Positions 1 through 53,184 of a stretch of DNA of 53,184 nt are shown here, piece by piece. The stretch comes from Candidatus Competibacteraceae bacterium (GTDB taxonomy: Bacteria; Pseudomonadota; Gammaproteobacteria; Competibacterales; JAHEDQ01), in contig JAHEDQ010000001.1 of the NCBI GenBank assembly GCA_024641125.1, positions 6,026-59,209 on the forward strand, in the 5' to 3' direction. The number at the start of each line of letters is the position of its first letter. Positions within the stretch are counted from its first letter, which is position 1. The position numbers and the translations under genes were made by a program. A model generated the notes under the pieces. That model did not search any database. It was not told the DNA's origin and was given only the letters and a program-made list of their open reading frames with translations.

Positions 1-735
1 GTCCTCATCCTGCATGGTTTGTTCGGCTCCGCCCGTAACTGGCACTCGATCGCGCGCCGACTGGGTGAGCGTTACGCGGTCTACGTTTTGGATCTGCGCA
101 ACCATGGCGACTCTCCCTGGGCGGACGACATGGATTATCTCGCGCTGGCCGCCGACGTGCGGGCGTTTATCGATCGTCAAGGACTCGATCGGCCGATGGT
201 AATCGGTCACAGCATGGGTGGTAAAACCGCCATGTGTCTCGCTCTGCAGCACGGTGAGCGTATCGACCGGGTGGCCGTGCTCGACATTGCTCCGGTGGAT
301 TACGACCACAGTCACAGCGAGTTCATCGAGGCCATGCAGATGGTTGATCCGGCGTTGATTGAGCGCAGGTCCGAGGCCGACGCCATCCTGAGTCGAACCA
401 TTCCCGATGTGCCGGTGCGCCAGTTTCTGTTGCAGAATCTGGTGGCCCAGGACGCGAGCTTCACCTGGCGGATCAATCTGCCCGCGCTGTCCACCAATCT
501 GGATCGCATCCTGGCCTTTCCGTCCGAGTTGGCCGACAACGGGCGCTATGACGGGCCCGCCTTGTTTCTGCACGGAGCCAACTCGGACTATGTTTTACCC
601 CAGCATGTATCCATCATTCAGCGTCTATTCCCGCGGGCCCGGTATCAGGCGGTCTTCGGGGCTGGGCACTGGTTGCATGCGGAACGTCCGGACATTGTGC
701 TCAGCGCTTTGGACCAGTTTCTGGGGAAACCCTGA
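1..735 (+). CDS. alpha/beta hydrolase (YbfF-like esterase), 5'-truncated by window edge
   Basis: The reading frame is open from base 1 (V-L-I-L-H-G-L-F-G-S), so the true start lies outside the window and 244 residues are visible. The oxyanion-hole motif HGLFGS, the nucleophile elbow GHSMGG (about bases 205-222) and the C-terminal GAGHWLHAE, which carries the catalytic His, identify a serine hydrolase of the alpha/beta fold. The pattern HGLFGSARNW with LDLRNHGDSPW is that of the YbfF esterase group, a small family of cytosolic acyl esterases or thioesterases. The TTG at 19 is an internal Leu codon, not a convincing start. The substrate cannot be told from sequence. The gene converges with the thioesterase that follows. 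Confidence 0.9.
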   Translation, partial: VLILHGLFGSARNWHSIARRLGERYAVYVLDLRNHGDSPWADDMDYLALAADVRAFIDRQGLDRPMVIGHSMGGKTAMCLALQHGERIDRVAVLDIAPVDYDHSHSEFIEAMQMVDPALIERRSEADAILSRTIPDVPVRQFLLQNLVAQDASFTWRINLPALSTNLDRILAFPSELADNGRYDGPALFLHGANSDYVLPQHVSIIQRLFPRARYQAVFGAGHWLHAERPDIVLSALDQFLGKP

Positions 736-766
736 TCATCAGCACGGATTGCAATGACTGAGCCGG

Positions 767-1225
767 TCAATCCGGCACCAGGTCAGATGACTTTGGCAGA
801 CACATCATGGTGGCCTGCATCAGCGCAATTTCCTTCTCACCTTCGGCCTGAATAGCGACCACACGCGCCAGCACGACGGTGATGGTCCTTCCTGCGCGCT
901 CCACCTGGCCCCTGGCCAGGAACCGGCTGCCGGTCGCGGGTGATATGAGGTTGAGTTTGTACTCAACCGTCAAAACAGAACAGCCGGCGGGCATCAGGGT
1001 GTAGGCCGCATAACCGGCCGCCGAATCGGCCAGCGCTCCGGTTACACCGCCATGCAGATAGCCGTCTTGCTGACATAGGTCCGCCCGATAGTCCAGCGCC
1101 AGTTCGCAAAAACCGGGCTCGACCCGGATGCACTCGGCCCCGATGTGGGCCATAAAGGTCTGACGCCCAAAGCTGGTTCGCACCCGGTGTGCGTAGTCCG
1201 GATCCTGGGCTGTGAAATTCGGCAT
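767..1225 (-). CDS. PaaI-family hotdog thioesterase
   Basis: The protein has 152 residues from the ATG at 1225. An upstream extension to 1399 is open, but it is low-complexity sequence with no family similarity, so the shorter start is chosen. The hotdog signature DGYLHGGVTGALADSAAG is present; in PaaI-type thioesterases the HGG(x)2 segment precedes the active-site helix. The likely role is hydrolysis of acyl- or aryl-CoA esters in the cytosol. It lies downstream of ppk on the same strand, separated by a 320-base gap, so cotranscription is possible but not shown. The substrate is unknown. Confidence 0.85.
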   Translation of the reverse strand: MPNFTAQDPDYAHRVRTSFGRQTFMAHIGAECIRVEPGFCELALDYRADLCQQDGYLHGGVTGALADSAAGYAAYTLMPAGCSVLTVEYKLNLISPATGSRFLARGQVERAGRTITVVLARVVAIQAEGEKEIALMQATMMCLPKSSDLVPD

Positions 1226-1545
1226 GGGTCCGAACTCCCGTGACAGATTTACAGGATCGAAAGGCGGTGAAAGCCATTTCCCGGCCAGTTTCGTCGCCGC
1301 AGCGCTTTTGTGGGCGACACCCCGCGGGGTAGGGGGCTTCACACCGACCCAGCGGTGTAGCGGTGTTGCGTTGCATTGGTCGGCGATGAGCCACCCCACG
1401 GTTCGCGCTTTGCTGCGCCCGGGCAGTAAGTTTCAGCACGAGGGCACGAACGGACCAGCGTAGCGCTGGCGCCATTCATGCGCTCCGATTGGCCACCGCG
1501 CCAGGCCCGTATCACTTCCGGGCTAACGACGGCCCGTTGCCGCAA
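1226..1545. other. gene-free gap between ppk and the thioesterase gene
   Basis: No convincing coding region is seen. Several frames stay open on both strands because of high GC, but their translations are Arg/Pro/Ala-rich and match no family that I recognise. A 12-base string, TGTTGCGTTGCA (near 1370), recurs in reverse complement near 38100 in another gene-free gap. This suggests both gaps contain pieces of dispersed repeats. Confidence 0.4.
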
Positions 1546-3756
1546 TTATAGCTTTCGCTTGCGACCGCCGCCCCCACGCTTGGGCTTTACCTTCTTGTGC
1601 TGCCTGGCGAGCTTCAAGCGTTTTTCCGCCAGCTCGATGGACAACTGCTGTGCGCCGCGGGCCGTCCGGCCGCGGGAACTTGTGTGTCGCTGCTGATAGC
1701 TGCCGTCGGACTGCATTTCCCAAGCGTTTCGTTGGTCCGACAACTGCAGGTTCAAAACCTCGCGCAATTCCTCACGCAGCGCAGGGGCTTCCACCGGCGC
1801 CACGGTTTCGTTGCGACTTTCCAGGTTCCGCTGCATACAGTCGGCGGAACCGATCAGGTACTCTTCATCACCGTTGTTATGGAAGTAAAAAATTCGACTG
1901 TGTTCAAGGAACCGGCCAACGATGCTGATCACCCGTGCCGTATCGCTTAGGCCAGCGATGCCGGGCCGCAGCCGACAGGTATCGCGGACCAGTAGATCCA
2001 CACGGACGCCGGCCTGGCAGGCCTGGTAGAGGGCCCGGGTTATGTCCACGTCCTCCAGCGCGTTCATTTTGAACTGAATCAGTCCGTCTCCGTGGGTCTG
2101 GTGACACTGGATCTCCCGCTCGATGCGGCTGAGCAGACCTTTTTTCAGCAACTTGGGCGCCGGCAGCAGTTTGCGGTAGTCACGCAGTGCCACATGTCCT
2201 GTGGTGAGGTAGTTGAAGAACTCGGTGCAGTCGCGGCCCAGATCCGGGTCGCAGGTCAGCATGCCCAGATCGCTGTACATGCGCGCCGTACCGGAGTGGT
2301 AGTTTCCGGTCCCGAAATGCATGTATCGGCGCAGACCATCGTAGTCCCTGCGAATAACGAAGATGACCTTGCTGTGGGTCTTGAGCCCGACAACGCCGTA
2401 GGATACGTGGATGCCGGCTTCTTCCAGGTGATTCGCCCAGCGTATATTCGCGGACTCGTCGAAACGGGCCTTGAGTTCCACGCAAACCGCCACTTCCTTT
2501 CCGTTCTGGGCCGCATCGATCAGATATTCGATGATCTTTGACCTGGCCGCGGTGCGGTACAGGGTCATTTTGATCGCGAGCACCTTGGGGTCCCGGCTGG
2601 CCTCGAACAAAAAACGCTCGACGGTTGTGACAAATGACTCGTAGGGGTGCTGGAGCAGGATAGGCCCCTGATCCCGTATAAGATGGAAGATGATCGGTGC
2701 GCCCATGAGCTTCGGGTTTTCCACCGGATGGTGAGGCGGATCGTGCAGCTCCGGGCGGTCCAGGCCAGCGATCTGGAACAGGTCGCGCTTAGCCATCAGG
2801 CCATCAACCTCGAACACATCGGCCGCCTCATCGAGGCCCAGTTCGGCGGCCAGCATGCCCCGGTGTACCGGGTCCATCCCCTTGGAGACCTCGAGGCGCA
2901 CAATGGGTGCGAACTTGCGATCACGCAGTTCGGACTCGATCAGTTCCAACAGGTCGCTTGCCTGTTCTTCGGACATCTCGGTATTGGCGTTCCGAGTCAC
3001 CCGGAACACCTCCGCCGACACCACTTCCATGCCGGGAAACAGCAGGTCCAGGTTATTGGAAATCAGATCCTCCAGCGGCAAAAACAGTTCAAGTCCATCG
3101 TTGTTGACGCTCAAGAAGCGCGGGATACCACCGCCGATGGGCACCTTGATGCGGGCGAGAAATGTCTTGTCCTCATCCACATAACGCACCGTGACCAATA
3201 GATTGAGCGACAGATTGGAAATGAATGGAAACGGGTGTGCCGGGTCCATTGCCAGGGGTGTGATCAGCGGGAAAATGTTGTGCAGGTAGTAGGCGCGCAT
3301 CTCCGCCTGCTGATCTTTGCTGAGGCGCCCAAAGCTGCTGATGCGGATGCCTTGCTGGAGCAGTTCCTTGTGCAGCGTCTTCGCCAGTGCGCGTTGACGT
3401 TCCTTGAGGGTGCGTACTTCGGCGTGACATTCGCGAATCTGTTGTTCCGGCGTGCGTCCGTCCACGGTGAGTTCCTGAACACCGGCACCCAGTTGCTGCT
3501 TCAAGCCCCCGATCCGTTTCATGAAGAACTCGTCCAGGTTGGAACTCACGATGGCGAGGAATTTCAACCGCTCGAGCAGCGGGGTGCGCGCGTCCTGACC
3601 CTCGTGCAGTACACGCTTGTTGAACTCGAGCCAGGTAAGTTCGCGATTCAGGTACCAGTGTGGCGCCGACAGATCAAACTCTGCGGGCGGTGCGCTGGTG
3701 GTGGTCGCTTTGCTGGACACATCAGCCACATCACTAACTACGGTTTCACTGTTCAT
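1546..3756 (-). CDS. ppk1: polyphosphate kinase 1
   Basis: The protein has 736 residues, within the usual 680-740 range. It reversibly polymerises the gamma-phosphate of ATP into inorganic polyphosphate, probably at the membrane. The order is an N-terminal domain beginning WYLNRELTWLEFNKRVL, a head domain, and two PLD-like C-terminal domains. KTHSKVIFV and the following MHFGTGNYHSGTA carry the conserved region with the autophosphorylated His, and the ATP-binding Arg/Lys-rich loops are intact. The C-terminus ends in a basic tail, KVKPKRGGGGRKRKL, beyond the usual catalytic fold. The start is the ATG at 3756, with a GGAG about 12 bases upstream. No ppx follows it here. Confidence 0.96.
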   Translation of the reverse strand: MNSETVVSDVADVSSKATTTSAPPAEFDLSAPHWYLNRELTWLEFNKRVLHEGQDARTPLLERLKFLAIVSSNLDEFFMKRIGGLKQQLGAGVQELTVDGRTPEQQIRECHAEVRTLKERQRALAKTLHKELLQQGIRISSFGRLSKDQQAEMRAYYLHNIFPLITPLAMDPAHPFPFISNLSLNLLVTVRYVDEDKTFLARIKVPIGGGIPRFLSVNNDGLELFLPLEDLISNNLDLLFPGMEVVSAEVFRVTRNANTEMSEEQASDLLELIESELRDRKFAPIVRLEVSKGMDPVHRGMLAAELGLDEAADVFEVDGLMAKRDLFQIAGLDRPELHDPPHHPVENPKLMGAPIIFHLIRDQGPILLQHPYESFVTTVERFLFEASRDPKVLAIKMTLYRTAARSKIIEYLIDAAQNGKEVAVCVELKARFDESANIRWANHLEEAGIHVSYGVVGLKTHSKVIFVIRRDYDGLRRYMHFGTGNYHSGTARMYSDLGMLTCDPDLGRDCTEFFNYLTTGHVALRDYRKLLPAPKLLKKGLLSRIEREIQCHQTHGDGLIQFKMNALEDVDITRALYQACQAGVRVDLLVRDTCRLRPGIAGLSDTARVISIVGRFLEHSRIFYFHNNGDEEYLIGSADCMQRNLESRNETVAPVEAPALREELREVLNLQLSDQRNAWEMQSDGSYQQRHTSSRGRTARGAQQLSIELAEKRLKLARQHKKVKPKRGGGGRKRKL

Positions 3757-4153
3757 CTGTGCACGTCGCTCCTGGTATCCGTTTTAAAGCAGTCAACTGC
3801 CGCTGTGCGAAGTTTGAGCGCGCCTCTATACAAGCACCCCTGACTCGCTACCTAGCGGCGCGTATTTCGCTCGCCCCGCCCACCGACTCTAGTCTTACTA
3901 TGGCTGGTGCGGGTCGCATTCGGCCATGCTCTGAATCATAAAATTGCCCGATTCCTATGCCCGTCTGGCCCTGCTGCCGGTTGCCACGCGGGCGGGTTTG
4001 GGTCTTGCGGCGTTCGGGTGTGGCCAGGAAAACACCGGCGCAGTGGGGTGAGGGTCGATTTCAGATCTGGTCTGGGATAATGCCGGTCGTTGTTTCCAAG
4101 CCCTTGGACTGGTGTAAAGTTGACCAAACGTAATCGCCTGGTGAGGGTATGCC
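3757..4153. other. divergent intergenic region ppk / guaC
   Basis: About 400 bases separate the divergently transcribed ppk and guaC. No credible open frame was found. A GGTGAGGG ribosome-binding site precedes the guaC ATG. I saw no clear sigma-70 promoter and no purine-riboswitch-like conserved core. Confidence 0.4.
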
Positions 4154-5191
4154 ATGCGCATCGAAGCCGATCTCAAGCTGGGCTTCAAGGACGTCATGAT
4201 TCGGCCAAAGCGTTCGACGCTGAACAGCCGGTCTCAGGTTTCTCTGGAGAGGACGTTTCAGTTTCTGCACACCGGGCAGGCCTGGACCGGCGTACCGATC
4301 TGGGCCGCCAATATGGATACCACCGGCACTTTTCCCATGGCCACGGCGCTGGCGCGCTGGCAATTGCTGACCGCGATCCATAAACACTACAGCCGGGATC
4401 GATGGTCGGAGTTCGTACAGCAGGCCGGCGACGCGGTTTTGGGACAGGTGGCAGTCAGCATGGGCACATCCGATGAGGATATGACCCGGCTGGAGCAGAC
4501 CCTGGCCCTGGACAATCGACTCCGGTTTATCTGCATCGACGTGGCGAACGGCTATTCCGAGCATTTTGTCTCCTGCGTGTCCCGGGTGCGGTCGCGTTTT
4601 CCGGACAAGGTGATCATCGCCGGCAATGTGGTCACTGGCGAAATGGTCGAGGAACTGCTCCTTTCCGGTGCCGACATCGTCAAGGTGGGCATCGGACCAG
4701 GTTCCGTTTGCACCACTCGGATAAAAACCGGCGTGGGATATCCGCAGTTGTCGGCCATTATCGAGTGCGCCGATGCCGCCCACGGCCTCGGCGGTCTCAT
4801 AATAGGAGATGGTGGTTGTACCTCGCCCGGCGATGTGGCCAAGGCCTACGGTGCTGGGGCCGATTTCGTCATGCTGGGCGGCATGTTCGCCGGGCATGAC
4901 GAGACGGGTGGCGAGGTGGTGGCGCGAGACGGTGTCAAGAGTATGATTTTCTACGGAATGAGTTCCCAGACTGCGATGCGCCAGCATAGCGGGGGTGTGG
5001 CGGACTATCGGGCGGCGGAAGGCAAGACCGTGTATGTCGAGTACCGGGGATCGGTAGAAGAAACGGTCAAGGACGTGCTTGGCGGCGTTCGCTCGGCTTG
5101 CACCTATGTGGGTGCCCGCAAGCTTAAGGAGTTCACCAAGAGAACCACCTTTATCCGGGTCATGGAACAACACAACGCGACCTACGATTGA
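4154..5191 (+). CDS. guaC: GMP reductase
   Basis: The protein has 345 residues, matching bacterial GuaC (about 347). It converts GMP to IMP with NADPH and releases ammonia, for purine salvage. It is an IMPDH/GMPR-type TIM barrel. The N-terminal [16 protein letters not shown], the catalytic-Cys loop [11 protein letters not shown] and the GGMFAGHDE loop are those of GMPR. The absence of CBS domains separates it from IMP dehydrogenase. The start at 4154 has GGTGAGGG just upstream. A DUF427 gene follows, with its preferred start 117 bases downstream. Confidence 0.95.
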
Positions 5192-5308
5192 CGCGGCGCG
5201 TTCATGTGGTCGCGTTTAACCGCGCGCGGGTGTTCGCTCGACGCGTTACGTGTCATCTCAGCGGGACAGCCTACAGCGTGGTCTGGTAGCGGGTTGAGGA
5301 GCGAAACG

Positions 5309-5824
5309 GTGTGGCAATATCGAGGTCAACAACGTCCTGATTTCGCAGAGGTCCCCGGCGTCGGTCAGGAGTCTGTCTGGGATTATCCGCGGCCGCCATC
5401 CCTGGTTAGGGATCGGCGCCATGTGGAGGTGCGGTATGGGCGGGTACTGGTGGGCAGCAGTGCGCGCACGATGCGGGTTTTGGAGACCGCCAGCCCGCCC
5501 ACATTCTATATTCCTCAGGGAGACATCGTTCCGGGACTTCTGGTGGCCTGTGAGGGCCGGTCGGTTTGCGAATGGAAGGGGTCGGCACAGTACTGGACCT
5601 TGGTTCGGCAGGACGCTCAAGTTGAACCCGTTGCTTGGAGTTATCCCAAACCCGGCTCGCGGTTTCGAGGCCTCGCGGGCTATCTCGCTTTCTATCCCGG
5701 ACGTGTCGATTGCCGGGTGGACGGTGAGCGGGTCCAACCCCAGCCCGGATATTTTTACGGCGGGTGGATCACCTCTGACGTGGTCGGGCCTTTCAAGGGC
5801 TCACCCGGCACTGGACATTGGTGA
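5309..5824 (+). CDS. DUF427 domain protein
   Basis: The protein has 171 residues when started at the GTG at 5309, which has GAGGAG about 8 bases upstream. The ATG at 5204 in the same frame adds a Ser/Gly-rich leader with no ribosome-binding site and is less likely. The DUF427 core (small beta-rich fold, function unknown) is recognised from WDYPRPP near residue 20, GRVLVGSSART, the FYIPQGDI segment and the C-terminal YGGWIT...GPFKGSPGTGHW. The 3' end overlaps the earliest possible start of the next gene by a few bases. No function is assigned. Confidence 0.85.
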   Translation: MWQYRGQQRPDFAEVPGVGQESVWDYPRPPSLVRDRRHVEVRYGRVLVGSSARTMRVLETASPPTFYIPQGDIVPGLLVACEGRSVCEWKGSAQYWTLVRQDAQVEPVAWSYPKPGSRFRGLAGYLAFYPGRVDCRVDGERVQPQPGYFYGGWITSDVVGPFKGSPGTGHW

Positions 5825-5865
5825 AAACGCCTGTGTGCTCCGCTATTCGTGCTGCCGGGAGGTGG

Positions 5866-6495
5866 ATGTTGCCCAGTAAGCTTTGGTCATTGGCTTTGCT
5901 GATGCTGCTCACTTTTGAACCGGTCTTGGCCGACGTTGCCGATGGTGTTGCCGCAGTGCAGGTTGGAGACTACGACATGGCAGAGCAAGCCTTCCAAAAC
6001 GCCGTCGCCGCCGGTGATCCCAACGGGTGGTACCACCTGGGCGCCCTGCGGCATGCGGGGATGGGGCATCCCGCAGATCCCGGGGCCGCCGCGCATTTTT
6101 ATCTCAAGGCAGCCAACGCGGGTGTACCGGAGGCGCAACTGGCGCTGGGGACCCTGTTTTACACCGGTAACGGCGTCACCCAGGACATGTACAAGGCATT
6201 GCAGTTGTACACTGACGCCGCCGAGGCGGGTCTTTCGGCGGCCCAGTTCAACCTGGCCATGATGCATGCGGCCGGCGAAGCGCACGCGACGGATTACGGC
6301 GCCCAGGAGGATCTGGCGCGGGCCTACAAGTGGTTTCAGGTGCTGCTGGCGCGCCTGGATGACCTCACGGCGCGCGAGACGGTGGCCCAGAACGTGGCTT
6401 TCATTCGGCCACACATGAGTCAAAGCGAGGTGGAGGAGGGCAGGCGAATGGCCGAAGAATGGCTGGCTGCCCACCCGCGGGAAGGTGGCGAATGA
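5866..6495 (+). CDS. Sel1-repeat (TPR-like) exported protein
   Basis: The protein has 209 residues from the ATG at 5866, preceded by GGGAGG. An in-frame ATG at 5818 would add 16 residues before the signal peptide. The N-terminus (LWSLALLMLLTF...VLA) is a Sec signal peptide. Three Sel1-like repeats follow (WYHLGALRHAGMG, AQLALGTLFYTGNGV, AQFNLAMMHAAGEA), then a helical tail rich in Glu/Arg. Sel1 proteins are periplasmic scaffolds, and the partner is unknown. The stop overlaps the ATG of the thioredoxin-like gene in an ATGA, so the two are probably translationally coupled and may act together. Confidence 0.87.
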   Translation: MLPSKLWSLALLMLLTFEPVLADVADGVAAVQVGDYDMAEQAFQNAVAAGDPNGWYHLGALRHAGMGHPADPGAAAHFYLKAANAGVPEAQLALGTLFYTGNGVTQDMYKALQLYTDAAEAGLSAAQFNLAMMHAAGEAHATDYGAQEDLARAYKWFQVLLARLDDLTARETVAQNVAFIRPHMSQSEVEEGRRMAEEWLAAHPREGGE

Positions 6496-7034
6496 AGTGG
6501 ATGTGCTGGTTCGGTATCGTGGCGGGCTTGGTGTTGACCCAATCCTTGGCTGCAGACGAAGATTTTGCCGGAAAAGCCCATGCCATTGCCGGTTTTCGCC
6601 TGGTCCTGAATACGCCGGCGGCGCCCGATACGGTTTTTTTCGACCGAGACAATCGTCGGCTCAGCCTGGAGGATTTCAGGGGTGAGGTGGTGCTGCTGAA
6701 TTTTTGGGCCACATGGTGTAAGCCCTGTATCCAGGAATTGCCGGGCATCAACGCGCTTCAAAGCCGACTGGGTGACGATGGATTCAAAGTGGTGGCGGTG
6801 GCCAGCGGCGCGCAAATGGGCAAGACGCCCGAGACTTTCCTGATGGACCATAGACTGGAAGCCCTGGATCTGTATCACGATCCCCACGCGACCATGATGA
6901 ACAGCCTGGGCACCAAGACCCTGCCCTCCACATATCTAATCGATCGGCAGGGCAGGATCGTAGGCGGGGTTATCGGCGAGACAGATTGGGGCACGGCCGC
7001 CGCCGAGCGTGCGGTAAGTCACCTGATGCGCTGA
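6492..7034 (+). CDS. TlpA/ResA-like periplasmic thioredoxin-family protein
   Basis: The protein has 180 residues from the ATG at 6492, which lies in an ATGA overlap with the upstream stop and has AAGGTGG before it. A hydrophobic N-terminal signal or anchor (MCWFGIVAGLVLTQSLA) is followed by an AhpC-TSA/redoxin domain. The active site is WATWCKPC (Cys76 and Cys79) and the cis-Pro loop is TLPSTYLID. Such proteins reduce periplasmic disulfides, often during cytochrome c maturation or stress. No dsbD or ccm gene is nearby, so the electron donor and target are unknown. Coupling to the Sel1-repeat gene is the only context. Confidence 0.9.
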   Translation: MKWMCWFGIVAGLVLTQSLAADEDFAGKAHAIAGFRLVLNTPAAPDTVFFDRDNRRLSLEDFRGEVVLLNFWATWCKPCIQELPGINALQSRLGDDGFKVVAVASGAQMGKTPETFLMDHRLEALDLYHDPHATMMNSLGTKTLPSTYLIDRQGRIVGGVIGETDWGTAAAERAVSHLMR

Positions 7035-7208
7035 GCGCTGTTCTCGACGCCTGCGTATCAAGAACGAGCCATTTTCGTCCGGTGTGCCTTTCCTTGGCCT
7101 CGTCCGGGCGGTCTGAGTTATCCGGCCCCAGCGGTGCACGGCGGCCAGGTTGACGTTCCCGTTGGTCGCAAGGTGCCCGGCTGCATTTGGCGGCCGCAAC
7201 TGCGGCGG

Positions 7209-7262
7209 CGTCAGCCGGTAACGAGCAGCGACCGACAAAATACCGTATCGTAACGGCTGACG
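7209..7262. repeat. inverted repeat upstream of the 52-residue ORF
   Basis: CGTCAGCCG (7209-7217) and CGGCTGACG (7254-7262) are perfect 9-base inverted arms. The inner flanks continue the pairing imperfectly (TAACGA against TCGTAA), and the arms enclose about 36 bases. The structure ends about 30 bases before the start of the small ORF and has no T-tract, so it is not a typical terminator. It could be a 5'-UTR hairpin or a remnant of a small mobile repeat. Confidence 0.55.
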
Positions 7263-7293
7263 TAACACCCGGTGATTAGAGGAAACGTGTCGA

Positions 7294-7452
7294 ATGGCCA
7301 AACCCAACTATGCCTTTGCGAAACGACAGAGAGATCTTGCCAAGAAGCAAAAGAAGGAAGAGAAGCGGCTGCGCAAAGCCGATCCAAGCAGTGAGGAGCA
7401 GGCCGAAAGCACCGAGCCTTCCGAGGACACGACGGAGAACTCGTTGGACTGA
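7294..7452 (+). CDS. small basic hypothetical protein (52 aa)
   Basis: This is a short ORF starting at the ATG at 7294, with AGAGGAAA about 9 bases upstream. It starts MAKPNYAFAKRQRDLAKKQK, continues with a Lys/Glu-rich helix, and ends in an acidic Ser/Glu/Thr tail (SSEEQAESTEPSEDTTE). To my recollection, very similar MAKPNYxFxKRQRxLAKKxK proteins occur widely in beta- and gammaproteobacteria as uncharacterised 40-70-residue proteins. The charge split (basic N-half, acidic C-half) would suit a nucleic-acid- or ribosome-associated protein, but no function is known. It stands alone. Confidence 0.75.
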   Translation: MAKPNYAFAKRQRDLAKKQKKEEKRLRKADPSSEEQAESTEPSEDTTENSLD

Positions 7453-8132
7453 CCTGGGCCTTTCGTCTTTCGGCGCCCCGAGTCCAGCGTTCGCGCATCG
7501 GGGCTCCATGTTCGGCTGGCCCCTGTGCCGCAGGCGCAGCGATGTCCTCAGGCGCCGTACTTCAGCGGTTTGCGCCGCAAGCTTGATAGTGTCCCGTCCG
7601 TCGAGTTCGTTGCACTTAAGCTGGGCGAGCAACGCCCAGGCGCTAGCGCTCCATGCGGGCAGTTCGGTAACCCACAGCCAGTCCACAAGCCCGGTTGGCA
7701 GGGCACGCGGGCGCAGGACTTGCCTGCGCGTTATGGATCTATCGGTTCATAGCGCCGCCTTGTCGGCCCGATGTCGCGATCTCGCTCGCGACATACCGGC
7801 GACGATGCTGCTCGGACGATCCCAAAATCGTTCTCGAGCCGGATAGCACTTCGCCCCATCCATTTCTGCCGCGCTGGGCCCTGGGGATCGAGCCACCTTG
7901 AACTGCTCGGCCCATGACGTTTCGTCACCCATGATCCCCGTCGCCCACAGTACCTTCCCACCCATTCGGTTTGCACCGTCTCCATGCCTGGTTGAGCCGA
8001 GCTGTTCCGCCACGCGATCGCCCGTTCAGTCGCAGCCTTGGCTGCGGTGACGAAAAACCCGTGACCAGGCCGCTGCGGAACGTGTCGTTCCCAGGTGCTT
8101 GGGAATCCTCATCTCGATTATGAATGTCTATA
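7453..8132. other. long gene-free region with repeat remnants
   Basis: About 680 bases contain no gene I can support. Minus-strand frames between 7460 and 8010 are open but match no family. They include a fragment reading LPTGLVDWLWVTELPAW that recurs at 38.2 kb. Palindromes such as TGTCGCGA...TCGCGACA (about 7769-7790) and TTCCCA...TGGGAA (8088-8105) are present. The segment looks like decayed repeat or mobile DNA ahead of the fasciclin promoter. Confidence 0.45.
7634..7724 (-). repeat. dispersed repeat copy A
   Basis: The reverse complement of this segment aligns with 38187-38277 over about 90 bases with few gaps. The best core is 7664-7691 against 38220-38247, identical at 27 of 28 positions. 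Both copies can be read as [PS]RALPT[GR]LV[DN]WLWVTE[LR]PA, but copy B then meets a stop. Some differences are synonymous (CTG/TTA for Leu, GAA/GAG for Glu), which hints that the repeat derives from a coding sequence. Both copies lie in gene-free gaps and in opposite orientation. Confidence 0.6.
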
Positions 8133-8179
8133 AAATGACTAAAAGAAAACGTTGACAGAAATTAGTCATTTGATATGCT
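8133..8179 (+). promoter_or_regulatory. sigma-70-type promoter with 10-base inverted repeat, fasciclin gene
   Basis: TTGACA (8152-8157) and TATGCT (8174-8179) are separated by 16 bases. Perfect inverted arms AAATGACTAA (8133-8142) and TTAGTCATTT (8162-8171) bracket the -35 element, with the right arm inside the spacer. A repressor bound here would block RNA polymerase. The core AATTAGTC recurs upstream of the adjacent MerR-type gene (8881-8888), making that regulator the likeliest ligand (inference). Confidence 0.7.
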
Positions 8180-8206
8180 GTCGGTGGATTCAACAGGAGA
8201 TTTGAC

Positions 8207-8710
8207 ATGACCAACCGACTTCGCTCGCTTTCCGTTTTCACTGTTCTCTCTTTCTTCGTCGCGTTGTCGGCGTTGACGCTGACAGCAACTGCCGCCGCCA
8301 AGAAGGACATCGTGGACACCGCCGTCGATGCCGGTAGTTTCAACACCCTTGCCGCCGCGCTGGAGGCAGCTGGTCTGGTGGACACGCTGAAGGGCGAAGG
8401 CCCTTACACCGTATTCGCTCCCACCGACGAGGCATTTGCAAAGCTGCCTGACGGCACCGTAGAAACCCTGCTGATGCCGGAAAACAAGGACCAGCTTGTG
8501 GCAATTCTTACCTACCACGTGGTTCCGGGCTCAGTCACCGCAGACCAGGTGGTCGCGCTGACCGAAGCCAAGACGGTAAACGGAGAGATGGTGGACATCG
8601 CCGTGGCTGATGGCACAGTCAAAATCGACGATGCACAGGTTGTTCAGGCAGACATCATGTCCAGTAACGGCGTCATTCACGTTATCGATACTGTCCTGAT
8701 CCCGGAATAA
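8207..8710 (+). CDS. secreted fasciclin (FAS1) domain protein
   Basis: The protein has 167 residues. A Sec signal peptide covers about residues 1-31 (ending TATAAAKK), followed by a single FAS1 domain. The H1 motif [14 protein letters not shown] and the H2 motif [12 protein letters not shown] are clear, and the length is that of a one-domain bacterial FAS1 protein. FAS1 domains mediate adhesion or surface binding, and the protein probably acts in the periplasm or outside the cell. An AGGAG ribosome-binding site sits 8-10 bases before the ATG. It is a single-gene unit with its own promoter and an intrinsic terminator. The divergence from surrounding genes and the shared operator suggest control by the next gene. 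Confidence 0.92.
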
Positions 8711-8779
8711 CAACGTTTGCTTGATCGGGGCACCCGGGACCCGTTCATCCCCTGACGGTCTCAAATCTTGCCCTGAGCG

Positions 8780-8810
8780 ACCGGCGACAAGGACGTCGCC
8801 GGTTTTCTTT
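8780..8810 (+). terminator. rho-independent terminator after the fasciclin gene
   Basis: Perfect 9-base arms ACCGGCGAC (8780-8788) and GTCGCCGGT (8795-8803) enclose a 6-base loop and are followed by TTTCTTT. It lies about 70 bases after the fasciclin stop and before the MerR promoter region. Confidence 0.85.
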
Positions 8811-8845
8811 CGTTAGATCACGGCGTCAACGCCGCATCCGCCCGC

Positions 8846-8890
8846 TGTACAGTCGTGACTGTGCGGTAAATATCCTAGACAATTAGTCGA
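8846..8890 (+). promoter_or_regulatory. probable promoter/operator of the MerR-type gene
   Basis: CAGTC-GT-GACTG (8850-8861) is a short palindrome overlapping TGTACA (8846-8851). TATCCT (8871-8876) could be a -10 element, with a long 19-base spacer typical of MerR-controlled promoters. The following GACAATTAGTC (8878-8888) shares AATTAGTC with the fasciclin promoter. The exact start site cannot be set from sequence. Confidence 0.45.
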
Positions 8891-8917
8891 CACGTCAAAG
8901 AAGAGTGTGCTCAAGCG

Positions 8918-9949
8918 ATGAGTGACGAAAGCCGCTCCGCCAAACCAGGCCCGAAATTGGCCGCGGCCGCAACGGCTGCGGAGGACAGCGATGGACAGTA
9001 CGGAATAGGGGCTGCTGCGCGCCTGTCAGGGTTGTCCGTCCATACTATCCGCATTTGGGAACGACGCTATCAAGCAGTCTTGGCCCAGCGCAGTCCCAAC
9101 GGACGCCGGTTCTACCTGCCCGGAGATGTAGAGCGGCTATGCCTTTTGAAACAACTGACGGACGCAAATCTTTCCATCGGCACTATCGCCAAACTATCCA
9201 CAGACCAACTCAAGGAGCGGGCGGAGGAACTGCTTCGGTTGGGGCGTTCAACGCCGTTTGAGACGGTGGACGTAGCCGTGTTCGGCGACTTCCTGCCGCA
9301 GCGGCTCAAGTCCGCCAAGCAGCATGGGACGTCCATGAACGTGCGTCTCGCGGCCAACGACCTGGTGCAGTTCAAGGCAGATCTACTGGGTCTCACGCTG
9401 GACGCGTTGGTTCTGGAGACACCCATTGTCGACGCTGCGACGGCTGATTTGCTGCGAGGCATGATGTCGTCATGCGGCGCTCAACGAGGGGTTGTAGTGT
9501 ACGGGTTTGGACGTCAGGAGGATGTGGATCACCTGCGCTCGCTGGGGTTTCGGGTGCTGCGCAGCCCGGTGGTCTTGGACGAGCTGGAGCAGGCCGTGTA
9601 TCAGCCTGAACTGAGGTTTAGCCGGACGGCCACTAAGCCGGCCAAAGAAGCGGCCTCGAACGTCCCGTACACCGATTCGGCAGCGGGTCCGCCACCGCTC
9701 CGCCGGTTCAACCGCGACCAACTGCAGACTCTGGCGCAGGCGTCGTCCGCGGTAGCATGCGAATGCCCAAGACACCTAGTGGATCTGGTCAATGATCTCA
9801 CCGCTTTCGAAATTTACAGCAGTGAATGCATTAATCTAAGCCCAAAGGACGCGGATCTGCACGCTTACCTGCATGATACGACAGCGCGCGCTCGCGCTTT
9901 GATCGAAGAAGCCTTGGATAGGGTTGCGACCGAGGAGGGGCTGCTCTAA
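8918..9949 (+). CDS. MerR-family regulator with degenerate cobalamin-binding-like domain
   Basis: The protein has 343 residues. The N-terminal 28 residues are Ala-rich and disordered. The MerR winged helix spans about 29-95 (YGIGAAARLSGLSVHTIRIWERRYQ, with recognition and wing motifs intact). Residues about 110-215 resemble the B12-binding fold of LitR/CarH regulators but lack the DxHxxG cobalamin-ligand motif, so B12 or light sensing is unlikely. The C-terminal part (CECPRHLVDLVNDLTAFEIYS onward) contains two Cys and a helical segment seen in a subgroup of these regulators. It is probably a repressor of the fasciclin gene and of itself, judged by the shared AATTAGTC site (inference). Confidence 0.85.
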   Translation: MSDESRSAKPGPKLAAAATAAEDSDGQYGIGAAARLSGLSVHTIRIWERRYQAVLAQRSPNGRRFYLPGDVERLCLLKQLTDANLSIGTIAKLSTDQLKERAEELLRLGRSTPFETVDVAVFGDFLPQRLKSAKQHGTSMNVRLAANDLVQFKADLLGLTLDALVLETPIVDAATADLLRGMMSSCGAQRGVVVYGFGRQEDVDHLRSLGFRVLRSPVVLDELEQAVYQPELRFSRTATKPAKEAASNVPYTDSAAGPPPLRRFNRDQLQTLAQASSAVACECPRHLVDLVNDLTAFEIYSSECINLSPKDADLHAYLHDTTARARALIEEALDRVATEEGLL

Positions 9950-10076
9950 CCATCCTGCAAATGACGCCTCGGAGTAGCATCGCTCTCGCCTTGTTCCGGC
10001 TGTGCGTGCCACTGGGCAAGGAGAGGCGTGGTAGATATCTGCTCATCATCGGCGCAGGGTGAGCATCGGTCCAGGT

Positions 10077-11537
10077 CTACAAGTAGGGTGTCGTAAGCCT
10101 CGCCACCCCGTCCCTGAGTTTGATCGCCAGGCTTCGGCCATCCATATCGGCGAGCGTGACCTCGCGGGCTTGTGCGGCCTTGATGCTTACCAGCCGCTCA
10201 AGATCCGCTCCGAGAGCCGCGTCATAGCATTCCACGTTGAGTTCGAAGTTGAGTCGCAAACTGCGCGGGTCCCAGTTGGTTGATCCGACCAGACTCCAGA
10301 CACCATCGACCAGAAACAATTTTGTGTGGTCGAATGGCTGGGGTGTCACGAAAATTCGGCACCCCTTGGAAAGCACCTGCCAGTACATGGCACTGGAGGC
10401 CCACTGGACCAAGGCTATGTTGCTTTTCTCCGGCAGGTATATCTGAACGTCAACGCCCCGCAGGGCCGCGACTCCAAGTGCGCGGGACAGCTCATCTGTG
10501 GGGAGAAAGTAAGGGGTCAGGATGCGGATGCTGGTCTGTGCCACCGACAAAGCAGCAAGCAGCGTATCCTGCATCTTACCGAGATCTTCGTCTGGGCCGC
10601 TGGCAATGGCCCTGGCCCAGACCGCCCCTTTCCGTGGCAGTTGTGGAAACCATTTCGCGCCGGCCAGGGACTCGTGGGTGACGAATCCCCAGTCCGTGAC
10701 GAAGGCCTGCTGCAAATGGGCCACCACCGGTCCTTCAAACCGAAAATGCAGGCACTGCACCGGGTCCGCCGGGTTCAGCGACAGCCAGTGGCCCTCCCGA
10801 ATATTGGTACCGCCTGTGTAGCCGATGCGGCCGTCCACCACCAGAATTTTGCGGTGATTGCGCAGATTGGCGTAGGGCGACAATCGGGCCAGCCGCGTCG
10901 GCAGGAACACGGCGGTACGAATTCCCCGGGCGGCAAGACGTTGCGGCATTTCGGGTTGGCTGTATCCGGCACCAACCGCGTCGATCAACACCCGCACTTC
11001 GACGCCCCTGTCCTGGGCACCCAGCAATGCCTCCATAAAGGCCTTGCCGGCGCGGTCGCTGTCGAAGATGTAACTGGCGAGGGAGACGGAGCATGCCGCG
11101 GCGTCGATTGCCGACAACATATCCGGGTAAGCTTGATCTCCGTTCAGCAACGGCCGCACCTTGTTACCCTGAAGCAGCGCGCTACCGGTCAGCCGGGAAC
11201 CCGCTTCTGCCAATCCGGACAGGTGGGGATGCCGGGTCCGGAGCTGTGAGGGGCAATGCTCTGGACTGGCCCCCTGTCCGGGTGCCAGCTTGGCCTGCGA
11301 GATTTGTGGGATGCCGAGCGAGACCGCTTTGCGTTGTATCCGGTTGATGCCAAGCATGTAGTACAACAGGGCGCCTGCCCAAGGGGCGAGCCACACCAGC
11401 CCGACCCAGGCGATTACCGATCGGCTGTCGCGCTTGCGCAAAACGATATGCACCGTGGCGCCGATAGCGACTCCGAGTCCGACAACGGCCAACAGCCATG
11501 GCCACAAGGTCTCCAACAGACGCAGCAGCGTATTCAT
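10077..11537 (-). CDS. cls: cardiolipin synthase
   Basis: The protein has 486 residues. It has two N-terminal membrane helices (about 8-28 and 42-62, PLDc_N domain), then two phospholipase-D domains with HKD motifs at HRKILVVDG (His228, Lys230) and HTKLFLVDG (His404, Lys406). Each is followed by the expected GGTN and GSTN segments. The enzyme condenses two phosphatidylglycerols, or PG with another phospholipid, into cardiolipin at the inner membrane. The length and topology fit ClsA. The gene is divergent from the DUF6164 membrane protein, with 215 bases between, and no regulatory motif was recognised there. Confidence 0.94.
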   Translation of the reverse strand: MNTLLRLLETLWPWLLAVVGLGVAIGATVHIVLRKRDSRSVIAWVGLVWLAPWAGALLYYMLGINRIQRKAVSLGIPQISQAKLAPGQGASPEHCPSQLRTRHPHLSGLAEAGSRLTGSALLQGNKVRPLLNGDQAYPDMLSAIDAAACSVSLASYIFDSDRAGKAFMEALLGAQDRGVEVRVLIDAVGAGYSQPEMPQRLAARGIRTAVFLPTRLARLSPYANLRNHRKILVVDGRIGYTGGTNIREGHWLSLNPADPVQCLHFRFEGPVVAHLQQAFVTDWGFVTHESLAGAKWFPQLPRKGAVWARAIASGPDEDLGKMQDTLLAALSVAQTSIRILTPYFLPTDELSRALGVAALRGVDVQIYLPEKSNIALVQWASSAMYWQVLSKGCRIFVTPQPFDHTKLFLVDGVWSLVGSTNWDPRSLRLNFELNVECYDAALGADLERLVSIKAAQAREVTLADMDGRSLAIKLRDGVARLTTPYL

Positions 11538-11752
11538 GCCGCCGAAGTATAAGTGGATTCACTCACCGACAGCGGCAGTTTTGACCGGTGTCGTGCCGGC
11601 CTGTTGCGTGCGCAGCAGAATGCCATCATTGTCCTCCGTGGATCTGTGGCAGGTGGTAAAGGGCCACCGTGCCTTGGACGCCAACTGTTGTTCAAAATGG
11701 ATGCGGGTTTGAATTCAGAGATCGCCGCCTCGGTCTTGGAGGATGGATAGCA

Positions 11753-12118
11753 ATGCCCCACCAGCTTTTGAGTCTACGGAACGTGCCTGAGGATGAAGCC
11801 GAGCAGGTGCGCCGATTGCTGGAAGCAAACGGCATCGATTACTACGAGACGCCGGCGAGTCTATGGGGTGTGTCCGGCGGCGCGATCTGGCTCAAGGACG
11901 ATCAGTCCGTTGCGCGGGCCAGGGATTTGCTGAACGACTACCAGGTTCAGCGTGCCCAGGACATGCGGACGCTACACCTTGAACAGCGGCGGGCCGGTGG
12001 GGTCGATACCCTATGGGGGCGCGTCCGCAGGGACCCGTTCCGGACGTTGCTGTATCTCGCCGTGGTTGTTCTGGTACTTTACCTGTCCACCAAACCGTTT
12101 CTCGACTTCGGCGGTTGA
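11753..12118 (+). CDS. DUF6164 family membrane protein
   Basis: The protein has 121 residues from the ATG at 11753, preceded by GGAGG. An ACT/DUF2007-like N-terminal half (LLSLRNVPEDEAEQVRRLL...GIDYYET) is followed by a charged helix and one C-terminal membrane span (TLLYLAVVVLVLYLSTKPF). This layout matches the DUF6164 proteins of gammaproteobacteria, whose function is unknown. The soluble part should face the cytoplasm if the N-terminus is inside. Confidence 0.85.
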   Translation: MPHQLLSLRNVPEDEAEQVRRLLEANGIDYYETPASLWGVSGGAIWLKDDQSVARARDLLNDYQVQRAQDMRTLHLEQRRAGGVDTLWGRVRRDPFRTLLYLAVVVLVLYLSTKPFLDFGG

Positions 12119-12139
12119 TCTCGCCGGCGGATCAGGGCG

Positions 12140-12159
12140 GCTGACCGGCGGTGGTCAGC
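12140..12159. terminator. hairpin between convergent genes
   Basis: GCTGACC (12140-12146) and GGTCAGC (12153-12159) form a perfect 7-base stem with a 6-base loop. It lies just after the DUF6164 stop and before the convergent fghA end. There is no T-tract, so a bidirectional terminator role is only plausible. Confidence 0.4.
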
Positions 12160-12270
12160 ATCGCCCCGGCCGTCTGCGCCGGTCCCCCCGCAAACCGGCC
12201 CAAAAGCAGCGCGCTCTGGTTTATCCGCGCAATACGGACGTGCCCGACCGCTCTCCCTGCCCGAGTAGAG

Positions 12271-13107
12271 TCAGCGGTTCAGGGTCGCCGCGTGATAGGC
12301 CAGGTGCTCGCCGATGAAGGTTGCGATGAAGTGGTAGCTATGATCGTAGCCATCCTGAAGCCTCAGCGTGATGGGCAAATCGCGTTCCTCGCAGGCCCGC
12401 ACCAGGTCTTGCGGATGGAGCTGATCGGCAAGAAACTCGTCATTGGTCCCCTGGTCGATCAACATGGGCAGAGCCTCGGCGCCTGATTCAACCAGACAGG
12501 TCGCGTCGTAGGCCGCCCATGCATCCCTATCCGGTCCCAGGTAAGCCGTGAAGCAGCCCTCGCCCCAACCGCAGTTGACCGGATTGCATATGGGTGAGAA
12601 GGCGGACACCGAACTGTAGACGCCAGGGTTTTTAAGGGCACAGATCAGCGCGCCATGCCCCCCCATGGAGTGGCCGGTGATGGATTTGAGACCCGCGGTG
12701 ACGGGGAACTTGTCCTCCACCAGGGCCGGAAGCTCCCGGGTCACATAGTCATACATTTGATAATGGCGCGACCAGGGACTTTGCGTGGCATTGACATAGA
12801 ACCCTGCGCCCATTCCCAGGTCGTAGCGGTCCGGCTCGTCGGCCACATCTTCGCCGCGCGGACTGGTGTCGGGAATGATCAGCGCGAGCCCCAACTCCGA
12901 CGCATAGCGTTGCGCGCCTGCCTTGACCCGGAAGTTATCGTCTGTGCAGGTCAGGCCGGAAAGCCAGTAAACCGCCGGCACCGGCCTGCGCTCGGTTTGT
13001 GGGGGAAGATAGACCGAGAAGGTCATGTTGCAGTCGCAGGACCTCGATCCGTGCTGATATCGGTTCAGCCAGCCGCCGAACTCCTTGACGCTTTCAATTT
13101 GTTCCAC
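12271..13107 (-). CDS. fghA: S-formylglutathione hydrolase
   Basis: The protein has 278 residues, the usual length (about 280). It hydrolyses S-formylglutathione to formate and glutathione, the second step of glutathione-dependent formaldehyde oxidation. It is an esterase-D-type alpha/beta hydrolase with nucleophile elbow GHSMGGHGA, the YWLSGLTCTDDNF segment and the C-terminal DGYDHSYHFI containing the catalytic His. The start is a GTG at 13107 with GAGGG about 8 bases upstream, 10 bases after the adhC stop, so the two form an operon. Confidence 0.95.
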   Translation of the reverse strand: MEQIESVKEFGGWLNRYQHGSRSCDCNMTFSVYLPPQTERRPVPAVYWLSGLTCTDDNFRVKAGAQRYASELGLALIIPDTSPRGEDVADEPDRYDLGMGAGFYVNATQSPWSRHYQMYDYVTRELPALVEDKFPVTAGLKSITGHSMGGHGALICALKNPGVYSSVSAFSPICNPVNCGWGEGCFTAYLGPDRDAWAAYDATCLVESGAEALPMLIDQGTNDEFLADQLHPQDLVRACEERDLPITLRLQDGYDHSYHFIATFIGEHLAYHAATLNR

Positions 13108-13117
13108 AAAACGGCCC

Positions 13118-14227
13118 TCAGAAAATGATGACCGAGCGAATGCTCTTGCCTTCGTGCATCAGATCGAACGCGGTGTTTATTTCCTCCAGCGGCATGGTGT
13201 GGGTCACCATGGAGTCGAGCTCGATTTGACCTTGCATGTATTTGTCCACATAGCCGGGCAGCTGAGTTCGGCCCTTCACGCCACCGAAGGCGGTCCCTTT
13301 CCAGGTACGACCGGTGACCAGTTGAAACGGACGGGTGTGGATTTCCTTGCCTGCGCCGGCTACGCCGATGATGGTGGAGACGCCCCAGCCCATGTGACAG
13401 CATTCCAGCGCCTCGCGCATGACCTCCACATTGCCTATGCACTCGAATGAGTAGTCGACGCCGCCGTTGGTCATTTCCACGATCGCCTCGGTGGTGGTCA
13501 CGTCCAGTTCGGCCGGGTTGACGAAATCGGTGGCGCCCAGCGCCTTGGCGATCTCGAATTTGTCACGGTTCAAGTCCACCGCAATGATACGCCCGGCTTT
13601 GGCCATAACCGCACCCTGGATCACGGACAAGCCGATGCCCCCCAATCCGAACACGGCTACGGTCGAACCCGATTCCACCTTGGCCGTATTCAGCACCGCG
13701 CCGATGCCGGTGGTGACGCCGCAGCCCAGCAGACACACCTTGTCTAACGGCGCCGCCGGATTGACCTTTGCAAGAGCGATCTCCGGCACAACGGTGTACT
13801 CGGAAAACGTGGAGCAGCCCATGTAGTGGAAGATCGGCTTGCCGTTCAAAGAGAAGCGGCGGCTGTGGTCCGGCATGTAACCGGTCCACACGGTTGCGGC
13901 GATGGATTGGCAGAGGTTGGTTTTGTCTGAGTGACAGTACTCGCATACCCCGCACTCGGGGATGTAGAGCGGAATCACGTGGTCGCCGGGCTTGAGGTCC
14001 TTGACCCCCGGACCGCATTCCAGAACCTCGCACCCGCCCTCATGGCCCAGCACGCAGGGGAAAGCCGCCTCCGGGTCTTCGCCGGACAGCGTGAACGCAT
14101 CCGTGTGACAAACCCCCGATGCCACCACTTTGAGCAAAACCTCGCCCTCCTTCGGGCCTTCCACTTCAATTTGCTCGATCTCGAGAGGCTTTTGCGCCTC
14201 CCAGGCTACGGCCGCGCGTGCTTTCAT
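13118..14227 (-). CDS. adhC: S-(hydroxymethyl)glutathione dehydrogenase / class III alcohol dehydrogenase
   Basis: The protein has 369 residues from the ATG at 14227, with GGAGAG upstream. An upstream extension to 14308 has no family similarity. It oxidises the spontaneous formaldehyde-glutathione adduct with NAD. Catalytic-zinc ligands are in [17 protein letters not shown] and LGCGVTTG. The four structural-zinc Cys are in [15 protein letters not shown]. The Rossmann motif is GLGGIG. First gene of the adhC-fghA pair. Formaldehyde would arise from N-demethylation by the DMGDH-family protein at the right end of the window. Confidence 0.96.
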
Positions 14228-14607
14228 ACCTTTACTCTCCTCACAGATGATGGGCGTAATGCCCGACGGGTCAACGGCGTCGCGATGTGACCCTGGATGC
14301 GTGGCCACTTCAGATGCTTCCCCAGAGCGCGCCCCCGGACGCCTGCTTGGGACTGTGGGAAGCTGCGTCGAGGGCCCGGTGGCCTTGTCATTACTGGTTT
14401 ACCGACCCAGCGAATAGTAGGCTGGGCTGGCCGTAATGCCAAACCGCGTTCCATAGTGGGGTATTCAGGTGTCCTTGATCAATCGGGAAGGTGTCCTCGA
14501 GCGACCGGATTGGCGCCATCGATCGCCCCGGCTTGGTGCGTGATCCACCGTCACATGGCTTGGAGTCATGCGCGTTGTGCCACTATCATCGCGGGCCAGA
14601 ACAATCC
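14228..14607. other. divergent intergenic region adhC / deacetylase
   Basis: About 380 bases between divergent genes. No gene, tRNA or strong promoter was recognised. Part of it (14491-14607) is in frame with the deacetylase and could be coding if a GTG at 14491 were used, but that leader has no family similarity. Confidence 0.35.
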
Positions 14608-15375
14608 GTGACCGCACCCGCCATGTCCGTCGCCGCACCCGCCCTTCCGCCCATATCCATTCTGATGTATCACCAGGTCGGTGAGTTCAGCTCCCCGCAA
14701 AAACACCGGGCCAGCTTCTGCCACGTCAAGCGATTCACCGCTCAAATGCGCTTTCTCAAGCGCTACGGGTATAACGTTGTGTCTTTGGACCAGGCCGTTG
14801 CAGCGCTGTTTCATGGTCAGCCATTGACGGGGCGGCCGGTGGTGCTGACCTTCGACGACGGCTATCGCAACTTTCTCGAGTACGCGTTTCCGGTGCTCAG
14901 CCGGCACCGGTTCCCGGCTACCGTGTTTCTGGTTACGGGCCGCATCGGACAGGACTCCGATTGGGTGCGCAGGGCCGGGCGCCAGGCCGCGACGCTGATG
15001 AGCGTTGCCGAGATTCGGGACCTGTCCGCCCGGGGAATAGGATTCGGAGCCCACAGTGTCACGCACCCGCGTCTGTCGCAGATCCGAACCGAGCGGATGC
15101 GTGAGGAAGTACAGAGCAGCAAGACGCAGTTGGAAGCCATACTGCAGTCGCCGGTGGCCCATTTCTGCTACCCCTACGGCGACTACGACCCGGCGGTGCG
15201 GGATGCGGTGGCGAATGCCGGGTTTCAGACTGGACTGACCTGTATCCGAGGGGCGGCCAACGCCGCCGACAATGCCTTCGAGATTCCCCGCAAAGCCATA
15301 TCCTATGGCGATTCCCTGGCGGGATACTGGTGGAAGCTGCACATGAAACATCGGCGCAAGGACCCGGCTGGGTGA
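14608..15375 (+). CDS. polysaccharide deacetylase family protein
   Basis: About 255 residues from the GTG at 14608; an ATG at 14623 and a GTG at 14491 are alternatives, and no start has a strong ribosome-binding site. The NodB-homology domain (CE4) begins at ISILMYHQVGEF. LTFDDGY holds the catalytic/metal Asp pair, HSVTHPRLS holds the two metal-binding His, and CYPYGDYD is the usual later motif. Such enzymes remove N- or O-acetyl groups from glycans. No signal peptide is evident, so it may act in the cytoplasm on a lipid-linked precursor. It heads the glycan block and probably acts on that glycan. Confidence 0.88.
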   Translation: MTAPAMSVAAPALPPISILMYHQVGEFSSPQKHRASFCHVKRFTAQMRFLKRYGYNVVSLDQAVAALFHGQPLTGRPVVLTFDDGYRNFLEYAFPVLSRHRFPATVFLVTGRIGQDSDWVRRAGRQAATLMSVAEIRDLSARGIGFGAHSVTHPRLSQIRTERMREEVQSSKTQLEAILQSPVAHFCYPYGDYDPAVRDAVANAGFQTGLTCIRGAANAADNAFEIPRKAISYGDSLAGYWWKLHMKHRRKDPAG

Positions 15376-15438
15376 CCGTCCCCCTGAATAAAGCTGGTAT
15401 AGTCCGGCGGCGGACGGCAGGGGTGCGGAACGGGTCGT

Positions 15439-16521
15439 GTGGCCGGTTTGATCAGATCCATACATATATTGGGAAGTCGTCAGTTTGGCGGCGCTGACCA
15501 GTTTTTCGTTCGCTTGGTGCGTGCCCTGGGCGAGGCCGGCCATCCAACCCTGGCGGTGACCCGCCCCGACAGTCCGGTGGCCCAAGCGTTGGCGGAATCT
15601 GGACATGAACAGGTGCAGATACCCATGGCGAACGGCTGGGACCTGGCCTCGGCCTGGCGTATTCGCCGACTGGTGGCGGATTGGGATCCGGATATCGTGC
15701 AGACCTATATGGGCCGCGCAACCCGGTTGACCCGTTTGCCCAGGAGGCGGCGCGCCATCCACCTGGCCCGCCTTGGTGGCTATTACAAGATCCGGGGCTA
15801 CTATCGGCATGCCGATGGATGGATCGGGAATACACAAGGGGTCTGTGACTACCTGGCCGGTGCCGGTCTGCCCCCTGATCGGATCTGGCGGATCGCCAAT
15901 TTTGTGCCCGAACCGAGCCCCTGCGGGCCCGATGAACTTGCCGGAATACGGGCCGATAGACAGTTGCCCGAGGGCGCCTGGCTGATTTTTGCCCTGGGCC
16001 GCTTTATCGACATCAAGGGTTTCGACGATCTTCTTCAGGCGCTGGCTTTGCTGGCAAACAGTGTCGGCGATCGATCGGTGCACCTGATGATTGCTGGCGA
16101 TGGGCCCATGAAACAGACGCTGCACGATCTTAGCCGGAAACTGGGGTTGACGGAGCGCGTGACCTGGCTCGGTTGGTGCGCCGATCCAACCCCCTATTTC
16201 CGGCTCTGCGATCTGATGGTTTGTCCTTCACGTCATGAAACCCTGGGCAATGTCATCCTGGAGGCCTGGCGGCACCGATGCCCGGTGGTCTCCACCACCA
16301 CGCCCGGCGCCCGCGAGATCGCCACCGATGGGGAAAACGCCTGGCTATGCCCGGTGAAGGCGCCGCCCAAGTTGGCTGCCTCCATCGGTAAGGCGCTGGC
16401 GGCGCCAGCGGGGGAGCGTGCGCGCAGGGCTGATCAGGGTTTCGAGACGGTGATAGGAGAGTATGGCCGGGAGGCGATCCTGAACGCCTATGTCGGCCTG
16501 TACGATCGCCTGCGTGGCTGA
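15439..16521 (+). CDS. glycosyltransferase family 4 protein
   Basis: The protein has 360 residues from a GTG at 15439. The GT-B fold is clear: the N-terminal ILGSRQFGGADQFFVRLVRAL loop binds acceptor, LIFALGRFIDIKGFDDLLQAL begins the donor domain, and CPSRHETLGNVILEAW is the GT4 E(x)7E-type nucleotide-sugar motif. It probably transfers a hexose to LPS core or another surface glycan on the cytoplasmic face of the inner membrane. The gene overlaps the GT9 gene by 32 bases if that gene starts at 16490. Confidence 0.92.
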   Translation: MAGLIRSIHILGSRQFGGADQFFVRLVRALGEAGHPTLAVTRPDSPVAQALAESGHEQVQIPMANGWDLASAWRIRRLVADWDPDIVQTYMGRATRLTRLPRRRRAIHLARLGGYYKIRGYYRHADGWIGNTQGVCDYLAGAGLPPDRIWRIANFVPEPSPCGPDELAGIRADRQLPEGAWLIFALGRFIDIKGFDDLLQALALLANSVGDRSVHLMIAGDGPMKQTLHDLSRKLGLTERVTWLGWCADPTPYFRLCDLMVCPSRHETLGNVILEAWRHRCPVVSTTTPGAREIATDGENAWLCPVKAPPKLAASIGKALAAPAGERARRADQGFETVIGEYGREAILNAYVGLYDRLRG

Positions 16522-17581
16522 GGTTCAGCTGCCCGCCCCGCCGCGTCGGGTGCTGATCATCCGGCCCAGCGCCATAGGGGATGTGATCATGGCATCCGGC
16601 ATTATCCCAGTGTTGCGTGCGGCGTGGCCCCGGGCCCATCTGGCCTGGCTGGCCGAGCCCATGGTGGCGGGCCTGCTGAGCGACAATCCCCGCATCGACC
16701 AGATTATCCTGTGGCCAAAGACCGAATGGCGCGCCCTATGGCGGGCACGCCGTTTTGGTGAGTTGAGCCGCGCAATCGTCACTTTTCGACAGACGCTGCG
16801 CCAGGCCTCGTTCGATCTGGTGATCGATATCCAAGGATTGCTGAAATCCGGACTACTGGCTTGGCTTACCGGCGCACCCATACGTCTCGGCCTGGGTTCC
16901 CGTGAGGGCAGCCAGCGTTTTATGTCTCAGGTCATTCGCCCGCCCGGAGGGGACAGACGCATCGGTTCCGAGTACCGCCACCTGCTGACCGCCCTCGGCC
17001 TGGACCAGGTCGGCTATGCCATGGATCTGGTTGTGTCCCCAGCCACCCGCAAAAAGGCAAGGAGTACATTGCGGCGTATGGGAGGTGGTCGGCCGTATTC
17101 GGTGTTGGCTCCCTTTACCACCCGACCCCAGAAACATTGGTTCGAGGACCGTTGGCACAGTCTTGCGGTTCGAATGCCGGAACAGGTCGGTGGAGATGTG
17201 GTGATTCTGGGTGGTCCAGGCGATACCGAAGAGGCGGGGCGCATTGTCAGGGGACTGGGACCTGGTGTAACGAATCTGGCGGGCGCGTGCTCCCTGGCCG
17301 AGTCCATTGCACTGATCCAGGACGCGCAACTTCTGGTGGGCGTTGATACCGGTCTCACCCATGCGGGCGTGGCGGCTCGAATCCCTACCGTGGCATTGTT
17401 TGGATCGACCCGGCCCTATCTGGATACCGGGTACGATGGCGGACGGGTTCTGTATAACGCCCTGGCCTGCTCTCCCTGTAGACGCAAACCCACTTGTGGC
17501 GGACTTTTTACCTGTATGCGCGAACATCGGGTGGAAACGGTGCTGCAGATGGCGCGGACGTTGATGGCGGGTGGCGCGTGA
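16490..17581 (+). CDS. glycosyltransferase family 9 (heptosyltransferase-like)
   Basis: Up to 363 residues; a GTG at 16514 is an alternative start that shortens it by 8. The N-terminal RVLIIRPSAIGDVIMASGIIP is the ADP-heptose:LPS heptosyltransferase motif, and GVDTGLTHAGVAARIPTVALFG near residue 285 is the donor-binding loop. Four Cys cluster near the C-terminus (CSPCRRKPTCGGLFTC), as in many WaaC/WaaQ-type enzymes. The likely role is transfer of heptose, or a related sugar, to the LPS inner core. The exact acceptor is unknown. It lies between two GT4 genes on the same strand. Confidence 0.92.
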   Translation: MSACTIACVAEVQLPAPPRRVLIIRPSAIGDVIMASGIIPVLRAAWPRAHLAWLAEPMVAGLLSDNPRIDQIILWPKTEWRALWRARRFGELSRAIVTFRQTLRQASFDLVIDIQGLLKSGLLAWLTGAPIRLGLGSREGSQRFMSQVIRPPGGDRRIGSEYRHLLTALGLDQVGYAMDLVVSPATRKKARSTLRRMGGGRPYSVLAPFTTRPQKHWFEDRWHSLAVRMPEQVGGDVVILGGPGDTEEAGRIVRGLGPGVTNLAGACSLAESIALIQDAQLLVGVDTGLTHAGVAARIPTVALFGSTRPYLDTGYDGGRVLYNALACSPCRRKPTCGGLFTCMREHRVETVLQMARTLMAGGA

Positions 17582-17617
17582 TCAGCCGGCGCGTCCCCAT
17601 CGGCAGGGTCGCCCGCC

Positions 17618-18733
17618 ATGGGTGAGTCCCCCCCGATCGCGGTGTTTCTGTCGTTTTCCGGCCAGGGCGGGGTGGAACGCATGGTGCTGAATCTGGTTGA
17701 GGGCTTTGCCGCTGCTGGCCACCGGATCGACCTGCTGGCGGTTCGCGCCGGTGATATGGAACAGCGGGCATGGCCGGACGCGGTCCGGGTCCGGGACCTG
17801 GGCGTTCGTCATACGGCGCTGGCCAGACCCGCATTGACACGCTATCTGCGTGAGTTCCAACCCTGTGCCCTGTTCTGCGCAAAAGACCGGGCCATCCGTG
17901 TTGCGGTGAGGGCTCGTGCGCGCAGCGGCGTGCCCTGCACGCTGGTGGGCCGATTGGGCACCAATCTGTCCGCTGCCCTGGGCGGGCGCGGCGTCCTGGC
18001 GCGTTGGCTCCGAATTGCGCCCATGCGGCGCATCTATCGTCAGGTCGACACCGTGGTGGCGGTTTCCCAAGGCGTGGCTGAAGACACGGCCAGGGTCACA
18101 GGACTGCCCCCGACCCGGATTCGGGTGGTGCGCAATCCCGTCGTGACCCCGCGGCTCCGACAGCAGGCCGATCAAGCCCCTGATCATCCCTGGTTCGCCG
18201 AGGGCGGCAAGCCGGTGATACTGGGTGCCGGCCGTCTCACCGAGCAAAAGGACTTCCAGACCCTGATCCGCGCCTATGCAGCCGTTCGAAAGACCCGCGC
18301 TGCCCGGCTTGTGATCATAGGTGAGGGGCGCTCAAGGAATGACCTGGAACGGCTTTCCGGGCTATTGGGCGTGCACGCGGCGGTGGATTTTCCGGGGCAC
18401 CTGGATAACCCGTACGCATTGATGGCGCGCGCCGCCGTGTTCGTGCTCTCGTCCCGATGGGAGGGGTCACCCAATGTGCTTACCGAAGCCCTGGCCCTGG
18501 GCACGCCTGTCGTGTCCACCGACTGCCCCAGCGGTCCCCGTGAACTTCTGGACGGCGGTCGCTACGGCGAGCTGGTACCCATGGGTGACGTGCCGGCCAT
18601 GGCCGCGGCCATAGGTCGGGTTCTGGATGGCGCCCGTCCCGCGGGTTCCGCCGCTGACGCGGTGCGGGACTACACGGTGGAGGCCAGCGTTCGGGGGTAT
18701 CTGTTGGCACTGGGGTGCGGCAAAGACGGATAG
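17618..18733 (+). CDS. glycosyltransferase family 4 protein
   Basis: The protein has 371 residues from the ATG at 17618. The N-terminal FSGQGGVERMVLNLVEGFA and the C-terminal VFVLSSRWEGSPNVLTEALALGTPVVSTDCPSGP are GT4 signatures (WaaG/WbnK-like). Donor-domain strand VILGAGRLTEQKDF is intact. It starts 36 bases after the GT9 stop, so it is probably in the same operon. It belongs to the LPS-core or surface-glycan group, with unknown sugar specificity. Confidence 0.92.
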   Translation: MGESPPIAVFLSFSGQGGVERMVLNLVEGFAAAGHRIDLLAVRAGDMEQRAWPDAVRVRDLGVRHTALARPALTRYLREFQPCALFCAKDRAIRVAVRARARSGVPCTLVGRLGTNLSAALGGRGVLARWLRIAPMRRIYRQVDTVVAVSQGVAEDTARVTGLPPTRIRVVRNPVVTPRLRQQADQAPDHPWFAEGGKPVILGAGRLTEQKDFQTLIRAYAAVRKTRAARLVIIGEGRSRNDLERLSGLLGVHAAVDFPGHLDNPYALMARAAVFVLSSRWEGSPNVLTEALALGTPVVSTDCPSGPRELLDGGRYGELVPMGDVPAMAAAIGRVLDGARPAGSAADAVRDYTVEASVRGYLLALGCGKDG

Positions 18734-18869
18734 GGACGAACGTCTCGCCCACCGCGATCGGCGGGCCCGCAGGCGCATGGGCGTCGCGGTCGGGTTTCGA
18801 CCTCCATGCGGATAAACGCTAATCTGCCCCCAATCCAGCGATCCGGCAAGGTCCAGCGCGCCCGCTCCC

Positions 18870-19520
18870 ATGTTGCTTTCGATTCGCCATCGTTTCCTGT
18901 TCATCCATACCGCAAAGACCGGCGGCACCAGCGTGCGCGCCGCGCTCAGCGGCTACAAGTGGCGAGATCCGTATCGTTTGCCCCAGTATCTGTGCAGCAG
19001 GATCAGCGGCCTCACCGGCCATCGTCTCGGCGTCAAGTTTCCGCGACACGCCAAAGCCATCGCCGCCCAGGAGATGCTGCCGCGGGCGTTCTATGATTCG
19101 CTGTTCAAGTTCGTTTTCGTCCGCAATCCGTGGGATCTTCAGGTCAGTTCCTATCATCACCTCAAGCGGGAGCGCCCGCATCTGGTGGCAGGTCGGGACT
19201 TCGAGACGTTTCTGCGCTGGAAGCTGGATCCGGGCCGCCCCTATCAGTTCCACATCGATACTTCCATCGAGCGGCAGTCCGATTATGTGGTGGATCTGCA
19301 CGGCAAGGTCATCGTTGATCTGATTGGTCGCTATGAGCGCCTTACGGAGGATTTCTCGGAGGCCTGTCGACAAATCGGCATCCGTCCACCCGACTTACCG
19401 CACCGACGGCGGGCGCAGGATCGCGAGCATGACTATCGCAGCTATTACACGGATCAGACCGCCGCCCTGGTTGCGGAGCGTTTCGCCGATGACCTGAGCA
19501 TGTTTGAATACCGGTTCTAG
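18870..19520 (+). CDS. sulfotransferase family protein
   Basis: The protein has 216 residues. FLFIHTAKTGGTSVRAAL is the 5'-phosphosulfate-binding loop of PAPS-dependent sulfotransferases (Sulfotransfer_2 class), and FKFVFVRNPWDLQVSSYHH is the 3'-phosphate-binding motif. The C-terminal DYRSYYTDQTAALVAERF is typical of bacterial homologues found with glycan genes. It would place sulfate on a carbohydrate. It lies 136 bases after the GT4 gene on the same strand, suggesting a sulfated surface glycan. No PAPS synthesis genes are in the window. Confidence 0.9.
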   Translation: MLLSIRHRFLFIHTAKTGGTSVRAALSGYKWRDPYRLPQYLCSRISGLTGHRLGVKFPRHAKAIAAQEMLPRAFYDSLFKFVFVRNPWDLQVSSYHHLKRERPHLVAGRDFETFLRWKLDPGRPYQFHIDTSIERQSDYVVDLHGKVIVDLIGRYERLTEDFSEACRQIGIRPPDLPHRRRAQDREHDYRSYYTDQTAALVAERFADDLSMFEYRF

Positions 19521-19567
19521 CGCTCCTGGAGCTGATCTTGGGGAGGGTTGGTTGGTGCGGTGAATTC

Positions 19568-19730
19568 AAATAGGACTTGCCCCGTCCTAATTTCTTAGTA
19601 AACTGAGCGGAGGTCAATGCCTGGGTTCCCGGGCCCGCTTCCGAAACCATTCTGCTGATCTCATTTGGGTCTCAAGACCAGTTTGCGGAACGAATCGGGC
19701 TAAATAGGGACCAATTTGGTGCGGTTTGTT
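19568..19730 (+). promoter_or_regulatory. two IscR-like palindromes upstream of the suf operon
   Basis: Site 1 (19568-19593) has arms AAATAGGAC and GTCCTAATTT around 7 bases. Its GAC-N7-GTC core matches the spacing of type-1 IscR sites (GACTRWWWYAGTC). Site 2 (about 19701-19730) has the related AAATAGGGAC-N7-GTGCGGTTT. Both lie between the sulfotransferase stop and the Rrf2 start, so the encoded Rrf2 protein is the obvious ligand (inference). No clean -35/-10 pair was found. Confidence 0.5.
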
Positions 19731-19759
19731 TTCACTAGCACACGAGCGCTCGAATACAC

Positions 19760-20236
19760 ATGTTACGCCTGAGCAAGCTGAGCGATTACGCCATCGTGAT
19801 CATGACCGATCTCGCGGGAGACGGGCATGCTGAACTGCAGAATGCCGGCACCATCGCCGAACGCACCGCGGTGGCTCAGCCCACGGTCAGCAAGTTGCTG
19901 AAAATGCTGGCCGGACACGGGCTGGTGAGTTCGGTTCAGGGGCGCCACGGCGGTTACCAGCTCGGGCGGCGCCCCGGTGAGATCACGGTGACTCAGATTG
20001 TGGAGGCCATCGACGGGCCGCTGGCACTGACCGAGTGCGGACTCGACGACGGCAGCAGTTGCGGCTTGGAGAAGGTGTGTAGTGTGCGCCCCCATTGGCG
20101 CCACATCGGCAGTGCGATTCGCTCGGCGCTGGACGGCATTACCCTCGAGTTGTTGATCGGCAGTCCGATCACCCATTTGATGCAATGGACCCATCATGAA
20201 TCCAGGGCCGCAGAGCGACCCGCGGGAGGACAGTGA
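19760..20236 (+). CDS. Rrf2-family suf operon regulator
   Basis: The protein has 158 residues. The winged helix opens [19 protein letters not shown], with recognition helix [12 protein letters not shown] and the wing [10 protein letters not shown]. Three Cys (93, 101, 107) and a following His (112) parallel the [2Fe-2S] ligands of IscR, so it probably senses cluster status. It matches the SUF-associated Rrf2 group known from Xanthomonas. It is first in the operon, and its stop overlaps an upstream GTG of sufB. It probably represses the operon when the cluster is loaded. Confidence 0.93.
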
Positions 20237-20238
20237 AC

Positions 20239-21699
20239 ATGGCAACGTCCCAGTCTGAAGTCGAAAAACTTGTCCATCGGGAGTACAAACACGGTTTCGT
20301 CACCGACATCGAGCAGGAGACGCTGCCGCCCGGGCTGGACGAGGGGGTCATTCGGACCATATCGGCTTTTAAGGGTGAGCCGGAGTTCATGCGCGAGTGG
20401 CGCCTCAGTGCCTTTCGTCATTGGCAGACCATGAGCGAGCCGAGTTGGGCCCACGTAAGCTACCCACCGCTGGATTTCCAGTCTATTTCGTACTATTCCG
20501 CACCCAAGACCCGTGAGCAAATCGAGGCAGAAGCCCCGAAAAGCCTGGACGAAGTAGACCCCAAACTGCTCGAGACCTATGACAAGCTGGGCATTCCGCT
20601 GCACGAAAGGGCCCGGCTGGCCGGCGTGGCTGTGGACGCGGTGTTCGACAGTGTGTCTGTGGCCACGACCTACAAGGACAAACTCTCCGAGCACGGCATC
20701 ATTTTTTGCTCATTTTCGGAAGCCGTGCGCGAGCACCCCGAGCTAGTCCGGAAATACCTCGGTACGGTGGTGCCGCCAGGGGACAATTTCTACGCCTCGC
20801 TCAACTCCGCGGTGTTTTCCGACGGCTCCTTTGTTTTTGTGCCCAAAGGGGTCCGCTGCCCCATGGAGCTGTCCACCTATTTTCGCATCAATGCCTCCAA
20901 CACCGGCCAGTTTGAACGCACATTGATCGTTGCCGAGGAGGGCGCTTACGTCAGCTACCTGGAGGGCTGCACGGCACCCATGCGGGATGAGAACCAGCTC
21001 CACGCCGCTGTGGTGGAACTGGTGGCCTTGGAGGGCGCCGAGATCAAGTATTCGACAGTTCAGAACTGGTATCCCGGCGACGAGGAAGGCCGCGGTGGTA
21101 TCTATAATTTTGTCACCAAGCGCGGTGAGTGCCGTGGCGACAACAGCAAGATTGCCTGGACCCAGGTAGAGGCGGGTTCGGCCATTACCTGGAAATACCC
21201 GAGCTGTGTGCTGAAGGGCGACAACTCGGTGGGCGAGTTCTATTCGGTGGCGGTGGGTAACAACTGCCAGCAGATTGACAGCGGCACCAAGATGATCCAC
21301 ATCGGCCGCAACACCCGAAGCACCATTATCTCTAAAGGCATTTCCGCCGGCCGCGCGAACAACGCCTACCGAGGTCTGGTCAAGGTTTTGCCCACGGCCA
21401 AGGGGGCCCGCAACTACACCCAGTGCGATTCTCTGCTGATGGGGGACCAGTGCGGCGCCCACACCTACCCCTACATCGAGGTGCGGGAGCCCAGCGCTCA
21501 GGTGGAGCACGAGGCCACCACCTCGAAGATCGGCGATGACCAGATTTTCTACCTGCTCCAGCGCGGTCTCTCGGAAGAGGATGCGGTCAATATGATCGTC
21601 AGCGGTTTCTGCAAAGAGGTCTTCAGCGAATTGCCCATGGAGTTCGCTGTAGAAGCCCAGGCACTGCTGGCAGTGACTCTCGAGGGCGCGGTCGGCTGA
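20239..21699 (+). CDS. sufB: Fe-S cluster assembly scaffold SufB
   Basis: The protein has 486 residues from the ATG at 20239, 9 bases after GGAGGA; the GTG at 20233 is too close to that site. It forms the SufBCD scaffold on which [Fe-S] clusters are built in the cytosol. [10 protein letters not shown]-type beta-helix repeats, the conserved [21 protein letters not shown] stretch and a C-terminal [17 protein letters not shown] are diagnostic. A Cys at the SufS-accepting position in the beta-helix core is present ([10 protein letters not shown] region). The gene follows the regulator directly. Confidence 0.97.
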
Positions 21700-21758
21700 C
21701 CGCCGCAGCCCAGAGAAGCAGTCGCCAGCATAACGAACGGATTTTCGGAGGACGAAAG

Positions 21759-22505
21759 ATGTTGAAGATAACGGACCTGCATGCCGAGGTGGACGGCAAA
21801 CCCATTCTCAAAGGCCTGAACCTGGAAGTCGGTTCCGGCGAAGTGCACGCGATCATGGGGCCAAACGGTTCCGGCAAGAGCACGCTATGCCAGGTGCTTG
21901 CCGGCCGCGACGGTTACCAGGTGACCAGTGGATCGGTCAGCTTCGAGGGCCAGGATTTGCTGGCCATGGCGCCGGAAATCCGCGCCCGCGAGGGTTTGCT
22001 GCTGGCGTTCCAATATCCGGTGGAGATCCCCGGGGTCAAGAACGTGTACCTGCTCAAGGCCGCCTATAACGCGCAACGCGAACACCGGGGAGAGCCTGAA
22101 GTGGATGCGTTCGAGTTTCTCCAATTGCTGCGTGAACGCACCCGCATCATGAAAATGGACGAGAGTTTTCTGCACCGCGGGGTCAATGAAGGTTTCTCCG
22201 GCGGCGAGAAGAAGCGCAACGAGATACTCCAGATGCTGGTGCTGGAACCCAAGCTCGCGCTGCTGGACGAGACCGACTCCGGGCTCGATATAGACGCATT
22301 AAAGGTCGTATCCGAGGGCGTCAACACGCTGCGCGGCGAGGATCGGTCGGTGGTGCTGGTAACCCACTACCAGCGTCTGCTGGACCACATCGTTCCTGAT
22401 TTCGTCCATGTTCTGAGCGACGGACGGATCATCAAATCCGGCGACAAGAGCTTGGCGCTTGAGCTGGAGGCTAACGGGTATCAGAACGTGGTGGAGGCGG
22501 CATGA
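21759..22505 (+). CDS. sufC: Fe-S cluster assembly ATPase SufC
   Basis: The protein has 248 residues, the family length. It is an ABC-type ATPase: Walker A GPNGSGKST, Q-loop AFQYPVEIPGV (typical of SufC), signature SGGEKKRNE and Walker B LALLDETDSGLD. It is cytosolic and drives SufBCD scaffold changes; it is not a transporter. GGAGGA precedes the ATG. Its stop overlaps sufD by 4 bases. Confidence 0.97.
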   Translation: MLKITDLHAEVDGKPILKGLNLEVGSGEVHAIMGPNGSGKSTLCQVLAGRDGYQVTSGSVSFEGQDLLAMAPEIRAREGLLLAFQYPVEIPGVKNVYLLKAAYNAQREHRGEPEVDAFEFLQLLRERTRIMKMDESFLHRGVNEGFSGGEKKRNEILQMLVLEPKLALLDETDSGLDIDALKVVSEGVNTLRGEDRSVVLVTHYQRLLDHIVPDFVHVLSDGRIIKSGDKSLALELEANGYQNVVEAA

Positions 22506-23830
22506 GCGAAGCCGACTATCTGGAGGCGTTCCGGTCGGAACAGGGAAGCCTGGGCGCCCAGCTGCCGGACTGGGTAATGGCCTTGCGGCTATCGGCCCTG
22601 GGTCGCTTTGAACGGGCCGGCTTTCCGGATCCCCGACACGAGGAATGGCGCTACACCAATATCCGTCCGATCGTAAAAAAGGCGTTCAAACCCGCAGGCG
22701 ATGCGCTGGCGCCGCTGGAGGTCGGTGTGCTGGACCAGCATCGGCTGGGGGTGGACTCCGCGGTCGAGTTGGTGTTTGTGAATGGCCGCCTGCACGCGGG
22801 GTTGTCCCAAATGCAGGGGCTGCCCGACGGCGCCGTGGTCGAAGACCTGGGCACTGCGCTGCGCAGTCGTGGGGAGACTCTGCAGCCATTGCTGGGGCAG
22901 ATTGCGGACGATCGCGACAGCAGCTTCGTCGCCCTCAGCACGGCGTTTCTGAGGGATGGTGTCTTTATTGGACTGGCCCCCGGCTGCGTGCTGGAGCGGC
23001 CGATCAAACTGCTGTTCGTGTCCACCCGCGAGGCCCAACCCGTGGTGTTTCACCCCCGGATCCTATTCCACGGCGGGGCCAACAGTCAGGCCACGGTGAT
23101 CGAGCACTACGCCGGTATGGAGGGCAGTGCAAGCTTCACCAACACGGTTACCGAAGCGGCTCTGGAGGCCGGCGCCCGGCTGGAGCACTACAAGATTCAG
23201 CGGGAAAGCACCCAGGCCTATCACATCGGCAGCCTGCATGTCCGGCAGATGCGGGACAGCAGCCTGCGCTCCCACAATGTAAATCTGGGTGGGCGGCTGG
23301 TGCGCAATGATTTGAACATTGGACTCATGGAGCCGGGTGCCGAAGTGCTGCTCAACGGGCTTTTCATGGCCGGTGGGCGGCAGCATGTGGACAACCACAC
23401 CCGGGTTCATCATGCGGCGCCGCATACCCAGAGCACGGAGGAGTACCGGGGCATAATCGATGATCACGCACGGGGCGTGTTTAAAGGTCGGGTGCTGGTC
23501 GATCGCGGCGCTCAGCGGATCGAGGCCCATCAGACCAGCGCGAACCTGGTGTTATCCGATGGCGCCGAGGTAGACACCAAGCCGGAGTTGGAAATTTACG
23601 CCGACGATGTGGTGTGCAGTCATGGCGCCACGGTGGGCCAACTCGATGAGCAATCATTGTTCTACCTGCGTTCGCGGGGCCTGGATGACAAGACCGCCCG
23701 GGGACTGCTGACATTCGCATTTGCTGGAGAAGTCATCAGCCGCATCGGCGAGCAGTCGATTCGGGACAGATTGGAAGAAGTGATCGTGGGCCGTCTGCCC
23801 GATCACCAACGCCTGAAGGAATTGGTATGA
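22502..23830 (+). CDS. sufD: Fe-S cluster assembly protein SufD
   Basis: The protein has 442 residues. The N-terminal helical part contains the SufD signature PDPRHEEWRYTN, and the C-terminal beta-helix contains the conserved HVDNHTRVHHAAPH segment, whose His is important for iron handling in SufBCD. It pairs with SufB in the scaffold. ATGA overlaps on both sides (with sufC and sufS) indicate tight translational coupling. Confidence 0.97.
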   Translation: MSEADYLEAFRSEQGSLGAQLPDWVMALRLSALGRFERAGFPDPRHEEWRYTNIRPIVKKAFKPAGDALAPLEVGVLDQHRLGVDSAVELVFVNGRLHAGLSQMQGLPDGAVVEDLGTALRSRGETLQPLLGQIADDRDSSFVALSTAFLRDGVFIGLAPGCVLERPIKLLFVSTREAQPVVFHPRILFHGGANSQATVIEHYAGMEGSASFTNTVTEAALEAGARLEHYKIQRESTQAYHIGSLHVRQMRDSSLRSHNVNLGGRLVRNDLNIGLMEPGAEVLLNGLFMAGGRQHVDNHTRVHHAAPHTQSTEEYRGIIDDHARGVFKGRVLVDRGAQRIEAHQTSANLVLSDGAEVDTKPELEIYADDVVCSHGATVGQLDEQSLFYLRSRGLDDKTARGLLTFAFAGEVISRIGEQSIRDRLEEVIVGRLPDHQRLKELV

Positions 23831-25083
23831 ACGCAACAGCCGAGACTGTGACCAAATCCGACGCCGCGGTCTTCGACGTGGAGCGCATTCGGGCCGATTT
23901 CCCGATCCTGGCGGAGCGGGCCCACGGGCAGCCCCTAGCCTATCTGGACAACGCCGCCACTTCGCAAAAACCCCAGGCCGTGATCGACGCGGTCAACCAC
24001 TACTATCGGCATCAGAATGCCAACGTCCATCGAGGCGTTCACCTTCTGAGCGAGCGGGCCACCGAGGTGTACGAAGGTGCCCGGGATCGGGTGAGGGACT
24101 TTATCAATGCCCGATCGAGCCGCGAGGTCGTGTTCGTTCGGGGCACCACCGAAGGCATCAATCTTGTTGCCCACAGTCTGGGCAGGGGGTTTCGTAAGGG
24201 GGACGAAGTGGTCATCTCCCATATGGAGCATCACTCCAATATCGTGCCTTGGCAGCAGTTGCGCGACCAACTGGGCATCGTCCTCAAAGTGGCACCGATC
24301 AATCAGGCCGGCGAACTGGACATGGAAGCGTTCGAGGCCCTGTTGGGCGAGCGCACCAAGCTGGTGAGTGTCACCCATGTATCCAACGCCTTGGGCACCA
24401 TCAATCCGGTGCGGCGGATCATCGAGCTGGCGCATGGTCGCGACATACCGGTGCTGCTGGACGGAGCTCAGGCCGTGCCCCATGCGGGGGTGGACGTTCA
24501 GGCCCTGGACTGCGAGTTTTATGTGTTTTCGGGACACAAGATGTTTGCTCCCACGGGCATAGGTGTGCTGTACGGAAAAGAAGCTCTGCTCGAGCGAATG
24601 CCACCGTTTCAGGGTGGCGGTGAAATGATCAAGATGGTCACCTTCGACCGCACGGTCTATGCGGAACTGCCGCACAAGTTTGAGGCCGGCACGCCGAATA
24701 TCGCCGGTGCGGCAGGTCTTGGCGCGGCGGTGGCTTATTTGAACGCGGTCGGTATGGACCGGATCGCCGCCTACGAACACCAGCTGCTGACGTACGGAAC
24801 CGAACAGCTCCAGCAGGTTCCGGGCGCCCGCATCATCGGCACCGCCCGGGACAAGGCGGCGGTGCTGTCTGTTGTGCTGGACGGCGTTCACGCCCATGAC
24901 ATCGGCACCATTGTCGACCGCAAGGGCGTCGCGGTTCGCTCCGGCCACCACTGCGCCATGCCGGTCATGCAATTCTTCAAGGTGGCGGCCACCGCCCGGG
25001 CGTCGCTGGCGTTCTACAACACCCGGGACGAACTCGACCGCTTCTGCGACGCCTTGCGCTACGCCCGTGAGGTTCTGGTCTGA
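23827..25083 (+). CDS. sufS: group II cysteine desulfurase SufS
   Basis: The protein has 418 residues. It removes sulfur from L-cysteine to give a protein persulfide. The PLP Lys is Lys238 in FSGHKMFAPTGIG, and the catalytic Cys is Cys376 in RSGHHCAMP. The short loop after this Cys is that of SufS/CsdA rather than IscS. The N-terminal YLDNAATSQKP motif is present. The next gene is a SufU-type protein, the known sulfur acceptor of many SufS enzymes, and no sufE is seen. Confidence 0.97.
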   Translation: MNATAETVTKSDAAVFDVERIRADFPILAERAHGQPLAYLDNAATSQKPQAVIDAVNHYYRHQNANVHRGVHLLSERATEVYEGARDRVRDFINARSSREVVFVRGTTEGINLVAHSLGRGFRKGDEVVISHMEHHSNIVPWQQLRDQLGIVLKVAPINQAGELDMEAFEALLGERTKLVSVTHVSNALGTINPVRRIIELAHGRDIPVLLDGAQAVPHAGVDVQALDCEFYVFSGHKMFAPTGIGVLYGKEALLERMPPFQGGGEMIKMVTFDRTVYAELPHKFEAGTPNIAGAAGLGAAVAYLNAVGMDRIAAYEHQLLTYGTEQLQQVPGARIIGTARDKAAVLSVVLDGVHAHDIGTIVDRKGVAVRSGHHCAMPVMQFFKVAATARASLAFYNTRDELDRFCDALRYAREVLV

Positions 25084-25532
25084 TGGATCTGGACGACCTG
25101 TACCAGGAAGTGATCCTGGACCACAAGCGCAACCCAAGGAATTTCGGGCCCATGCCCGATGCAAACCGGAACGTGGATGGGTTCAATCCCCTGTGCGGCG
25201 ATCATATTCACCTGCACATGAAACTGGCAGGCGACGTGATAGAGGATGTGCGCTTCGAAGGAGAGGGCTGCGCCATTTCCACAGCCTCGGCTTCGTTGAT
25301 GACCGAAGCGCTCAAGGGCAAGCGGGTCGAGGAAGCTGAGCGCATGTTCGAGGCGGTCCATGCCCTGCTGACCGAAGAGGATGTCGATCCCGACCTGGGC
25401 CAACTCGGCAAGCTGGCCATCTTTTCCGGCGTGAGACAGTTTCCGTCCCGGGTCAAGTGCGCAAGCCTCGCCTGGCATACGCTGTGCGCCGCCATTCAGG
25501 ATGATGGTGACGAAGTCATCACCACCGAGTAG
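25083..25532 (+). CDS. sufU: SufU-type sulfur transfer protein
   Basis: The protein has 149 residues. The three zinc-binding/acceptor Cys are in NPLCGDH, GEGCAIS and RVKCASLAW, with the Asp of CGD as fourth ligand. The insertion before the last Cys (LGKLAIFSGVRQFP) is typical of SufU rather than IscU. It probably accepts the persulfide from SufS by zinc-ligand exchange and passes it to SufBCD. It shares one base with the sufS stop. Confidence 0.95.
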   Translation: MDLDDLYQEVILDHKRNPRNFGPMPDANRNVDGFNPLCGDHIHLHMKLAGDVIEDVRFEGEGCAISTASASLMTEALKGKRVEEAERMFEAVHALLTEEDVDPDLGQLGKLAIFSGVRQFPSRVKCASLAWHTLCAAIQDDGDEVITTE

Positions 25533-25542
25533 GGGAGGTCGG

Positions 25543-26088
25543 ATGCAGGTTCAGGAGACCATCGAGCTCAATCGCGATTGCCTCGCCGCAACCGTGCCCA
25601 CAGGACAGCAGGTGCTGCTGCCCAATGGTACGGAGGTGGGTGTTGTCCAGGCGCTGGGTGGCAGTTTCACCATTCTGTTCTATGGACGCATGTTCCGCAT
25701 CGACGGCGCGGACGCCGATGCTTTGGGCAAGGAACCCCTGCCGCCGCCCGAGTTACCCGCCGAAGCCTCGGACGAGCAGGCCCTGGAGGTGGTCATGGAT
25801 CTGCTCCGGGGCTGTTACGATCCTGAAATCCCAATCAATATAGTTGACCTTGGCCTGGTCTATCGATGTGATGTGACCACCATCGAACCGGGATCACGAC
25901 GGGTCGAAGTCGACATGACCCTGACCGCGCCGGGCTGCGGTATGGGTGACGTGCTGGCCGCGGATATACAGAACAAGCTGAGCATGGTTCCAACCATCGA
26001 CCAGGTCCAGGTCGAGATCGTTTTCGATCCGCCGTGGCATCACGGCATGATGACCGAATCGGCCCGCCTGCAGGTGGGCGTTTTCTAG
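25543..26088 (+). CDS. sufT: SufT-type Fe-S assembly protein
   Basis: The protein has 181 residues from the ATG at 25543, preceded by GGGGAGG. An N-terminal beta-rich part (about 1-70) is followed by a MIP18/PaaD-like domain (DUF59): CYDPEIPINIVDLGLVY and TLTAPGCGMGDVLA. SufT proteins help Fe-S maturation of specific targets. The C-terminal FDPPWHHGMM is typical. It lies in the middle of the operon. Confidence 0.94.
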   Translation: MQVQETIELNRDCLAATVPTGQQVLLPNGTEVGVVQALGGSFTILFYGRMFRIDGADADALGKEPLPPPELPAEASDEQALEVVMDLLRGCYDPEIPINIVDLGLVYRCDVTTIEPGSRRVEVDMTLTAPGCGMGDVLAADIQNKLSMVPTIDQVQVEIVFDPPWHHGMMTESARLQVGVF

Positions 26089-26104
26089 AATGGGTGAGGT
26101 CCTG

Positions 26105-26425
26105 ATGTCGGATTGGGTAGACGTGGTGGAGGCGGATCGCCTCAAGCTGGGCGACCGGGTGAAACTGGATCTGGATGATGTGGAAGTGATCGTGTGCAGG
26201 GCCGGCGAAGTGGTGTATGCGTTCGAAGACCTCTGTAGTCACGATTCTTACCCGTTGGGTGATGGACCGATAGAAGACGGGACCATCACCTGCCCCTTAC
26301 ACGGCGCCAGTTTTTGTTTAAAGTCCGGTGAGGCGCTGACGCCGCCGGCCTATTCGCCGATCACGGTTTTTCCGGTGCGGATCGAGAACGGAATGGTTCA
26401 GGTTCGCGACCATCGTTGGGACTGA
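26105..26425 (+). CDS. Rieske-type [2Fe-2S] ferredoxin
   Basis: 106 residues from the ATG at 26105 (GGTGAGG upstream); an ATG at 26090 is also possible. The cluster ligands are CSH in DLCSHDSYPLGDG and CPLHG in ITCPLHGASF, the CxH...CxxH pattern of non-heme Rieske ferredoxins. This is a small soluble electron carrier of the kind often inserted in suf operons. It lies between sufT and the A-type carrier gene, so a role in cluster assembly electron supply is likely but not proved. Confidence 0.92.
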   Translation: MSDWVDVVEADRLKLGDRVKLDLDDVEVIVCRAGEVVYAFEDLCSHDSYPLGDGPIEDGTITCPLHGASFCLKSGEALTPPAYSPITVFPVRIENGMVQVRDHRWD

Positions 26426-26464
26426 CTGGCCGTGGCGGAGTCGCAGCAGGAGACGGATGATCAC

Positions 26465-26860
26465 ATGACCGCACAATCAGAAACTCTGGACACGGAAAAC
26501 CCGCAAAACACCGTGCCCCCGGATCTGTCCGGGATCACTTTGACCGACCGCGCTTTGACGCACATCCGGCGTGAAATGGCGCATGAAAAGCCGATGCCCC
26601 TGGGTTTTCGAATCGGCGTGACCAAGACCGGCTGTTCCGGCCTTGCCTATGTGGTGGATTTCGTGCGCGAAGCCCGGGATGACGATCGGGTGTTCACCCA
26701 GGCCGATGGTCTGGATGTGTATGTGGACGAAAAAAGCCTGCAAGTCATTCGGGGCCTGCGTGTGGATTACAGCCGCGAAGGTTTGACCCAGATGCTGCGA
26801 TTCCAGAACCCCAACGTTACCGGCGAGTGCGGGTGCGGCGAGAGTTTTACCGTCGGCTAA
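26465..26860 (+). CDS. A-type Fe-S carrier (SufA/ErpA-like)
   Basis: 131 residues from the ATG at 26465, with AGGAGA upstream; a GTG at 26432 is open. The HesB/IscA domain (residues about 25-131) has Cys in KTGCSGLAYV and the C-terminal GECGCGESF pair, the three ligands of A-type proteins. It would accept a cluster from SufBCD and deliver it to apoproteins. It is the last gene of the operon. SufA and ErpA cannot be told apart with certainty. Confidence 0.93.
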   Translation: MTAQSETLDTENPQNTVPPDLSGITLTDRALTHIRREMAHEKPMPLGFRIGVTKTGCSGLAYVVDFVREARDDDRVFTQADGLDVYVDEKSLQVIRGLRVDYSREGLTQMLRFQNPNVTGECGCGESFTVG

Positions 26861-27210
26861 GAAGCCTCTGATCTATTCGTGAACGTGCATCTTGGGGCTG
26901 AAATGCACAGCTTCATCGTTGCAGATCTTGGCAATAGCACAACTATTACCCGCCATCTGCGCCTTGAATCTGCACATTTCACCCTCCAATCTGCCTCGTC
27001 CAGAATAAATCTTAGGCTCCCTGACTGATCCGCTGCGGTTCGCAAACTGATCGGGCCCGCGCCTCGAAGCCGCTCGGGGCTTGCTCACACCGGGGTGCGT
27101 GCAGGAGGTTCCCGTTTGGTCGCCGCATCGTTCATGTTCCACGGTCATGGCCCCGCACCACGAGGCCTCGGCTTGAACCGCCCTGGATACCGAGACGCGA
27201 TGCGTATCAA
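26861..27210. other. gap after the suf operon
   Basis: 350 bases without a supported gene. GTGCAT (26885-26890) and ATGCAC (26903-26908) could form a 6-base stem. A minus-strand frame (27148 to 26873) ends in NSCAIAKICNDEAVHFSP, which looks more protein-like than the rest of it, but no family is recognised and no ribosome-binding site precedes it. Confidence 0.35.
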
Positions 27211-28101
27211 GTGAGCAAATCTTCCCTGGATCTGCATACCCGGGGGACGGCCATCGTCGCCCTGGGCGTTTTGCTGCTGAGCTTTGATGCGCTGATGGTG
27301 CGTCTGGCGGGGACCAGTGCCTGGAACGTCATCTTCTGGCGCGGTGTGTTCATCTTTGTGTCTTTGGCGCTTTACGATGGATTGATCCAGCGCGGTGCCG
27401 GGTTCATGGCGGTCCGTGACAGGCTGCGTCCAGCGTTGATTGCCGGTTTTCTCGCCGGTGTCGGCCTGGCGCTTTTCCCCCTGTCGATTATGCAAACCAC
27501 GGTGGCCAACACCGTTGTCATCCTCACCACAACGCCGTTCTTCGCCGCCCTGTTCACCCGCCTGTTTTTGGGTGAACCCGTGCCGGGCCGAACCTGGGTG
27601 GCTATCTGCACGGTGGCCGTGGGCGTGGGCTGGATTTTCGCCGGTTCTCTGAGTGCGGGTGGCTTGATCGGCGATGTGCTGGCCTTGTGTGCCGCCGCCT
27701 GGTTCGGCCTCAATATGACCTATTTGCGCAAACACCCCGATATCCCCAGGATTCCCATCGTCGCCATGAGCGGAGTGGTCGCGGCGATTCTGGCTCTGGT
27801 GCCGGCGCTGCCGTTCCAGGTGCCCGTGGCCGGACTGAGATTTTTGGCGGTGAGCGGGCTGGTGCAGATGCCCCTGGCCATGGTGATGATCTCTGTGGGA
27901 ACCCGGTTTCTGCCCCCCGCTGAGGTTACGCTGTTGTTGCTGATCGAAACCCTGCTCGGCCCAATCTGGGTTTGGCGGATTCTCGGTGAGGTGCCGGGAA
28001 TCGATACGCTTCTGGGGGGCGGGCTCATTCTCCTTACTCTGACCGCGCATTCCTATGCGACCCTGCGACAGATGAAGCGACAAGCCCTGAAGAGCGCCTG
28101 A
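27211..28101 (+). CDS. EamA-family (DMT) permease
   Basis: The protein has 296 residues from a GTG at 27211. It has ten predicted membrane helices in two EamA repeats, with the second-repeat motif WVWRILGEVPG near the end and a SDALMVRLAG-like first helix. It would be an inner-membrane exporter or importer of a small metabolite; EamA sequence does not fix the substrate. It is a single gene between the suf operon and the CheA-like gene. Confidence 0.9.
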   Translation: MSKSSLDLHTRGTAIVALGVLLLSFDALMVRLAGTSAWNVIFWRGVFIFVSLALYDGLIQRGAGFMAVRDRLRPALIAGFLAGVGLALFPLSIMQTTVANTVVILTTTPFFAALFTRLFLGEPVPGRTWVAICTVAVGVGWIFAGSLSAGGLIGDVLALCAAAWFGLNMTYLRKHPDIPRIPIVAMSGVVAAILALVPALPFQVPVAGLRFLAVSGLVQMPLAMVMISVGTRFLPPAEVTLLLLIETLLGPIWVWRILGEVPGIDTLLGGGLILLTLTAHSYATLRQMKRQALKSA

Positions 28102-28171
28102 GTTGCCGCCACTCCGCGGTTGTCTAAGCGGGCGGGGGGTGCCACGATAGTCGCTGGTTTTCTCGACCTCC

Positions 28172-29503
28172 GTGCGCCGACTGTGTTTGCGGTCGGGCGA
28201 TGATCTGTATGACCTTATGAACCTTGCCGGACTTCATACTCGTTTCCAATTCGCATTGCTCCAGCTGATACGCGGTCACGATGCGGCGCGTCAGCTCGAC
28301 GTGCTGGCGAAAATGGCCAGGGTCCTGTCGCTTGCCCCGTTCAGCGATCAGACCAGTGCGCATTGGCGTATCGTGGCGCAAATCGTCGCCGTTGCCGGCA
28401 CCCGCGCCGAGCCCGAGACCCGTAAGCGTCTACTGGGATGTTTGCGGCAGGCGGAGCAGGATCTGGGGCGCTTGGCCAGGGAAGGGGATGGCTTTTTCAG
28501 CGACGCGCCTGCTCGTCGCGTACGGGGCCGAATGGAAGCCTTTCTATCCGTTTTGGAACGGGACCGAGCGGCTGACGCGGCTCAACTTCCCGACCGCTCC
28601 GGCGCCAGCGATTTCATCGCGGAGACGCGGACGGGGGATCCTGATGAGTCGGAGCTGGATGAAGCAGTCGTATCGGATGACGGACCCGCGCCGGCGACCG
28701 CGAATGACAGCCCCCTGTCGTCACCCGAGCTGGCGGCCCTGCAATCGACCATGGCAAAAATGGCCGCCCATGATGCCTGGGGTGTGTTTGCGGATGACGC
28801 TCGGCCATCCACTGAAGGCGAATCCGGGAACAGCGCGGCGTCCGTGTTGGAAGTGGACCCGGCGGACTGTGCACCGATCGATCACGTGCTCCCGCGCTTG
28901 AAGTGGGTGGTGCGTCAAGGCTGCCGCGACCTCAATCGGATCTGCGAAATCGAGCTGGTGGATTCGGGCAATGTGCCCCGGACCATGCTCAAGGCCCTGG
29001 TTCCAATCCTGGAAACCTTGACCCGGAACGCCGTCTATCTTGGCGCGGTAATGCCACCGGCCGCGCCGACGCCTCAACCCACGCCGGCCTCCGATGAAGA
29101 AATCGATGAGCCGCCCGGCGAGGCGTCGACGCCCAAGCCATCTCGCCTGATGCTGGGCTATGGCGAGCGGGAAGGTCGTGGCGTGGTCGCGCTCGAGACC
29201 GAGACCCTGGCGCTGGATCTGACTGAACTCAGAGATGCGGCGCAGACAGCCATGCCCGGTCCCGATCCGCTGACACCCTCCGGTTTGGCAGGGCTGCTGC
29301 TGAATCCGGAGTTTTCTCCGGCGGATCGTGCGCGCCAGGTCGCGGGTTACGGCAGCGGCCTGGCCGAGGCCGCGGACACGGTGCACTCCATGGGCGGTGG
29401 CCTGGCTGTGGAGGCCGTGGGAGAAGGCGGGTTGCGTTTTGTTTTGACGCTGCCCCCATGGCGCTTGGTCGAAGCCGATTTGGAAGCGTCCGGTTCCGGC
29501 TGA
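28172..29503 (+). CDS. degenerate CheA/PilL-like histidine-kinase-core protein
   Basis: 443 residues from the GTG at 28172; an ATG at 28217 is possible, and neither has a clear ribosome-binding site. Residues 236-291 (IDHVLPRLKWVVRQGC...LTRNAVYLGA) align by eye with the CheA dimer-ATPase core before the N box. Residues 376-428 (LLLNPEFSPADRARQVAGYGSGL...MGGGLAVEAVGEGGLRFVLTLP) align with the F and G boxes. The N box lacks the usual NAxxHG(I/D) residues, and there is no HPt domain or phospho-His. Residues 140-235 are acidic and low-complexity. It is probably catalytically inactive or a divergent regulator. No cheW, cheY or pil genes are nearby. Confidence 0.65.
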   Translation: MRRLCLRSGDDLYDLMNLAGLHTRFQFALLQLIRGHDAARQLDVLAKMARVLSLAPFSDQTSAHWRIVAQIVAVAGTRAEPETRKRLLGCLRQAEQDLGRLAREGDGFFSDAPARRVRGRMEAFLSVLERDRAADAAQLPDRSGASDFIAETRTGDPDESELDEAVVSDDGPAPATANDSPLSSPELAALQSTMAKMAAHDAWGVFADDARPSTEGESGNSAASVLEVDPADCAPIDHVLPRLKWVVRQGCRDLNRICEIELVDSGNVPRTMLKALVPILETLTRNAVYLGAVMPPAAPTPQPTPASDEEIDEPPGEASTPKPSRLMLGYGEREGRGVVALETETLALDLTELRDAAQTAMPGPDPLTPSGLAGLLLNPEFSPADRARQVAGYGSGLAEAADTVHSMGGGLAVEAVGEGGLRFVLTLPPWRLVEADLEASGSG

Positions 29504-29530
29504 GGCCCAATGGGTCATGCCTTGCCGAGG

Positions 29531-30424
29531 CTACCGGGCGCTGTGTCGGTAGACATACAGTCCTGTGGCGACCACCATCCCCGCGCCCAGGATCACGCTG
29601 GGCGCCGGTGTTTCCTTCCAAACCAGGAAACCCAGCAGGGCTGCCCAGATCAGCGCGGTAAAGTCATACGGCGCCACCACGTAGACCGGTGCATAGCGAT
29701 AAGCCTGCATCAGTCCATATAGTCCCAGTGCACTGGTCAGTCCAAGCAACCCCATCAACCCGCCGTCCGATGCGCTCGCCACCGGCGTCCATATCCAGGG
29801 CAGGGTAGCGGCGGTCACCAGGGCCATGCCCAGGGCGCCGTAGAACACAAGCTGCTCGCTCCGTTCGGTGACGGATAGAAAGCGGGCGTGTATCAGCCAC
29901 AGGGCATACAGCGCACTGCCCGCCAACGCGGCGGCGACCCCGAGCCAATCGGTGCTGTGCCACTGCGGGCCGATCATGATGATTACCCCGCTGAAACCCA
30001 CCCCGAGTGCGAGCGTCCTCGGCCCGTCGGCGCGTTCACCCAGCAACGGGCCGGACAGGGCGGCGATGAACAGCGGTGCGGTCATGGCAAAGGCCAAGGC
30101 GTCCGCCAGCGGCAGCCGGGTCAGTGAATAGTAAAAGCTCATAAAGCTGGCGAACTGCAGGCCCACGTGCAGCAGATAGCGCGCCGGTCGGCGGGTGGGC
30201 AGGGCAAAGACGCCGGCCAGATGGCGGGTCAGCAGGGCCAACGGAATCAGTACCAGCGCGCTGCGCACGAACATCAACTGCAGCAGCGGATAGTCTGCGG
30301 CGAGCCACTTGATGATCGCATCCTGTATCGACAGCACGCACATGGCCGCCAGCGCCAGTCGGATTGCCCGGGCCGGGTCCGAGGCCGGTGTCTGATTGGG
30401 TGGAAGCGCATTGTTGTCCTGCAT
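29531..30424 (-). CDS. EamA-family (DMT) permease
   Basis: The protein has 297 residues, with ten membrane helices in two EamA domains (MCVLSIQDAIIKWLA at the start, SALYALWLIHARFL in the middle, and PYDFTALIWAALLGFLVWKE late). It starts 40 bases after the stop of the CdhR-like regulator on the same strand, so the two are probably cotranscribed. This links it by position to quaternary-amine metabolism. Transport direction and substrate are unknown. Confidence 0.9.
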   Translation of the reverse strand: MQDNNALPPNQTPASDPARAIRLALAAMCVLSIQDAIIKWLAADYPLLQLMFVRSALVLIPLALLTRHLAGVFALPTRRPARYLLHVGLQFASFMSFYYSLTRLPLADALAFAMTAPLFIAALSGPLLGERADGPRTLALGVGFSGVIIMIGPQWHSTDWLGVAAALAGSALYALWLIHARFLSVTERSEQLVFYGALGMALVTAATLPWIWTPVASASDGGLMGLLGLTSALGLYGLMQAYRYAPVYVVAPYDFTALIWAALLGFLVWKETPAPSVILGAGMVVATGLYVYRHSAR

Positions 30425-30463
30425 GGAGATGCTTTCGCTGCTGGCTGCCCGCGAGGCGCGTGT

Positions 30464-31456
30464 CTATCGATCGCCGGTCGCTCCGCCGGTGCGGGGGCGG
30501 CGGTTGCGCAGGGCGGACGGGTTCTGTCCATAGGTATTGCGGTAGCAGCGGGAAAAACTGGGAAGGGAAGCGAATCCACAGCGAAAAGCGATGTCGGTCA
30601 CGGAATGCTGACTTTGCTCCAGCAGCCCGCGCGCCCGTTCCAGCCGCAGTCGTCGATAGTAGGCGCCGGGGGTGATACCCAGCCACCGGTTAAACACACG
30701 TTCCAGCTCGCGCAGCGATATGTCCAGACAAGTGGCAAGGTCACGGGTGGAAAGTGGCTCTTCGATACGTGATTCCATCAACGCCACGGCACGGTGCACG
30801 TTCGCATTGGGGCATTGCAGGCGTTGGTCCAGGCTGTGGCGCTGGGCGGCATCGGCCGAGCGCATCGGGCTGTAGACGAACTGTTCGGCCACCGACACCG
30901 CCAATGCCCGCCCGTGCCGACATTCTACGATGTGCAGCATCAGGTCCAGACATGCGGTCGCGCCGGCGGCGGTCAGGCGGCCGCGATCCACCAGGTACAG
31001 TGCTTCCCGTGTCTGTACCGCCGGGAATCGTTCCCGGAAATCGTCCAGCGCCTCCCAGTGCACCGTGGCCTGATATCCGTTGAGCAATCCGGCTCGGGCC
31101 AGTACATAGGCACCGGTGTCCGCCGCCGCCAGATGTGTGCCGGCCAGGGCACGGCCCCTGAGCCACCCCAGCATACGGCTATCGACGGCCGACATGGGCT
31201 GGTCGCTGGCCAGAACCACGACCAGGTCGGACGGCGGTGCGTCATGCAACCCGTGCTCCACGACGCTGACCATATCGTTACTGGCCCGGACCGGGGCGCC
31301 GTCAGGGGACATCAGGGACCACTGAAACAGCCGGCGACCTGAGATCCGGTTCGCCGCGCGCAGCGGCTCCGTGGCCGATGAGAAGGCCATAAGCGAGTAC
31401 TGGGGGAGCAACAGAAAGATCAGTTTCAAAGGCGTGGGGCCGTCTGCGTCGAGCAT
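30464..31456 (-). CDS. GlxA-type AraC-family regulator, CdhR-like
   Basis: The protein has 330 residues. The N-terminal DJ-1/PfpI-like domain (LIFLLLPQYSLMAFSSATEPLRAANR, then HWEALDDF) lacks an amidase triad and serves as a sensor. The C-terminal AraC-type double helix-turn-helix ends DIAFRCGFASLPSFSRCYRN. This is the CdhR/GbdR/ArgR/SouR class. Divergence from the carnitine operon (BKACE start 136 bases away) makes it the likely activator, as CdhR is for carnitine dehydrogenase in Pseudomonas. The carnitine assignment is from context. Confidence 0.9.
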   Translation of the reverse strand: MLDADGPTPLKLIFLLLPQYSLMAFSSATEPLRAANRISGRRLFQWSLMSPDGAPVRASNDMVSVVEHGLHDAPPSDLVVVLASDQPMSAVDSRMLGWLRGRALAGTHLAAADTGAYVLARAGLLNGYQATVHWEALDDFRERFPAVQTREALYLVDRGRLTAAGATACLDLMLHIVECRHGRALAVSVAEQFVYSPMRSADAAQRHSLDQRLQCPNANVHRAVALMESRIEEPLSTRDLATCLDISLRELERVFNRWLGITPGAYYRRLRLERARGLLEQSQHSVTDIAFRCGFASLPSFSRCYRNTYGQNPSALRNRRPRTGGATGDR

Positions 31457-31592
31457 GATCTTGGCCCTCGAAACTTACACTCGAAACAATCGTTAAATGT
31501 TAAGTCGCCGTCGATAAATGAAAACATGAGCGGGACGCCAATGCTAGCGTGCGAATGTGCAACCTCAAGCCGAGGCGGAACCGGGAGCACTC
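31457..31592. promoter_or_regulatory. divergent control region cdhR-like / carnitine operon
   Basis: 136 relatively AT-rich bases lie between the divergent genes. It contains TTAAATGTTAAG (about 31493-31504) and GATAAATG (about 31512). These may be parts of promoters or a GlxA-type operator, but no -35/-10 pair can be named with confidence. GGGAG precedes the BKACE ATG at 31593. Confidence 0.45.
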
Positions 31593-32504
31593 ATGAGCCT
31601 CACGCCGAATCGGAATCTGTTCATTACCTGCGCGGTCACCGGCTCCGGTGGCACCCAGGATCGATCACCCCATGTGCCGCGCAGCCCGGCGCAGATTGCC
31701 GCCAGCGCCATCGACGCGGCCAAGGCAGGCGCAGCGGTGGTGCATTGCCACGTGCGGGATCCGGAATCCGGTGCGCCCAGCCGTCGGGTGGCGCTCTATC
31801 GGGAGGTGACCGAACGCATACGGGCCGCCGATGTGGATGTGGTGCTCAACTTGACTGCGGGTATGGGGGGCGATCTGGTGTTCGGCTCCAGCGAATCACC
31901 CCTGCCATTGGATGCCCAGGGTACGGATATGGTGGGCGCCAGCGAACGCATGCGCCACGTGGCCGTGTGCCTCCCCGAGATCTGCACGCTGGACTGCGGC
32001 ACCATGAACTTCGCCGAAGCCGACTATGTCATGACCAACACCCCCGGGATGCTGAGGGCCATGGGCAGGATTACCGCGGAACTCGCGGTGCGCGCCGAGA
32101 TCGAGGTGTTCGACACTGGCCATCTTTGGCTGGCCAAGCAACTGGTCAAAGAGGGCGTCATTGGCGATCCGGTGCTGTTGCAGCTGTGCATGGGCATCCC
32201 ATGGGGCGCGCCGGACGATCTCAATACGCTGATGGCCATGGTCAACAACATACCGCAGGGGTGGCATTTCTCCGCCTTTTCCATCGGCCGCAATGAGATG
32301 CCCTATGCGGCTGCGGCGATGTTGGCCGGCGGCAATGTGCGGGTCGGACTGGAAGACAATCTCTGGCTGGACAAGGGTGTGCTGGCCACCAACGCGCAGT
32401 TGGTCGAGCGTGCCGCCACCGTGGTCACCAATATGGGTGCTCGGCTCATGGGTCCGGCAGAGGTGCGGGACATGTTGGCACTCACCAAGCGGGCGCCGGC
32501 GTGA
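31593..32504 (+). CDS. BKACE-family enzyme, probable 3-dehydrocarnitine cleavage enzyme
   Basis: The protein has 303 residues from the ATG at 31593 (GGGAG upstream; a GTG at 31557 is less likely). It belongs to the beta-keto acid cleavage enzyme family: a Zn-dependent TIM barrel with FITCAVTGSG, the metal-binding HCHVRDPESG and LNLTAGMGGD. For dehydrocarnitine the reaction is with acetyl-CoA to betainyl-CoA and acetoacetate. That specificity is inferred from fusion to carnitine dehydrogenase in the next gene, with which it overlaps in GTGA. Confidence 0.9.
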   Translation: MSLTPNRNLFITCAVTGSGGTQDRSPHVPRSPAQIAASAIDAAKAGAAVVHCHVRDPESGAPSRRVALYREVTERIRAADVDVVLNLTAGMGGDLVFGSSESPLPLDAQGTDMVGASERMRHVAVCLPEICTLDCGTMNFAEADYVMTNTPGMLRAMGRITAELAVRAEIEVFDTGHLWLAKQLVKEGVIGDPVLLQLCMGIPWGAPDDLNTLMAMVNNIPQGWHFSAFSIGRNEMPYAAAAMLAGGNVRVGLEDNLWLDKGVLATNAQLVERAATVVTNMGARLMGPAEVRDMLALTKRAPA

Positions 32505-33982
32505 AGCGCGGGGGGCGGGCGGGCATTATCGGGGGCGGTGTCATTGGCGGCGGTTGGGCCGCGCGTTTCCTGCTGCACGGCTGGGATGTGGCGGTCTACG
32601 ATCCCGCACCCGAGGCCGCCCGGATGGTGGGGGAGGTGCTGGAAAATGCCCGGCGGGCCTTGCCGTCCCTCGCCGACTGCGACATGCCGGTGGAGGGCCG
32701 TCTGACGTTTTCGGCGTCCCTGGCCGAGGCGGTGGTCGGCGCCGCGTGGATACAGGAAAGCGTGCCGGAACGCCTTGCGCTCAAGCATCGGGTGATGGCC
32801 GAAATCCAGACCCATGCCGATCCCGATGCCGTCATCGGCTCTTCAACCTCCGGCTTCAAGCCGTCCGAACTCCAGGCCGGCGCGCCGAATCCCGGACGCG
32901 TGCTGGTGGCGCATCCGTTCAATCCGGTCTATCTCATTCCCCTGGTGGAACTGGTGCCCGGCGAGCGCTGCGATGCGGATGCAATCACCGTCGCCACCGA
33001 CGTAGTCACCGGCGTTGGGATGAAACCCCTGCTTGTGCGCAAGGAAATCGATGCCCACATCGCCGACCGTTTTCTGGAGGCCGTCTGGCGTGAGGCGCTG
33101 TGGCTGGTCAGGGACGGCATCGCCACCACCGAGGAAATCGACGACGCCATACGCTTTGGTTTTGGGCTGCGTTGGGCCCAGATGGGTCTGTTCGAGACCT
33201 ACCGTGTTGCCGGTGGCGAGGCGGGCATGGCCCATTTCATTGCTCAGTTCGGCCCCTGTCTCAAGTGGCCCTGGACCCGACTGACCGATGTGCCGGAGCT
33301 GACCGATGAGCTGGTGGACACCATCTCGGCCCAATCCGACGCTCAGTCCGGCGCTTATTCCATTCGAGAACTGGAACGCATCCGGGACGATAATCTGGTC
33401 GGTATACTTCGCGCCTTGAAGGCGCGTGATTGGGGCGCTGGTGCCCTGCTGCGGGCCCACGACCGCCGGCTGATGGCGGACATCCCAGCGGCCGAGCCGT
33501 TCGGCGAAACCTCTCCGCAGCCCTTGGAGATGCTCACTTTGACGGTCCTGCCCGCCTGGATAGACTACAACGGCCACATGACCGAACACCGCTACCTCCA
33601 GGTGTTCGGGGAGACCTCGGATGCATTGCTACGGCGCATTGGCGTGGACGCGGACTATGTCGCCTCGGGCCGCAGCTACTATACGGTGGAAACCCACATC
33701 ATGCATGTGGACGAGGTCGCGGAGGGCCAGGGTCTGAGAACCAGCACGCAGGTTCTGGCGGTGGACGACAAGCGCCTGCATGTGTTTCATCGCATGCGCG
33801 CCGCCAAAGACGATCGGCTGATCGCAACCGCCGAGCAGATGCTGCTCCATGTGGATGCGACGGCCGGTCGCGCCTGTACCGCGCAGCCGGCCGTGCTTGC
33901 CCGGCTGCGTACCCTGGCAGAAGCCCACGGCTCGCTGGCGTGGCCCGAGTCTGCCGGGCGCCGTGTCGGACAACGGGACTGA
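32501..33982 (+). CDS. lcdH: L-carnitine dehydrogenase fused to a C-terminal thioesterase
   Basis: 493 residues; GTG start inside the BKACE stop. Residues 1-320 are a 3-hydroxyacyl-CoA-dehydrogenase-like fold: the Rossmann loop GIIGGGVIGGGW, IQESVPERLALK, SSTSGFKPSEL and HPFNPVYLIPLVELVPG. Together these are the features of L-carnitine 3-dehydrogenase (L-carnitine + NAD to 3-dehydrocarnitine). Residues about 344-493 are a hotdog 4HBT domain (LPAWIDYNGHMTEHRY, catalytic Asp in IDYNGHM), like the betainyl-CoA thioesterase that in Pseudomonas is encoded separately (cdhB). The fusion gives two of the three steps from carnitine to glycine betaine in one polypeptide. Confidence 0.92.
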   Translation: MKRGGRAGIIGGGVIGGGWAARFLLHGWDVAVYDPAPEAARMVGEVLENARRALPSLADCDMPVEGRLTFSASLAEAVVGAAWIQESVPERLALKHRVMAEIQTHADPDAVIGSSTSGFKPSELQAGAPNPGRVLVAHPFNPVYLIPLVELVPGERCDADAITVATDVVTGVGMKPLLVRKEIDAHIADRFLEAVWREALWLVRDGIATTEEIDDAIRFGFGLRWAQMGLFETYRVAGGEAGMAHFIAQFGPCLKWPWTRLTDVPELTDELVDTISAQSDAQSGAYSIRELERIRDDNLVGILRALKARDWGAGALLRAHDRRLMADIPAAEPFGETSPQPLEMLTLTVLPAWIDYNGHMTEHRYLQVFGETSDALLRRIGVDADYVASGRSYYTVETHIMHVDEVAEGQGLRTSTQVLAVDDKRLHVFHRMRAAKDDRLIATAEQMLLHVDATAGRACTAQPAVLARLRTLAEAHGSLAWPESAGRRVGQRD

Positions 33983-34003
33983 GACGCTCCGAAGGGAAAG
34001 CCG

Positions 34004-35164
34004 ATGGATTTTGCACTCAGTCAGGAACAGCAAATGATCGTGGACACGGTTCGCGCATTTGTCGAAAACGAGATCCATCCCCACGAAGATGCGCTGGAGC
34101 GCACCGGACGGGTGCCCGCGGAACTGGGCCAGGAGATCAGTCGCAAGTGTCGCGAACTGGGTTTTTTCGCCTGTAATCTGCCGGAGGCGGCGGGGGGCGG
34201 GGGTTTGTCCCACCTGGATTTCACCCTGGTGGAGCGGGAGTTGGGCCGAGGGTCCATGGGTCTGACGGTGTTTTTTGGCCGTCCGTCCGGCATCCTGATG
34301 GCCTGCCAGGGCGAACAGCGTGAGCGTTACTTGTTGCCCGCTGTGAAAGGCGAGAAGTTCGACGCCCTGGCCATGACAGAGCCCGATGCGGGCTCCGATG
34401 TGCGGGGCATGAAATGCCATGGCCGGCCCGATGGCGACGATTGGATCGTCAACGGCACCAAGCACTTCATCTCACACGCCGACATCGCCGACTTCGTGAT
34501 CGTCTTTGTGGCCACTGGCGAGGAGGACACGGCACGGGGGCCGAAGAAGCGCATCACCTGTTTTCTGGTGGATCGCGGCACACCGGGATTCGAAATCCGT
34601 CCGGGCTATCGATCCGTTTCCCATCGGGGCTACCACAACTGCATTCTCAGCTTCGACAACTGCCGGTTGTCGTCCGGCCAGATACTGGGCGAGTTGCACC
34701 GAGGCTTCGACATCGCCAGCCAATGGCTTTACGGCACCCGCCTTACCGTGGCAGCCACCTGCGTGGGCCGCGCCCGGCGCGCCTTCGAGCTGGCGCTGCC
34801 CCAGGCGGTGGAGCGCAGGCAGTTCGGGCAGCAAATCGGCAAGTTTCAGGGCGTTTCGTTCAAGCTGGCCGATATGGTGACCGAAATCGACGCCGCCGAC
34901 TGGCTGACCCTTTCGGCTGCCTGGCGGCTGGATCAGGGTCTGGGCGCCAACCGGGAGATTGCCTCGGCCAAGCTGTATGCCTCTGAAATGCTGGCCCGGG
35001 TGACCGATGAGGCGATACAGGTGTTTGGCGGCATGGGCCTGATGGACGACCTGCCCCTGGCACGCCTTTGGCGCGATGCCCGGGTCGAACGGATCTGGGA
35101 CGGCACTTCGGAGATTCAGCGGCATATCATCAGTCGTGAACTGCTGCGGCCCCTGGGTGGATGA
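34004..35164 (+). CDS. acyl-CoA dehydrogenase of the carnitine operon
   Basis: The protein has 386 residues in the ACAD three-domain fold: N-terminal helices, the FAD/substrate motifs AMTEPDAGSD and KHFISHADIAD, and the C-terminal IQVFGGMGLMDDLPLARLWRD. In this place it would oxidise gamma-butyrobetainyl-CoA to crotonobetainyl-CoA (inference), passing electrons to ETF. The position of the MCAD catalytic Glu (in YEGT) is Asp here (RIWDGTSEIQRH). It starts 22 bases after the lcdH stop and is followed directly by the synthetase gene. Confidence 0.9.
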   Translation: MDFALSQEQQMIVDTVRAFVENEIHPHEDALERTGRVPAELGQEISRKCRELGFFACNLPEAAGGGGLSHLDFTLVERELGRGSMGLTVFFGRPSGILMACQGEQRERYLLPAVKGEKFDALAMTEPDAGSDVRGMKCHGRPDGDDWIVNGTKHFISHADIADFVIVFVATGEEDTARGPKKRITCFLVDRGTPGFEIRPGYRSVSHRGYHNCILSFDNCRLSSGQILGELHRGFDIASQWLYGTRLTVAATCVGRARRAFELALPQAVERRQFGQQIGKFQGVSFKLADMVTEIDAADWLTLSAAWRLDQGLGANREIASAKLYASEMLARVTDEAIQVFGGMGLMDDLPLARLWRDARVERIWDGTSEIQRHIISRELLRPLGG

Positions 35165-37225
35165 GTGCGCCGTGACCTGACCCGTCTGCTTCGGCCCCGC
35201 AGCATCGCGGTCCTGGGTGGCGCCTGGGCTGAGACGGTGGTCGGACAATGCCGGCGCATGGGTTTTGCAGGCCCGGTCTGGCCGGTGCATCCCAGGCGCC
35301 GGGAGATGGGCGGTTTGCCCTGCTTGCCGACGGTGCAGGACCTTCCGGCGGCACCGGATGCGGTGTTTGTCGGGGTCAACCGTCACCAGACCATCGGTGT
35401 CGTCCGGGCATTGTCGGGAATGGGCGCGGGGGGTGCGGTATGTTTTGCATCCGGCTTCGGTGAGGCCGCCGGCGAAGACGCGCAGGGGATGTCCATGGAG
35501 CGGGACCTGCTGGCGGCGGCCGGGCCTATGCCGCTACTCGGGCCTAACTGCTACGGCCTGATCAACTACCTGGACGGGGCTCTGCTGTGGCCGGATCAGC
35601 ATGGCGGCTTGAGACAGGATCGCGGCGTGGCGATCCTGACCCAGTCGTCAAATATCGCCATCAACATGACCATGCACCGGCGCGCCCTGCCCATCGCTTA
35701 TATGGTGACCGCCGGTAATCAGGCACAAACCGGACTGGCCGAAATCGGGGTCGCCCTGCTGGAGGACGCGCGGGTGTCCGCCCTGGGTTTGCATATCGAA
35801 GGCTTCGATCGGCTGCGGGATTGGGAACATCTGGCGAATCGCGCTCGTGAGCTGGGTAAACCCATGGTTGCCCTCAAGGTCGGTCGCTCGGAACAGGCGC
35901 GGGCCGCCATGGTGTCTCATACCAATTCCCTGGCCGGCGCCGATGCCGGCGCCCAGGCGCTGCTGGATCGGCTGGGAATGGCGCGGATCGACAGCGTGCC
36001 GGCTTTGTTGGAGTCGCTGAAGCTGTTGCATTACCAAGGACCGCTGCCGGGCCGGCGGATCGCTTCCATCAGCTGTTCCGGCGGCGAGGCCGCGCTGATG
36101 GCCGATTCCGCCTGGGGCCGGCAACTGACCTACCCGGCCTTGACCGGTCCCCAGAAAAGTGCACTGCGTCAGGCTTTGGGCGAAAAGGTGGCGCTGGCCA
36201 ACCCGCTGGACTATCACACCTATATATGGGGTGATCGGCCCCGCATGCGGGACACCTTTGCCGCGGTGATGCGGGGCGACTCGGATCTGACCCTGGCAGT
36301 GCTGGATTTTCCCCGTGAGGACCGCTGCGACGTCAGCGCCTGGCAGCCGGCGGTGGATGCGCTGATCGACGCCCGAGTTGAAACCGGCGGTCGATTGGCG
36401 GTCTTGGCAACCCTGCCGGAGAATTTGCCGGAGCCCGTCGCCGAGGCCTTTGCTGCACGGGGCGTAACCCCATTGATGGGTATCGACGAAGGGTTGGCGG
36501 CGACGGAGGCCGCGGCCCGATGCGGCCAGTTCCTGTCGAGCCCAAGACCGCCGGAACTGCTGCTGGCCGAACCGACGCCGGGTCATGTGGATATCCTTGC
36601 CGGACAGGTGGCCCAGCGCATGCTGACGGCTTACGGACTGACCGCGCCCGCTGGGGGCATGGTGAGAACGCCCGGAGCAGCCGCTGTCCTGGCCCGCGAA
36701 ATTGGCTTTCCGGTGGTGCTCAAGGGGCTCGGTGTTGCCCACAAGACCGAGGCCGGTGCAGTCTGTCTGGGTCTGGTCGATGCCACGGAGGTGGCCCAGG
36801 CGGCGGCGCGGATGGCGCCAGGTGTGTCGGGATTCATGGTCGAATCCATGGTCCGCGATGGCGTGGCGGAGCTTTTGATTGGTGTGATACGCGATCCGGC
36901 CCATGGTTTCGTGCTGACTCTGGCGGCGGGCGGTATCCTGACCGAGCTGTTGTGTGACAGTGTCTCCCGACTGCTTCCCGCGACGGAGGATGACATCGCG
37001 GCTGCGCTCGAGTGCCTGCAAATCGTCCGTTTGATCCACGGCTACCGGGGACGACCCGGCGCGGATCTAAGCGCCATTGTTGCTGCGGTCCAGTCGATCT
37101 GTGCTTTTGTTTCGGCCCACGCCGACCGGGTCGAGGAAGTCGAGATCAATCCACTCATCTGCCGGTCGCATGACGCGATCATGGCGGACGCACTCATACG
37201 CATCAGGGAGACACCCCATGACTGA
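35165..37225 (+). CDS. ADP-forming acyl-CoA synthetase (fused alpha-beta)
   Basis: The protein has 686 residues from a GTG immediately after the previous stop. The N-terminal CoA-binding domain starts LRPRSIAVLGGAW and contains GPNCYGLIN. The middle succinyl-CoA-synthetase-like region has SHTNSLAGADAG, the phospho-His loop region. The C-terminal ATP-grasp domain starts GFPVVLKGLG and ends VEEVEINPLI. It makes acyl-CoA from acid, ATP and CoA, giving ADP. It takes the place that CaiC (AMP-forming) or CaiB (CoA-transferase) has in Escherichia coli, so a betaine such as gamma-butyrobetaine or crotonobetaine is the likely substrate (inference). Confidence 0.9.
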   Translation: MRRDLTRLLRPRSIAVLGGAWAETVVGQCRRMGFAGPVWPVHPRRREMGGLPCLPTVQDLPAAPDAVFVGVNRHQTIGVVRALSGMGAGGAVCFASGFGEAAGEDAQGMSMERDLLAAAGPMPLLGPNCYGLINYLDGALLWPDQHGGLRQDRGVAILTQSSNIAINMTMHRRALPIAYMVTAGNQAQTGLAEIGVALLEDARVSALGLHIEGFDRLRDWEHLANRARELGKPMVALKVGRSEQARAAMVSHTNSLAGADAGAQALLDRLGMARIDSVPALLESLKLLHYQGPLPGRRIASISCSGGEAALMADSAWGRQLTYPALTGPQKSALRQALGEKVALANPLDYHTYIWGDRPRMRDTFAAVMRGDSDLTLAVLDFPREDRCDVSAWQPAVDALIDARVETGGRLAVLATLPENLPEPVAEAFAARGVTPLMGIDEGLAATEAAARCGQFLSSPRPPELLLAEPTPGHVDILAGQVAQRMLTAYGLTAPAGGMVRTPGAAAVLAREIGFPVVLKGLGVAHKTEAGAVCLGLVDATEVAQAAARMAPGVSGFMVESMVRDGVAELLIGVIRDPAHGFVLTLAAGGILTELLCDSVSRLLPATEDDIAAALECLQIVRLIHGYRGRPGADLSAIVAAVQSICAFVSAHADRVEEVEINPLICRSHDAIMADALIRIRETPHD

Positions 37226-38003
37226 AGGTCCGATACGAACCCGCCGCGATGGGGCGGTACTGGAAGTGACCATTGATCGGCCCAAGGCCAACGCCATCGA
37301 TCTCGCCACCAGCCGCATCATGGGTGAGATATTCCGGGATTTCCGGGACGATCCCGCGTTGAGGGTGGCTGTCCTGACCGGAGCGGGGCCCAAGTTCTTC
37401 TGTCCGGGCTGGGATCTGAAAGCCGCGGCCGAGGGCGATGCGGTGGACGGCGACTACGGTGTGGGTGGTTTTGGCGGTTTACAGGAACTGCGGGACCTGA
37501 ACAAACCGGTGATTGCCGCAGTCAACGGCATTTGCTGTGGCGGTGGATTGGAAATCGCATTGTCAGCGGACATCATCATCTGCACCGAACACGCCACCTT
37601 CGCGCTGCCGGAAATCCGCTCAGGCACGGTGGCGGACGCGGCCTCGATAAAGCTGCCCAAGCGTATTCCCTATCACATCGCCATGGAGATGTTGCTCACC
37701 GGCCGCTGGATCAACGCTGGCGAAGCCAATCGCTGGGGCCTGGTCAACGAAATCGTGCCGGCTCGGCGACTGCTGGACCGGGCCTGGGAACAGGCCCGAT
37801 TGATCGAGAGTGGCCCGCCGCTGGTGTACGCGGCGATCAAACAGATCGTGCGCGAGGCCGAGGGCATGTGCTTCCAAACCGCCATGAACAAGATCACCAA
37901 GCGTCAGTTCAGCACGGTTGATGTGCTGTACGGCAGCCAGGACAATCAGGAGGGCGCGCGGGCGTTCGCGGAAAAACGGGATCCGATCTGGCGCGGCGTC
38001 TAG
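37218..38003 (+). CDS. caiD: CaiD-like crotonobetainyl-CoA hydratase
   Basis: 261 residues from the ATG at 37218, the same length as E. coli CaiD. PKANAID at residues 23-29, FRDDPALRVA, KFFCPGWDLKAAAEG and the C-terminal AFAEKRDPIWRG match CaiD closely from memory. The two crotonase Glu are in GGGLEIAL and FALPEIRSG. It would hydrate crotonobetainyl-CoA to L-carnitinyl-CoA. It overlaps the synthetase gene by 8 bases and is the last gene of the operon. Confidence 0.9.
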   Translation: MTEGPIRTRRDGAVLEVTIDRPKANAIDLATSRIMGEIFRDFRDDPALRVAVLTGAGPKFFCPGWDLKAAAEGDAVDGDYGVGGFGGLQELRDLNKPVIAAVNGICCGGGLEIALSADIIICTEHATFALPEIRSGTVADAASIKLPKRIPYHIAMEMLLTGRWINAGEANRWGLVNEIVPARRLLDRAWEQARLIESGPPLVYAAIKQIVREAEGMCFQTAMNKITKRQFSTVDVLYGSQDNQEGARAFAEKRDPIWRGV

Positions 38004-38186
38004 TGGGCCATGCGGGAGTTTCGGTTATTCACAGGGCGCCGCTGATGAACCAAGGTAAGGCCCACACCGCGGGCAATGGCAGACCCTCCCCAAGCAGTGC
38101 AACGCAACATTGGCTCATCAGCGACGCGCTCTCCGGGCCAGTCCACAAGCCCCATTGACCGCGTTACACTCGCTGGCATTGGCGAC

Positions 38187-38277
38187 GGCCAGTTCTGCGC
38201 TCGCGTGCTTTACCAACCCGGCTTGTGAACTGGCTGTGGGTTACCGAGCGACCCGCATGAGCCACCAGCGCTGGGCC
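38187..38277 (+). repeat. dispersed repeat copy B within a gene-free gap
   Basis: This copy aligns with the reverse complement of 7634-7724. Within the same gap (38004-38281), GCCAGTCCACAAGCC (38137-38151) and GGCTTGTGAACTGGC (38220-38234) form a 14/15 inverted repeat, so copy B also has an internal inverted partner. No gene is supported in this gap. GTGGGCC (38003-38009) and GGCCCAC (38059-38065) after caiD could pair around a 49-base loop. Confidence 0.6.
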
Positions 38278-38281
38278 GCGC

Positions 38282-38959
38282 TCAACTTGCCCCGGCGGTG
38301 CTAACCGATGGCGTGGCGTCCAATCCTTGAACCAGGCTATGGAATTTTTCGCCCTGGATCAGGATATGATTTTTGACGATCGCCACCACGAGATCCTCCT
38401 CACCGGCACGGATCGCATCAACGATTTGCTGGTGCTCGCTGAGCGAGCCGACTATGCGGTTGCGGACATGGAGTTGCATGCGTCGATAGGGGGTCAATCG
38501 ATTGCGCAGGTTTTCGGTCTGTTCTGCCAGGAACCGGTTACCACAGGCGTCGTAGATCGCTTGATGGAAGGCTTCATTGCGATGATAGTAGGCATCGGCG
38601 TCCGCCTGCTCCGCCGCGTCGATGCAGGCCTGGTGTGCCTGCAACAGCCGAGCCGTGTGTTCGCCGTTGATGCGGCGGGCCGCCAGCCGTGCGCAGAGCG
38701 CTTCCAGCTCCGCCATCACCTCGAACATCTCAACCACCTGGGCGATGCCGATGGCTTTGACAAAGGCGCCACGGCGGGCCCGTAGTTCCACCAGCCCGGA
38801 GGCGGCAAGGCGATTGAGCGCCTCGCGGACCGGCGTACGAGACACGCCGAAACGCTCCGCCAGCGCCAACTCATCCAATCGGTTCCCCGGCAGGATGCGG
38901 CCAAGGACCACGTCTTCCTCCAGCGCCTCGCGCACCCGATCGGCCGCACGCTCATTCAT
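38282..38959 (-). CDS. matR: GntR/FCD-family regulator, MatR-like
   Basis: 225 residues from the ATG at 38959. The upstream extension to 39046 would run through the operator and is rejected. The N-terminal winged helix has the FadR-subfamily motif RFGVSRTPVREAL, and the C-terminal FCD domain has the metal-binding Asp/His pattern (YYHRNEAFHQAIY, SLSEHQQIVDAI). It faces the TRAP-matAB operon. The palindrome TTGTATACAA in the divergent promoter agrees with the inverted repeat reported for MatR of Rhizobium leguminosarum bv. trifolii. It probably represses the operon until malonate (or methylmalonate) binds. Confidence 0.88.
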   Translation of the reverse strand: MNERAADRVREALEEDVVLGRILPGNRLDELALAERFGVSRTPVREALNRLAASGLVELRARRGAFVKAIGIAQVVEMFEVMAELEALCARLAARRINGEHTARLLQAHQACIDAAEQADADAYYHRNEAFHQAIYDACGNRFLAEQTENLRNRLTPYRRMQLHVRNRIVGSLSEHQQIVDAIRAGEEDLVVAIVKNHILIQGEKFHSLVQGLDATPSVSTAGAS

Positions 38960-38993
38960 TTCCGCCCACACTGTCGTTTCCGCCAGATCGAAA

Positions 38994-39025
38994 TTGTATA
39001 CAAGAACGCATAATTGATATACGAA
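38994..39025. promoter_or_regulatory. two MatR-type operators in the malonate promoter
   Basis: TTGTATACAA (38994-39003) is a perfect 10-base palindrome. A weaker copy, TTGATATACGAA (39014-39025), is centred about two helical turns away. TTGACA (39030-39035) follows and could be the -35 element of the TRAP operon. No good -10 was found at 17 bases. The operators lie between the regulator and the TRAP genes. Confidence 0.75.
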
Positions 39026-39117
39026 AAGGTTGACAGCTAATACCACCCATGTTTTTCTGGCACGGCTAAAAATGCCCGATTTACGGGTTAAAGAAATCGT
39101 ATTGGAGGAGCAGTGAG

Positions 39118-40107
39118 ATGATGAAACAGGTTGCGCTGGCCGTGGCGGCTGGCATGTTCGTTTCGACGGCGTCCGCCGCTGATATTACCCTGAAAGCCTC
39201 ACACCAGTGGCCGGGGGGGAAGGGCGATGTGCGTGACGAAATGGTGCAAATACTGGCCAGCGAAGTCGAGCAGGCCAACGTGGGTCTGAAGATCCAGGTC
39301 TACCCGGGAAAATCGCTGTTCAAGCCAAAGGAACAGTGGGGTGCCATGACCAAGGGCCAGCTTGATATCTCGGCGTTTCCCCTGGACTATGCGTCCGGCC
39401 GCGTACCGCAGTTCTCCGCCACGCTGATGCCCGGCCTGGTCCGCAGCCACGATCGTGCGCTGCGTCTCAACGACTCACCCTTCATGGCGGACATCAAACA
39501 GTTGATTGAAGACAACGGCGTTGTGGTACTGGCCGATGCATGGCTGGCCGGCGCTTTTGCTTCGAAAAAGGAATGCATCACCGCACCCGAGACGATGGCG
39601 GGCCAGGTCACGCGCGCGGCCGGACCGGCCTTTGAACAAATGTTGGTGGGGGCCGGCGCCTCGATCGCTTCGATGCCGTCCTCGGAAATCTACACCGGGC
39701 TACAGACCGGCGTTCTGGATGCGGCCAACACCTCTTCCGGCTCTTTCGTTTCCTATCGCATCTACGAGCAGGTCAAATGTCTGACCGCACCGGGGGCTAA
39801 TGCCCTTTGGATGATGTACGAGCCCATCCTTATGTCCAAGAAATCCTGGGACAAGTTGGACCAGGCGCAAAAGGATGCGCTTATGGCCGCGGGACAGAAG
39901 GCGGAGGAATACTTTGTCGCCGAAGCCAAGAACCTGGACAAGGTGTTGACGGACAAATTCGCCGAAGCCGGGGTCGAGGTGGTGGAGATGAGCCCCGAGA
40001 ACTACGACGCCTGGCTGGCCATCGCCCAGGACACCTCCTACAAGGTTTTCTCCGAGAACGTGCCGGGCGGCGCGGAACTGATTGAGAAGGCGCTCGCCGT
40101 AGAGTAG
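39118..40107 (+). CDS. TRAP transporter solute-binding subunit (malonate, DctP-type)
   Basis: 329 residues; GGAGGA 8 bases before the ATG. A Sec signal peptide covers about residues 1-21 (ending STASAAD). The DctP fold is shown by LKASHQWPGG, GQLDISAFPL and the substrate-carboxylate Arg region QVTRAAGPAFEQML followed by GLQTGVLDAANTS. It is periplasmic and feeds the QM permease. The malonate assignment rests on matA/matB in the same unit. Confidence 0.92.
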   Translation: MMKQVALAVAAGMFVSTASAADITLKASHQWPGGKGDVRDEMVQILASEVEQANVGLKIQVYPGKSLFKPKEQWGAMTKGQLDISAFPLDYASGRVPQFSATLMPGLVRSHDRALRLNDSPFMADIKQLIEDNGVVVLADAWLAGAFASKKECITAPETMAGQVTRAAGPAFEQMLVGAGASIASMPSSEIYTGLQTGVLDAANTSSGSFVSYRIYEQVKCLTAPGANALWMMYEPILMSKKSWDKLDQAQKDALMAAGQKAEEYFVAEAKNLDKVLTDKFAEAGVEVVEMSPENYDAWLAIAQDTSYKVFSENVPGGAELIEKALAVE

Positions 40108-40219
40108 AGACCTGGCGTCCCCAGCCGGGCGGCCATGGCCCGGCCTGGGGGCGGTTCCCGCAACCAAAATGGCCCACCGCCCGCCTCGATCGGCGTGCTG
40201 TGGGCCCAGGGCCGGTGGC

Positions 40220-40759
40220 GTGCAAACCTTTATCAGATTCGTCAGCGGGCTGTCGCGATTCGCCGGGTTTCTCGCAACCCTGCTGCTGGGTCTGGCGGTG
40301 CTGGTGGTTTGCCAGATGATCGTGGTGCGCTACTTTTTAAACGCGTCCACGGTTTGGCAGACCGAATTTGTCATCTACAGCCTGGTGGCCGCGACCTTCA
40401 TCGGATCGCCCTACGTGCTGATCCGAAAAGGTCACGTGGGCGTCGATCTCATCCCCAACGCACTGAGCGGTCGAGGCAGGATTGCGCTCGATGTGGCGGC
40501 CGCAGTTCTGTCCCTGGTGTTTCTGTGCATTCTGACCTGGTCAGGCTGGCACTATTTTTATGAGGCCTGGCAGGGTCGCTGGACCACCGACACGGTGTGG
40601 GCCCTGCCCCTTTGGATTCCCCTGCTGCCGCTGCCCCTGGGCATGGGTTTGCTCTGTCTCCAATACATCGCCGAGATTCTGAGAATCGTCTCCGGTGAGG
40701 GCGAGGGACCCGCCCTGGGCGCCCATGGGCTTAAGGACATTGAAGGGATGGCCGACTGA
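40220..40759 (+). CDS. TRAP transporter small permease subunit (DctQ-type)
   Basis: 179 residues from a GTG at 40220; no family similarity is seen upstream of it. Four membrane helices are predicted, with the DctQ signature SPYVLIRKGHVGVDLIPN and the WRTDT-like WTTDTVWALPLW. It bridges the binding protein and the large subunit in the inner membrane. Its stop overlaps the next start by one base. Confidence 0.9.
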   Translation: MQTFIRFVSGLSRFAGFLATLLLGLAVLVVCQMIVVRYFLNASTVWQTEFVIYSLVAATFIGSPYVLIRKGHVGVDLIPNALSGRGRIALDVAAAVLSLVFLCILTWSGWHYFYEAWQGRWTTDTVWALPLWIPLLPLPLGMGLLCLQYIAEILRIVSGEGEGPALGAHGLKDIEGMAD

Positions 40760-42090
40760 TGACACCGTTGATGAGTGGGTTGATCGTCCTGATCGTGTTG
40801 CTCGTTTTACTGGCCACCGGGATGCCCATCGCGTTCGCCCTGGGTCTGGTGGCGGTGGGCGCTTTGGTGCTGACCGACGGTTGGAGCGTCATTGACATCG
40901 TCGGGGAGACCTTCTTCGCCGGTTTGGCCGAGTTTGGATTGGTATCGATCCCCATGTTTATTCTGATGGGTGCGGCGGTGGCATCCAGTCCGGCCGGAAA
41001 AGATCTCTACGAGGCGCTGGACCGCTGGCTCAACCGGGTTCCTGGCGGACTGATTCTTTCAAACATCGGAGCGTGTTCGGTATTCGCCGCTCTGTCCGGA
41101 TCCAGCCCCGCCACCTGTGCCGCCATCGGCAAAATGGGCATCCCCGAGATGCAACAGCGGGGATATCCCGACACCATTGCCGCGGGTTCGATCGCCGCTG
41201 GCGGCACGCTCGGCATTCTCATCCCGCCGTCGGTCACCATGATCGTCTACGGTATCGCCACCGAGACCTCCATCGGTCGCCTGTTCCTCGCCGGGCTGCT
41301 GCCGGGTCTGATGCTGACCGTCCTGTTCATGATCTGGGCGATCATCGACTGCCGCCGCCAGGGCTATTCCTTCGAGCAGGCAGCGCAGCGGTTTACGCTC
41401 CGCCAGAAGCTGGAGGCGCTGCCTCGGGTTTTACCCTTCCTGGCCATCATCGTGGCCATCCTGTATGTGCTTTACGGCGGAGTGGCGACACCGTCCGAGG
41501 CCGCCGGTGCCGGCGCCTTGTTCTGCATTCTTCTGGTGGTGGTGATCTACCAGCTGATTCCCAAGCGGCGCATCGATTTTGCGAGTCTTGGCAAAGTGTT
41601 CGGCGACTCCATTCGCGAGTCGATCATGATCATGCTGATCATCGCCGCCTCGGAGCTGTTTTCCTTCGCCCTATCCTCCATGTTCGTGACCCAATCCGTC
41701 GCCGAGTGGATCGCGGCCCTGGAAGTCAACCGCTGGGTCTTGATGGGGATCGTGAATCTGTTTCTGCTGGTGGCCGGCTTTTTCCTGCCGCCGGTGGCGG
41801 TGATCCTGATGACCGCGCCGATTCTGATACCCATCATTTTGCAGGCCGGCTTCGATCCCTACTGGTTTGCGGTCGTGCTCACCATCAATATGGAGATCGG
41901 GTTGATTACGCCGCCGGTGGGATTGAACCTGTACGTCATCAACGGCATCGCCCCGGATATCTCGTTGAAATCCATCCTGGTCGGATCGCTGCCATTTGTG
42001 CTGTGTATGGTGCTGGGCATCCTGCTGTTGTGCGTATTTCCCGGCATAGCCACCTGGTTGCCGGAGTACATGATGGGGGCGGCAATATGA
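40759..42090 (+). CDS. TRAP transporter large permease subunit (DctM-type)
   Basis: The protein has 443 residues with about 12 membrane helices. FVALSGSSPATCAAIGKMGIPEM-type motifs (AALSGSSPATCAAIG), GGTLGILIPPSVTMIVYG and the later MEIGLITPPVGLNLYV are DctM hallmarks. It forms the Na-coupled elevator channel. It overlaps matA in an ATGA. Confidence 0.95.
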   Translation: MTPLMSGLIVLIVLLVLLATGMPIAFALGLVAVGALVLTDGWSVIDIVGETFFAGLAEFGLVSIPMFILMGAAVASSPAGKDLYEALDRWLNRVPGGLILSNIGACSVFAALSGSSPATCAAIGKMGIPEMQQRGYPDTIAAGSIAAGGTLGILIPPSVTMIVYGIATETSIGRLFLAGLLPGLMLTVLFMIWAIIDCRRQGYSFEQAAQRFTLRQKLEALPRVLPFLAIIVAILYVLYGGVATPSEAAGAGALFCILLVVVIYQLIPKRRIDFASLGKVFGDSIRESIMIMLIIAASELFSFALSSMFVTQSVAEWIAALEVNRWVLMGIVNLFLLVAGFFLPPVAVILMTAPILIPIILQAGFDPYWFAVVLTINMEIGLITPPVGLNLYVINGIAPDISLKSILVGSLPFVLCMVLGILLLCVFPGIATWLPEYMMGAAI

Positions 42091-43433
42091 ACAGCGGCGG
42101 TCTGTTACAGGATATCCTGATCAACGTTGCGGAGCGTGGACGCAGTCTGCTCGGGCCGACATCCTCGAGCAAAGCTTCCGTGGAGTCGATTCTCGAGCAG
42201 TGCGATACGCTCCTGACCAGCCGGGGCGAGGCGTCGGGCGTGGCCTTGGCCCGCAGGCTGGTGGGGCAGTTGGATGCCCTCAGCGCGGATGAACTGCTGG
42301 TGTTTTTTCGCGCGCTCTCGGAGCGTTACTCGCCTGATCCCGAGGCGGTTGGCGCCGCCGCCAAGGCTTACGCAGAGGCCGCGACGCCGGATACCCTAGC
42401 GCGTCTGCTTTCAGTCTCCGAGCCACCCCGCCAGGAGTTGTTCCGGCGGCTGAATCTGGCGCCCGGCGCCACCGCCGCTCTGGTTGCTATGCGCCGTGAA
42501 CTCATAGGCCATCTTTCAGATGAGCCGGCCCTGCGGGTGGTAGACGCCGACCTGATCCATTTGCTTACCTCCTGGTTCAATCGTGGGTTTCTGGTCATGC
42601 GTCGTATTGACTGGCAGTCGCCAGCCCACATTCTGGAAAAACTGATCGAGTACGAGGCGGTGCATCAGATTCATGGCTGGGACGATCTGCGCCGGCGGCT
42701 GGCGCCGGCGGACCGTCGATGTTTCGCCTTTTTCCACCCGGCCTTACCCGACGACCCGCTGATATTCGTCGAAGTGGCGCTGACCGATTCGATACCGGAG
42801 AACATCGCCGGATTGCTGAGCGAGGGTCGCGACGTGGTCACCGGCAGTCGCCGCACGGTGGCGGTGTTCTATTCCATTTCCAATTGTCAGGCGGGCCTCA
42901 AGGGTATTTCTTTTGGCAATTTCCTGATCAAACAGGTGGTGGAGGACCTCAGGCAGGGGCTGCCGTCGCTGAAGTCCTTCGTAACCTTGTCGCCGGTCCC
43001 CGGTCTGCTCCGCTGGCTGAGCGCTACTGCGGGGGCAGAGACGCCGGTCGAGGCCGTGATCCAGGCGTTGAAACAGGCGGACTGGCACCGCGACCCGGGC
43101 ATCGCCGATGCACTCAAAAAACAGCTGACGCCTCTGGCGGCCCGCTATTTTCTGACCGAGAAACGGCCGGACGGGACCCCCCTGGATCCGGTCGCCCGCT
43201 TTCACCTGGGCAATGGGGCGTCGCTTCACCGGCTCAACTGGCTGGGCGACCTGTCGGCCAAAGGCATGCGCGAGTCCGCTGGGTTGATGGTGAATTACCT
43301 GTACGATCCGGCCTCAATCGAAGCCAATCACGAGGCCTACGCTGATGGTGGGAAGGTGGTCGCTTCCCGCGCAGTGCGGGCCCTGCTGCCGGCCCAGCGC
43401 ACCAAGAAAGCCAAGGTAAGCCCCGATGCCTAA
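42087..43433 (+). CDS. matA: malonyl-CoA decarboxylase
   Basis: 448 residues from the ATG at 42087 in the dctM stop; the same frame is open much further upstream, but that part overlaps dctM and is not real. The N-terminal helical domain is followed by the GNAT-like catalytic domain: FFHPALPDDPLIFVEVALT, YSISNCQAGLKGISFGN (catalytic Ser) and RFHLGNGASLHRLNWLGD (catalytic His). It converts malonyl-CoA to acetyl-CoA and CO2. It is followed by matB with an 8-base overlap. Confidence 0.95.
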   Translation: MNSGGLLQDILINVAERGRSLLGPTSSSKASVESILEQCDTLLTSRGEASGVALARRLVGQLDALSADELLVFFRALSERYSPDPEAVGAAAKAYAEAATPDTLARLLSVSEPPRQELFRRLNLAPGATAALVAMRRELIGHLSDEPALRVVDADLIHLLTSWFNRGFLVMRRIDWQSPAHILEKLIEYEAVHQIHGWDDLRRRLAPADRRCFAFFHPALPDDPLIFVEVALTDSIPENIAGLLSEGRDVVTGSRRTVAVFYSISNCQAGLKGISFGNFLIKQVVEDLRQGLPSLKSFVTLSPVPGLLRWLSATAGAETPVEAVIQALKQADWHRDPGIADALKKQLTPLAARYFLTEKRPDGTPLDPVARFHLGNGASLHRLNWLGDLSAKGMRESAGLMVNYLYDPASIEANHEAYADGGKVVASRAVRALLPAQRTKKAKVSPDA

Positions 43434-44946
43434 CGTTCTGTTCGATGCTTTACTCGGCGAAATCGCGAACCCAGGCAAGGTTTTTCTGGATGTCCCGGGC
43501 GGAGGCAGTGTCACCTTCGATCAATTGGAGACCATGACGGCACGTGTCGCCGGTGCTCTGCAGCGCCTGGGTGTGGCTCCCGGCGACCGGGTGGCGGCCC
43601 AGGTGCCCAAGTCGGTGGATGCAGTCGCCCTGTATCTGGGCGTGGTCCGCGCAGGCGCGGTTTTTCTGCCCCTGAACACGGGCTACACCAGCGCCGAGGT
43701 TGCCTACTTTCTGACCGATGCGGCGCCGGCCGTGTTTGTGTGCACACCGGCTTCCGAAAGCGCGCTGGCCCCGATTGCCGCCACCGCCAAGGCGCTGCTC
43801 CGAACCCTGGATGCGGACGGCGCTGGAAGTTGGCCGGCGGAACTTGCCCTGAGCGCCGATGGCTTTGTCGGCGTGGACCGGGGTCCGGACGATCTGGCCG
43901 CCATCCTGTACACCTCCGGCACCACCGGCCGCTCCAAGGGCGCTATGCTGACCCACGGGAACCTGCTGTCCAACGCCCGGGTTCTGGTGACCTACTGGCA
44001 GTTCACCGATCGCGACGTGTTGCTTCATGCATTGCCAATATTCCACACCCACGGCTTGTTCGTTGCCCTCAATGTGGCGCTGCTTGCGGGCGCCAGCGTG
44101 ATCTTCATGGAACGCTTCCAGGTTGATGACATCCTGCGCCAGATGCCGCGTGCCACCAGCATGATGGGTGTGCCCACTTTTTATAGCCGGTTGCTGGCTC
44201 AGCCGGGGTTTACTGCCGAGCTGGCCGCCAACATGCGCTTGTTCGTTTCCGGTTCGGCTCCCATGTCGGCCGAGGTGCACAAAGCATTTATGGAGCGCAC
44301 CGGAAAATCGATCCTCGAGCGCTACGGCATGACCGAGACCAACATGAACACCTCCAACCCCTATCTGGGGGATCGACGCCCGGGCACGGTGGGTTTCCCC
44401 CTGCCCGGCGTGTCCTTGCGGATCTGCGATCCCGCCAGCGGAGAGGTGCTGCAGACCGAGCAGGTCGGCGTGATCGAGGTACGCGGGCCCAACGTGTTCA
44501 AAGGCTACTGGCAGATGCCGGAAAAGACGGCAGCGGAGTTTCGCGACGACGGGTACTTTATCACCGGGGATTTGGGACGTATCGACCCCGATGGCTACGT
44601 CCACATTGTGGGACGGGACAAGGACCTGATCATCACCGGCGGTTTCAACGTCTATCCGGCCGAAGTCGAGGCCGCCATCGACGCATTGCCCGGCGTGGCT
44701 GAATCTGCCGTCGTGGGCGTGCCCCATGCCGACTTCGGTGAAGGGGTGGTGGCAGTGGTGGCGCCGCGACCCGGTGCGGACCTGAACGAGACCCGGATTC
44801 GCGATGCGCTACGTGGTCACATAGCCGCTTACAAGCTGCCGAAACGGGTCCTGTTTGTCAGTGAATTGCCGCGCAACACCATGGGCAAGATCCAGAAAAA
44901 TCTGCTGCGCGAGCAGTATGGTAGCGCCTGCGAAGGCTCGGCCTGA
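43426..44946 (+). CDS. matB: malonyl-CoA synthetase
   Basis: The protein has 506 residues, the MatB length. It is an AMP-forming acyl-CoA synthetase: P-loop LYTSGTTGRSKGAMLTHGN, GYFITGDLGRID, and C-terminal Lys in NTMGKIQKN. The RYGMTETNMNTSNPY stretch is typical of malonate-specific members. It makes malonyl-CoA from malonate, CoA and ATP. With the TRAP transporter and MatA it completes uptake and conversion to acetyl-CoA. Confidence 0.95.
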   Translation: MPNVLFDALLGEIANPGKVFLDVPGGGSVTFDQLETMTARVAGALQRLGVAPGDRVAAQVPKSVDAVALYLGVVRAGAVFLPLNTGYTSAEVAYFLTDAAPAVFVCTPASESALAPIAATAKALLRTLDADGAGSWPAELALSADGFVGVDRGPDDLAAILYTSGTTGRSKGAMLTHGNLLSNARVLVTYWQFTDRDVLLHALPIFHTHGLFVALNVALLAGASVIFMERFQVDDILRQMPRATSMMGVPTFYSRLLAQPGFTAELAANMRLFVSGSAPMSAEVHKAFMERTGKSILERYGMTETNMNTSNPYLGDRRPGTVGFPLPGVSLRICDPASGEVLQTEQVGVIEVRGPNVFKGYWQMPEKTAAEFRDDGYFITGDLGRIDPDGYVHIVGRDKDLIITGGFNVYPAEVEAAIDALPGVAESAVVGVPHADFGEGVVAVVAPRPGADLNETRIRDALRGHIAAYKLPKRVLFVSELPRNTMGKIQKNLLREQYGSACEGSA

Positions 44947-45356
44947 GCACGGCAGCCCGGTCATCTTCAATCATTCCCTCGCGGCATGCCGGGGTTTTCT
45001 CAGCACGACTCTGGCAGGTTTCTCAGCCGTGCTGAGCCTCATATGTTCGGTGCGCGGATCTCCAGACTGCCGATGCATTGGCGGCACCGACCGGCAGATG
45101 CATGCGCATCGGCCTCATGGCAAAATGGCGCCAACCCAGACCCGGGCAGGTACCCGGCAGACGAATCGGGACGGTGGCAGGCACCGCCTTGGTCCCGGAA
45201 GCGACCTATTTGATGATCAAACACAAGCGGCTGCGGGCGCTCTGACGGCGGCGCTCCAAGTGGTGTTCCGCGTCGGAAATTGGTTCACGCTCGGCCTGTG
45301 CGACCGGCCGCTTTCGCGGATCTTTGCAGAATTTTCAACCTTTGGAGCGATGCATA
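44947..45356. other. gap between matB and the KPR-like gene
   Basis: 410 bases without a supported gene. Open frames cross it from either side but have no similarity. CAGCACGACTCTGGC and following GC-rich palindromes near 45005-45040 may form secondary structure. No T-tract terminator or clear promoter was recognised, so whether the next gene has its own promoter is unknown. Confidence 0.35.
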
Positions 45357-46427
45357 ATGAGCAAGGCCTATCACACCCTGATTCTAGGGGCGTCTTATGG
45401 TTCTTTGTTGGGCACAAAGCTTTTGCTGGCGGGCCACCCGGTCACCCTGGTGTGTACCGCCTCGACCGCCGCACTGATCAACAGCGAGGGTACGCGGGTA
45501 CGGTTGCCTGTGCGCGGCAGAGACGCCCTGGTGGAAGTCGATTCCAGGACGTTGCCGGCCCAGCTCACCGCCGCCACACCGGATCAGGTAAACCCTGCGG
45601 ATTACGATCTCATCGTCATGGGTATGCAGGAACCCCAGTACGGATCGCCGGGGGTCCGGGAGCTGATGGGACGCATCGCCGCGGCGCGGGTGCCCTGTAT
45701 GGCGATTATGAACATGCCGCCACTGCCGTTTCTCAAGCGTATTCCCGGTCTATCGACCGATGAGCTTATTCAGTGCTACGCCGAGCCCGGTGTTTGGGAG
45801 GCAATGGATCCCGCCTTGATCACCCTGGCAAGCCCCGATCCTCAGGCGTTTCGTCCGCCCGAGGAAGGCAAGAACGTGCTCCAGGTCAGTCTGCCCACCA
45901 ATTTCAAGGTGGCACGCTTCGATTCGGAGCAGCACACCGCAATGCTCAGGCAGATGGAGTCGGATATCGACGGCATCCGCTTCGATGTCGATGGTGAGTC
46001 GGTGGAACTGCCGGTCAAACTCAAGGTGCACGAGTCTGTTTTCGTCCCGCTGGCGAAATGGAGCATGCTGATGACCGGCAATTATCGCTGCGTCAAACGT
46101 GATGAAATGATCCCGATCCGGGATGCGGTCCATTCCGACATCGACGCTTCACGGGCGATCTACAGTTGGGTCGGAGATCTGTGCGGCAAACTGGGGGCGG
46201 CCCCGGCAGATCAGGTTCCGTTCGAGAAGTACGCCAACGCGGCCGAAGGTCTGGCCAAGCCTTCTTCCGCAGCCCGGGCACTGTTCTCCGGTGCGACGAA
46301 CATCGAACGCGTGGACTGCCTGGTCAAGCAGATTTCCCGGCAACTGGGTATGCAGCAGAGTTCAATTGACGAAACCGTTGGTTTGGTGGACTACCATTTG
46401 GCAAGGAATCGTGCCGACGCCGGATAA
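45357..46427 (+). CDS. ketopantoate-reductase-like (ApbA/PanE N-terminal) protein
   Basis: 356 residues from the ATG at 45357, with GGAG upstream. The N-terminus LILGASYGSLLGTKLLLAG is a Rossmann strand-loop-helix like that of 2-dehydropantoate 2-reductase, but the glycine loop is GASYGS, not GxGxxG. It then continues VTLVCTASTAALI, and DYDLIVMGMQEPQYGSP corresponds to the second cofactor-loop region. The C-terminal half (LPVKLKVHESVFVPLAKWSMLMTGNYRC) includes a Lys-containing helix as in the family but is otherwise divergent. It is probably an NAD(P)-dependent oxidoreductase of unknown substrate, followed by an HD-oxygenase gene. Confidence 0.7.
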   Translation: MSKAYHTLILGASYGSLLGTKLLLAGHPVTLVCTASTAALINSEGTRVRLPVRGRDALVEVDSRTLPAQLTAATPDQVNPADYDLIVMGMQEPQYGSPGVRELMGRIAAARVPCMAIMNMPPLPFLKRIPGLSTDELIQCYAEPGVWEAMDPALITLASPDPQAFRPPEEGKNVLQVSLPTNFKVARFDSEQHTAMLRQMESDIDGIRFDVDGESVELPVKLKVHESVFVPLAKWSMLMTGNYRCVKRDEMIPIRDAVHSDIDASRAIYSWVGDLCGKLGAAPADQVPFEKYANAAEGLAKPSSAARALFSGATNIERVDCLVKQISRQLGMQQSSIDETVGLVDYHLARNRADAG

Positions 46428-46612
46428 CGGTGTGGTGGGCCAGCGCTTTCCGGCGCGGCGCCGAACGATGACACCAAAGGATCCCGGCTACCGGATACGA
46501 ATCGGCAGGTACAGTGGCGTGTGGAGACACAGCCTGTTGTGGATGCCCACAGCGCCCGGAATCCAGTTGGTCGAGCTCAATGCAACGCGCCCGGAGCGCT
46601 TGGGAGGGGATC

Positions 46613-47194
46613 ATGAGTCAGGTGGCGTTTACCCGCATGACGGACGGCAGCGCGGAAGACTATGCGCTCTTGGCGCGCTTGGAACAGGCCTACTGCGAAC
46701 GCCTGCCCGATCGTCTGCTGGCCGCCCTGCGACAGCTTGACGACTCACTGGCGGGCTATCAGGTCAGCCGGCTGGAACACTGTCTGCAGGCTGCCACCCG
46801 GGCGCAGCGGGCGGGGGAGCCGGAGGAAGTGGTGATGGCGGCGCTGTTGCACGACATCGGCGACAGTCTGGCGCCGTACTCCCACAGCGAGATGGCCGCT
46901 GCGGTCCTGCGACCCTTTGTGTCGGATCGGGTCTACTGGATCGTCAAGCATCACGGCGTGTTCCAGATGTACTATTACGCCCATCACCTGGGGCGCGATC
47001 GGAACGCACGTGATCGCTTTGCTGGTCACCCCTGGTACGATGACGCGGTCAGGTTTTGCGAGCAATACGATCAGAACTGTTTCGACCCGAACTACGACTG
47101 GATGCCGCTGACGCAGTTCGAGCCCATGTTGCGTCGTTTGTTTGCCAAGCCCCGGTTACTGGACGCGGATAGCGCTCCTGGTGTCGACCCATGA
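46613..47194 (+). CDS. HD-domain protein of the PhnZ/TmpB/MIOX-like diiron oxygenase group
   Basis: 193 residues from the ATG at 46613, with GGGAGGGGATC upstream. The ligand set expected for mixed-valent diiron HD oxygenases is present in order: His56, His80-Asp81 (ALLHDIGD), His91 (YSHSEM), His113/114 (KHHGVFQ) and Asp153 (EQYDQNCFDP). The 24-residue spacing of the first two matches PhnZ from memory. These enzymes cleave C-C or C-P bonds of hydroxylated substrates with O2; TmpB makes glycine betaine from a trimethylammonio-phosphonate. The substrate here is not known. It may also be a phosphohydrolase-type HD protein. Confidence 0.75.
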   Translation: MSQVAFTRMTDGSAEDYALLARLEQAYCERLPDRLLAALRQLDDSLAGYQVSRLEHCLQAATRAQRAGEPEEVVMAALLHDIGDSLAPYSHSEMAAAVLRPFVSDRVYWIVKHHGVFQMYYYAHHLGRDRNARDRFAGHPWYDDAVRFCEQYDQNCFDPNYDWMPLTQFEPMLRRLFAKPRLLDADSAPGVDP

Positions 47195-47279
47195 GTCAGT
47201 GGCCGTTCAGCAAGGCGAGAAGCACTCAGACGTCAGGCGGGCCGTGCGCAGGAGGCACTGTTTGGCGCCGCGCCGGCAC

Positions 47280-49709
47280 TCAGGCCCTCAGGCGGCTGTT
47301 GTCCGGGTCGTAGATCGGTTCCGAGACAACCGTCGCCGCTCTGCGATGGCCGAAGATGTCCACTTCCAGCGCGGTGCCCGGTTCGGTGAGATCGATCCGC
47401 ACATAGGCCAGGGCGATGCTCTTGCCGATGGCGTAGCCATAGCCGCCCGACGTCACCAGGCCGACGGTGTCCAGGCCCTGGAACACGGTGGCGCAGACCG
47501 GGGCGTCGGTCCCTTCGGCCTCTACCAGCAGGGGCACAAGCCGTTGCCCGAGTCCGGCCTGCTGTTGCGCTCTCAGGGCCTCCCGCCCGGGGAAGGGACC
47601 CTTGTCCAGATCCACGAATCGGTTCAGGGACGATTCCCAAGCTGAGTACTCGTCTACCAGATCCACCTTCCAACTGCGATAACACTTTTCCAGGCGCAGC
47701 GAATCCAGGGCGTACATGCCGAAGTCGGCGACACCCAGGTCTGCGCCCGCCGTCATCAGTCGATCGTACACGGGCTGCATGCCGGCCATGGGCAGGTGGA
47801 GTTCCCAGCCCAGCTCGCCGACGTAGTTGACCCGCAGCGCTCGCACCGCCATGAAACCGATTTCGATGGGTCGGGCACATAACCAGGGAAACGCGGCGTT
47901 GCTGAGATCGGCATCGGTGACCCGCTCCAGCAAGGTGCGGCTCTCGGGACCGGCGATCACCAGGGTGCCGTAGAGCCCGGTGACATTGTCCAGACGCACC
48001 GATCCATCGGCCGGCAAATGCTGGCTCAGCAACTGCTTGTCGTGCCATTCGGCACCGCCTGCGCAACAGAGATAGAAGCGGTCTTCCGCCCAGCGGGTCA
48101 CGGTGAATTCGCTTTGCACCCCACCCCGTTCCGTGCAGACGTAGCACAGACCGATCCGGCCGATTCGCGGCAGCCGTCCGGCAACGAGTCGGTCAAGGTA
48201 TTGGGCTGCGCCGGTACCGGAAACCTCGAATTTCGCGAAACCGGGCAGGTCCAGGATCGCCACCCGTTCCCGCACCGCTTTGCATTCCCTGCCCACGGCC
48301 TCGAACCAGTTGGTCCGGTGAAAGCTAGCCTGCTCGACCGCGTCCATGTCCTCGGGGGGAAACCATGCGGCCCGTTCCCAGCCTGCCCGGGCGCAGAACA
48401 TGGCCCGCTTGGCCTTGAGCGTGCCGTACAGGGGTGAGGTCTTGGCGGGCCGACCTGCTGGCCGCTCCTCGAAGGGAAAATTGATAGCGTACTCGCGGCC
48501 GTAGAGTTCGATGGCCTTTTGCCGGGTGTACTCCAGATTGGCGTAGTCGGTGTAACGGCGCGGGTCCACCACCCAGGTGTCCCACTCGGCCTGACCATGA
48601 ACAATCATCTCTGCCAGGCATTTGCCGGCGCCGCCCCCCTGGGCGATGCCAAAACTGAATGCGGCGCAAAGATAAAAATTGTCCAGGCCGTGAACCGGAC
48701 CGATCAGGGGCAGACCATCCGGTGTATAGGGAATGGGCCCGTTGATGACACGCTGTACCCCGCCCTCGGCCAGGATGGGGACCCGCTTCATGGCATCCTC
48801 GATGTAAAACTCCAGCCGCTCCAGGTCGGGTTCGAACAGTTCCATGGCGAACTGGTCGGGCAGGGAGTTCACCCAGCAGGCCTTACAGTCTCGCTCGTAG
48901 GGGCCCAGAATAAGACCCTTGCGCTCCTGGCGCAGATAGTAGGAGATGTCGGGGTCCCGCAGCAGCGGCAAATGCCCGTCCCAGTCCTCCAGCGCCGGAA
49001 TCGCTTCGGTAACCAGGTATTGGTGCTCCATGGACACCACGGGGTGTCGCATCCCGACCAGACCCGATATTTCGTTGACCCGGTAGCCACCTGCATTGAC
49101 CACGATTTCACAGCGGATGGCGCCGCCGGCTGTTTGTACCTCCCACTCACCCCCGGGGACGCGGCAGATGCCCTCGACCTTGCTGTTCCGGTAGATCCGG
49201 GCGCCGGCCGCCCGCGCGCCCCGGGCGAAGGCCTGGGTCACCTGACTGGGATCGATATCGCCGTCGCTGGGATCCCACAGGCCGCCCAGCAGGTCATGGG
49301 TTTCCATGAACGGGAAGCGGTTCTTCAGATCAGACGTGCTGAGCATTTCGAACGCGATCCCCTGGGCCCGGGCCATGCCGCAAACATGGTGGAATTCCTC
49401 CATCCGTTCCCGGCTGTGGGCCAGCCGCACGCTTCCGGTCTGGTGATAGGTGATGTTGCTGTCGGTCAGCGCGCCCAGGCGGCCATACAACTCGTTGCCA
49501 TAGCGCTGTAGTTTGATGATGTTCCAGGAACCCGAAAAACTTGGGCAGTTACCGGCAGCGTGCCAGGTGGACCCGGCGGTCAATTCATCCCGCTCCACCA
49601 GCACCACGTCGTGCCAACCCAACTGGGTGAGATGCCAGAGTGTGCTGCAGCCCGCGATGCCGCCGCCGATCACCACCACCCGGGCTTGCCCATTCAGTTC
49701 GTTTGCCAT
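47280..49709 (-). CDS. dimethylglycine/sarcosine-dehydrogenase-family flavoprotein
   Basis: About 809 residues from the ATG at 49709; a GTG at 49721 would overlap the previous gene. Domains in order are DAO (VVVIGGGIAGCSTLWHL), the flavin-attachment-type motif LTAGSTWHAAG, FAO_M (residues about 370-425), GCV_T (YLDRLVAGRLPRIGRIGL onward) and GCV_T_C (ending SEPIYDPDNSRLR). This is the architecture of DMGDH: oxidative N-demethylation with transfer of the methylene group to tetrahydrofolate or release of formaldehyde. It lies directly downstream of the MttB-family gene. Dimethylglycine is the likeliest substrate, but a related methylamine is possible. Confidence 0.88.
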   Translation of the reverse strand: MANELNGQARVVVIGGGIAGCSTLWHLTQLGWHDVVLVERDELTAGSTWHAAGNCPSFSGSWNIIKLQRYGNELYGRLGALTDSNITYHQTGSVRLAHSRERMEEFHHVCGMARAQGIAFEMLSTSDLKNRFPFMETHDLLGGLWDPSDGDIDPSQVTQAFARGARAAGARIYRNSKVEGICRVPGGEWEVQTAGGAIRCEIVVNAGGYRVNEISGLVGMRHPVVSMEHQYLVTEAIPALEDWDGHLPLLRDPDISYYLRQERKGLILGPYERDCKACWVNSLPDQFAMELFEPDLERLEFYIEDAMKRVPILAEGGVQRVINGPIPYTPDGLPLIGPVHGLDNFYLCAAFSFGIAQGGGAGKCLAEMIVHGQAEWDTWVVDPRRYTDYANLEYTRQKAIELYGREYAINFPFEERPAGRPAKTSPLYGTLKAKRAMFCARAGWERAAWFPPEDMDAVEQASFHRTNWFEAVGRECKAVRERVAILDLPGFAKFEVSGTGAAQYLDRLVAGRLPRIGRIGLCYVCTERGGVQSEFTVTRWAEDRFYLCCAGGAEWHDKQLLSQHLPADGSVRLDNVTGLYGTLVIAGPESRTLLERVTDADLSNAAFPWLCARPIEIGFMAVRALRVNYVGELGWELHLPMAGMQPVYDRLMTAGADLGVADFGMYALDSLRLEKCYRSWKVDLVDEYSAWESSLNRFVDLDKGPFPGREALRAQQQAGLGQRLVPLLVEAEGTDAPVCATVFQGLDTVGLVTSGGYGYAIGKSIALAYVRIDLTEPGTALEVDIFGHRRAATVVSEPIYDPDNSRLRA

Positions 49710-49714
49710 GGCCG

Positions 49715-51289
49715 CTACCAACGTTTTGAAGCAGGGTTCATGATTTCCGTCGGCAGCCTGATGGGAAATGCTGCACGCAGCTTCTGATTCAGCGCCGGGT
49801 CAATGTACTCGGGGTAGTGGCTGGACAGGATAAGTTGCACCCGCTCCCGGGCTTTCTCGATCATGTCACGGGAGCCCTTCTCCACCCATTCCTTGGGGCT
49901 GAGACGGTCCGCGACTTCCGGGTAGACATAGTCTTTCTGCATTAATTCCATGGTCTGGCCGTGACCCAGATAGTGGCTGGGTCCGCCGATGCAGACATCG
50001 CGCATGGCGTCGATGGACAGGCTTTGCTCGGTGATCTCGATCCCGCGGATGGTTCTCAGCACCGCACCCAGCATATCGTTGTCTATGACAAAACTCTCTA
50101 GGCAACAGCCCAGCAGGCTGGCCAGCATACCGGCGGATTCGTACACGATGTTGGCGCCGGCCTGACCGGCCAACACCGTGGTGTAGGCTTTCTCCAGGCC
50201 GGATTGGGCGTCGGGCAGTTTCGAGTCCGCCATGCCCGCCGCAACGCCGCCGGGCAGATCGTAGAAGCCGGACATCTGGGCGCAGGCCGCCATCAACACG
50301 GCCTGTTCGCCGCTGCCGCCGCTCATGGCGCCGGTGCGCAGGTCGGAGATAAACGGCCATGTCCCGAAAATGGCCGGCGACCCCGGTACGATGGCGTTGA
50401 CGTATACCAGGCCGGCCAACACCTCCGCCACCTCCTGAACCAGCGCGCCGGCCAGCGACGCAGGGCTGGTGGCGCCGGCCTGACCCGCCGCCAGCAACAG
50501 GACCGGCATGCCAGCCTCCACCGCCACTTCGAGACAGCGGCAGGCGTCTTCGGCAAAGCGCAGCGGTGGCACCACAAAGCAGTTGGACATGCTGACGAAG
50601 GGCCGCTCACGCCACTTTTTCTCGCCGCCGGCGATCATGTGCAGCATGGCCACCGATTCCCGTACATGGTCCGGTTCCACCCAGCTTGTGCCCACATGTT
50701 TGCGGGTTCCGGCCAGCGCTGCGTAGCAGGTGTTCAGATCCATTTCCCGCGGATCGACCAGGTCCCGGGCCACCACCGAACGTTGAAACATATGGACATT
50801 GTCCAAAGTGTCCACCAGCCGGCTGATGTCGTAGAGATCGGCCAGAGTCGAGTCGCGGTAGGCGCGGGTCTGGGCATCCACCATGTGCACCGCGGCGCCG
50901 GCAGTGGAGAAGTGCACCCGGGTACCGGACAGGTCCAGATCATGTTGCGGATCCCGGGCGTGCAGCAGGAAGTTGCGCGCCGCGGACGCCACCGTGTCTT
51001 CCACGAGACTGCGTGGAAAAAGCAGGCGGCCCTCTTCCGTCAACCGCCCGCCCAGCGCCTCGATGCGTCGCACACAGCTGGGAATGGCGTTTGCAATGCC
51101 GATGTTTTCCAGCACCTCCAGTGCCGCCGAGTGGATTCGGCGCATCTCTGGGTCGGTAAGGGGCTTGTAAGCGCCCCCCTCCAAACCAGGCCTGACCGGC
51201 CTCAGTTCAGGTGGCAGAGGCGCTCGGCGTGCCGCCTGGCGGTCGGTTCGGGCGTGCCCTCTGCGGCCACGGGTTCGGGTTTCGGACAT
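49715..51289 (-). CDS. MttB-superfamily methyltransferase, non-pyrrolysine type
   Basis: 524 residues without an in-frame amber codon, so it is of the non-Pyl group that includes glycine-betaine methyltransferase MtgB. The TIM barrel features FGTWPFISDLRTGAMSGGSGE, FYDLPGGVAAGMADSKLPD and GGPSHYLGHGQTMELM are characteristic. The N-terminal 40 residues are Arg-rich. GGGAGA precedes the ATG. It lies 156 bases downstream of the GbdR-like regulator and just before the DMGDH-like gene. Known members move a methyl group to a corrinoid protein; no corrinoid protein or activator is in this window. Glycine betaine to dimethylglycine is the likeliest reaction (inference). Confidence 0.87.
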   Translation of the reverse strand: MSETRTRGRRGHARTDRQAARRAPLPPELRPVRPGLEGGAYKPLTDPEMRRIHSAALEVLENIGIANAIPSCVRRIEALGGRLTEEGRLLFPRSLVEDTVASAARNFLLHARDPQHDLDLSGTRVHFSTAGAAVHMVDAQTRAYRDSTLADLYDISRLVDTLDNVHMFQRSVVARDLVDPREMDLNTCYAALAGTRKHVGTSWVEPDHVRESVAMLHMIAGGEKKWRERPFVSMSNCFVVPPLRFAEDACRCLEVAVEAGMPVLLLAAGQAGATSPASLAGALVQEVAEVLAGLVYVNAIVPGSPAIFGTWPFISDLRTGAMSGGSGEQAVLMAACAQMSGFYDLPGGVAAGMADSKLPDAQSGLEKAYTTVLAGQAGANIVYESAGMLASLLGCCLESFVIDNDMLGAVLRTIRGIEITEQSLSIDAMRDVCIGGPSHYLGHGQTMELMQKDYVYPEVADRLSPKEWVEKGSRDMIEKARERVQLILSSHYPEYIDPALNQKLRAAFPIRLPTEIMNPASKRW

Positions 51290-51445
51290 GCGGCGGGTCT
51301 CCCTTGGGCCGACGAAGCTTGATTCGGGCTTGGCTCATCAACCATCTGAATCCGATGATAGTCCAAGTGGGACCGAGACAGATCCACCAAGTGTGGGCAA
51401 AGCGACGGCTTGTTGAATCGCGGCGACGAAGGGCGTTCGCCCGAT

Positions 51446-52477
51446 TTAAAGCGCGGCTGCAACCGCTTGGTCCACGGGCGAGTGCCGCGTCTGTCTTGGA
51501 GGGTGGCCAAAACGCCCGCGATAGCAGCGGCTGAAGTGCCCGGGAGATACAAAACCGCTGGCCAGGGCTACCTCGGTGATGGACAGCGAGGTCTGCTCCA
51601 CCAATTGCCGTCCGTGGTTGAGGCGTACGGCCATGTAGTAGCGCGAGGGTGTGGTTTTCAAATAGGCCTGGAACAGGCGCTCCAGTTGCCGTTTGGTGAT
51701 GCCGATGGCGTCGGAAATCTCCGTCACGGTCAGGGGCTGTTCGATGTTGGCCTCCATCAGCGCAATGGCATCCAGCACCCTGGGCTGGCGGATGCCGGTG
51801 CGGGATTCCAGGCTCAAGCGCTGCGGCACACTGGCGTCCCGTAAGCTTCCGTGCATAAACATGTCGGACACCGCCAGGGCCAGATCCCGGCCCTGTTGAC
51901 GTTCGATCAGATGCAGCATCAAATCCAGCGCAGCGGTGCCCCCTGCACAGGTCAGTCGGGGGCCATCGATCTCGAACAAGCGGTTTGAAATAACCAGCTC
52001 TGGAAAGGACTCGACCATGCCGGCGCGGTTTTCCCAGTGCACCGTGCAACGCCTTCGGGCCAGCAATTCCGCCTGGGCCAGAACATACGCGCCGGTGTCC
52101 AGCCCACCCAGAATCGATCCGCGTCGATCCAGTTCCCGTAGCCAACCCAGGACCTTGGGGTCGCGGTGGTGATGGGGATCATGGTGTCCGAGTACCAATA
52201 GCAGCGGGGTGGTCTTGACCTGGTCGAGGGCGGCGTCGGCCTGCTGCTGCATGCCGTTCGCGGCCCGGACCGGCCCGCCGTCGCGGGTGATGACCTGCCA
52301 GCTATAGAGATCGCGACCGCTCAGCCGGTTGGCTACCCGCAGGGGTTCCACCGCCGAGACGAAGGCCAGCATCCCGAAACTGGGCTCGAGGTAAAAACTG
52401 ACGAGCCGCTCCGCCGGCCCGGATGGGACGCCGAACTGGGTCGGCTTCGGGGGCGCCGATGTGTTTTCAGTTGTCAT
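51446..52477 (-). CDS. GlxA-type AraC-family regulator, GbdR-like
   Basis: 343 residues. The N-terminal DJ-1/PfpI-like sensor domain (VSFYLEPSFGMLAFVSAVEPLRVANRL) is followed by an AraC double helix-turn-helix (DAIGITKRQLERLF and LASGFVSPGHFSRCYRGRFG). This resembles GbdR, the glycine-betaine/dimethylglycine-responsive activator of Pseudomonas, more than a generic AraC protein. It lies between the ThiS-like gene and MttB, and probably controls the group. It shares architecture, but little length-wise identity by eye, with the CdhR-like regulator at 30.5 kb. Confidence 0.9.
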   Translation of the reverse strand: MTTENTSAPPKPTQFGVPSGPAERLVSFYLEPSFGMLAFVSAVEPLRVANRLSGRDLYSWQVITRDGGPVRAANGMQQQADAALDQVKTTPLLLVLGHHDPHHHRDPKVLGWLRELDRRGSILGGLDTGAYVLAQAELLARRRCTVHWENRAGMVESFPELVISNRLFEIDGPRLTCAGGTAALDLMLHLIERQQGRDLALAVSDMFMHGSLRDASVPQRLSLESRTGIRQPRVLDAIALMEANIEQPLTVTEISDAIGITKRQLERLFQAYLKTTPSRYYMAVRLNHGRQLVEQTSLSITEVALASGFVSPGHFSRCYRGRFGHPPRQTRHSPVDQAVAAAL

Positions 52478-52497
52478 GCGCCTTGGCGTTGGATAGC

Positions 52498-52749
52498 TCA
52501 GCCACCGCGCAGGGCAGGCAGGATGGACAGTTCGTCACCGGGCCCCAGGGGTTGAGAGGCGAGGGCGGATGGCGGAACCACTTTGCCGTTGACCGCGACC
52601 AGATAAGGCTTGTCTGTGGGAATGCCGAGCTGGGTCATCACCGTGTGCGGGGTGGCGGGTGCCGCCACCTCCAGATCGGCCCGATTGCGGCTGGAGCCCT
52701 TGGGCAGATGCTCACCCAGGAGGCCGCCGGTGCGGACTTGGATGTTCAT
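52498..52749 (-). CDS. ThiS/MoaD-like ubiquitin-fold protein
   Basis: 83 residues from the ATG at 52749, which overlaps the upstream stop in an ATGA. The beta-grasp fold is shown by MNIQVRTGGLL, PYLVAVNGKVVPP and GDELSILPALRGG. The C-terminal Gly-Gly is what is activated (adenylated, thiocarboxylated) in ThiS and MoaD. Tight coupling to a flavoprotein rather than to thiamine or molybdopterin genes is unusual. In other bacteria such pairs accompany aldehyde ferredoxin oxidoreductase genes, as far as I recall; that gene would lie beyond the right edge. Confidence 0.85.
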   Translation of the reverse strand: MNIQVRTGGLLGEHLPKGSSRNRADLEVAAPATPHTVMTQLGIPTDKPYLVAVNGKVVPPSALASQPLGPGDELSILPALRGG

Positions 52750-53184
52750 GCCGCGGCCTCTGCGGATGTATTGCATTCGAGATAAGCGTGGACGATCTGG
52801 TGTGGATCGCGCAAGAGTTCTTTTTTCCACTGGCCCAGGTTGACCCGCGTCTGAATCAGACCGCGCAAAACCCCCACCTGCTGGGTCAGACCCAGGCCGA
52901 TGGCGCCCACCAGAAAATCGCCGTCAAACTCCAGCCGGAGATATTTGAACTCCTCCCCGTTTAGGGCGCTCGCGCTGTCGCCTCCGGGCACGCCCTGCCA
53001 TTGACCGAACGAGCTGGAAATCAATCCCAGGGTGTTGAGCACATTGATTGCCAGGCTGCCGCTGTAGACGGTATCGACGCCGGCCATGTTGAGCGCGGCC
53101 ACCTGACCGTGATCGCCGGCGGTGGGCTGAATCGCATGCACTTCCCGCTGCCCGCCATTGAACACCGGACCCTGGGCAACGTCC
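52746..53184 (-). CDS. NAD(P)/FAD-dependent pyridine-nucleotide oxidoreductase, C-terminal part
   Basis: The N-terminal part lies outside the window; 145 residues are visible, beginning in-frame DVAQGPVFNGGQREVHAIQPTA. The pattern DVAQGP...QPTA...GQVAALNMAG is the second FAD-binding site and helix of class I flavoprotein disulfide/NADH-oxidase-like reductases (NirB/rubredoxin-reductase type). The following NVLNTLGLISSSFG and the LVGAIGLG segment belong to the C-terminal dimerisation domain. The stop overlaps the ThiS-like start (ATGA), so the two are translationally coupled. The electron partner is unknown. Confidence 0.8.
   Translation of the reverse strand, partial: DVAQGPVFNGGQREVHAIQPTAGDHGQVAALNMAGVDTVYSGSLAINVLNTLGLISSSFGQWQGVPGGDSASALNGEEFKYLRLEFDGDFLVGAIGLGLTQQVGVLRGLIQTRVNLGQWKKELLRDPHQIVHAYLECNTSAEAAA

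Follow-up and report, generated by a model that had tools for sequence, protein, structure and literature searches.

A putative substrate module of the aerobic MtgC/MtgD corrinoid system, with MttB-like, DMGDH-like and HD-domain proteins, in a Candidatus Competibacteraceae genome

Methylated amines account for a large share of marine dissolved organic nitrogen. Mausz et al. (2025, PMC12478193) showed that a cobalamin system serves aerobic bacteria for glycine betaine; in Ruegeria pomeroyi on this compound they found MtgC, DUF1638, MtgD and RamA, reported mtgC and mtgD to be essential for demethylation, and described two PF06253 proteins that are induced on this substrate. Two further known systems are relevant for comparison, namely AorABC of Aromatoleum aromaticum, which is arranged together with a MoaD-like gene (PMC6365974), and PhnZ and TmpB, which are characterized by a YxxE loop (PMC8177086).

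The window analysed here is a stretch of 53,184 nucleotides from a Candidatus Competibacteraceae genome (G000), and its end is also the end of its contig (C196). The last seven open reading frames of this window encode what we consider, with reasonable but not high confidence, to be a substrate module, a satellite of the aerobic MtgC/MtgD corrinoid system already described, combined with oxidative N-demethylation of the DMGDH type. The open reading frame list and profile matches recovered all seven genes of the initial annotation, each in the family previously named and in two convergent groups, with the KPR-like and HD-domain genes on the plus strand, the other five on the minus strand, and 85 bp between the stops of the HD and DMGDH-like genes. 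The proposal that all seven form one system was too broad, since the ThiS-like protein and the flavoprotein appear to belong to an aldehyde oxidoreductase and the KPR-like gene shows no linkage to the locus elsewhere. The GbdR-like, MttB and DMGDH-like genes form an operon-like core, and gene spacing (the ThiS-like gene and gbdR, for example, are 20 bp apart) suggests that the minus-strand genes are transcribed as a single unit.

The MttB-superfamily methyltransferase (49715-51289, minus strand) matches PF06253 over its full length with 390 bits against a cut-off of 25. Its frame is free of in-frame stops, including the amber codon of pyrrolysine-type MttB, and Met353 aligns with the pyrrolysine position. 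The closest solved structures are MtgB (9yce/2qne) and MttB (7xcl). The genome encodes five MttB-family genes in total, and the window protein shares about 26% identity with the other four. In a tree of 77 sequences, which included D. hafniense MtgB, Methanosarcina MttB and the genome's own paralogues, the window clade was split from D. hafniense MtgB and the four paralogues with support of 100/99, which places the window protein outside the MtgB clade; Methanosarcina MttB grouped with the window clade on a very long branch. Among positions that are at least 95% constant within the window clade two stand out, with MtgB Tyr95 being replaced by Gly131 and MtgB His346 by Glu384, and both original residues are retained in D. 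hafniense MtgB and in the genome's own MtgB-like copies on contigs C192 and C180. These two positions might take part in betaine binding; corrinoid and substrate contacts have been described for the neighbouring Gly110-Thr111 turn of MttB in the MttB-MttC structure paper. On sequence grounds the window MttB is not an MtgB, and it probably acts on some other betaine than glycine betaine. The earlier reading of the locus as one for glycine betaine demethylation is supported in so far as it looks like a locus for the demethylation of methylated amines, while glycine betaine itself is doubtful as the substrate of the window MttB, because the two MtgB-conserved positions are lost and because a separate MtgB-clade gene adjoins a DMGDH paralogue on C192. 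There, the MttB-family gene is also accompanied by MtgE-like homocysteine methyltransferase, MetF-like and GbdR-like genes, and from these neighbours the canonical glycine betaine gene set probably lies on C192. The MetF-like gene was assigned by reading its sequence.

The DMGDH-like gene (47280-49721, minus strand) overlaps or abuts the 3′ end of mttB. Its product contains the Pfam domains DAO, FAO_M, GCV_T and GCV_T_C in the order required of a DMGDH and matches mammalian DMGDH (4p9s) over the full length with 640 bits. It is 45% identical to the DMGDH-like copy on C192, the two belonging to separate lineages, and the MttB-adjacent DMGDH-like proteins overall fall into at least two lineages that are both distinct from the C192 copy. 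An apparent natural MttB-DMGDH fusion of 1332 aa (L032/L033) was discarded, as its N-terminal part is a shadow frame and not MttB. The GbdR-like AraC-family regulator (51446-52477, minus strand) scored 362 bits against NF052371, which is under the NCBIfam equivalog cut-off of 480 and leaves it outside the GbdR equivalog.

The window MttB clade is represented in alpha- and gammaproteobacteria and in SAR324-type genomes, with members in cultivated Ruegeria, Shimia and Pacificispira, and we surveyed the neighbourhoods of 72 of its loci. A DMGDH-like gene was adjacent to MttB on the same strand in 15 of the 72 loci and a GbdR-like gene was found within 5 kb in nine. MmgE/PrpD was adjacent in 27 loci, mostly from Rhodobacteraceae and together with aldehyde, alcohol or GMC dehydrogenases, and an FMN oxidoreductase in six. 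Conservation of the MttB–DMGDH-like neighbourhood far exceeds chance, but the pairing is not universal across the wider clade, most members of which are without a DMGDH-like neighbour. Because the neighbour types differ (DMGDH-like, MmgE/PrpD, FMN oxidoreductase), substrates probably differ within the clade as well, so that it would cover several of them; the window belongs to its GbdR-MttB-DMGDH branch. Conserved synteny in relatives had been named beforehand as a check on the locus, and it was found for MttB-DMGDH-GbdR in several lineages, with the KPR-like gene outside the conserved part.

The initial annotation had correctly stated that no corrinoid gene lies within the window and had offered two explanations, a location elsewhere or a different methyl acceptor. 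The former proved right: contig C245 of the same genome encodes, in this order, a stand-alone corrinoid protein MtgC (PF02607 and PF02310), DUF1638, a pterin-binding MtgD (PF00809) and a RACo-type activase (PF14574). A full-length MetH candidate (a frame of 1274 aa that matches Pterin_bind and B12-binding_2) was detected on C233. In relatives, window-type MttB genes are found next to parts of the same system. At L076 a window-type MttB fragment is followed by a second, canonical MttB-family gene (mtgB), mtgC, DUF1638 and mtgD (mtgC 79% and mtgD 75% identical); the order is MTHFR-like, RACo, DMGDH-like and window-type MttB at L055 and MTHFR-like, RACo and window-type MttB at L030; and in SAR324-type genomes window-type MttB comes after RACo. 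An mtgC orthologue (E < 1e-100; 71-85% identity) was present in 49 of 54 genomes with window-type MttB or a related HD-DMGDH locus, the absence from the other five possibly reflecting incompleteness. Among 369 genomes sampled from the class, mtgC occurred in 14 of the 15 with window-type MttB versus 6 of the 354 without it (Fisher p about 7e-20; this value takes no account of kinship and so overstates independence, because the sampled genomes are related). The link between MttB and the corrinoid system is well supported by these genomic data, and the window MttB probably uses the shared MtgC hub.

The HD-domain oxygenase-like protein (about 46613-47194, plus strand; PF01966) was modelled from 17 homologues with a pLDDT of 93. 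In a Foldseek search the best ten solved-structure matches of this model were all PhnZ or TmpB (E < 1e-5), followed by MIOX. The HD metal-ligand pattern (H...HD...H...H...D) is present, with invariant H56, H80, D81, H91, H114 and D153/D158. The YxxE loop was not found; the window protein has L49-x-x-Y52 at this place, and across the family the glutamate is replaced by tyrosine or phenylalanine. Besides the window, the HD gene occurs near window-type MttB in L040, L045, L115, L116 and L117, the last of which shows an operon-like one-strand array of MttB, DMGDH, DMGDH2 and HD. Homologues are also encoded beside a TmpA/GBBH-like dioxygenase in six other loci. Within the 369 class genomes the HD gene was found in 10/15 with window-type MttB versus 18/354 without (p about 3e-9). 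The HD protein would most naturally be read as an oxygenase that acts on a trimethylammonium-type compound.

At the very end of the window lie the genes for a ThiS/MoaD-like, AorD-type protein (52498-52776, minus strand; PF02597) and a flavoprotein resembling the AorC FAD subunit (52746-53183, minus strand; PadH-like, 66 bits), of which only the C-terminal 145 aa are encoded before the contig end cuts the gene. The first 668 bp of contig C85 match the window end at 97.9%, and C85 goes on to encode a full FAD subunit (417 aa), an AFOR large subunit (623 aa) and an Fe-S subunit (194 aa), the AFOR match being the only one in the genome. The C85 open reading frames are ordered AorA, AorB, AorC, with all three subunits in one operon. 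We assign the ThiS-like gene and the flavoprotein gene to a predicted tungsten-type aldehyde oxidoreductase operon that appears to extend onto C85. Among the 72 loci, adjacency of such an operon to MttB was seen in the window and in one other locus only, L068, where Pfam-matched AFOR, Fe-S and ThiS genes of like kind lie beside MttB-DMGDH.

The KPR-like oxidoreductase (45357-46427, plus strand) has no Pfam match of its own and a weak one to TIGR00745, and homologues in L149 and L151 exceed the PF02558 ApbA cut-off. We rejected it as part of the conserved unit, as it is absent from the MttB loci and lies beside MttB only in the window. It was found in three of the 369 class genomes, all three of which carry window-type MttB (p about 5e-5), and in 9 of 50 further MttB genomes, which makes a looser link possible. 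Its neighbours elsewhere include formate dehydrogenase (L113, L147), serine hydroxymethyltransferase and glyoxylate aminotransferase (L151) and succinate-CoA ligase-type genes (L144, L113). The structure model was too poor for use (pLDDT 45). As a guess, the protein might reduce 2-oxoacids in the metabolism of one-carbon units or glyoxylate.

Taken together, the locus might operate as follows. The MttB-family protein would act on a quaternary amine, which is probably a betaine but not glycine betaine, and deliver one of its methyl groups to the Co(I) of the shared MtgC from C245, from which MtgD would transfer it to tetrahydrofolate, with RACo re-reducing inactive cobalamin. The remaining N-methyl groups would be oxidised by the DMGDH-like protein, whose GcvT domain would capture them as 5,10-methylene-tetrahydrofolate. 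The GbdR-like regulator would govern the MttB-DMGDH unit. An aldehyde intermediate would probably be oxidised by the upstream tungsten-type aldehyde oxidoreductase, and the HD oxygenase would probably cleave a C-C or C-X bond oxidatively in compounds of the same class.

Other explanations of the same data have to be weighed against this scheme. The window MttB and its DMGDH-like partner could be a second glycine betaine demethylation set under GbdR-type control, redundant with C192. The GbdR-like regulator and the DMGDH-like partner in the window would fit such a set, as would the presence of the same three gene kinds on C192 and the two PF06253 proteins that R. pomeroyi induces on glycine betaine. 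We nevertheless regard redundancy as unlikely: the low identity to the genome's own MtgB-like copies (about 26%), the separate clade and the exchange of the conserved Tyr95 and His346 for Gly131 and Glu384 speak against it, and demethylation of glycine betaine would not need HD and aldehyde oxidoreductase neighbours. The genes of the locus could instead make up unrelated units that happen to adjoin one another: an operon for demethylation, another for an aldehyde oxidoreductase, and an HD/KPR pair. Such an arrangement would agree with the lack of conserved synteny between KPR and MttB, with the rarity of aldehyde oxidoreductase genes next to MttB (L068 and the window) and with the other neighbours of many HD homologues. 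It is harder to reconcile with the HD gene near window-type MttB in five other loci from several lineages, with the HD–MttB co-occurrence (10/15 versus 18/354) or with the co-directional aldehyde oxidoreductase, GbdR and MttB genes and their 20 bp ThiS-like to gbdR gap, so that we hold a chance assembly to be quite improbable.

The least probable of the explanations, which we give hardly any weight, is that MttB hands its methyl group to a non-corrinoid acceptor, such as the folate domain of its DMGDH-like partner, to which transfer would be direct. It is suggested by the tight coupling of mttB with the gene of a GcvT-domain protein and by the absence of a corrinoid gene adjoining mttB in the window. 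A different acceptor is however unnecessary, because in relatives window-type MttB is clustered with mtgC/mtgD or RACo and its co-occurrence with mtgC is very strong. The apparent L032 MttB-DMGDH fusion is a shadow-frame artefact. A satellite module of the MtgC/MtgD system remains our preferred reading. Beyond this, we tentatively raise the possibility, which we would not yet call probable, that MttB, the DMGDH-like protein, the HD oxygenase (TmpA/GBBH-paired elsewhere) and the aldehyde oxidoreductase make up an undescribed aerobic marine quaternary-amine pathway, in which the first methyl group would be taken by a corrinoid methyltransferase clade with a new specificity and the carbon skeleton would be cleaved by a non-phosphonate HD oxygenase. 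We found no description of the MttB-DMGDH-HD combination in the open-access literature.

The proposed chemistry is mostly that of the system described in 2025, and the substrate and the extra enzymes are the new part. The spread of the clade suggests that several MttB proteins, interchangeable and each specific for its own substrate, share one MtgC/MtgD hub, as they do in gut acetogens, and that the clade links additional methylated compounds to the supply of cobalamin; the locus also supplies a short gene list for finding the substrate. Like MtgBCD of R. pomeroyi (PMC12478193), the genome combines a PF06253 methyltransferase, stand-alone MtgC, MtgD, DUF1638 and RamA/RACo, with DMGDH-type enzymes for later steps. 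Unlike in R. pomeroyi, the window MttB falls in a clade separate from that of MtgB; a DMGDH-like gene of its own is tightly paired with it, and an HD oxygenase and an aldehyde oxidoreductase are its neighbours. With D. hafniense MtgB (2qne, 9yce) it shares membership of the MttB superfamily without pyrrolysine, but its clade carries Gly and Glu at Tyr95 and His346 and it comes from an aerobic-type lineage. The DMGDH-like protein is identical in domain architecture to DMGDH (4p9s, 5l46) over its full length. Fold and metal-ligand pattern of the HD protein are those of PhnZ/TmpB (4mlm, 6npa; PMC8177086), from which it differs in the missing substrate-gating YxxE loop, an identity of about 22% in structure alignment and NCBIfam scores far under the cut-offs. 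Finally, as in AorABC of A. aromaticum (PMC6365974), Fe-S, AFOR large and FAD subunits occur with a MoaD/ThiS-like gene in one operon, but here the predicted aldehyde oxidoreductase operon, for which tungsten use is predicted, adjoins a methyltransferase operon.

Members of the MttB clade, the group of MttB-superfamily methyltransferases to which the window gene belongs and which is separate from MtgB, were also found in other genomic contexts. In loci L037-L063, L069, L074 and L075 (Rhodobacteraceae and others) the MttB gene lies directly behind a MmgE/PrpD gene, and these loci also encode aldehyde dehydrogenases, alcohol or GMC dehydrogenases, and isocitrate-dehydrogenase-like and fatty-acid-hydroxylase-like proteins. 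A third MttB context, in L064, L067 and L070-L073, is characterized by an adjoining FMN oxidoreductase gene, whose product has 650 aa and is of the Oxidored_FMN plus Pyr_redox type. The unit of AraC-type regulator (GbdR), MttB and dimethylglycine-dehydrogenase-like (DMGDH) genes occurs twice on the 87 kb contig CATOSZ010000018.1, as identical copies (L032 and L033) at opposite contig ends and in opposite orientation, one of them adjoining IstA/IstB-like genes as judged by eye.

Within the window, positions 38282-44946 hold a malonate-utilisation operon encoding a GntR/FCD regulator, a DctP-DctQ-DctM TRAP transporter, malonyl-CoA decarboxylase and malonyl-CoA synthase. The window end (52517-53184) overlaps positions 1-668 of contig C85 (L133), from the same assembly, over 668 bp with 97.9% identity; this points to mixed strains or to a near-duplicate where the contig breaks off.

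Ketopantoate-reductase-like (KPR-like) genes in L113, L147 and L151 adjoin genes for formate dehydrogenase, or for serine hydroxymethyltransferase and glyoxylate aminotransferase, which suggests a role in one-carbon or glyoxylate metabolism. Homologues of the window HD oxygenase, which lack the YxxE loop, adjoin a TmpA/GBBH-like dioxygenase gene in L121-L124, L128 and L131, in one case beside a betaine-binding OpuAC protein gene. A PhyH-type dioxygenase replaces the TmpA-like partner in L114 (5023-6741) and L119 (7132-8783). Among the TmpA-like neighbours, one (L123) exceeds the NCBIfam cut-off, scoring 403 against 400.

Follow-up and report, generated by a model that had tools for sequence, protein, structure and literature searches.

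The locus analysed here raises the question of what an MttB-superfamily methyltransferase that lacks pyrrolysine does in an apparently aerobic bacterium. It lies in a stretch of 53,184 nucleotides from a Candidatus Competibacteraceae genome (the window), and a preliminary description of this DNA had noted a non-pyrrolysine MttB homologue, with a flavin demethylase and a GbdR-like regulator as neighbours, which as an aerobic member of its family might be unusual and perhaps do without corrinoid partners. That interpretation is partly supported by our analysis: what it said of the gene, its neighbours and the aerobic context stands, whereas the corrinoid partners were found elsewhere in the genome. 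The gene is real, and it is most likely one of two distantly related B12-dependent demethylases of betaine-type osmolytes in an oxygen-using bacterium. Its surroundings on the minus strand, in gene order, are:

51446..52477, minus strand: GbdR-like AraC-family regulator (DJ-1/PfpI + HTH_18), upstream of and co-directional with the MttB gene (NF052371, 362 bits)
49715..51289, minus strand: MttB-superfamily methyltransferase, putatively of MtgB2 type, 524 aa, with Gly131, Met353 and Tyr383 (ORF, PF06253, trees, residues and predicted model)
47280..49709, minus strand: DMGDH-like FAD/GcvT enzyme, 809 aa (PF01266, PF16350, PF01571, PF08669; dimethylglycine dehydrogenase (DMGDH) 4P9S, 639 bits)

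The MttB reading frame spans 49715-51289 exactly, on the strand opposite to the one shown (a detail absent from the preliminary description), begins with ATG and contains no internal stop, its sole in-frame amber codon being the terminal TAG. The encoded protein scores 390 bits against PF06253 (MTTB, Pfam) along positions 3-490 of the 500 in the profile, which exceeds the gathering cut-off of 25 bits across the full domain and places it in the MttB superfamily. It stays below the cut-off of the equivalog for trimethylamine methyltransferase (NCBIfam TIGR02369, 384.9 bits, cut-off 525). Among solved structures it matches five distinct sequences (MtgB, MttB and S. meliloti 4YYC; E 1e-64 to 1e-46), with 29% identity to MtgB of Desulfitobacterium hafniense and 32% to the pyrrolysine-containing MttB of Methanosarcina barkeri.

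In the alignment, MttB residues Gly110, pyrrolysine 334 and Tyr364, named in the accessible part of PMC9842639, correspond to Gly131, Met353 and Tyr383 of the window protein. A pyrrolysine reading of the gene was rejected, since it has neither an internal amber codon nor pyrrolysine at the position of residue 334. Across 79 proteins of the same type (delimited by the tree described below), the first position is always Gly (79/79), the second is Met in 68, Ala in five, Ile in four and Tyr in two, and the third is Tyr in 68, His in six and Thr in five. D. hafniense MtgB and 4YYC have Tyr, Leu and Leu at the three positions, while eight further MtgB-like proteins vary there (first position Tyr in five, Ala in three). 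The compared positions of the window protein thus resemble those of pyrrolysine-MttB, with Met353 replacing pyrrolysine, in a comparison that covers one third of the pocket only, because our literature search found no published active-site or ligand description for MtgB (9YCE).

A predicted model of the protein (pLDDT 86.8) has the fold of the MttB superfamily: six entries match it at Z 47.9-51.0 (M. barkeri MttB 7XCL-7XCN, 51.0, 50.1 and 50.1; D. hafniense MtgB 2QNE and 9YCE, 49.3 and 49.2, over 465-466 residues; 4YYC, 47.9), and the next one, MtmB, falls to 24.9. MttB is thus slightly ahead of MtgB both in fold (51.0 vs 49.3) and in sequence (32 vs 29%), which, together with the retained equivalents of Gly110 and Tyr364, would fit a methyltransferase for trimethylamine or another tertiary amine, like pyrrolysine-MttB. 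Such an activity is nevertheless extremely unlikely, given the replacement of pyrrolysine by Met, shared by most proteins of this type, the use of amber solely as terminal stop, and neighbours that match betaine breakdown; trimethylamine is not expected as a donor.

The genome encodes five MTTB copies, the window copy and four others, so that a reading of this gene as the only MttB in an aerobic genome is wrong. The window copy has the lowest Pfam score of the five (390 vs 637-787 bits), as might be expected of a decayed or moonlighting paralogue devoid of methyltransferase activity. We consider this most improbable in view of the intact ORF, the high-confidence predicted fold, the recurrence of the neighbours among relatives and 32 invariant columns in an alignment of 37 proteins (a part of those available, one of them MtgB-type).

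One of the other copies, on contig C192, reaches 423 bits against D. hafniense MtgB and 777 against S. meliloti 4YYC, with which it shares 70% identity; the corresponding values for the window copy are 217 and 160, with 216 for pyrrolysine-MttB. The C192 gene is also accompanied by DMGDH-like and GbdR-like genes (the latter named from a phmmer comparison with the window regulator, 322 bits), in a series that comprises a MetF-like fragment at the contig end, PutA-like, MtgB, DMGDH-like, betaine-homocysteine methyltransferase/MtgE-like (492 bits, cut-off 338) and GbdR-like genes. The series resembles a canonical aerobic set for glycine betaine. Both proteins belong to the MTTB family, as does 4YYC, but the window protein shares only 25% identity with C192 MtgB (25-26% across C192 MtgB and 4YYC) and, judged by its sequence, is a member of a separate subfamily.

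A tree of 90 sequences agrees with this separation. The 79 window-type proteins form one set (SH-aLRT 98) and ten MtgB types are separate (100), while pyrrolysine-MttB, on a very long branch, sits with the window-type side; the tree is midpoint-rooted, and its root is uninformative on descent. The window protein falls within a set of 37 (support 95), together with members from a Deltaproteobacteria MAG (CPC53), SAR324 and S. meliloti pSymB and four Ruegeria genes that precede mtgC, whereas an MmgE/PrpD-linked clade, the SPOA type and OYE-linked types lie outside. In a more careful tree of 75 sequences, the corresponding set of 32 is supported by 87/88, below the starred level, and stays together in 98% of 200 bootstrap trees when 13 ungrouped sequences are disregarded. 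We regard the clade placement as moderately supported, not decisive. The tree and the residue and neighbour counts exclude locus L033, which shares the contig of L032 and has identical ORF coordinates within the locus, as well as partial proteins from L076 (first ORF), L078 and L079; the careful tree omits L127, L077, L122 and 12 near-copies. Assignment to the window type from the Pfam score alone proved unsafe, as a copy in genome G158 with a low score (363 bits) was placed among the MtgB types, where its branch is long.

The FAD/GcvT enzyme begins 5 nt past the MttB stop codon. Its domain order (DAO, FAO_M, GCV_T, GCV_T_C) is that of dimethylglycine dehydrogenase, and its translation (47280-49709) contains WHAAG, which we take to be the motif of the covalent-flavin His in that enzyme. 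The 4P9S dimethylglycine dehydrogenase is its best solved match (639 bits, vs 354 for bacterial N,N-dimethylglycine oxidase). We describe it as DMGDH-like, since by sequence both dimethylglycine and sarcosine dehydrogenase would fit. Its closest paralogue in the genome is the C192 copy (46 and 50% identity, in two pieces), out of seven full-length DMGDH/SDH-like FAD-GcvT proteins; two sarcosine-oxidase-like sets, assigned from the matched regions, are also probably encoded. The regulator at 51446-52477 remains below the NF052371 (GbdR equivalog) cut-off of 480 and is GbdR-like only. Consensus scans gave near-chance results both for promoters (one promoter-like site, 1.3 expected) and for terminators (six terminator-like sites, 4.5 expected, sd 1.9).

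The host genome (4.76 Mb, 357 contigs, 94.4% completeness, 3.3% contamination) encodes four proteins of the heme-copper oxidase family (PF00115), to which nitric oxide reductases also belong, indicating a capacity for aerobic life, expression aside. On a further contig, C245, four consecutive genes encode a corrinoid protein (MtgC, PF02607 + PF02310), a DUF1638 protein (PF07796), a pterin-binding methyltransferase (MtgD, PF00809, 95 bits) and a RamA/RACo reactivase (PF14574, PF17651, PF17650, PF00111), the last one incomplete and extending past the contig end. The corrinoid protein, which has a B12-binding cap and domain, carries the motif DxHxxG at residue 131; it stays below the cut-off of TIGR02370 (172 vs 215 bits) and is 77-79% identical to MtgC of five Ruegeria genomes and one Roseovarius genome (6/6 searched). 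With 357 contigs and 3.3% contamination, C245 or C192 could be mis-binned. Some gene names used here were given by eye and involved no family search: PutA-like (C192), HAD (CPC53), FolD (C245), malonyl-CoA decarboxylase and SUF.

The genome search for MtgC-like and RamA-like proteins that the preliminary description had called for thus finds both on C245. It had added that a cognate corrinoid protein and activator, expressed only anaerobically, would refute its view; the two proteins are there, while expression restricted to anaerobic conditions is not indicated, because related systems function in aerobically grown bacteria (accessible parts of PMC12478193 and PMC5764234). RACo accompanies MTTB genes more widely. 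Among 184 genomes sampled at class level, MTTB is present in 10 and RACo in 12, and RACo occurs in 10/10 of the MTTB genomes vs 2/174 of those lacking MTTB (Fisher 7e-15, or 1e-13 without the window's own genome; uncorrected for kinship among 10 genomes of nine genera). By the tree, five of these ten carry window-type copies (G000, G035, G067, G074 and G190), for a sixth (G100) the score alone points to one, and in G158 the copy with the low score is not window-type. In 20 genomes with relatives of the window gene, chosen from 69 loci, RACo is present in 19, the exception being a MAG (G018), and all 20 contain one or more high-scoring MTTB copies (669-806 bits for the best).

These observations bear on the idea that the methyl group bypasses the corrinoid protein and passes to tetrahydrofolate (THF) bound by the GcvT domain of the neighbouring FAD enzyme, or that an MttB-DMGDH complex channels dimethylglycine. 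The 5-nt spacing, the folate domain of the FAD enzyme and the frequency of a FAD gene nearby in the clade (see below) would fit such an arrangement, and gene adjacency is what suggests the direct hand-over of dimethylglycine that had been proposed. The corrinoid machinery, however, is present in this genome and in every MTTB genome of the sample, the best fold matches are corrinoid methyltransferases (Z 48-51), and we know of no folate-only route in the MttB superfamily. We consider this idea very unlikely, and do not favour a corrinoid-independent reading.

Genes for partners of this kind also stand near relatives of the window gene. In the CPC53 MAG, one contig end carries MTHFR-like, RamA, FAD and window-type MttB genes, and a second carries window-type MttB, HAD, MtgB, MtgC, DUF1638, MtgD and serine dehydratase genes; the two ends overlap by 547 bases with 89% identity and ambiguous bases, so that the window-type MttB may be one gene or two close copies. 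RamA lies immediately 5' of the window-type gene in a SAR324 locus (L030), and in another (L098) the gene is flanked by a GbdR-like regulator and an OpuAC betaine-binding protein. Within 3 kb, the clade loci (the window's included) have a FAD gene in 17/37, GbdR in 7/37 and both in 6/37, vs 1, 0 and 0 of 28 loci in the sister clade, full 3-kb flanks being available for 20/37 and 26/28, respectively. The 20/37 clade loci with no FAD gene within 3 kb are to be read with 17/37 loci that lack the full flanks. In four genomes (G002, G007, G015, G020), sequence comparison identifies a C192-type MtgB no more than 20 kb away from the window-type gene, and by score alone a high-scoring copy lies as close to a low-scoring one in G009, G014 and G019, the G009 neighbour being of the C74 type.

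The position of these genes in Ruegeria connects the window gene to a described system. The marine bacterium Ruegeria pomeroyi has an aerobic MtgBCD glycine betaine demethylase (PNAS 2025, PMC12478193), and according to the accessible text of that report it cannot use glycine betaine without MtgC (SPO2160) and MtgD (SPO1863), two MTTB proteins, MtgB1 (SPO2108) and MtgB2 (SPO2134), are up in cells grown on N-osmolytes, and no deletion of either is mentioned, the roles of the two B subunits not being separated there. On a contig of Ruegeria sediminis (G013:C11), the MtgB-type gene starts at ~282, the window-type gene at ~311, mtgC at ~339 and the DUF1638 gene at ~341 kb. The spacings of 29 and 28 kb fit the 26 and 26 gene numbers between SPO2108, SPO2134 and SPO2160, and the DUF1638 gene two ORFs past mtgC fits SPO2162; crude ORF counts between the three genes are 32 and 23, vs 26 and 26 by SPO numbering. 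G014, G204 and G206 likewise have a window-type gene ~28-30 kb ahead of mtgC (start to start), and the four Ruegeria genes form one group (support 100). Among Ruegeria proteins, the window type shares near 57% identity with the window protein and the MtgB type near 60% with C192 MtgB. No FAD gene occurs within 3 kb of any of the four genes, in surrounding sequence of 1.2-15 kb. In a Roseovarius genome (G016) this arrangement was not seen, the nearest MTTB copy on the contig being 330 kb off and in the MmgE/PrpD clade.

The window gene groups, with moderate support, with the CPC53 operon member and with these Ruegeria genes at an MtgB2-like position. Synteny and the tree suggest that SPO2134 is of the window type and that the window gene may be orthologous to MtgB2. 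The synteny is that of other Ruegeria genomes, since a search of 54 genomes of the genus did not yield the R. pomeroyi chromosome that carries SPO2134 (the R. pomeroyi megaplasmid gene has a match of 86% at best), and the available part of PMC4809877 offers no useful SPO gene-order anchor.

We therefore favour, with a probability of about 60%, an MtgB2-type betaine:cob(I)alamin methyltransferase that belongs to an aerobic demethylase of several components and feeds the adjacent DMGDH-like enzyme. It would take one methyl group off a quaternary betaine (glycine betaine, most likely, or one close to it) and transfer it to cob(I)alamin of the C245 MtgC, from which MtgD would pass it to tetrahydrofolate for oxidation via the folate C1 pathway, while RamA and the DUF1638 protein would maintain the cobalamin in its reduced state. 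The FAD/GcvT enzyme, whose gene starts 5 nt downstream, would then oxidise the product, which would be dimethylglycine or an N,N-dimethyl amino acid like it, and the GbdR-like regulator probably senses betaine. A cobalamin/THF mechanism acting on some quaternary amine is highly probable, and glycine betaine is a somewhat likely main substrate.

Against glycine betaine stands the canonical MtgB on C192, which may already serve this substrate together with the DMGDH-like, GbdR-like and MtgE-like genes beside it; the window copy may therefore act on something else. A second module of the window is of interest in this regard:

30464..31456, minus strand: second GbdR-like regulator, adjoining the carnitine genes (NF052371, 306 bits, below the cut-off of 480)
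31557..32504, plus strand: BKACE-family protein, candidate dehydrocarnitine cleavage enzyme (putative substrate; PF05853, 325 bits)
32501..33982, plus strand: carnitine 3-dehydrogenase fused to a thioesterase domain (NF005716, 800 bits, cut-off 592; PF13279)

These genes (30464-33982) lie 16-19 kb from the MttB gene. They presumably lead from carnitine to glycine betaine, and could be an intracellular source of the latter.

The same cobalamin/THF mechanism might thus serve another betaine (carnitine, gamma-butyrobetaine, proline betaine, beta-alanine betaine or choline), the adjacent FAD enzyme demethylating the resulting dimethyl product and C192 MtgB handling glycine betaine. The nearby carnitine genes would suit this option, yet they need no carnitine demethylase, as their route ends in glycine betaine. 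Other window-type clades have differing neighbours, so the subfamily has diversified: one adjoins MmgE/PrpD, aldehyde dehydrogenase and choline-dehydrogenase-like genes, others adjoin OYE-type flavoenzymes, and the SPOA type of R. pomeroyi adjoins a class-III aminotransferase, two FAD enzymes and an Xsc-like TPP enzyme. Moreover, two enzymes of Eubacterium limosum that share 53% identity, MtyB and MtcB, have different specificities towards gamma-butyrobetaine and carnitine (accessible part of PMC8604678). Members of the window's own clade, on the other hand, adjoin RamA, MtgC, MtgB, OpuAC and DMGDH-like genes, and we judge another betaine to be rather unlikely.

Returning to the MtgB2-type reading, a more specific form of it is offered tentatively. 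The clade may represent a separate line of aerobic betaine:corrinoid methyltransferases with pocket features of pyrrolysine-MttB (Gly131, Tyr383) and Met in place of pyrrolysine, forming a dedicated regulator-methyltransferase-flavoenzyme unit for a betaine or a regime different from that of MtgB1, with the MtgC/MtgD/RamA core common to both.

Enzymes of this kind are already known. The system resembles R. pomeroyi MtgBCD in its aerobic host, its MTTB-family B subunit, its separate MtgC, MtgD, DUF1638 and RamA genes and an MtgE-like gene, and differs from it in that the genome also has a classical MetH and a linked GbdR-MttB-DMGDH-like unit. A split methionine synthase with RamA-like and DUF1638 proteins is described in aerobically grown P. 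inhibens (available text of PMC5764234). D. hafniense MtgB, known since Ticak 2014 (as cited in the accessible parts of PMC9999580 and PMC12155760), shares the non-pyrrolysine fold and the betaine to cob(I)alamin transfer expected for the window protein, but its host is an anaerobe and it has Tyr and Leu in place of Gly131 and Tyr383. Several MTTB paralogues per genome are also found in E. limosum, a gut acetogen unlike the present host (MtpB, MtcB, MtyB and MthB; PMC8604678 and PMC12155760, both in part), each with its own quaternary amine and one corrinoid protein common to all (available text of PMC12478193). What is proposed here for the substrate of the subfamily, and for how it shares the work with MtgB1, is putative; a literature search that covered few subscription papers found none that separates the MtgB2 subfamily or assigns its substrate.

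Betaine-type osmolytes are recycled by aerobic bacteria, marine ones above all, and the window gene points to MtgB1 and MtgB2 as a pair of distant subfamilies that co-occur, the second often paired with a DMGDH-like enzyme. This makes it testable which betaine each uses and why both are kept, and helps to interpret genes labelled 'trimethylamine methyltransferase family protein'.

Beyond the FAD/GcvT gene lies one more gene, of uncertain membership in the unit:

46613..47194, plus strand: HD-domain protein, weakly PhnZ/TmpB-like (PF01966, 33 bits)

Its relatives adjoin MttB genes in two further loci (L040 and L045).

A further gene lies close to the DMGDH-like FAD/GcvT enzyme encoded downstream of the MttB homologue, and is transcribed convergently with it:

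46613-47194, + strand, HD-domain protein, weakly PhnZ/TmpB-like

Relatives of this protein (205 bits) are encoded 16 and 51 bp from the MttB genes of two Ruegeria loci (L040 and L045), hinting that the HD-domain protein is a recurring oxygenase partner of MttB genes.

The relatives of the window MttB homologue are found in several other gene settings. In a separate clade, an MmgE/PrpD-family gene adjoins the MttB gene in 27 of the 28 loci examined (L037, L038, L040, L042-L054, L056-L063, L069, L074 and L075), the exception being L039, and genes for an aldehyde dehydrogenase, an alcohol dehydrogenase or a GMC oxidase are frequent alongside. An OYE-type flavoenzyme immediately adjoins the MttB relatives of L064, L067 and L070-L073 (TIGR03997, 592 of 793 bits in L070); the pairing possibly marks a demethylase acting on a different tertiary amine.

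The R. pomeroyi megaplasmid (L089) and Ruegeria sp. THAF33 (L091) combine an MttB relative with an Xsc-like TPP enzyme (397 of 620 bits in L091), a pair of FAD enzymes and an aminotransferase of class III. These sets suggest that a betaine, for example one of the taurine or beta-alanine type, is demethylated stepwise and its amine then transaminated.

The genome of the window itself carries two additional MTTB copies with differing neighbours, on contigs C180 (L084) and C74 (L086). One is accompanied by an OYE-type flavoenzyme, which scores 484 of 793 bits for TIGR03997, and by a gene judged by eye to be enolase-superfamily-like; the other has CoA-transferase-like and tripartite-transporter-like genes, both also named by eye.

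Other gene sets in the window are the following:

30464-33982, module for the degradation of carnitine, made up of a GbdR-like regulator, a BKACE protein and a carnitine dehydrogenase-thioesterase fusion
39118-44946, TRAP transporter, then malonyl-CoA decarboxylase-like frame and malonyl-CoA synthase

The latter looks like a set for malonate uptake and use; its synthase scores 795 bits, above the cut-off of 558, and the decarboxylase was named by eye from the reading frame. An ordinary SUF iron-sulphur assembly cluster, likewise named by eye, occupies 20233-26088.
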